Virus record (IMG/VR): IMGVR_UViG_3300020205_000619
Coordinates: 1 to 22,183 of that record
Strand: one strand, 5' to 3'
Origin: a virus
DNA length: 22,183 nt
The notes under the pieces were generated by a model. The model had not been told where the DNA came from, ran no database searches, and saw only the letters and a list, made by a program, of their open reading frames with translations. The stretch's first letter is position 1, and every line of letters begins with the position of its first letter. The position numbers were made by a program, and so were the translations under genes. This document shows, piece after piece, positions 1-22,183 of the stretch.

Positions 1-66
1 AGTACTACAGGATCAGGAGATAAAAATGGAGTAGGAGTGAATGCCATACAATATTTATCGAAATAA
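1..66 (+). CDS. Possible C-terminal end of an unidentified plus-strand gene (partial)
   Basis: Frame 1 is open from the window edge for 21 codons and ends at TAA (64-66); the other two plus frames stop early. The tail (S-T-T-G-S-G-D-K-N-G-V-G-V-N...) is too short to identify. A terminator with a T-run on this strand follows 30 bases later, which fits a gene converging on gp19. The competing reading is a minus-strand start at 47 (Met-Ala-Phe-Thr-Pro-Thr-Pro...), also open to the edge and preceded by a late-promoter-like GATAAATA at 52-59. The sequence to the left is needed to choose between them. Confidence 0.35.
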   Translation, partial: STTGSGDKNGVGVNAIQYLSK

Positions 67-95
67 TAATCTGAGCATTTAATGATCAGAGGTTA

Positions 96-119
96 AAAAA
101 CCCACCGAAGTGGGTTTTT
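96..119. terminator. Rho-independent terminator after gp19, probably bidirectional
   Basis: A perfect 10-bp stem (96-105 with 110-119) has a four-base loop. On the minus strand the loop reads TTCG, the very stable tetraloop, and the stem ends in a run of six T. It begins directly after the gp19 stop codon, so it should end the gp18-gp19 late transcript. The plus strand also ends in a T-run, so it could stop a transcript arriving from the left. Confidence 0.9.
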
Positions 120-120
120 A

Positions 121-747
121 TTAAACTCTTGCGCCTGCGCCAGTAGCGGCTGTACCTTGTAAGCGTCCAGTTGGTGCTGCTGCACCGCCTAGTGTTTGAA
201 TACAGTTGTCTGGTTGGATAGTCAAGTCAATTGTCAAAATATCTTGAGCACCGTAGCCAAGTGCATTGTAGTTAGTTTGCGTAATATAGCAACCATAACA
301 TTCCCAAGTCTCTAAGACTGCTGGAGTATGTGTGCCGTTGCCGCCATCTAACATTTCAATACGCATCAAGAACTTGTAGTCGCCGCCTGCTGCTGCTGAA
401 CTTTGTTCAAAGAAGTCAAATTGCTTTTGCATCTGTTCGCCAACTAGTTTACTGACTGAGCCAGTAACATCGTCACGTAACTTAACACTGAATGTATTCC
501 ATTTTGGACGACCTGCATAGTGGATAGTTGAATTATACACCATGATTGTTTGGTCATCAAACTGCACGTTGGGACGAGCAGCTTCACTTACTTGTTTGGT
601 CAGTTCAGTTGTAGGAGTGCTAACACCAAAGTTTTCAAACATGATACGAAATCTGTATTTGAGCTTTGGCATCAACATGCCTTGTGAGCTAGCACTTTGG
701 TCAGATGCTAGCGGAACTGTAAATTTAGATAAACTTGCGATTGCCAT
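121..747 (-). CDS. gp19: Tail tube monomer, T4 gp19 family
   Basis: This gene encodes the subunit of the inner tail tube, which stacks as hexameric rings inside the contractile sheath and conducts DNA. The 208-residue product has the length and sequence character of cyanophage gp19: an N-terminal segment with KLKYRFRIMFENFG at about 28-41, a central VYNSTIHYAGRPKWNTFSV stretch at about 70-88, and a C-terminal WECYGCYI...LGYGAQDILTIDLTI stretch. The start is ATG with CGGAG a few bases upstream. It lies 19 bases after the gp18 stop with no promoter between, so the two are almost certainly co-transcribed, in the usual T4 order sheath then tube. A terminator follows directly. Confidence 0.95.
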   Translation of the reverse strand: MAIASLSKFTVPLASDQSASSQGMLMPKLKYRFRIMFENFGVSTPTTELTKQVSEAARPNVQFDDQTIMVYNSTIHYAGRPKWNTFSVKLRDDVTGSVSKLVGEQMQKQFDFFEQSSAAAGGDYKFLMRIEMLDGGNGTHTPAVLETWECYGCYITQTNYNALGYGAQDILTIDLTIQPDNCIQTLGGAAAPTGRLQGTAATGAGARV

Positions 748-766
748 TTGTTATGCTCCGTTAATT

Positions 767-3760
767 TTAACCTAGTGCCTTGATTTCACCAGTGTTCTTC
801 AAGCGTAGTGGAATGTAAATAAATTCCACAGCTTTCACTGGCTCAATAGCAACGTCTAAGTATAGTTCGTTACGATCTATTCTTGCAGGTGTATTATTGC
901 TATTGTCACAAACTACAATGTAGTCATACAATGCACGTTGACCTACTAGCTCTAACAATAGGCTTTCTGCCGCACCTTTAATCTCATCTCGTGTAATCTT
1001 GTCATTTGGTTCAAACACATAAGGTTTGGCCAACTGTGCAAATTGACGACGTAGATAAATTACTAAGCGTGCCACGTTAATGCGATCCAATGCACTTGCG
1101 TTTCTTGCGCGAGTTAATTGTCCGTAGTTAACTAAACCTGTTCCAGTAATGAATGTTAATGGGTTAACCTTAACACTTTGTAATGTATCACGCTGTCCGG
1201 TATTCAATGCTACTGATTGGAATTCACCTTCGCTGGTAATATAACCAACTGCCGTTGCGTTGGTAATGCCACCACGGCGTGTTCCAGCCGGAGCAAACCA
1301 CGGATAGCTAACTTGGTCACTTAGAGCGATTGTGCGCAACATCATGTGGCTCGGAGGAACAGCAATGTTGTTACCAATGTTGTCACTTGTGTAGCCCCAT
1401 GGATAGAATACACCCATGTATTCGTCAAAACTTACTAAGCCGTCATCGTTATCTTCTAACGCACCTGCTGTATTAAATCCCCAGTTGCTTAATGTAGTGG
1501 CATCTGGTGTTAAACGTGGTGGAGTATCACCTACGATGAATGCTGTTAAACCACGGTCGTAGTTTAAGCTAATCATCTCGCCAATTAGTTCTGGATATCC
1601 AGGAGTAGCCATCAAGTTAAATATGCGACTTTCTTCGTCACGGATTTGTTGGTTGCTGTTAACCAGAGCTTGTAACTTCTGAACAACAACTTTACGCTGT
1701 GCCTTATGACCAAATGTTCCTGCACCATTTTCTTGGTTAGCAGCTTCGCTAACCCAACGGTGTGGATAATAGTCAGTCATTAACTCTGTACCGTCTTCGA
1801 ATCTAAGATTCAGTCCAGTTGTGTCAACGTAGTTTTGAACAAAACGCTTAACGTTAAATCCACTGCGGCGTAGGTTCCATAACAACATACCTTGTGGATA
1901 TAATGCAGGATCTGGAGCATCTGCGTCAACATAATCACTTACTAGCAATTCGCTAATAGGGCTTGCATCTTCGCCAGCGCCATCGCCTACTGAGGTCCAT
2001 CTTGCATCGCGGAACAGTACTCCGTCTTCTGATGTTTGATCACTGTTGTCAACCAGTACCCATTTAGTATCAATGTACTTGTGAATTCTTGGGAAGTTTT
2101 CCAAGTCGCTAGTATCAATCCAAAGATCGTTTGCAGCAAGTGCTTGGCCAGCGTTGTTTAAAACAGGCTTGGTTGCGCCAACAATTGGGCCTGCAGAGTC
2201 TGTTGATGGAAACTCTGTTTTGTAGCCAGTCCACTTGCTGCCGTCATGGACCATGATATCAATTTCGTCGATAATTGTGTTATACCATAAACGCCCGTCA
2301 GCTGGAATGTTTGTTGGAGCCATGTTATCAATAAATGCTACAGTATCTGTACCGCCAACAATCAATGCTGTCCATAATGATCCAGTTACACTTGCAGCTC
2401 CAAAGAAATTAGTAACAAACGTTCCGGCGCCGTTTTCTATTAAAGAAATTTCGCCGCCTTGCTTGTGTGTAATTACAACTTTTGAAGCAACAACTTCAGC
2501 AGTAATATTAGCCAACGTAGCTGCATTGATAGCAGTGGCAACAATTTCAGCATCAGCTGCTGCATTTCCAGCACCTCCAGCTAAAGCTGGTACAGTCACA
2601 ATTTTATAGTCAGCAGGTGCCCAAACTGACGCTACATAACCGCCAATTTCTGATTCGCCTGCTTGCGATTCTGCAATTTTAAAAGTCTTAGAACCTGATG
2701 TATATGAAGCCGCGGTTTGTGTTAGCTTTGTTACACCACTTGCATTACGTGCAAAAATCTTAAATACTGCTTCGATAGGGGCCGCAGCAGATGAATTATA
2801 TTTTACATATGTTGCTCCGGTAGCTAAATTCAAGCCGCCGCCGACTGGGTCTAGTGCATTTAATGCTGCTGCACCGCTGGCCTGCATTGGTGAATATTGA
2901 TATGTCCAAGATCCTGTTGTCGCGCTGTACTTTTTAACAAAGTAATTAGCACCTACATTAGGAGTGGTTGTTTTAATCCATACGCTACCTGTAGTAGCAC
3001 TTGTTGACTTCCACTGAGGAACTTGTGTGTGCGAGCTAATTGCTATTGCACGGTTGGCACTAAGTGCTAGCCAGTCTGCACTGCCAACTACAAGCCAGCC
3101 ATCAGCGGTTGCAGATTTATACCAAACAACTGCGTCTGGTTGTGCTGGGCCGTTAGCTGCCAATGCGGCTGCTAAACAAACAACAGCATAATCGCCAACT
3201 GCTCCGATAGATCCCTTAGGTGTAAAATCTTGTCCTGCAAAATCTACAACTTTAGTTCCTTCGTAGATTACCGTTGGCACTTTGTTAGTGAACTTCTTTG
3301 TAGTGGCATTCCATTCAAAAATACCAAATGTTGTGCTTGAAACATCAAACCAGTATGTGCCGTCAGCTGGATCACCGTTGGGTGCTGTAGCTGTTGGGTC
3401 CAACTGTGCTAGGTCACAATCTGCACGAACAACGTAAGCGCGATTACTAACACCTAGCAAACTGTAGGCAGCTTGTAGTCCATATTCATTCTGTTCACCA
3501 GCATGGATAGGGTTGTTGTTTGCGTCAGTTTTAAATATTGGTGTACCAAATGTATCGCCGAGATCTTTCTGGCTAGTCATTAGGTATACTTGGCCAGCGT
3601 TGGCAGCTAGTGTGCCTGGTGCTGTTCCTGTTGCCGCGCTGTTTAATTTATTTTCAGCGGTAGCAATAACGATGAGTGGGACTGTGCCAGGTGCAGCCGG
3701 TGTGTAGAAACTTTCGTCTATTACGCTAACACTTACGCCTGGTGAACTTAATTGAGCCAT
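767..3760 (-). CDS. gp18: Contractile tail sheath protein, T4 gp18 family, with a very large insertion
   Basis: The tail sheath subunit polymerises around the tube and contracts to drive infection. The N-terminus (AQLSSPGVSVSVIDES, then the SRNR-like SVSNRAYVVRAD region near 103-113) and the C-terminal third (about 605-997, with YPWFAPAGTRRGGITN, NVARLVIYLRRQF and the KAVEFIYIPLRLKNTGEI end) are typical of T4-type sheaths. At 997 residues it is far longer than T4 gp18 (659); the excess lies at about 130-590 and holds several similar W-rich beta-type repeats. The start is supported by GGAG upstream and an exact TATAAATA late promoter about 33 bases from the ATG. gp19 follows 19 bases downstream. 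Confidence 0.95.
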   Translation of the reverse strand: MAQLSSPGVSVSVIDESFYTPAAPGTVPLIVIATAENKLNSAATGTAPGTLAANAGQVYLMTSQKDLGDTFGTPIFKTDANNNPIHAGEQNEYGLQAAYSLLGVSNRAYVVRADCDLAQLDPTATAPNGDPADGTYWFDVSSTTFGIFEWNATTKKFTNKVPTVIYEGTKVVDFAGQDFTPKGSIGAVGDYAVVCLAAALAANGPAQPDAVVWYKSATADGWLVVGSADWLALSANRAIAISSHTQVPQWKSTSATTGSVWIKTTTPNVGANYFVKKYSATTGSWTYQYSPMQASGAAALNALDPVGGGLNLATGATYVKYNSSAAAPIEAVFKIFARNASGVTKLTQTAASYTSGSKTFKIAESQAGESEIGGYVASVWAPADYKIVTVPALAGGAGNAAADAEIVATAINAATLANITAEVVASKVVITHKQGGEISLIENGAGTFVTNFFGAASVTGSLWTALIVGGTDTVAFIDNMAPTNIPADGRLWYNTIIDEIDIMVHDGSKWTGYKTEFPSTDSAGPIVGATKPVLNNAGQALAANDLWIDTSDLENFPRIHKYIDTKWVLVDNSDQTSEDGVLFRDARWTSVGDGAGEDASPISELLVSDYVDADAPDPALYPQGMLLWNLRRSGFNVKRFVQNYVDTTGLNLRFEDGTELMTDYYPHRWVSEAANQENGAGTFGHKAQRKVVVQKLQALVNSNQQIRDEESRIFNLMATPGYPELIGEMISLNYDRGLTAFIVGDTPPRLTPDATTLSNWGFNTAGALEDNDDGLVSFDEYMGVFYPWGYTSDNIGNNIAVPPSHMMLRTIALSDQVSYPWFAPAGTRRGGITNATAVGYITSEGEFQSVALNTGQRDTLQSVKVNPLTFITGTGLVNYGQLTRARNASALDRINVARLVIYLRRQFAQLAKPYVFEPNDKITRDEIKGAAESLLLELVGQRALYDYIVVCDNSNNTPARIDRNELYLDVAIEPVKAVEFIYIPLRLKNTGEIKALG
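1991..3364 (-). other. Insertion region of gp18 with about four divergent internal repeats
   Basis: This region covers residues about 133-590 of the sheath. Four units share a pattern of Gly/Asp, x, x, Trp, aromatic or Ile, Asp/Asn/Lys, Thr/Val, then a Tyr/Phe/His-rich strand, then a closing Trp or Phe: residues 133-157 (TYWFDV...FEWN), 257-285 (SVWIKT...SW), 488-510 (RLWYNT...SKW) and 544-567 (DLWIDT...TKW). A weaker copy is VVWYKSATADGW at 211-222. They look like small beta domains on the outside of the sheath. The pattern is seen by eye; the fold is inference. Confidence 0.55.
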
Positions 3761-3792
3761 TTGTTAATCTCCATGAATACTATTCCTAATTG

Positions 3793-3800
3793 TATTTATA
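3793..3800 (-). promoter_or_regulatory. T4-type late promoter for gp18-gp19
   Basis: The minus strand reads TATAAATA, an exact match to the T4 late-promoter consensus recognised by gp55/gp33 with the sliding clamp. It lies about 33 bases upstream of the gp18 ATG, giving a leader long enough for the GGAG ribosome site. Confidence 0.8.
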
Positions 3801-3852
3801 GTATTTTGGCTTTTTGGAGTTAATATAGCCCCTTAAAAAGGGATCGAAAAGG

Positions 3853-3860
3853 TGTAAATA
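3853..3860 (+). promoter_or_regulatory. Late-promoter-like motif directly upstream of the HNH-like gene
   Basis: TGTAAATA differs from TATAAATA at one position and ends five bases before the ATG at 3866. If used, transcription would begin at or within a base or two of the start codon. An AAAAGGTG stretch just upstream could instead act as a weak ribosome site for a longer transcript. Confidence 0.4.
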
Positions 3861-3865
3861 TAAGC

Positions 3866-4201
3866 ATGAGACCTTTATGCACCTGTGGACACCGGCCAGC
3901 GGCAGTGAATTACCGTAAAAATGGCAAGACTTACTATAGAAGTTTGTGCGAAGCTTGCTTGAAGGGCGGCTTGTTTGCCAGTGTGCCTAGATGGTATCGG
4001 GCTGGCTACAAAATGAAAAACACCTGCGACAAATGCGGATTTAAGAGTCCACATAAGGAGGTGTTTGATGTATTTCATGTAGACGGCGATTTGAACAACT
4101 GCCGTCCTGTTAATTTAAAAACAGTTTGTTCTAATTGTTCACGAGTCCTGCATAAAGAGGGTGTTCGTTGGCGGCAAGGGGATCTTGTACCAGATCTTTA
4201 A
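3866..4201 (+). CDS. Small zinc-binding HNH-like nuclease-fold protein
   Basis: This 111-residue basic protein has two Cys clusters. The N-terminal part has C5-x-C7 and C28-x-x-C31. The C-terminal part has C54-x-x-C57, then H71-V-D73-G-D-L-N-N, N83-L, and C88-x-x-C91. The order CxxC, H-x-D-G, N-L, CxxC is that of zinc-stapled HNH (beta-beta-alpha-metal) domains, including endonuclease VII-like proteins, so a DNA-binding or nicking role is likely. Small conserved proteins of this kind occur in cyanophages, but I cannot assign an exact function. It is the only plus-strand gene between gp13 and gp19, and its last 71 bases overlap the end of the convergent kinase gene. Whether it is a free-standing homing nuclease or a phage-specific factor is open. 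Confidence 0.7.
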   Translation: MRPLCTCGHRPAAVNYRKNGKTYYRSLCEACLKGGLFASVPRWYRAGYKMKNTCDKCGFKSPHKEVFDVFHVDGDLNNCRPVNLKTVCSNCSRVLHKEGVRWRQGDLVPDL

Positions 4202-4814
4202 CCTGTGCAAACAAGTCGTCGATAGTTCCATTATTGTCCATAACAGCATCAAACTTGGTTCCAACCCACGCAGTTTCACTAGCGTGTATGCCCATTTTTT
4301 TAAGTTTGTCTTGGCTAATACTCCAAGTGGAGTTTCCGTTAGGACCGTGATTGACGCTGATTGCAGCCTCGTACCATTCAGGCTCTGGACCTCGAACTAC
4401 ACGAACAACAATTCCGCCAGCATCTTTAATTGATTTAATTTCATTAGGAAACCTACAGTCGCTAATAACAATGTCGTCAGTACTATTACGGAGTTTATTT
4501 TCTAGACTAGCAATCCAGATATCGTCATGGAATGCTCTTCGACATACTTCTGTACCCCAGTATTGTAACACCCAACGTGGAGTAAGATTAGGCATGTTTA
4601 AGCGTTCTGCCCACCAGGGATCCACTTGTTCACGCCACTCACGGGCTTGTTTTGTGCGGCCTTCCAGCATGGTTCTGTCCCAACCAAACACTTGGGCCAC
4701 AGCATCTTTTAAGCTGTTGGCAAAACTTTCTCGCCGAAATCCGTGAAAGTTAGTTAGATAATCGGCAATAGTGTCTTTGCCTGAACCGATAAAACCGCAT
4801 ACACCTATAATCAT
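4131..4814 (-). CDS. Deoxynucleoside monophosphate kinase, T4 gp1 family
   Basis: This enzyme phosphorylates dNMPs released from host DNA or made by phage enzymes to dNDPs for DNA replication. The product is 227 residues (T4 gp1 is 241). It has an N-terminal P-loop, GFIGSGKDT at 7-15, and the downstream DCRFPNEI motif of this family at about 139-146. The start is well set: ATG with AAGGAG five bases upstream and a strong sigma70-type promoter before it. This suggests early expression by host polymerase, unlike the late structural genes on either side. Its 3' end overlaps the HNH-like gene on the other strand by 71 bases, so the last 23 or so codons are constrained on both strands. Confidence 0.9.
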   Translation of the reverse strand: MIIGVCGFIGSGKDTIADYLTNFHGFRRESFANSLKDAVAQVFGWDRTMLEGRTKQAREWREQVDPWWAERLNMPNLTPRWVLQYWGTEVCRRAFHDDIWIASLENKLRNSTDDIVISDCRFPNEIKSIKDAGGIVVRVVRGPEPEWYEAAISVNHGPNGNSTWSISQDKLKKMGIHASETAWVGTKFDAVMDNNGTIDDLFAQVKDLVQDPLAANEHPLYAGLVNN

Positions 4815-4835
4815 AGCGTCTCCTTAGATAACGCT

Positions 4836-4864
4836 AGTATATAACAGTTTTATTACAAGGTCAA
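4836..4864 (-). promoter_or_regulatory. Sigma70-type early promoter of the dNMP kinase gene
   Basis: On the minus strand, TTGACC (4859-4864) and TATACT (4836-4841) are separated by exactly 17 bases, very close to the bacterial consensus. It sits in the 56-base gap between the gp13 stop and the kinase ATG and should allow expression independent of the late genes. Confidence 0.8.
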
Positions 4865-4870
4865 GACTTT

Positions 4871-5656
4871 TTAGCCAATAACAAAGGTCATTGGAGTTCC
4901 GCCTGGTACTAATTCTACCAATTCTTTATCTAATGCCGCTAGTTCTTCCTTGCCGGCAGCTAGTAGTGCTGTACCGTTAAGTGTTATTGGACTACCAGGT
5001 CCTGCAATACTACCAAATTTACTACGAGCTTCTCCTAGGATTGTTTTGCAAACTGCCAGAGTATAATCTCGTAACCATTGCTTAGAATATATGTCTTGAA
5101 GCAAGACAAAATCGGGTCGATAATTATGGCAACGAATTAAAATCTGTTCGCCCTGAGCAAATGGCCGTTGTAGTATTGTTAAAACATGGCTAGTAGGTTT
5201 CCACTTAAATTCAATGTAACTACCAAACATTTTGCCCACTAGTTTTTGATAACCAGCAAACATTTCGTATGTTGCCAAACCGCCCATCATACTTCCGCTT
5301 AACAAGTAGCTGTTTGTATAGGCCAAATTAAACGGTTCAAATAACGTACCTCCAGCACCGTTGCCGCTACGAGAGCCGATTGCCCGTCTAAAAATGCTTT
5401 GAACTTCGATTACTTCGTCTGGCAGTCTATATTCATTTTGATCTTGTACGAGTTCAAGGAACATATAACTTTCTTCTACACTGTTACTGCTACGCTGGCG
5501 AAAGCGATTTATTGCACGGTCCAGCGCAGTTTCGTAGTGTTTAGGGTCAAGCTCTACATCAACCATGCCATCTCCCAGCATGTCTCGCACGTAGTCAAAC
5601 ACTTTATTACGTTCTAAAAGAGACGTTGATTCGTTAGTAGTAGGTAAGGCATCCAT
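4871..5656 (-). CDS. gp13: Neck (head-completion) protein, T4 gp13 family
   Basis: This is a neck protein that sits below the portal and, with gp14, forms the surface to which the tail attaches. The sequence matches cyanophage gp13 in character: DMLGDGMVDVELDPKHYETA and RAINRFRQRSSNSVEES near the N-terminus, YRLPDEVIEVQSIFRR, GGLATYEMFAGYQKLVGKMF in the middle, and YRPDFVLLQDIYSKQWLRDY towards the end. I place the start at 5656 (Met-Asp-Ala-Leu...), because AGGAG lies eight bases upstream of that ATG. An in-frame ATG at 5674 overlaps a late-promoter-like motif and has no ribosome site. The predicted product is 261 residues. It is divergent from gp14, whereas the two are normally tandem. Confidence 0.92.
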   Translation of the reverse strand: MDALPTTNESTSLLERNKVFDYVRDMLGDGMVDVELDPKHYETALDRAINRFRQRSSNSVEESYMFLELVQDQNEYRLPDEVIEVQSIFRRAIGSRSGNGAGGTLFEPFNLAYTNSYLLSGSMMGGLATYEMFAGYQKLVGKMFGSYIEFKWKPTSHVLTILQRPFAQGEQILIRCHNYRPDFVLLQDIYSKQWLRDYTLAVCKTILGEARSKFGSIAGPGSPITLNGTALLAAGKEELAALDKELVELVPGGTPMTFVIG

Positions 5657-5673
5657 ATTTTGTTCTCCTAACA

Positions 5674-5681
5674 TATTTAGC
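5674..5681 (-). promoter_or_regulatory. Late-promoter-like motif for gp13
   Basis: The minus strand reads GCTAAATA, a common variant of the T4 late promoter, 17 bases before the chosen gp13 ATG. AGGAG lies between promoter and start, the normal arrangement. Confidence 0.55.
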
Positions 5682-5685
5682 TAGC

Positions 5686-5693
5686 GATAAATA
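5686..5693 (+). promoter_or_regulatory. Late-promoter-like motif for gp14
   Basis: GATAAATA ends four bases before the gp14 ATG at 5698. It lies back to back with the gp13 motif, so about 20 bases would drive both neck genes. No Shine-Dalgarno sequence precedes the ATG, so the message may be leaderless or nearly so. Confidence 0.55.
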
Positions 5694-5697
5694 TCAT

Positions 5698-7196
5698 ATG
5701 CCAAGACTATCTCTATATAAGCCAAATCCCGGACAAGATTATAAGTTTCTAGACCGGCAAATTTCCGAAATGTTTCAAGCGGGCGGAACTGACATCTACT
5801 TGCACAAGTACCTCGGTCCTAAAATTGCCAGTGAAGGTACTGCTGATCAGCCTATCTACGATGCTGTGAAAGAAACGAATATACAAGATTTGTTGTTCCT
5901 TGAAAACAGAGATCGCAAGTACGAATCTGAAATTTACAGGATGCGCACCATATACGCTGTCCAACAAACTGACTGGAATTTAAGCCAATTTGGCTTGTTT
6001 ATTGATAACGATACTATTAATATCAGTGTTCACATTAATGATATTATCAAAACAATAGGTAGAAAACCCTTGTCCGGCGATGTATTTGAATTGCCGCATT
6101 TGAAAGATCTATTTGCATTAAATGATCTAAGTGTGGGCATGCCTAGGTACTATGTTATCGAAGATGTAACTTTAGAAAGCGGTGGTTATAGCGTCACATG
6201 GTACCCTCATTTATACAGATTAAAGTGCAAACGTATCTTAGATTCTCAACAATTTGCCGACATATTAGACAAGCCAGCTACAGATGCTGATGGCAATCCA
6301 ATGGTTGACAGCAATGGAAATACCACAACATCTTTGAGAGATTTACTAAGTGTCCACAACAAAGAACTAGCAATTAACGATGCAATATTACAACAAGCTG
6401 AAGTAGATGCTCCTAAAAGTGGCTACGAGACTCGACAATTTTACACAATGGCTGTTGACCCGCTTACTGGCAAACCGTTATTACAAACTGTAGATGAAAC
6501 TGAATTAGATGCCACCAATACTTCTTACAATGCCAGTGCTACAGTAAATCGACCACTCCGCACTGGCTATGCTGGATACTTAGTTGGCGATGGATTTCCG
6601 TCAAATGTCAGCGATCCTGCTATGTTTGGGCACGGAATAAATTTCCTCCAAGTGCTGGACAGGATGATTATTTTTTAAGAACAGATTTTTTACCTAACAG
6701 ATTATTTAGGTTTGATACTGGCAGATGGATTAAAGTTGAAGATGCTGTGCGAATGAATATGACTAACGACGATTCTAGAAATACGCAAAAAACTGGATTT
6801 ATCAACAATACCGATTATATCTATAACAATATTATTATTTCGGATCAGATTGTGTTGGCAGTGGATCAATTTGTTATAGACACTGACATAGAATATATTC
6901 CAGCAAATATCAACTTTGCAGAATTGTATGTCGAGTTTAAACAATCAATTTTACAATTTGGTTTGCCAGTGGAAGTTATTTCAGCTAATCCGTTAGTTGC
7001 GTATGCTAACATTCTTAGTAATAACAACGGTAAAATTAGAATTACATTGCCACTGATAAACAATGCACAACAAAAAATACAAACAAGCGGAATATGGCGT
7101 GTCAGTTTATGTCGTAATAGAGAAGCTGTAAGACAAAGTCTCAGCAAGGCTCTGCGACCCGGTAATGGCAGGCCAACTTTAGAGGCAGATGTATAA
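5698..7196 (+). CDS. gp14: Neck protein, T4 gp14 family, in two frames joined by a -1 frameshift
   Basis: This is the neck protein that works with gp13 in head-tail joining. The first part (5698-6645) has gp14 hallmarks: MPRLSLYKPN, ISEMFQAGGTDIYLHKYLGP, LLFLENRDRKYESE, LSQFGLFI and ELPHLKDLF. Read straight on, it stops at 6678 after a non-family tail. The -1 frame from 6645 continues PPSAGQDDYFLRTDFLPNRL, then RWIKVEDAVRMNMT and a C-terminal RQSLSKALRP, as expected of cyanophage gp14, and ends at TAA 7194-7196. The joined product would be 499 residues. The switch point coincides with AAATTTC at 6639-6645. It is either programmed frameshifting or a lost C (mutation or assembly error). The stop overlaps the gp15 start by one base (TAATG). 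Confidence 0.85.
6639..6645 (+). promoter_or_regulatory. Candidate -1 ribosomal slippery site (A AAT TTC) in gp14
   Basis: In the gp14 reading frame the codons are ATA AAT TTC, giving X-XXY-YYZ = A-AAT-TTC. Slipping back one base lets both tRNAs re-pair on AAA and TTT, and the next codon becomes CCT, entering the frame that encodes the expected gp14 C-terminal part. A small hairpin (TCCT-CCA with TGG-AGGA, 6644-6664) lies too close to be a classical stimulator. A simple one-base deletion gives the same picture. Confidence 0.45.
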
Positions 7197-8650
7197 TGCA
7201 ACATTTTTATGATGGTCAGATTAGACGATATCTTACTCAGACAATTCGTGTCTTGAGTAATTTTGTTGTGAAATATGGCGACGGTACACTAGTGCGTATT
7301 CCAGTAATATATGGTGACCAGGACCGACAGGCTGCAAATATTATAAGACAAAATACTGCATCCACTGTTAGCAGTGTTCCGAGAATAGGCATTTACATAT
7401 CCGGACTAGACTTGGATTCTAGCAGGTTGGGAGACAGTAGTTTTATTGGTAAAATGCATATACGAGAACGCGGCATCGATGCTGAAGTAAACCAGTACAC
7501 GCAAGGCCAAGGACGTAACTATACAGTCGAGCGACTAATGCCGACTCCATTTAAGCTGACAATGAAAGCTGATATATGGACTGCGAACACTGATCAAAAG
7601 TTACAAGTGTTAGAACAAATACTAGTGCTGTTTAATCCTACATTAGAAATACAAACTACAGACAACTATGTTGACTGGACCAGTTTATCAGTATTGAGTA
7701 TCAGCTCGCTGTCTTGGAGTTCGCGCACAGTTCCTGTAGGAGCCGACACTCCAATTGACATTGCCACAATAACATTTGAGGCTCCTATATGGATTAGTCC
7801 GCCTGTTAAAGTCAAGCACCTTGGAGTTGTTACTAGCATTATCAACAGCATCTATAGAAATACAGACACTACCGCAGATAGTTATATCGATGGATTGGGC
7901 CAGCCGATGACTTCAGGTACTACCAATCTTTCAACAAACTTGTCTATAAATGTTATCACAGCATCAGACTATGTTATTCAAGTTTATAATGGCCAAGGTT
8001 CCCTGCTTTCACGTCGAGAAGGTTATACTCCAAGAGAACCTACATTAGAAATACCAGTGCGCGGTGGATCTCCTATTGCATGGACTGAATTGTTTGTCAA
8101 ATACGCTGATAAGTATGTTGCCGGGTCTAGTATGATTTATTTGATACAGCCTAACGGAACTGAAGTGGTAGGCACATTTGCCATTAACCCACTAGATGAC
8201 AACCTAATCACTATAACATGGGACGATGCTACATTCCCAACTAACGATTTGCTCGCGCCAACTGGCATAGAAGGTAATCGTGCCAACGGTCTAAGTGCAG
8301 GCACATTCGATGCTATTATCAACCCGCAGAAAGTATATCCTGGACACGGCATGCAAAACGTAGAAGCAGGTGATAGATTTTTAATTATCGATGATATCGG
8401 TTCTGCAATAAATCAAGACGGTGCCGATGCTTGGAAAAACGATAACGGCACTGATTTTGTTGCCCGTGCTAATGATATTATCGAGTGGAATGGCTCGGCT
8501 TGGAACATTGTATTCGACGCTCAAGAAGACAACCAGCACCTTGTGCAAACTAATATATACAGTGGCATTCAGTATGTGTGGAATAACATAATGTGGGCTA
8601 AATCTTTTGAGGGCGAGTACGCACCGGGATCATGGAGAATAGAATTGTAA
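7196..8650 (+). CDS. gp15: Tail sheath stabiliser / tail completion protein, T4 gp15 family, with C-terminal extension
   Basis: gp15 caps the head-proximal end of the tail, stabilises the sheath and docks to the neck. Residues 1 to about 220 match the T4 gp15 pattern: FYDGQIRRYLTQTIRVLSNF, VRIPVIYGD, VPRIGIYISGLDLD, RLMPTPFKLTMKADIWTAN, KLQVLEQILVLFNPTLEI and TFEAPIWISPPV. T4 gp15 is 272 residues. This product is 484, so about 250 residues are added, with Ser/Thr/Asp-rich strands and a Trp-rich end (IIEWNGSAW, YVWNNIMWA). The start overlaps the gp14 stop by one base, so translation is probably coupled. The last 19 bases overlap the Nudix gene. Confidence 0.9.
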   Translation: MQHFYDGQIRRYLTQTIRVLSNFVVKYGDGTLVRIPVIYGDQDRQAANIIRQNTASTVSSVPRIGIYISGLDLDSSRLGDSSFIGKMHIRERGIDAEVNQYTQGQGRNYTVERLMPTPFKLTMKADIWTANTDQKLQVLEQILVLFNPTLEIQTTDNYVDWTSLSVLSISSLSWSSRTVPVGADTPIDIATITFEAPIWISPPVKVKHLGVVTSIINSIYRNTDTTADSYIDGLGQPMTSGTTNLSTNLSINVITASDYVIQVYNGQGSLLSRREGYTPREPTLEIPVRGGSPIAWTELFVKYADKYVAGSSMIYLIQPNGTEVVGTFAINPLDDNLITITWDDATFPTNDLLAPTGIEGNRANGLSAGTFDAIINPQKVYPGHGMQNVEAGDRFLIIDDIGSAINQDGADAWKNDNGTDFVARANDIIEWNGSAWNIVFDAQEDNQHLVQTNIYSGIQYVWNNIMWAKSFEGEYAPGSWRIEL

Positions 8651-9081
8651 CAGATCGGATAGTATGCAGTGGAGCATTGATGTATGCTCGCGATACCCAA
8701 CGATTTTTATTGTTACAAAAAGCACATGGCAAACACAAGGGCACATGGGGCTTAGTGGGTGGTACTAACGAAGCAGGCGAGACTGCTTGGCAAGGATTAA
8801 AGCGTGAAATTTCTGAAGAAATTGGAGATTTTCCCAAAATAATCAAAACAATACCTTTAGAAACATTTGTTAGTAACGACCAAGTGTTTAATTTTCACAC
8901 CTACTTGTGCGTGATAGATAAAGAATTTATTCCAGTGTTGAGCGACGAACACTGCGGATGGGCGTGGTCAACAATCGATTATGCTCCTAAGCCTTTGCAC
9001 CAAGGTCTTAGAAATAGTTTTACTAATAAAATAATCAAGACTAAATTACAAACAATCTTTGATCTTATTGACTTGATTTAA
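8632..9081 (+). CDS. Nudix hydrolase
   Basis: This family cleaves a nucleoside diphosphate linked to another group (for example oxidised dNTPs, dCTP, ADP-ribose or NADH). The Nudix box is complete: G44, five residues, E50, seven residues, then R58-E-I-S-E-E-I-G65, with the metal-binding glutamates present. At 149 residues it is a single-domain enzyme; KGTWGLVGGTNEAGET before the box is typical of MutT-like members. It starts inside the end of gp15 (19-base overlap, other frame), and its last 17 bases overlap the end of the convergent halogenase-like gene. Nudix genes are common in T4-like phages and usually thought to manage nucleotide pools. The substrate cannot be read from sequence. Confidence 0.92.
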   Translation: MENRIVTDRIVCSGALMYARDTQRFLLLQKAHGKHKGTWGLVGGTNEAGETAWQGLKREISEEIGDFPKIIKTIPLETFVSNDQVFNFHTYLCVIDKEFIPVLSDEHCGWAWSTIDYAPKPLHQGLRNSFTNKIIKTKLQTIFDLIDLI

Positions 9082-10558
9082 TCATGTCGATCCACTGCTT
9101 GTGATCAACAGATGCCAATTCAACTGCCTGTTTAATCTTACGAATGTCTGCAGATACTTGTGCGGCACGAGCATATAGTCCCTGACTACGTAAAAAATGT
9201 TCAATGCGTGTGTTGTCTTTATACATACCATGGCCGTACGCGATACAATTAAAACTAGTCGATTCAAACATCCATCTATCGTCTTCGATATCCCGGTGTG
9301 TTATAAAACTGTGTTTTAGTTTTTCTTCCATGCTACAGAGCCAGCCAGGTTTATTTTCATCAAGATATCTCCAAAATTCTGAATCCGTTCTGCCAGTATT
9401 GTAGAAAAATCTTATGTATTTAAAACTGTTTTCGTATATAGCTTCTGCAAGCCTATTATAATTTTCAATATCAAATGCTAAATTCTTACCGTGATAGATT
9501 CTAACAAAATTGTCTACTTGTGTAATTAAATGATGTATACTAGTAGCTTCTAACGGTTCAACGAAGCCGCTAGCAAGACCCATGGCCACACAATTTCCAA
9601 TCCATAAATTTTTGAAATACCCATTACTAAAACTAATAACTCTGTCACTGGCTAATTCTACGTTGTGTGTTTTTAAAAGCCATTGATTAAAATCTTCCTT
9701 GGCTTCTTGATCTGTAGTAAATTTACTACTATATACGTAGCCAGTTCCCCTTCGATTAGATAGCGGTACATCTAAAATCCAACCATTTTTACTAGCTTCT
9801 GCTGTGGTGTATGGCGGAATACTATCAAATTCTTTGAACAGCGGATTAGGTATAGTTCTATTTGTAGGTAGTTGGTCTGAAATATCAACCCACTCGGGAT
9901 TAAGATTTTTAATTAAAGTTCTAGAATAGCCCGATGCATCGATAAAAATATCTGCCACAATTTCTTGCCCATCTTTAAGATGTATAGATGTAATATTCCC
10001 GTTTGCAACATTTACGCTATCGACAACTCCATCTATTATAGTCAGTTGATCTTTGAATTTATCTTCAACATACTTACTAAACAATGTTGCATCAACGTGC
10101 ATTGCATGACGATATTGTAAGTTGTTTGCAGACGGGATTGTATTATGTTCAAAATAATATTTGCCGTAATTATACGATCCGTCGTACTGATCGTGTAAAA
10201 TATCATAAGCATCAATGGCATTATAAAACATCAACGGCTGGTCGAGCCTTGCCAATGCATCGTTTAGTGGAAAACTGTGATACCATTCGCTGCCTTCGTG
10301 GGTCCAGTTTTTAAATTTTAAACCTAGTTTAATTGTTGCGTTGCAATGTTGTATCAACTCAACTGTTGTTATGCCAACTACTTTTAAATATGCATCAAAT
10401 ACAGGAGTTAAACTTTCACCGACACCAATTCCAGGAGTATTATGATCGTATATTACTCGTATATTAGCCAGTGGTCCCCAAAATGCTTTCATATATGAGG
10501 CGGCTATCATACCTGCGGTGCCTCCGCCCACTACTACAATATTATACTGGTTTTTCAT
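9065..10558 (-). CDS. Divergent flavin-dependent tryptophan-halogenase-like protein (copy A)
   Basis: This FAD-dependent enzyme of the tryptophan halogenase superfamily has 497 residues. Visible parts are the FAD dinucleotide-binding GGGTAG at 11-16, GIGVGES at 43-49, and a lysine at 77 in the N-A-T-I-K context that matches the catalytic lysine of PrnA/RebH (hypohalous acid relay). ASGFVEPLEATS at about 329-340 carries the conserved acidic region. The usual W-x-W-x-I-P motif is altered to GWILDVP (259-265), lacking the second Trp. Start and stop are linked to copy B: ATGA overlap with its stop, with GAGGA upstream. It is the last gene of the minus arm. It may be a halogenase with an unusual substrate or a flavin oxygenase. 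Confidence 0.82.
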   Translation of the reverse strand: MKNQYNIVVVGGGTAGMIAASYMKAFWGPLANIRVIYDHNTPGIGVGESLTPVFDAYLKVVGITTVELIQHCNATIKLGLKFKNWTHEGSEWYHSFPLNDALARLDQPLMFYNAIDAYDILHDQYDGSYNYGKYYFEHNTIPSANNLQYRHAMHVDATLFSKYVEDKFKDQLTIIDGVVDSVNVANGNITSIHLKDGQEIVADIFIDASGYSRTLIKNLNPEWVDISDQLPTNRTIPNPLFKEFDSIPPYTTAEASKNGWILDVPLSNRRGTGYVYSSKFTTDQEAKEDFNQWLLKTHNVELASDRVISFSNGYFKNLWIGNCVAMGLASGFVEPLEATSIHHLITQVDNFVRIYHGKNLAFDIENYNRLAEAIYENSFKYIRFFYNTGRTDSEFWRYLDENKPGWLCSMEEKLKHSFITHRDIEDDRWMFESTSFNCIAYGHGMYKDNTRIEHFLRSQGLYARAAQVSADIRKIKQAVELASVDHKQWIDMIKSSQ

Positions 10559-12015
10559 GCTTGTCCTCTTATTGCTTCTAGCATCTGTTTGTGTGTAATT
10601 GTATTATCCTGCATTGATTTATTTGTGTTTATTAAATCTTCTATTACTCCGTATGCATGTTCTCTCGCGCCTGGTGGCATTGTATTGTATTCATGAGTAA
10701 TACTATCTCGATCAAATAATCCAAGACCGTGCAAAATAAAAATAAAATGCAAATCTTTAAACAATACATACGGAGATACATCTCCAAAATCATCAGCAAC
10801 TGGCATTTTATGCCGCCATATATTCAAGTTTGTTTGCAAACTATCGGGTAATTTTACATCTGATACTTTTCTCCAAAACGCAGTATCGCGTCGAGGACAA
10901 ACAAAATGTAATAAAATAAAGTCCCGAATGTTGTGTACGATGTCAGTAAACGATTTGTTATATTTGTCTATTACATCTTGATTGTAATTTACAAGTTTGT
11001 GCATTAGTAAAAACGATTGCTGAATACTAGTTCCAATACTACTGGCTTCTAGAGGTTCGACAAAGCTACTGCTTAAACCAATTGCACAACAATTTTTAAT
11101 CCACGGTGTGTCAAGCGAGCCTGGATCAAATTTAATATGTTGTCCTATTTTTATTTCATGTCCTAACACACTCTCAACTTCTGCCTTGGCTTGATCAGGA
11201 GTTAAAAATTCATCATCGTAAATATAACCATTGCCCCATCTGCCAAATACAGGCGTGCGAAATAGCCAACCATAGTCCATGGCTTTTGCTAAACTCCACA
11301 TATTATAATTGTCAGTATCTGGTGTTTGAAATACTATAGCACTATTTGTCTTTAAATATTCTTTATGCGACACCCATTTTGCACCTAGCTTGCTAATTAA
11401 GAATTTCTTAAATCCAGTACAATCGATATAAAAATCGTATTTGTAAGTAGCATCTTCGCTTTGTAACTCGTCAATATCACCGCTAGCTGTTAATGTAGCA
11501 TCTGTTATTTCGTCGTGATAAATTGCAATATCCCTATCCAGTGCAATTTTTGTTAAGTAATCATTTAGTTTAAACGTATCAAAGTGATACTGTGCAACCG
11601 GTGATACATTATTTTCTAAGAACCATTTTTGTACCTTGTTATCCCAGAAGATTTCTCCGTTCATTTCTTTTGCAGGTGCACCATCGCTTACCATCTTACC
11701 AAAGATTATGGGATAATTTTTCTCCCATACTAAATTGTAGCCATCTTGTATACTATGCATATAGTCTGGTACTCCCCAGTCTTTAAACATAATACCTATC
11801 TTAAAAGTTGCATCGCAAGATTTGATCATCTCGCCTGCGTTTATTCCTACAAAGTTAGCAAAGTTTAACCAGTGCTCAGTCGAGCCTTCTCCTACTCCAA
11901 CAATCCCAATGCGTTTTGAACAAACAATATCTACCTGACTATCTGGGAATCGTTTCTTCATCATAAGAGCAGATACTAGTCCGGCGGTGCCGCTGCCTAC
12001 AATGCAAATTCTCAT
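10555..12015 (-). CDS. Divergent flavin-dependent tryptophan-halogenase-like protein (copy B)
   Basis: This 486-residue product starts at MRICIVG; I chose ATG 12015 because GGAGG lies six bases upstream and the ATG overlaps the previous stop (ATGA). An upstream in-frame start at 12039 has no such support. FAD motif GSGTAG is at 7-12, GIVGVGEG near 37-44, the catalytic-type lysine K72 in C-D-A-T-F-K, and LSSSFVEPLEASS at about 314-326. In place of W-x-W-x-I-P it has GWLFRTP (249-255), again without the second Trp. It shares layout with copy A but is clearly diverged, so this is an old duplication or two separate acquisitions. It is coupled at both ends by ATGA overlaps, implying the two proteins are made together. 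Confidence 0.82.
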   Translation of the reverse strand: MRICIVGSGTAGLVSALMMKKRFPDSQVDIVCSKRIGIVGVGEGSTEHWLNFANFVGINAGEMIKSCDATFKIGIMFKDWGVPDYMHSIQDGYNLVWEKNYPIIFGKMVSDGAPAKEMNGEIFWDNKVQKWFLENNVSPVAQYHFDTFKLNDYLTKIALDRDIAIYHDEITDATLTASGDIDELQSEDATYKYDFYIDCTGFKKFLISKLGAKWVSHKEYLKTNSAIVFQTPDTDNYNMWSLAKAMDYGWLFRTPVFGRWGNGYIYDDEFLTPDQAKAEVESVLGHEIKIGQHIKFDPGSLDTPWIKNCCAIGLSSSFVEPLEASSIGTSIQQSFLLMHKLVNYNQDVIDKYNKSFTDIVHNIRDFILLHFVCPRRDTAFWRKVSDVKLPDSLQTNLNIWRHKMPVADDFGDVSPYVLFKDLHFIFILHGLGLFDRDSITHEYNTMPPGAREHAYGVIEDLINTNKSMQDNTITHKQMLEAIRGQA

Positions 12016-12788
12016 ATAGTACCTCCACGGTAAGGACAATTTCCTTCTAGGGATTTAGATAGTAAGTCTCGAGTTAGTGAAGGTTTAAGAAACGTTTTTG
12101 CTCCAGTTGAGGTTTGAGTTTTCTTAATCCACTCTGCTTCGTCTATCACGTGTGTTTTTAATTCTATAGGTGTATCTGTTAACGGAATTATATGCACAAG
12201 TGGCATACCGAGCGGTAATACAAACTCCTGTGTAGTTGTAGGAATTTCAACAAACGTATGTAAATGCAAGGAATGTTGATTTTTAAAATCAACTACGCCA
12301 CCAGCTGGTGCAATCTTATTAATCCACATAGGATTGTCGTTAGTTGTCCAGTAGGGTTTTTGAATTAAAAATTTAACACCTGTAGATTCTTCTATGTGCC
12401 ACGGTAATACTATTTTTAAATGCTGATATCCCTGGAACCCATCCCATTGGCCGGGCCAGTGGCTTTCTAAGCTAAAAGGATTGTCAGCACTGATAAAAGA
12501 ATATCTCCCTTCTTGACTAATCATAACGCTGACGTCAGTCCACAACGGTGCCATAAATCCTGTTTTAAAATAATCTATTACTCCTGGACACCCTTTAATA
12601 GTGCCGGAAGGAATTTTGTGTACCTGACCCGAGCCCGGATTTCTTCGTTCTTCGATACGCTCACCTGGTATTTTTCGTAACCAGTCGGGATAAAATCTTA
12701 TGGATGGCAAAATAGGTGCTGTTTTTTCTATAATAGCATCGTATGTAAAGCAATCAAGAACTAATTTTTTTTGTTTAAAGAAAAACAT
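12012..12788 (-). CDS. Conserved-looking protein of unknown function, Trp/Pro-rich
   Basis: I do not recognise a characterised family with certainty; it resembles unnamed proteins found in marine phages and bacteria. The 258 residues have no signal peptide or membrane helix. Visible stretches include RFYPDWLRKIPGE (31-43), TIKGCPGVIDYFKTGFMAPL (63-82), WPGQWDGFQGYQHLKIVLPW (111-130), VVDFKNQHSLHLHTFVEIP (165-183) and LPLGMPLVHIIPLT (191-204). The last part looks like a small beta barrel with a P-x-G-x-P-L-V-H turn, and the His pairs could bind metal, but no known triad is evident. It sits two bases after an oxygenase gene and overlaps the copy B start by ATGA, so its product is probably needed with those enzymes. 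Confidence 0.8.
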   Translation of the reverse strand: MFFFKQKKLVLDCFTYDAIIEKTAPILPSIRFYPDWLRKIPGERIEERRNPGSGQVHKIPSGTIKGCPGVIDYFKTGFMAPLWTDVSVMISQEGRYSFISADNPFSLESHWPGQWDGFQGYQHLKIVLPWHIEESTGVKFLIQKPYWTTNDNPMWINKIAPAGGVVDFKNQHSLHLHTFVEIPTTTQEFVLPLGMPLVHIIPLTDTPIELKTHVIDEAEWIKKTQTSTGAKTFLKPSLTRDLLSKSLEGNCPYRGGTI

Positions 12789-12790
12789 AA

Positions 12791-13450
12791 TTAAAGTTTA
12801 ACACCTAAGTTGCCGGAGATTGATATTCTATAATCGTCGGATGTAAAAAATGGGTTGACGCTGTGTGTTAATCCTGCTGGAAAAAATAGCATCCTTCCTT
12901 GAAATGTTTGATCTACTGGGATAGGCCATCCACTATGCATGCCTAATATATTAGAATAGTGAAATGTAAACTTTGAAGTTTTATTATTTTCGACTCCAAC
13001 ATCCGGAAACACTTTATACTCTTCTTCTAGTAAATACGGAATATTGATCCAAATTACAAAACTAAAGATTCCGGTATGCAAATGTGGCGGATTAAATTCG
13101 TGTTTCTTTTGAAAATTTACCCAAAGATCTTTTAATCTTAGTTGCGTTGAATCGTTGAAAACACCTATATCTACTTGACGGCTATACATCCATCTTTCGT
13201 CATACAATTTGGCTGCGTGGCAAACTAAAGGTTCTAGCGCATCCCAACATGTTTTGTCTAAAACATATTCGTGTTTTAAATGCCCTACAAGTTTATTTTG
13301 GAATCCAGGTGCTGACTTAAAATTATCTTTATAAATCCGGTCTGCCGAAGAAGATAAAATTTGCATAATATCTTCAGGTACTTGAATATCGAGTACGCCG
13401 ATATTTGGCATGTCTCTGTATGTAATGTGTAAGTCGCTTTTTATTGCCAT
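12791..13450 (-). CDS. Putative 2-oxoglutarate/Fe(II)-dependent oxygenase, paralogue 2 of a tandem pair
   Basis: The likely double-stranded beta-helix oxygenase has 219 residues. The iron-site region is N-P-P-H123-L-H125-T-G followed by FSFVIW. The distal half has H196-S-V-N-P-F, and R208 in the DYRISISGN strand, spaced as expected for 2-oxoglutarate binding. The first site is H-x-H, not the classical H-x-D/E, as is common in one branch of phage oxygenases. It is closely related to the gene at 13460-14122 (shared LRLKDLWVNFQKKHEFNPPH and KFTFHY blocks). AGGA lies before the ATG. The substrate is unknown; its position upstream of two flavoenzymes suggests hydroxylation or another oxidative step in the same pathway. 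Confidence 0.72.
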   Translation of the reverse strand: MAIKSDLHITYRDMPNIGVLDIQVPEDIMQILSSSADRIYKDNFKSAPGFQNKLVGHLKHEYVLDKTCWDALEPLVCHAAKLYDERWMYSRQVDIGVFNDSTQLRLKDLWVNFQKKHEFNPPHLHTGIFSFVIWINIPYLLEEEYKVFPDVGVENNKTSKFTFHYSNILGMHSGWPIPVDQTFQGRMLFFPAGLTHSVNPFFTSDDYRISISGNLGVKL

Positions 13451-13459
13451 GTTATATCC

Positions 13460-14122
13460 TTAAGCTGACAATCTTAAATTGCCTGCTACTGAAATTCTAA
13501 ACTCGTCAGATGTATAAAACGGATTTACACTATGATTTAAGTGCGACGGAAATAGTGCTATATTGCCTTCAAATTCTTTGTCTACATTAAGTGTATAATG
13601 TTGCATCTGTCCAAGTACGTTTACATAATGGAATGTAAATTTACTAGTACGGGTTGGGCCGCTTTTTATTTCAGGAAATACTTTCTCTTCTTCTTTTAAA
13701 TCGTACGGGATACTGATCCATATAACAAAACTCATGATTCCAGTGTGCGTATGGGGAGGATTAAATTCATGTTTCTTTTGAAGGTTGACCCATAAATCAG
13801 TTAGTCTTAATTGCTTGGGTACTGATACATTAAATTGCTCGTCAAGAGCTTGAAAATAATTCCACTTTTCATTATACAGCGATGCCACATATAACAAAAA
13901 CGGTTCTAAAATAGGTATACAAGTATCCAGGCCAAATTCGTGACTCATATGACCTAACAACAAATTTCGATAATCAAACGCCGAGTCAAAATTGTTATCC
14001 ATCATGCGTTTGATTTCTGTATTTAACGCAGCCATAACGTCTTTAGGCACTTGCGCTAATAGAACTCCATACGTTGGAAGTTCTCGAAAATCAACCATTA
14101 TTTTATCAAGTGTTTGGGTCAT
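13460..14122 (-). CDS. Putative 2-oxoglutarate/Fe(II)-dependent oxygenase, paralogue 1 of a tandem pair
   Basis: This is the first gene of the minus arm, 220 residues. It has N-P-P-H124-T-H126-T-G then MSFVIW, KFTFHY at 161-166, H197-S-V-N-P-F-Y and R209 in EFRISVAGN. The domain order and the H-x-H...H...R pattern match its neighbour, and the pair clearly arose by tandem duplication. Similarity begins at the first residues (MVDFRELPTYGVL against ITYRDMPNIGVL), supporting the start at 14122 although no good Shine-Dalgarno sequence is visible. It is nine bases from the next gene and probably heads a five-gene transcript running to 9065. Confidence 0.72.
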   Translation of the reverse strand: MTQTLDKIMVDFRELPTYGVLLAQVPKDVMAALNTEIKRMMDNNFDSAFDYRNLLLGHMSHEFGLDTCIPILEPFLLYVASLYNEKWNYFQALDEQFNVSVPKQLRLTDLWVNLQKKHEFNPPHTHTGIMSFVIWISIPYDLKEEEKVFPEIKSGPTRTSKFTFHYVNVLGQMQHYTLNVDKEFEGNIALFPSHLNHSVNPFYTSDEFRISVAGNLRLSA

Positions 14123-14210
14123 TAAGGTCTTGTTTGTAGTAGCTTATATATCATGATTATGCTCTAGCACCGCTTGTTTTAGATAAATTATTAAACTGAA
14201 GGAATTTTAC
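14123..14210. promoter_or_regulatory. Divergent control region between the two arms of the accessory cluster
   Basis: These 88 bases separate oppositely transcribed operons, so promoters for both arms must lie here or just inside the genes. On the plus strand GATAAATT (14182-14189) is one base from the phage late motif, followed by a good ribosome site (GAAGGA, 14198-14203) seven bases before the ATG. On the minus strand TATATAAG (14143-14150) is a weaker candidate about 20 bases before the start. No convincing sigma70 pair was found. Late-class expression is therefore suggested but not shown. Confidence 0.45.
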
Positions 14211-15803
14211 ATGCTAAACAAACATATCAAAAAAATTGTAATTGTAGGAGGTGGGTCTGCTGGATGGATGACTGCTGCCACACTTATTAGATTTTTTCCA
14301 AATAACGATATTTCGGTGATAGAAAGCCCAGATATTCCGATTGTAGGAGTAGGTGAAAGCACATTAGGCGGCATACGACACTGGACCCATGCACTAGGAA
14401 TTGATGAAAAAGATTTCATGGAATATACCAACGCTTCCTATAAGTTAAGTATTAAATTTACCGATTTCTATGATAAAGATTACGGATCTTTTCACTATCC
14501 GTTCGGTGGGCCAATACTTACCGATGCTCCAGAAGGATTAAATGAATGGCCTGCCAAGAAAATATTCTACCCAGAGACTCCGGTGGAAGATTATTGCAGA
14601 ACATACTATGCACAAATGCCGTTGGTCGAGGGCAACAAATATAGCCGCAACGAAGATGGTGACATTGATGGGTTCCGACCAGAAAAAGACGTAGCATATC
14701 ACTTTGATGCTCAATTGTTTGGTAGGTGGTTGCGTGAAAGATATTGTTTGCCACGTGGTGTAAAACATATCTCGGAGACGGTTGTTAATACTGTAACTAA
14801 CAACGATGGCATTGAAAAATTAATTCTGGAATCGGGCGAAGAAATTAGCGCAGATTTATTTGTTGACTGTACCGGCTGGAAGAGTATGTTGCTAGGTGAT
14901 GCATTGAAAGAACCATTCACTTCGTATTCAGACATACTACCAAACAACAGGGCATGGGCGGTACAAATACCGTACGAAAATCCTGAAAAAGAAATAGAAC
15001 CGTACACTAACTGCACAGCCATTGGACATGGATGGTGTTGGAATATACCACTATGGAGTCGCCTGGGCACGGGCTACGTTTATAGTGACAAGTTTATTAG
15101 CCCAGAAGATGCTAAAGAAGAATTCAAAGAATACTTAATGAGCAGTAAAATGACTATTCCTAGAACACGCGAGCAAGTAGATGCGTTAACTTATAGAGAT
15201 ATTAGTATGCGTATCGGAATCCACGAGCGCACGTGGGTTAAAAACGTAGTTGCTATTGGGTTAAGTGCAGGATTTATTGAGCCATTAGAATCAAATGGGT
15301 TATTTACTGTTCACGAATTTTTAATGTTATTAGTAGCTGCCTTGGATCGTCCTCATATTGCACAATGGGACCGTGACGGTTATAATACTGCGGCCTTATC
15401 TATTTTTAGAAACGTAGCAGAATTTGTGGCCATGCATTACGCACTAAGTGCTCGAAATGATACTAATTACTGGCAAGCTATTTCTAATAAAACATTTAGC
15501 CCAGAAATGGTTAAAAGATTACCTACTATTAATCGAGGATTTGCAGACTTAGTTGATAAAAAATTCTTCCTTTTTGGACATGCAGGTACCGGCGGAATAC
15601 ATTGTGTTGCAACAGGGTTGAACTATATGGTAATGAACCGTTTAAACATATTACATGCGGAGTTCCAGTACGGAAATAATCCAAAAAGACACCTTGACGA
15701 ATTCGTATTTAGACGTAAGTTTTTACAGGCAAAGTGGCAAGCAGCCGCTGACAGATCTCCTAGTTTATTCCAATATTTAAAGGATAATATATATGGTAAC
15801 TGA
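14211..15803 (+). CDS. Flavin-dependent tryptophan halogenase, canonical motif set
   Basis: This protein uses FADH2, O2 and halide to form a hypohalous species that is relayed through a lysine to an electron-rich substrate such as an indole. The 530-residue length matches PrnA/RebH-type enzymes. Motifs are all present: GGGSAGW at 13-19, GVGEST at 46-51, K78 in N-A-S-Y-K, GWCWNIPLW at 273-281 (the W-x-W-x-I-P signature), and LSAGFIEPLESNG at 350-362. It has a strong ribosome site (GAAGGA). The partner flavin reductase is not in the window and may come from the host. The next oxygenase gene starts 11 bases before its stop. Family membership is near certain; free tryptophan as substrate is not. 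Confidence 0.92.
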   Translation: MLNKHIKKIVIVGGGSAGWMTAATLIRFFPNNDISVIESPDIPIVGVGESTLGGIRHWTHALGIDEKDFMEYTNASYKLSIKFTDFYDKDYGSFHYPFGGPILTDAPEGLNEWPAKKIFYPETPVEDYCRTYYAQMPLVEGNKYSRNEDGDIDGFRPEKDVAYHFDAQLFGRWLRERYCLPRGVKHISETVVNTVTNNDGIEKLILESGEEISADLFVDCTGWKSMLLGDALKEPFTSYSDILPNNRAWAVQIPYENPEKEIEPYTNCTAIGHGWCWNIPLWSRLGTGYVYSDKFISPEDAKEEFKEYLMSSKMTIPRTREQVDALTYRDISMRIGIHERTWVKNVVAIGLSAGFIEPLESNGLFTVHEFLMLLVAALDRPHIAQWDRDGYNTAALSIFRNVAEFVAMHYALSARNDTNYWQAISNKTFSPEMVKRLPTINRGFADLVDKKFFLFGHAGTGGIHCVATGLNYMVMNRLNILHAEFQYGNNPKRHLDEFVFRRKFLQAKWQAAADRSPSLFQYLKDNIYGN

Positions 15804-16401
15804 TTTATATCCGTTATTTGCTAGTCCTGTGATAACGGTAGATCACGACGATGCTGAACTCGGTAGTATTATCCAATATTGTAAAAGTCAATTAGAGTAT
15901 AAAATCAATAAAGGCGGAAATTTTACCAGTCTTAATACTGATGTATTTTCGTTAGATGCATTTGCTGCAATCAAAGCACTTGCTCTCGAGTCTGTAAAAG
16001 TATATACTAAAGAAGTTATGCAATGGGCAGATGGTCCTGAATTTTTTATCACTCAATCTTGGGTTAATAAAAACCCAACAGGTACTACGCACCATGAACA
16101 TTATCATCTTAACACATTGTTCAGTGGTGTTTTTTATTTAGAAACAGCCACGCCTGATTATATTTCGTTTTTTAGCGGTAAACAACCTTACATGAAATTC
16201 TACGAAGATGAAAAGAACATATGGAATAGTGATAGGTACGATTTGCTAGTAAAGCCTGGACGTTTTGTAATATTCCCCGCTAGCATTTTGCATAGTGTAG
16301 GAGAAAACCTTGCAACTCACGAAAGAATTAGTGTTGCGTTCAATGTGTTTGTTAAAGGACAAATTGGAAGTAAAGAACATTTAACTTATTTGGAATTATA
16401 A
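15793..16401 (+). CDS. Putative 2OG-Fe(II) oxygenase (2OG-FeII_Oxy_5-like), copy 1
   Basis: The 202-residue single-domain protein begins with the family's typical LYPLFASPV strand. Core features are FFITQSWVNKNPTGTTHHEH, the iron-site H103-Y-H105-L-N followed by FSGVFYL, the strand VIFPASILHSV with H167, and R178 in ERISVAFNVFVKG. This H-x-H-x-N...SGV-[FY]-Y pattern is characteristic of a family common in cyanophages and marine bacteria. The gene overlaps the end of the halogenase by 11 bases, implying coupled expression and a shared substrate pathway. It is related to the gene at 17335-17943. The reaction is probably hydroxylation; the substrate is unknown. Confidence 0.82.
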   Translation: MVTDLYPLFASPVITVDHDDAELGSIIQYCKSQLEYKINKGGNFTSLNTDVFSLDAFAAIKALALESVKVYTKEVMQWADGPEFFITQSWVNKNPTGTTHHEHYHLNTLFSGVFYLETATPDYISFFSGKQPYMKFYEDEKNIWNSDRYDLLVKPGRFVIFPASILHSVGENLATHERISVAFNVFVKGQIGSKEHLTYLEL

Positions 16402-16405
16402 AAAT

Positions 16406-17338
16406 ATGAAAAGAAATACTGCATTTTTAATTAATGGCGGGGCTGGTAGAGTAATATGTTCAATCCCTGCGTTTGAACTATACGAAAAGGAAAATCCCGA
16501 AGACGATTTTGCTATTGTTGTAGAGGGATTTTTAGATCTGTTTAAAGGCCATCCGTCGTTGTATAAACGTGCGTATGAGTTTGGACATCGCAGATTATTT
16601 GAAGATAAGTTAAAAAATATGGATTTTATTTCACCCGAGCCGTATCAAGTTTGGGAATATTACAATCAACAAGCATCTATATCACAAGCATTTGATATTG
16701 CTATTAATCATCAAGGAGTTCGACCGTTGCCTAAGCCCACTGTTGAATTAACTACTGAAGAAAAGTTAGGCGGTGAAGAAACTCTTAAAAATATAAGAAA
16801 AGATTTCAATAATAAAAAAGCAATTGTTTTCCAGCCGTTTGGCCGTGGTTCAAATCTACACAACACACACATAGACAATGGTGGTAGATCGTTCCTGCCG
16901 GAGCATGCTGCTAAGTTGATTAAACGATTACAGAAAAAATATTGTGTAATTGTTATGGATGAAAAACAACTAGATTTTAAAGCTCTCGGTTGCGAAGAAG
17001 CAGTTGTTCAACTTACTAACATGACCTTACGTAGATGGATGGGGGTAATTGCTGCTTCTAGCTATTTCATTGGCTGCGATAGTGTAGGACAACATATGGC
17101 TTACGCTTTGGATACACCTGCTACTGTTGTACTAGGGTCTACGTTTAAAGAAAATGTGTCCTACGATTCTAAAAAGATTTCCATAATTGATTTAGGCGAA
17201 AGCAAAAAAATGTATAGTCCTATTCGTATGTGCCATAATGAAATTGCAGATGTAAACAATGAAAAACTAATGCATCTGAGCGACAAAGATTACGACAAGA
17301 TTATTTCTAGTATCGAGGCTGGCATTATCAAAGTATGA
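16406..17338 (+). CDS. GT9-like (heptosyltransferase-type) glycosyltransferase
   Basis: The 310-residue product has the two-domain layout of GT-B enzymes of family 9. The N-terminal half opens with FLINGGAGRVICSIPAFELY (7-26), a nucleotide-sugar enzyme glycine loop. The C-terminal half has IVFQPFGRGSN (140-150) and YFIGCDSVGQHMAYAL (220-235), matching the GT9 donor-site pattern (x-G-x-D-S/T-x-x-x-H-x-A-x-A), then PATVVLGST. No membrane segment is seen, as usual for these peripheral enzymes. It is four bases from the preceding oxygenase and overlaps the next by ATGA. It may add a sugar to a surface glycan or to the product made by its neighbours; donor and acceptor are unknown. Confidence 0.78.
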   Translation: MKRNTAFLINGGAGRVICSIPAFELYEKENPEDDFAIVVEGFLDLFKGHPSLYKRAYEFGHRRLFEDKLKNMDFISPEPYQVWEYYNQQASISQAFDIAINHQGVRPLPKPTVELTTEEKLGGEETLKNIRKDFNNKKAIVFQPFGRGSNLHNTHIDNGGRSFLPEHAAKLIKRLQKKYCVIVMDEKQLDFKALGCEEAVVQLTNMTLRRWMGVIAASSYFIGCDSVGQHMAYALDTPATVVLGSTFKENVSYDSKKISIIDLGESKKMYSPIRMCHNEIADVNNEKLMHLSDKDYDKIISSIEAGIIKV

Positions 17339-17943
17339 AAGACTTTAGCATAATTCCACTGTTCCCATTGGCGTTATATAAGTCAAAATTTAGGGAGTTA
17401 AGCCATCTAGAATTAGATACTATAACTACGTACCCGGTTGAAAAGCAGCCTCTTGGAAATAGCAGTTCTCAAGCACCGTATTTTTTAGATACAGCTGGAC
17501 TAGAACAACTAAAATCCGACATAGATCAGCACGTAGACACGTATGTTAAAGAAGTAATGAAAGCACCGTATGAAGTTTATCTTACTAATTCTTGGAAAAA
17601 CTTGACATCGCAGAATGAACAACATATAATGCATAATCATACTAATAGTGTGATTTCTGGAGTATTGTATATTAAATCAAGTTACATACAGCCCACTATT
17701 TCATTCCACAGAATGCAGCCTCCTTACTTGTTGTCTTGGGAGCCAACTGAGTTTAACACATTCAATTCTATGGAATGGACTGTGCCAGTTGAAGATGGAG
17801 ATATTATTATTTTTCCCTCTACACTATTCCATTATGTTAAACCTAACATAAGTAACAAGGATAGGATAAGTGTTGCATTTAATACATTTGCTCGCGGACA
17901 TATAAAAACAGAATCAGCAGGTGCTGATTTAATTTTAAATTGA
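17335..17943 (+). CDS. Putative 2OG-Fe(II) oxygenase (2OG-FeII_Oxy_5-like), copy 2
   Basis: Like copy 1 it has 202 residues and the same fold: an IIPLFPLALY opening strand, YLTNSWKNLT, the iron-site H97-I-M-H100-N-H102-T-N followed by VISGVLYI, DGDIIIFPSTLFHYV with H166, and R177 in DRISVAFNTFARG. Identity with copy 1 is concentrated in the C-terminal third, so these are old paralogues. The start overlaps the glycosyltransferase stop by ATGA, so translation is probably coupled. The carbamoyltransferase begins two bases after its stop. It likely oxidises the same scaffold at another position, or a different substrate; the sequence does not tell. Confidence 0.82.
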   Translation: MKDFSIIPLFPLALYKSKFRELSHLELDTITTYPVEKQPLGNSSSQAPYFLDTAGLEQLKSDIDQHVDTYVKEVMKAPYEVYLTNSWKNLTSQNEQHIMHNHTNSVISGVLYIKSSYIQPTISFHRMQPPYLLSWEPTEFNTFNSMEWTVPVEDGDIIIFPSTLFHYVKPNISNKDRISVAFNTFARGHIKTESAGADLILN

Positions 17944-17944
17944 G

Positions 17945-19738
17945 ATGAATATGAATAAAAAACCAGTATGGATTGCTAGTATTGCACGTGGACATAATGC
18001 TAGTGTATGCTTGCTCAAAGATGGAGAGATTGTATTCTCTATCGAGGAAGAACGACTAAGCAGACATAAGTACGACGGCGGGCCGTATGCGTCTATGATT
18101 AAAATCCTAGATTATACTAAAGAATTAGATTACCTTGTAATTGCACATACACAATCATTGGCTGATACTGCTGGAAAAGTTGATTTTACAGGTGACGATG
18201 TATACACAGGCCTTGCTAGGAAATTAGGACTAATTCGTAGAAAAGAAAATATCTACAATCATCCACAAGTTATCGATTTAAGCCATATACATCACAAGTT
18301 GCATGCAGCTTGTGCATTTTATCGAAGCGGGTTTAAAGATGCAGTTGCAGTTATCGTTGACGGTGCTGGAACATTTTTACCGCTATCAGTAAACGGAGAA
18401 AATGTGATTGGTTGGGAAACTGAAAGTATTTACAAGTGTGCATACCCTAGTGAATTTGAAACATTATACAAGCATATAGGTGTGCGTGGGCCAAGCCCCG
18501 GACAACTAATTAAAGATTTCGATAGCAGTATGTATGACGAGCCGGGAAAAACACACCATGCACTAATTACAGACCGTGCAGGAATTACTAAAGTTTACGA
18601 AGCAGTTACACAGTACTGCGGCTGGAGTCCTATTGAAGCTGGAAAAACTATGGGACTATTCCCTTATGGAAAAGATAACCCAGCAATTCCCCGATTGTTT
18701 GATGACTCTAGTGTTGCTCCGTTAGCCAACAGGAATCTAATTGTTCCAACTTATCCAAATGCAGCACTTGTTAATATTGGATTGTTTGATTACTTAAATC
18801 AGCATAACAGTTCAGATGTTACACTTTTAGAAAATAGACGAGACTTAGCATATGCTTGCCAAACACAAACACAAGATCAAGTTGTTAGAGTAATTCGAAA
18901 AGCTGTCGAAATGTCAGGCAATAAAAATGTTGTTTTAAGTGGCGGATACGGATTAAATTGCGTTGCAAATTATCATTATTTGCAAGCATTAAAAGATGAA
19001 GGTATTAATTTTTATGTAGAGCCTATTAGTAATGATGCTGGAACTGCAATAGGTGCAGCTTTAATGCATTGGTACAAACTCACCGGTTCTAATCATATAT
19101 GTAAACACGATACATTGTATTTAGGCCCTAAACATACATATACCACTGATCAAGTTATAGATATAGCATATCAACCGGGTGTTGATATTCAAGATGCTAC
19201 ATACAAAGACATTGTCGAATTGCTTACTAAGAAAAATATTGTTACGGTTTTCCAAGGATCGAGCGAAAACGGTCCAAGAGCACTGGGCAATAGAAGTGTT
19301 ATATTTGATCCTCGATTTGTCGACGGTAAGGATTATGTCAACGAAGTTAAACACCGTGAATACTTTAGGCCGTTTGCTGGTAGTATTTTAGCAGAATATG
19401 CACACGAGTGGTTTGATCTGCGTGGGATGAAAGATAGTCCGTTTATGATGTATGCTGTGAATTGCCAGCCTGGGATTGCTGAAAAGATTCCAAGTATTAT
19501 TCACGTAGATGGCACTTGCCGTATACAAACAGTCACAGAAGAACAGAACTTTCACTACTACAATTTAATTAAAGAGTTTCATAATGAAACTGGATGTCCA
19601 ATATTGTTTAATACTAGTTTTAACTTAGGTGGAGAACCTCTAGTTGAAACATTAGAAGATGCTATTTGGACTTTACAAAATTCCGATATCGACTATTTGT
19701 TCTTACCGGAGTTTAATAAACTAATAACTGTAAAATAA
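17945..19738 (+). CDS. Carbamoyltransferase, NodU/CmcH family
   Basis: This enzyme transfers a carbamoyl group from carbamoyl phosphate via carbamoyl-adenylate to a hydroxyl, as in Nod factors, cephalosporins and tobramycin. The 597 residues comprise both expected domains. The N-terminal Kae1/TsaD-like domain has GHNASVCLLKDGEIVFSIEE (16-35), the His-rich DLSHIHHKLHAA (111-122), VDGAG (138-142) and LSGGYGLNCVANY (331-343). The C-terminal YrdC-like domain has ENGPRALGNRS (441-451), REYFRPFAGS (471-480) and FNTSFNLGGEP (555-565). A second ATG six bases in may be the true start, since GAG sits in better position for it. Such genes occur in cyanomyoviruses. Its acceptor might be a hydroxyl made by the flanking oxygenases. 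Confidence 0.93.
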   Translation: MNMNKKPVWIASIARGHNASVCLLKDGEIVFSIEEERLSRHKYDGGPYASMIKILDYTKELDYLVIAHTQSLADTAGKVDFTGDDVYTGLARKLGLIRRKENIYNHPQVIDLSHIHHKLHAACAFYRSGFKDAVAVIVDGAGTFLPLSVNGENVIGWETESIYKCAYPSEFETLYKHIGVRGPSPGQLIKDFDSSMYDEPGKTHHALITDRAGITKVYEAVTQYCGWSPIEAGKTMGLFPYGKDNPAIPRLFDDSSVAPLANRNLIVPTYPNAALVNIGLFDYLNQHNSSDVTLLENRRDLAYACQTQTQDQVVRVIRKAVEMSGNKNVVLSGGYGLNCVANYHYLQALKDEGINFYVEPISNDAGTAIGAALMHWYKLTGSNHICKHDTLYLGPKHTYTTDQVIDIAYQPGVDIQDATYKDIVELLTKKNIVTVFQGSSENGPRALGNRSVIFDPRFVDGKDYVNEVKHREYFRPFAGSILAEYAHEWFDLRGMKDSPFMMYAVNCQPGIAEKIPSIIHVDGTCRIQTVTEEQNFHYYNLIKEFHNETGCPILFNTSFNLGGEPLVETLEDAIWTLQNSDIDYLFLPEFNKLITVK

Positions 19739-20259
19739 TGATTAAACAATTCGACACTTTTACAGAAAATTGGCTGCATACTCAGGCTAAAGAACAACTA
19801 CTAAATCCTGGACTGGATTGGAATTTTCCCACGTTTGGTGCAAGCGATACTAATTTAGAGAATGCATGTTTTGGCAGATGTGCATTTAATCTAAGTAACA
19901 ACCACGTTAACTGGAATAGAGTCGAATCTCTAACATACGTATTTGATAGTTGGTTAGACCGTAATAAAGATTGGTTTAAAATTGAAAGTCTTGGGAGATG
20001 TATGATGAATTTTTATGCCAATGGACAACAAACTGTATGGCATACTGATAATCATTATAATATACCTGGGTTGTATAGCTTACTGTACTATGTAGATGAT
20101 AGCAGTGGTGGCACAGAGTTTGAAAATCAAGTAGTTTTACACAAAGAAAATACTGGAGTATTTTTTAATTCTCATATGCTACACCGTCCAATTGTTTCTA
20201 CACATCCTCGACGCATAAGTGTAAGCTGGGTTATGAAAGGAACTATCATAAATGGTTAA
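19738..20259 (+). CDS. Putative 2OG-Fe(II) oxygenase (prolyl-4-hydroxylase-like), copy 1
   Basis: This 173-residue protein has a complete classical facial triad: W101-H102-T-D104 followed by LYSLLYYVDDSSGGTEF, then HMLHRP with H149, and R158/R159 in PRRISVSWVMKG as the 2-oxoglutarate anchor. The spacing and the GG-T-E-F turn match phage and bacterial P4H-like oxygenases, which often hydroxylate amino-acid side chains. The ATG overlaps the carbamoyltransferase stop by one base (TAATG), and its end overlaps the next paralogue by eight bases. It is clearly related to the gene at 20252-20761 and distinct from the H-x-H oxygenases upstream. Confidence 0.86.
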   Translation: MIKQFDTFTENWLHTQAKEQLLNPGLDWNFPTFGASDTNLENACFGRCAFNLSNNHVNWNRVESLTYVFDSWLDRNKDWFKIESLGRCMMNFYANGQQTVWHTDNHYNIPGLYSLLYYVDDSSGGTEFENQVVLHKENTGVFFNSHMLHRPIVSTHPRRISVSWVMKGTIING

Positions 20260-20761
20260 ACATTTTAACAATATGTTACCTGCTTGGCTATACGGCAGAG
20301 TACTAAATCAAACATTAAATCCTGCAATAGGATGGCACTTTCCTGGAAACGGCGGATATCATGGAGACATAGATAAATCATGTTTTGCTGCTATGATGTT
20401 CGACGAAGAACGAAATTATTCAGACTGGCAAAATACCGAATCATTAAAGTATGCACTAGACTACTGGGTTGATGCAAATAAGGATTGGTTTAAATTTGAA
20501 AGACTTAACAGATGTATCTTAAATTTCTATACTCCTGGTATGACTATAGGATGGCATACTGATCATAGTAAAGATAATCATTTCACACTAATTTATTATA
20601 TCAATGAGTCCGACGGAGGAACTGAATTTAAAGACGTAAAAATACCGCATGTTGCAAACAGCGGTATTTTATTAAAATCAAAGGACTCACATAAAAATAT
20701 AGAGTCCTCTGTTCCTCGACGTATAAGTGTCGCTTGGATTATAGTGGGCGAACTGATTTAA
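20252..20761 (+). CDS. Putative 2OG-Fe(II) oxygenase (prolyl-4-hydroxylase-like), copy 2
   Basis: This 169-residue product is a tandem duplicate of the preceding gene. It shares the opening motif (KHFNNMLPAWLYGRVLNQ against KQFDTFTENWLHTQAKEQ), ALDYWVDANKDWFKFERLNR and the iron site W101-H102-T-D104-H. The distal site is H147 in KDSHKN with R156/R157 in PRRISVAWII. The GG-T-E-F turn is conserved. It begins inside the previous gene and is the last gene of the plus arm. Its stop overlaps the stop of the convergent tail chaperone by four bases, and a terminator-like hairpin for the other strand lies within its coding sequence. Confidence 0.86.
   Translation: MVKHFNNMLPAWLYGRVLNQTLNPAIGWHFPGNGGYHGDIDKSCFAAMMFDEERNYSDWQNTESLKYALDYWVDANKDWFKFERLNRCILNFYTPGMTIGWHTDHSKDNHFTLIYYINESDGGTEFKDVKIPHVANSGILLKSKDSHKNIESSVPRRISVAWIIVGELI
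20639..20670 (-). terminator. Terminator-like hairpin inside the last oxygenase gene, likely serving the minus-strand tail operon
   Basis: A perfect 10-bp inverted repeat (AAAATACCGC at 20639-20648 with GCGGTATTTT at 20661-20670) has a 12-base loop. On the minus strand the 3' arm runs into five T, and the hairpin sits about 88 bases beyond the chaperone stop. It lies wholly inside the plus-strand oxygenase coding region. The plus strand also has four T after the stem, so weak bidirectional action is possible. Confidence 0.55.
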
Positions 20762-21282
20762 GGATTATTTGCCTTGCCCCATTTCTCATCTGGGTTCCAT
20801 GGAGGTGTTGGCCAAGGAATTCCTAAGTGACTTTTGAGCTTGCTTAAATCCAATGTATCAGTCATATCTCTAAGTTGTTGGCGATACACTGTCCAGGCTG
20901 CTTTTTCTTCAGTTGTTAAATCTGCATCAGCTAACTGTGTCCAGTCACTGGTTACAAATCTGTGTAATCGCTGGCCGTGAATCCATCTACGATACTTTTC
21001 AGCAGGGGTTACTTCTACAAATATCCATTCTTGTTCAATAGTACCGTCTGGCTTCTTAACAATATCCCCCGGTGTTACTTCTTCCCATTCTTCCTGAGCT
21101 GGAAACTCTGCATTTTTAATCTTGACCAAATTCCTAGTAGCAAGTAACTCGGGTGTAAGATCCTGATATTGAATAATTCCTGGATTATCAGGCGAAACTA
21201 TCGCAAATAAATGGCGAACATTTTCCTCGATTAACGGGGGTCCGCTTGGTTCGCCGTCTTCATCTACATATGTATATAACAT
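20758..21282 (-). CDS. Phage tail fibre/tail assembly chaperone
   Basis: The C-terminal half carries the hallmark of the phage tail assembly chaperone family: SDWTQLADADLTTEEKAAW at 112-130, followed by YRQQLRDM and a Pro/Trp-rich end (GIPWPTPPWNP). Such proteins help fold or trimerise the fibre encoded next to them. The 174-residue product also has an acidic N-terminal domain (residues 1-90) likely to fit the specific fibre. It starts 22 bases after the fibre stop, with GGAG about eight bases before the ATG, so fibre and chaperone are co-expressed. This pairing is a usual late-gene arrangement and helps confirm the fibre assignment. Confidence 0.85.
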   Translation of the reverse strand: MLYTYVDEDGEPSGPPLIEENVRHLFAIVSPDNPGIIQYQDLTPELLATRNLVKIKNAEFPAQEEWEEVTPGDIVKKPDGTIEQEWIFVEVTPAEKYRRWIHGQRLHRFVTSDWTQLADADLTTEEKAAWTVYRQQLRDMTDTLDLSKLKSHLGIPWPTPPWNPDEKWGKANNP

Positions 21283-21304
21283 TTAAAATTCTCCGTCCTT
21301 TATT

Positions 21305-22183
21305 TTAAGCACTTCCTGATGGGTAGCATCTTCCAGTTGTGGGCCAAACAATACGCACTGCGCCTTTGCCGCCAAAACCGCCGCCGTGTGATGTACCTGA
21401 TCCACCACCACCACCGCCGTATGATCCTCCACAGTTGTAGCCGTGACCTTGTCCATTACTCCATGGTTCTCCCGGAATACCTTGCTCACCATTAGAGCCG
21501 CCACCGCCACCAGATCCAGTTTGATGGGTTGCTGGTGCTCTAGTATTGCCGCAAGTACCGTTTTGTCCTTGTCCTGTAATTCCAGTTCCACCGCCACCGC
21601 CTGTTCCGTATGTAGAACTGTGATGCGAACCAGCTGAGCCACCGCCGCCGAAACAGCCTGTGTGGCCGGAGTTACTATACCAGCACTGGTTAGGGCCATA
21701 GCCGCCACCGCCGCCACCGCCACCTGCGGTGTTAGGGAATGTAATAGTACCTGGGCCACCGCCACAGGTGCCGCCGCCGCCAGCAATACAGCCGCAACCA
21801 GTACAGCAACCACAATGGCCGCCACCGCCGATAATACCTGGGAAACATGACATTCCGCCAGCGGATTGGCTCCAACATCCGCCATTTCCTGCTTGCACAG
21901 TATAACCAGAACCGGGGCTAACCGATACGTTATTAGCGTATGATAAGCCACCTCCACCGCCACCACAAACGGCCCAGCCAAAATAGCCACCACCGCCACC
22001 GCCGATAACAGCTACGTTAACTGCAGTTACTCCTGGAGGAGCAGTCCATGTGTAAGCAGCAGTTCCGCCGTTGGCGCCAGATTGTGTACCTTGATATAAA
22101 GCCTGCCCTGGTGCAACATAAACTGCACCATAAAATGATGCTGATTGAACAATACACAAACATTGGAAACATGCACATGAAAC
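21305..22183 (-). CDS. Glycine- and cysteine-rich tail fibre / adhesin, C-terminal part (N-terminus outside window)
   Basis: The frame is open to the right edge with no ATG in frame; a TTG at 22159 is not a convincing start because coding character continues upstream (C-A-C-F-Q-C-L-C). After a beta-type module (TWTAPPGVTAVNVAVIGGG) come many Gly runs separated by Cys-, His-, Ser- and Tyr-containing loops, for example HCGCCTGCGCI. The end is KGAVRIVWP, a typical closing strand of glycine-rich phage fibre domains, as in fibres whose tip is a polyglycine-II sandwich. The adjacent assembly chaperone supports a receptor-binding role. The many cysteines, over a dozen in the visible part, are unusual. 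The Ala/Val-rich reading in another frame is an artefact of the repeats. Confidence 0.85.
   Translation of the reverse strand, partial: VSCACFQCLCIVQSASFYGAVYVAPGQALYQGTQSGANGGTAAYTWTAPPGVTAVNVAVIGGGGGGYFGWAVCGGGGGGLSYANNVSVSPGSGYTVQAGNGGCWSQSAGGMSCFPGIIGGGGHCGCCTGCGCIAGGGGTCGGGPGTITFPNTAGGGGGGGGYGPNQCWYSNSGHTGCFGGGGSAGSHHSSTYGTGGGGGTGITGQGQNGTCGNTRAPATHQTGSGGGGGSNGEQGIPGEPWSNGQGHGYNCGGSYGGGGGGSGTSHGGGFGGKGAVRIVWPTTGRCYPSGSA

Follow-up and report, generated by a model that had tools for sequence, protein, structure and literature searches.

Between the neck genes and the tail-fibre genes of a genome fragment from a large aquatic bacteriophage (IMG/VR record IMGVR_UViG_3300020205_000619, 22,183 nucleotides, here the window) lies a run of genes for flavoproteins, oxygenases and transferases, which raises the question of whether they form one system and what such a system would act on. 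An ORF check finds all 12 ORFs at 9065-20761, with the coordinates first given for them, and Pfam and PHROGs profiles, together with the GT9 fold and the motifs of the two short oxygenases, bear out the enzyme families named in the first-pass annotation: three Trp_halogenase flavoproteins, six 2OG-Fe(II) oxygenases, a GT9-fold transferase, a NodU/TobZ-type carbamoyltransferase and one unknown ORF. The two-armed, tightly packed layout is also as described, with intra-arm junctions ranging from 11-base overlaps to 9-base gaps, ATGA-type 4-base overlaps at three junctions and an 88-base divergent gap (14123-14210) splitting the arms. The features of the locus are as follows.

7196..8650, plus strand: gp15-like tail sheath stabiliser, with jumbo myophage affinity
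8632..9081, plus strand: NUDIX hydrolase bordering the slot on the left, its place after gp15 conserved, PA5oct-type phages included
9065..10558, minus strand: HalA, Trp_halogenase-family flavoprotein, 497 aa, with GxGxxG, catalytic Lys and EPLE, and GWILDVP in place of WxWxIP
10555..12015, minus strand: HalB, Trp_halogenase-family flavoprotein, 486 aa from ATG 12015, with Lys and EPLE, and GWLFRTP without WxWxIP
12012..12788, minus strand: U7084, of unknown function, phrog_7084, its beta-rich model matching dUTPase-like folds weakly
12791..13450, minus strand: OxyA, 2OG-Fe(II) oxygenase, PF13759, phrog_81
13460..14122, minus strand: OxyB, 2OG-Fe(II) oxygenase, PF13759, phrog_81
14123..14210, no strand: intergenic region between the diverging arms, each of which has a promoter-like box, GATAAATT towards HalC and GATATATA towards OxyB
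14211..15803, plus strand: HalC, predicted VirX1-type flavin-dependent halogenase, canonical motifs including WCWNIP
15793..16401, plus strand: OxyC, 2OG-Fe(II) oxygenase, PF13759, phrog_81
16406..17338, plus strand: GT9-fold glycosyltransferase, phrog_8954, model closest to the ADP-heptosyltransferases WaaF/WaaC/TibC, conserved GCDSxGQH
17335..17943, plus strand: OxyD, 2OG-Fe(II) oxygenase, PF13759, phrog_81
17945..19738, plus strand: CarT, NodU/TobZ/GdmN-type O-carbamoyltransferase, N- and C-domains
19738..20259, plus strand: OxyE, 2OG-Fe(II) oxygenase, HTD...H...R, phrog_274 (labelled 'endonuclease V')
20252..20761, plus strand: OxyF, 2OG-Fe(II) oxygenase, HTD...H...R
20758..21282, minus strand: tail-fibre assembly chaperone, Phage_tail_APC, right flank of the slot
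21305..22183, minus strand: C-terminal part of a tail protein rich in glycine, which measures 598-774 aa in four relatives and is the proposed acceptor

The label 'T4-like' holds for the tail-gene architecture; the cyanomyovirus setting that it implied does not. Judged by gp15, the phage is a jumbo-phage relative with T4-type tail genes: the best gp15 matches are the jumbo myophages Phosso, Atu_ph07, PA5oct and SCTP-2, on which a cyanomyovirus origin is rejected, and none of the 20 gp15 matches listed is from Kyanoviridae. psbA is not found in six relative records. The cluster occupies a slot of variable content, bounded by gp15-NUDIX and the tail fibre. Of the 39 relatives with room there, 30 have some of these enzyme classes in it, and Phosso has an NAD-salvage operon. 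This slot is a general cargo hotspot, and adjacency to the tail fibre therefore does not prove a tail-fibre substrate. Moreover, L189, a relative that lacks the cassette, has glycine-rich proteins at the slot end too.

At least three other viral contigs (3300010354_000046, 3300016467_000183 and 3300020160_000016) carry the full set in identical order and with identical flanks, gp15-NUDIX at one end and the Gly-rich tail protein with the fibre chaperone at the opposite end, so the arrangement is not due to chance. Cluster proteins in other viral contigs share ~50-90% identity. More diverged contigs (L097-L107) retain a block, HalC-OxyC(-extra Oxy)-GT9-OxyD-CarT, whose orientation relative to gp15 is flipped in some. 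Co-occurrence in relatives, on which the first-pass annotation had staked its reading, is thus present, and so is the tailoring cluster between neck and tail-fibre genes, which lacks a scaffold maker. The dN/dS values against the closest relative (L013) are 0.03-0.07 for HalA, HalB and U7084 (0.03 for U7084) and 0.06 for gp15; the cluster is under strong purifying selection. The twelve genes are a co-conserved tailoring cluster, jointly inherited in relatives.

All three flavoproteins match PF04820 (299, 275 and 360 bits against a cut-off of 21; E 1e-107 to 1e-81), and the catalytic Lys and Glu (K79/E346 of PrnA) are present in each and in nearly all of 74 relatives. WxWxIP is kept by HalC only and is not found in HalA or HalB, where GWILDVP and GWLFRTP are conserved across the respective orthologues. 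The halogenase assignment, originally extended to all three, is therefore confined to HalC; HalA and HalB, though they keep the catalytic residues, may be oxygenases rather than halogenases. HalC shares the Lys, Glu and WxWxIP of VirX1, the cyanophage Syn10 halogenase and its closest solved relative (PDB 6QGM, E 3e-107), whereas HalA and HalB fall into old clades of their own, with RebH and Trp-5-halogenase as nearest enzymes. HalC also matches the model of QhpG, a halogenase-fold flavoprotein acting on Trp within a protein (PMC7876137), at 8e-13, under that model's curated cut-off. The HalB start is most likely ATG 12015 rather than TTG 12039; this start creates a 4-base ATGA overlap with U7084, and L013 starts likewise.

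The four oxygenases OxyA-D match PF13759 above cut-off and carry HxH...H...R where the superfamily pattern is HxD/E...H...R, in contrast to the HTD...H...R of the two short proteins OxyE and OxyF, which fall slightly under the PF13640 cut-off (25.6 and 25.7 vs 27 bits). For U7084, the dUTPase-like matches of the model have low TM, and a function from fold was dropped as an assignment.

The GT9 protein scores slightly under the PF01075 cut-off (20 vs 22 bits) and is therefore called GT9-fold rather than a Pfam GT9 member. A sequence search against the PDB gave no useful match and the assignment was settled by fold, the model (pLDDT 88) having 3TOV and GT9/WaaF/WaaC/TibC as top Foldseek matches (E 1e-10 to 1e-8). 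Identity to WaaC/WaaF and TibC is just 8-17%, although the fold is shared and the D-x4-H donor-site spacing common to WaaC and WaaF is present; TibC is a protein heptosyltransferase with adhesins as substrates. The model makes ADP-heptose the candidate donor. CarT matches Carbam_trans_N (90 bits) and Carbam_trans_C (196 bits) well over cut-off, but its score on the NodU model (141 vs 1000 bits) shows that it is not a NodU proper. Its relatives of solved structure are antibiotic-type O-carbamoyltransferases such as TobZ, GdmN and the novobiocin enzyme.

The two genes travel together. A carbamoyltransferase lies near GT9 in 78 of 80 GT9 loci, ≤2.5 kb downstream in 72 and just upstream in 6, with contig ends reached in the other 2. 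Among 84,980 bacterial genomes GT9 has 7 matches, all on MAG contigs that are possibly phage and 6 of them with CarT near, and a bacterial chromosomal home was rejected on this count. ADP-heptose genes within the lineage of the window were likewise rejected, since a GmhA-type phosphoheptose isomerase was not detected in ten relative records, which hold isolated nucleotidyltransferases only.

A precedent for this combination of genes is already published from a cyanophage, namely the 10-gene cluster of S-SSM6a, which was interpreted as a system for a secondary metabolite or for capsule (Iyer et al. 2021, PMC7824862). Both loci hold a GT9-like gene, a Nol-type carbamoyltransferase, a 2OG oxygenase and a tryptophan halogenase in one run, but S-SSM6a has one halogenase, methylase genes, and a nucleotidyltransferase and rfaE gene after its GT9-CarT pair, whereas the window, from a jumbo-phage lineage, has three halogenase-like genes, six oxygenases and no sugar-precursor genes. 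The HemK-like methylase and HAD phosphatase of the S-SSM6a type are absent from the twelve genes. In P-SSM2 and S-CAM1 a GT9-like gene also adjoins CarT beside tail-fibre genes, but ADP-heptose-type biosynthesis genes follow the pair; in the window, HalC, OxyC and OxyD are interleaved around it and precursor genes are absent. The pelagimyophage host recognition cluster is similarly a variable island of tail fibres and glycan enzymes near neck genes, in another phage lineage and with another enzyme mix (PMC7029224).

The cassette probably decorates some target chemically, most likely the phage's own tail fibre; we infer its substrate, step order, target and timing. The twelve genes would constitute a single exchangeable modification cassette, placed in the cargo slot that adjoins the tail fibre in a lineage of jumbo phages. 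Fold and gene pairing suggest that GT9 would shift a heptose-like sugar from an ADP-sugar to an acceptor and that CarT would then carbamoylate this sugar to O-carbamoyl-heptose, comparable to that of the Pseudomonas LPS core. Aromatic or other residues of that acceptor may be hydroxylated by the 2OG oxygenases and halogenated or oxygenated by HalA, HalB and HalC; the acceptor is most likely the phage-made glycine-rich tail protein encoded adjacent to the cassette. The adhesin would be released already decorated, with receptor binding or stability changed or the adhesin hidden. That an O-carbamoyl-heptose, halogenation and hydroxylation cassette acts on a phage-made acceptor, likely this neighbouring protein, is a plausible but tentative reading. 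A hypermodified tail adhesin, with carbamoyl-heptose glycan plus halogenated or hydroxylated side chains introduced by several dedicated flavoenzymes and oxygenases, and HalA/HalB possibly acting as oxygenases on protein Trp residues, is doubtful; we know of no precedent for such combined virion protein modifications.

The intergenic boxes GATAAATT and GATATATA are conserved in close relatives and do not exactly match the phage's late box. A TAAATA-type box stands ahead of neck genes (gp13 41/49, gp18 28/31) and is lacking ahead of cassette genes (Hal 4/63, Oxy 3/73, against a background of 3%). This gives no support to late expression of the cassette together with structural genes, and the late-promoter proof of co-expression was dropped. 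Allowing one mismatch, TATAAATA occurs in the window no more often than expected by chance, and sigma-70 promoter and terminator scans are at chance level.

An alternative target, somewhat unlikely, is the surface of the infected cell, whose LPS or capsule would be altered (e.g. by carbamoylated heptose) so that superinfection is blocked or progeny are spared receptor debris at lysis. In its favour, GT9 shares its fold with LPS heptosyltransferases; against it, we know of no LPS precedent for flavin halogenases or oxygenases of the cassette type. WapO carbamoylates LPS heptose in Pseudomonas, so carbamoyl-heptose chemistry exists (PMC8005017), and surface change has been proposed for pelagimyophage and cyanophage glycosyltransferases in a similar region (PMC7029224; PMC7824862). 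However, cyanophages have the GT9-CarT pair as well, and because cyanobacterial LPS lacks heptose (PMC4390846), heptose there is unlikely to serve an ordinary host LPS core; the cassette also lacks membrane or O-antigen export genes. That the cassette converts an amino acid or sugar of the host into a small molecule, halogenated and carbamoylated, with a toxin or signal role is unlikely. Such a product agrees with the published reading of the S-SSM6a cluster (PMC7824862), the antibiotic-type relatives of CarT and the reported in vitro iodination of many substrates by VirX1, a relative of HalC (Gkotsi 2019), but scaffold-builder, carrier-protein, export and resistance genes are absent from the twelve genes, and hardly any intergenic room is left for a precursor peptide. 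It is improbable that each enzyme has its own role and that gene order merely reflects slow recombination at a favoured insertion site: slot content does vary among relatives, in many subsets, and the Phosso genes are unrelated, yet the HalC...CarT block order survives inversion and large divergence, and CarT adjoins GT9 almost always. Hypermodification of DNA or nucleotides by hydroxylation, glycosylation and carbamoylation of bases, which a viral-metagenome carbamoyltransferase acting on 5-hydroxymethylcytosine (PMC8670742) and the weak U7084 fold matches would favour, is highly improbable and was rejected, as a thymidylate-synthase-family partner occurs in 0 of 10 relative records (several of them fragments), the oxygenases are PF13759/PF13640 with no TET/JBP matches, and the cassette sits in the tail region.

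Viral halogenases, 2OG oxygenases and carbamoyltransferases have so far been counted as scattered auxiliary metabolic genes without known purpose. Here they are one inherited unit beyond cyanophages, with a two-gene GT9-CarT core found across diverse aquatic phages, and the enzymes may be of use in biocatalysis. With decoration of a tail protein as the preferred reading, carbamoyl-heptose offers a testable chemistry, and the tail fibre a testable target, for a question that dates from the first cyanophage genomes.

The cassette at 9065-20761 comprises all twelve ORFs listed in the first-pass annotation, correctly described there, and assembles into two arms diverging from an 88-base gap, with neighbours inside each arm spaced by -11 to +9 bases. 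By family, the ORFs are three PF04820, four PF13759 and two PF13640-like members, along with one GT9-like, one Carbam_trans_N+C and one phrog_7084 protein.

Genes of the cassette
Left arm, minus strand
9065-10558, minus, HalA, PF04820
10555-12015, minus, HalB, PF04820
12012-12788, minus, U7084, phrog_7084, function not assigned
12791-13450, minus, OxyA, PF13759
13460-14122, minus, OxyB, PF13759
Right arm, plus strand
14211-15803, plus, HalC, PF04820
15793-16401, plus, OxyC, PF13759
16406-17338, plus, GT9, GT9-like
17335-17943, plus, OxyD, PF13759
17945-19738, plus, CarT, Carbam_trans_N+C
19738-20259, plus, OxyE, PF13640-like
20252-20761, plus, OxyF, PF13640-like

The phrog_7084 protein (12012-12788) gives weak dUTPase-like signals from its fold, a PDB profile search and one Pfam match. 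PHROG 274 (19738-20761) is labelled 'DNA endonuclease V', yet its members here have the 2OG oxygenase HxD...H...R motif, and the label looks wrong or inherited.

The window, a 22 kb fragment of a phage genome, carries T4-type tail genes (gp13, gp15, gp18 and gp19), in keeping with its earlier description as T4-like. gp15 finds its best matches in jumbo myophages, namely Sinorhizobium phage Phosso (34%), Agrobacterium phage Atu_ph07, Salicola phage SCTP-2 and the PA5oct group (Arenbergviridae), the last also having a NUDIX gene after gp15. No cyanomyovirus was found among the matches listed (best 20 of 62 records), and six long records from relatives, fragments among them, yielded no photosystem gene. 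In loci L013-L107, a strong TAAATA box stands upstream of gp13 (41/49 loci) and gp18 (28/31), against a background of 3%, which suggests late promoters of T4-like type in this lineage. The cassette genes do not share this box; the only boxes conserved ahead of them in close relatives are GATAAATT for HalC and GATATATA for OxyB. A gp14-like gene, 477 aa long in relatives, is split in the window: ORFs 5698-6678 and 6747-7196 match its residues 1-311 and 310-473, respectively, in two reading frames, owing to a frameshift or to misassembly.

Relatives were viral contigs scanned with gp15, U7084 and GT9, their ORFs then being classified. The co-occurrence proposed as a check on the cluster was found: 3300010354_000046, 3300016467_000183 and 3300020160_000016 carry the complete set, with gene order and the flanking genes on both sides unchanged. 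These relatives exceed the window by one or two halogenase-like genes, among them a short one adjoining OxyE. The left part recurs in a close fragment, L013, at 80-95% identity, with dN/dS of 0.07 for HalA, 0.03 for HalB and 0.03 for U7084, compared with 0.06 for gp15. More distant contigs (L097-L107) retain a HalC-OxyC-GT9-OxyD-CarT block, inverted relative to gp15 in some and interrupted by an extra Oxy gene in L097/L098; most of its proteins drop to roughly 42-70% identity, with CarT reaching up to 85%. OxyF occupies two ORFs in L101 (15021-15533), a frameshift or sequencing error.

HalC resembles VirX1 (6QGM, E 3e-107) and possesses the FAD, Lys, Glu and WxWxIP motifs. HalA and HalB retain Lys and Glu and lack WxWxIP, with GWILDVP and GWLFRTP, respectively, in its place and kept in orthologues; both may halogenate, or oxygenate as in QhpG, a halogenase-fold flavoprotein that hydroxylates Trp within a protein (PMC7876137). 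In a tree of 74 halogenase-like proteins, some deep placements of which are uncertain owing to long branches, HalA, HalB and HalC each fall in their own clade with their own orthologues, and are thus old, separately maintained lines, not recent duplicates.

The predicted GT9 structure (pLDDT 88) matches 3TOV, WaaF, WaaC and TibC, with a Pfam score slightly under cut-off, and CarT aligns with 7XB6, novobiocin carbamoyltransferase, GdmN and TobZ. Of 80 GT9 loci, near-duplicate contigs included, 72 have CarT no more than 2.5 kb downstream, six have it just upstream and two lie at a contig edge. A shorter second Carbam_trans_N match (about 320 aa) occurs elsewhere in relatives (G001:C1:52427-53146; similar in G002 and G003). 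In cyanophages P-SSM2 and S-CAM1, ADP-heptose-type genes come after the GT9-CarT pair, with tail-fibre genes at its flanks; in S-SSM6a, a nucleotidyltransferase and an rfaE gene follow it. Since cyanobacterial LPS lacks heptose (PMC4390846), the cyanophage sugar probably has a destination other than ordinary LPS core. O-carbamoyl-heptose occurs in Pseudomonas LPS, via WapO (PMC8005017).

Together, the Hal motifs, GT9 fold, CarT alignments, GT9-CarT pairing, cyanophage neighbours, heptose-free cyanobacterial LPS and WapO precedent suggest a module in which GT9 and CarT would supply carbamoyl-heptose, halogenation and hydroxylation would be added on top, and the target would be a phage-made acceptor. 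We infer that the best acceptor candidate is the adjacent glycine-rich tail protein.

The gp19-gp18-HNH-dNMPK-gp13-gp14-gp15-NUDIX block is almost invariant among relatives. Content 3' of NUDIX varies, yet among the 39 loci offering 4 kb or more of space, 30 have Hal, Oxy, U7084, GT9 or CarT genes there, and tail-type glycine-rich proteins come next in most regions read further. At the cassette position, Phosso (L009 14577-21116) holds an NAD-salvage operon (NAD synthetase, nicotinate phosphoribosyltransferase, adenylyltransferase, MutT and deoxyribosyltransferase), then minus-strand tail genes. This slot is thus a cargo hotspot that takes other kinds of cargo too, making tail-fibre proximity circumstantial as to target. 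Almost every relative retains a small HNH-like protein (3866-4201 in the window) between gp18 and dNMPK, preceded by a TAAATA box in 25/32; it appears to be a resident gene rather than a mobile endonuclease.

Cyanophage prnA, carbamoyltransferase and 2OG genes were catalogued by Sullivan et al. 2010 (PMC3037559), and Iyer et al. 2021 attributed a secondary-metabolite or capsule role to a 10-gene halogenase/carbamoyltransferase/2OG cluster of S-SSM6a (PMC7824862). New here are the occurrence outside cyanophages, a larger conserved set with three distinct halogenase-like lines, the predicted GT9-heptosyltransferase fold and the near-obligate pairing of GT9 with CarT.

Follow-up and report, generated by a model that had tools for sequence, protein, structure and literature searches.

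Genes A and B, which adjoin each other in a tailed phage, each represent, judged by sequence, a halogenase subfamily specific to phages, and in the two subfamilies the signature motif of a known family has changed convergently. In both proteins the second Trp of the WxWxIP motif is replaced, by Leu in A and by Phe in B, and across the clades to which they belong the replacement is fixed. The elements on which hypohalous acid (HOX) chemistry depends are kept, and on balance we favor the view that both proteins are still intact halogenases of the two-component, FADH2-using type, with a remodeled acceptor site.

Motifs, fold and genetic setting of A and B

The window, that is, the whole stretch of DNA analyzed here, is a 22,183-base fragment of an uncultivated virus. 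It carries genes for a tail sheath, a tail tube, a head-tail adaptor and tail-fibre assembly, and its source is a tailed phage. The following features are used below.

9065 to 10558, minus strand: gene A, a 497-aa flavin-dependent halogenase-fold protein with GWILDVP, FVEPLEATS, K77 and E337
9539 to 9565, minus strand: codons for FVEPLEATS of A, at the FxxPxxSxG position (Ser to Ala, Gly to Ser)
9764 to 9784, minus strand: codons for GWILDVP of A, at the W-x-W-x-I-P position (second Trp to Leu262), aligned to RebH G281-P287
10555 to 10558, minus strand: ATGA in which the stop of B and the start of A overlap
10555 to 12015, minus strand: gene B, a 486-aa flavin-dependent halogenase-fold protein with GWLFRTP, FVEPLEASS, K72 and E323; start ATG at 12015
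11038 to 11064, minus strand: codons for FVEPLEASS of B (Ser to Ala, Gly to Ser)
11251 to 11271, minus strand: codons for GWLFRTP of B (second Trp to Phe252, Ile to Thr254)
12012 to 12788, minus strand: phrog_7084 protein, whose label names no function, overlapping B by ATGA
12791 to 13450, minus strand: 2OG-Fe(II) oxygenase (2OG-FeII_Oxy_5), in the same gene string as phrog_7084-B-A
13460 to 14122, minus strand: 2OG-Fe(II) oxygenase (2OG-FeII_Oxy_5), in the same gene string
14211 to 15803, plus strand: gene C, a canonical halogenase of the VirX1 clade with GWCWNIP and FIEPLESNG
15793 to 20761, plus strand: remainder of the cluster, with 2OG-Fe(II) oxygenases at 15793, 17335, 19738 and 20252
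Within 15793 to 20761, plus strand: GT9-like protein (16406) and NodU-type carbamoyltransferase (17945)
20758 to 21282, minus strand: tail-fibre assembly chaperone, beside a Gly/Cys/Trp-rich tail protein
21308 to 22183, minus strand: that Gly/Cys/Trp-rich tail protein (phrog_4474-like, incomplete), a putative protein target

In total three halogenases are encoded in the cluster, next to several 2OG-Fe(II) oxygenases, one GT9-like protein and one NodU-type carbamoyltransferase. The same gene classes (halogenase, carbamoyltransferases and 2OG-Fe(II) oxygenases) lie together in jumbo cyanophages of the S-SSM6a type, for which secondary metabolite or capsule decoration was proposed; in contrast to the window, no Trp-less halogenase pair was described there (PMC7824862).

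An earlier note on this DNA, made from its letters alone, had described A and B as halogenase-like flavoproteins that lost the second Trp and retained the catalytic-type Lys. Both points are borne out, as are the open reading frames and their coordinates. The motif reads G259-W260-I261-L262-D263-V264-P265 in A and G249-W250-L251-F252-R253-T254-P255 in B against GWCWNIP in C, so that neither protein has the full WxWxIP signature (both Trp, Ile and Pro). The first Trp, at the position of RebH W282, is retained; by alignment it would match Trp283 of Thal, which contacts Glu355 beside the flavin (PMC7948982). The Lys is found at the RebH K79 position as K77 in A and K72 in B, and in Thal none of the saturation mutants of Lys79 was active in halogenation (PMC7948982). 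The GxGxxG flavin motif is present as GGGTAG in A and GSGTAG in B, and the catalytic Glu (RebH E357) corresponds to E337 and E323, respectively. The FVEPLE region, which had been regarded as kept, is kept only in part: both proteins retain the catalytic Glu but have other residues in place of the Ser and Gly of FxxPxxSxG, and neither has this published second halogenase signature (Phe, Pro, Ser and Gly; PMC8407142, PMC7336383). Three residues can be superposed in PrnA, PyrH and Thal, and the Ser is among them (PMC7948982). The Gly is replaced by Ser or Asn in active enzymes, namely BrvH and the Xcc enzymes including Xcc4156 (PMC7336383), of which BrvH, unlike A and B, keeps WxWxIP (PMC5945002).

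A and B belong to Pfam Trp_halogenase (PF04820), with scores of 299 and 276 bits (360 for C) at a cut-off of 21, and also to PHROG 2928. The AlphaFold2 models, built from alignments of 49 and 21 rows, are confident, and both show the full halogenase fold over nearly the whole chain. The full-length models had pLDDT 93.5 and pTM 0.91 for A, and 89.2 and 0.89 for B. Against PyrH, model A gave Z 43.6 over 479 residues at 2.6 Å and model B gave Z 42.6 over 471 residues at 2.4 Å; solved Trp halogenases matched the two models at Z of about 42-44, far above the 26-27 of the CndH/Bmp2 group, and VirX1 gave 35-36. A and B share with the Trp halogenases PrnA, RebH, PyrH and Thal (PF04820, variant A FDHs) the fold along the whole length, the GxGxxG motif, the GxGE loop, the first Trp, the Lys and the Glu. 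They differ from them in the second Trp (Leu in A, Phe in B), the Ile (Val or Thr), the Ser (Ala) and the Gly (Ser), at about 25% identity.

Clades and history of the Trp loss

Viral relatives were gathered with B as query and, for A, with aligned orthologues as query; a scan of viral contigs with the single A sequence returned no relatives, whereas the alignment query did. In a tree of 100 phage proteins the second Trp was lost three independent times, and the count was the same when the motif columns were removed. The A clade (n = 27) has Leu in 26 proteins and Phe in one, the B clade has Phe in 18/18, and Phe also stands in all seven members of a short clade of proteins of about 400 residues (GWMFGIP and similar). 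The phylogeny called for in the earlier note therefore shows the loss to be real, fixed and convergent. In FxxPxxSxG, all proteins of the A and B clades have Ala where the Ser would stand, and the Gly is replaced by Ser or Asn.

The sister clade of A is canonical (GWIW[QR]IP, mostly FVEPLESTG). It includes Synechococcus phage S-SRM01, whose halogenase, at 40% identity, is closer to A than that of any other isolate but keeps GWIWQIP and FVEPLESTG and lies inside a tail-fibre operon. In the nearest outgroups of B (P-SSM2, S-H38 and L023) the second Trp is still present. The P-SSM2 and S-H38 enzymes, the closest isolate relatives of B (41-42% identity), have an already altered FVEPLEATS; unlike B, they keep the Trp in GWSWQIP and GWSWHIP. 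Since the Ser/Gly changes are also seen with the Trp present, they alone do not predict its loss. VirX1 of cyanophage Syn10, the first characterized viral halogenase, resembles A and B in having an overlapping halogenase neighbor and a phrog_7084 neighbor; it differs in keeping GWVWNIP and FIEPLESTG, and groups with gene C. The Trp-less form was found in none of the isolates in which the motif was read (S-SRM01, S-H38, P-SSM2, Syn10, S-PM2, HTVC008M and S-RIM44).

Among 127 cellular relatives, a sample picked by two conserved patterns and not a census, 125 keep the Trp, and both exceptions also lack the catalytic Lys. A first, narrower search of genome contigs returned no relatives; a second, broader one kept 80 loci, all of them cellular halogenases at about 29-36% identity. 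Because the replacement is fixed in deep clades and absent from 125 of the 127 cellular relatives, it is not due to chance.

In orthologue pairs of A and of B, where dS is unsaturated, dN/dS is about 0.03-0.12, indicating purifying selection. Open frames and dN/dS well below 1 rule out a pseudogene or frameshift origin of the two genes. Comparison of the A clade with its canonical sister gave ten clean switch positions, among others (in RebH numbering) W284 to Leu, I286 to Val, M288 to Leu, T51 to Leu and T258/Q259 to Asn-Pro; at a further one, Trp of the sister clade is Phe431. Three of the ten (W284, I286 and M288) belong to the WxWxIP stretch or adjoin it, and T51 comes just after the GxGE loop. 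The earlier note had allowed that an equivalent Trp might come from another position; at the level of sequence, this comparison gave no compensating conserved Trp at positions near the motif. Since the Trp loss is fixed and convergent and the second signature and other positions are changed as well, the active site of A and B is likely altered.

Chemistry of A and B and their coupling

The catalytic Lys is kept in all 100 phage relatives, including 52/52 without the second Trp, and no protein of the A and B clades departs from the Lys and Glu of the HOX site. A and B are probably remodeled rather than ruined halogenases, because this pair is kept although the Trp was replaced long ago in two lineages. 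The retention of Lys suggests chemistry of the halogenase type, since the two Trp-less cellular relatives have lost it. Sequence, clades, coupling, selection and predicted fold of A and B are direct results of the analysis; halogenation, its target and the order of action we infer as follows. With the second Trp and the Ser/Gly of FxxPxxSxG replaced, and the FAD-binding elements, first Trp, Lys and Glu kept, the enzymes would still form HOX at their flavin, from where it would travel to the Lys/Glu site. The smaller side chain would reshape the wall that separates flavin and acceptor and make it less bulky, so that the acceptor would be different from that of the Trp halogenases. A and B would be made together from the translationally coupled string phrog_7084-B-A, and would probably act, structurally independent of each other, on a single target, either at neighboring sites or in successive steps.

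The motif has been held to block oxygenation and to shield the substrate from hydroxylation (PMC10696468, PMC8407142), hence its loss could mean oxygenation. A and B would then be flavin monooxygenases, in which, with the second Trp gone, the acceptor can reach the C4a-hydroperoxyflavin and is hydroxylated as by QhpG. QhpG, a halogenase-like flavoprotein as A and B are, dihydroxylates Trp within a protein (PMC7876137) and is a precedent for such a reaction in the halogenase fold; the altered FxxPxxSxG of both A and B would fit as well. However, the invariant Lys and Glu have no obvious role in a hydroxylase, and the first Trp is kept. QhpG itself stands on a separate branch, closest to CmlS: against the QhpG-type model NF049967 (NCBIfam cut-off 240 bits) A scored 16.3 bits, and B was not listed. 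Monooxygenase chemistry is thus possible but less likely, with a chance we would put at about one case in five, and halogenation is preferred mainly because the Lys is retained throughout. The Lys could also be kept for another reason.

The earlier note had taken WxWxIP as diagnostic of flavin halogenases and its loss as a sign of altered chemistry. Active halogenases without the full motif have been published (PMC8407142), and the motif can therefore not serve as a strict marker. With the Lys and Glu for the HOX step retained throughout, its loss need not mean altered chemistry. Such variants, and the mildness of a change to Phe, would also agree with the second Trp being irrelevant, in which case A and B would be ordinary halogenases subject to neutral drift with pocket and target unchanged. 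This seems improbable, more so than oxygenation: Leu and Phe are fixed over deep clades, each replacement is accompanied by FxxPxxSxG changes and in A also by the other switched positions, and nearly all sampled cellular relatives keep the Trp.

The ATGA link between B and A was read correctly in the earlier note, the end of B and the start of A sharing one ATGA. Every adjacent B-A pair found overlaps, nearly always by ATGA (TAATGA in L052/L053), even though the A proteins diverge by as much as about 48%. Syn10 and S-RIM44 likewise have halogenase genes in overlapping pairs, and there phrog_7084 homologues adjoin VirX1 and the halogenase pair, respectively. The idea of a pair stands in this respect, but a heteromer as a rule is not supported, for each of the two occurs without the other. 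On contigs G003-G006 (50-121 kb), A is accompanied by C and a short-clade gene but B is absent, no B adjoins A in the GWILQVP half of the A clade, and B is the sole halogenase on the 147-kb contig G009. Therefore the two are often co-expressed but are not obligate partners. An obligatory heteromer, each subunit completing the active site of the other, is very unlikely despite the overlap kept in all adjacent pairs and the selection on both genes, as FAD motifs, Lys and Glu are all present in each protein, each is found without the other, and VirX1, encoded second in the overlapping Syn10 pair, shows activity on its own and was crystallized as a trimer (PMC8407142).

Gene surroundings and a possible target

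The canonical sister clade of A lies within tail-fibre operons at 14 of the 14 loci examined, including S-SRM01, some of these loci being close relatives. The gene order there is a long fibre protein, a tail protein of about 650 residues, the halogenase, a Gly-rich protein and a small protein, and profiles confirmed the tail assignments for the loci scanned. The Gly-rich protein, directly downstream of the halogenase, has an insert with invariant Cys and Trp, and the S-SRM01 record assigns it to the gp37-gp38 adhesin tip complex. In Syn10 and S-RIM44, Gly-rich tail proteins are just upstream of the halogenase pairs. The Gly-rich protein of the window had no match in phage isolates; homologues are present on six long A-carrying contigs and, on the four tested, lie about 1.3 kb or less from the halogenase cluster, where the nearest halogenase is the short-clade gene and not A or B.

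Adhesins beside a halogenase contain 1.84% Trp as compared with 1.05% (p = 3e-5, without correction for kinship), an excess that is not significant as evolution because it comprises only 3-4 independent changes. For the nearness of halogenases to Gly-rich proteins in seven isolate genomes and five long contigs, the combined p was about 0.02-0.03, with clear exceptions in P-SSM2, S-PM2, the third S-RIM44 copy and contig G010. The virion adhesin may be the native target, a lead for which the statistics are weak. We consider it a tentative proposal, with odds well short of even, that several phage halogenase clades including those of A and B modify aromatic residues of their own Gly-rich tail adhesins, by halogenation or, for A and B, by hydroxylation, jointly with the neighboring 2OG-Fe(II) oxygenases.

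In conclusion, WxWxIP serves to identify halogenases, and the choice between halogenation and oxygenation is ascribed to it, yet a review describes the role of its residues as unclear (PMC10696468). Three natural replacements of its second Trp in enzymes conserved in other respects, together with the canonical relatives of A and B, make that role directly testable. The gene neighborhoods suggest tail adhesins as a testable target for phage halogenases. If this is true, the receptor-binding tip of phages would be chemically modified, and the VirX1-type enzymes would have the natural role that has been missing for them.

Glycine-rich proteins beside halogenase genes

The tail-fibre operon around the canonical sister halogenases (the clade sister to A that keeps the second Trp, GWIW[QR]IP) is constant across phage S-SRM01 and 13 further loci, and in all of them the gene directly downstream of the halogenase encodes a Gly-rich adhesin that contains invariant Cys and Trp residues. 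The Gly-rich tail proteins preceding the halogenase pairs of Syn10 and S-RIM44 contain 2-4% His.

L030 (S-SRM01), 360-10932: tail-fibre operon with canonical sister halogenase
L080, L082, L083, L085, L086, L091, L094, L095, L102, L104, L105, L106, L111: same setting
L033 (Syn10), 5821-7445: Gly-rich, His-rich tail protein, just upstream of halogenase pair
L036 (S-RIM44), 5197-7486: likewise
Window, 21308-22183, -: Gly-rich tail protein, incomplete

The window's protein has about 17 Cys and 6 Trp among its 292 residues. Its homologues on related contigs are 598-767 residues long, and none was found among phage isolates.

Other proteins altered at the motif

A third halogenase lineage of about 400 residues (loci L026, L040, L048, L071, L078, L109; contigs G001-G006) has likewise lost the second Trp (GWMFGIP, FFEPLEALS); its gene adjoins that of the Gly-rich tail protein on G001, G002, G004 and G005. 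Two distant cellular halogenase-like proteins have GW[MV]GMFP without the catalytic Lys and are probably not halogenases.

L123, 3398-4951
L191, 6503-8038

Other genes of the window

20252-20761, +: predicted 2OG-Fe(II) oxygenase (Pfam, score just under curated cut-off)
12012-12788, -: phrog_7084 protein

The PHROG family label of the former, 'DNA endonuclease V', looks wrong for this protein; Pfam indicates the oxygenase instead. The phrog_7084 gene is translationally coupled to B, and its relatives also neighbour VirX1, the characterised Syn10 halogenase, and other phage halogenases; its product is a possible partner.
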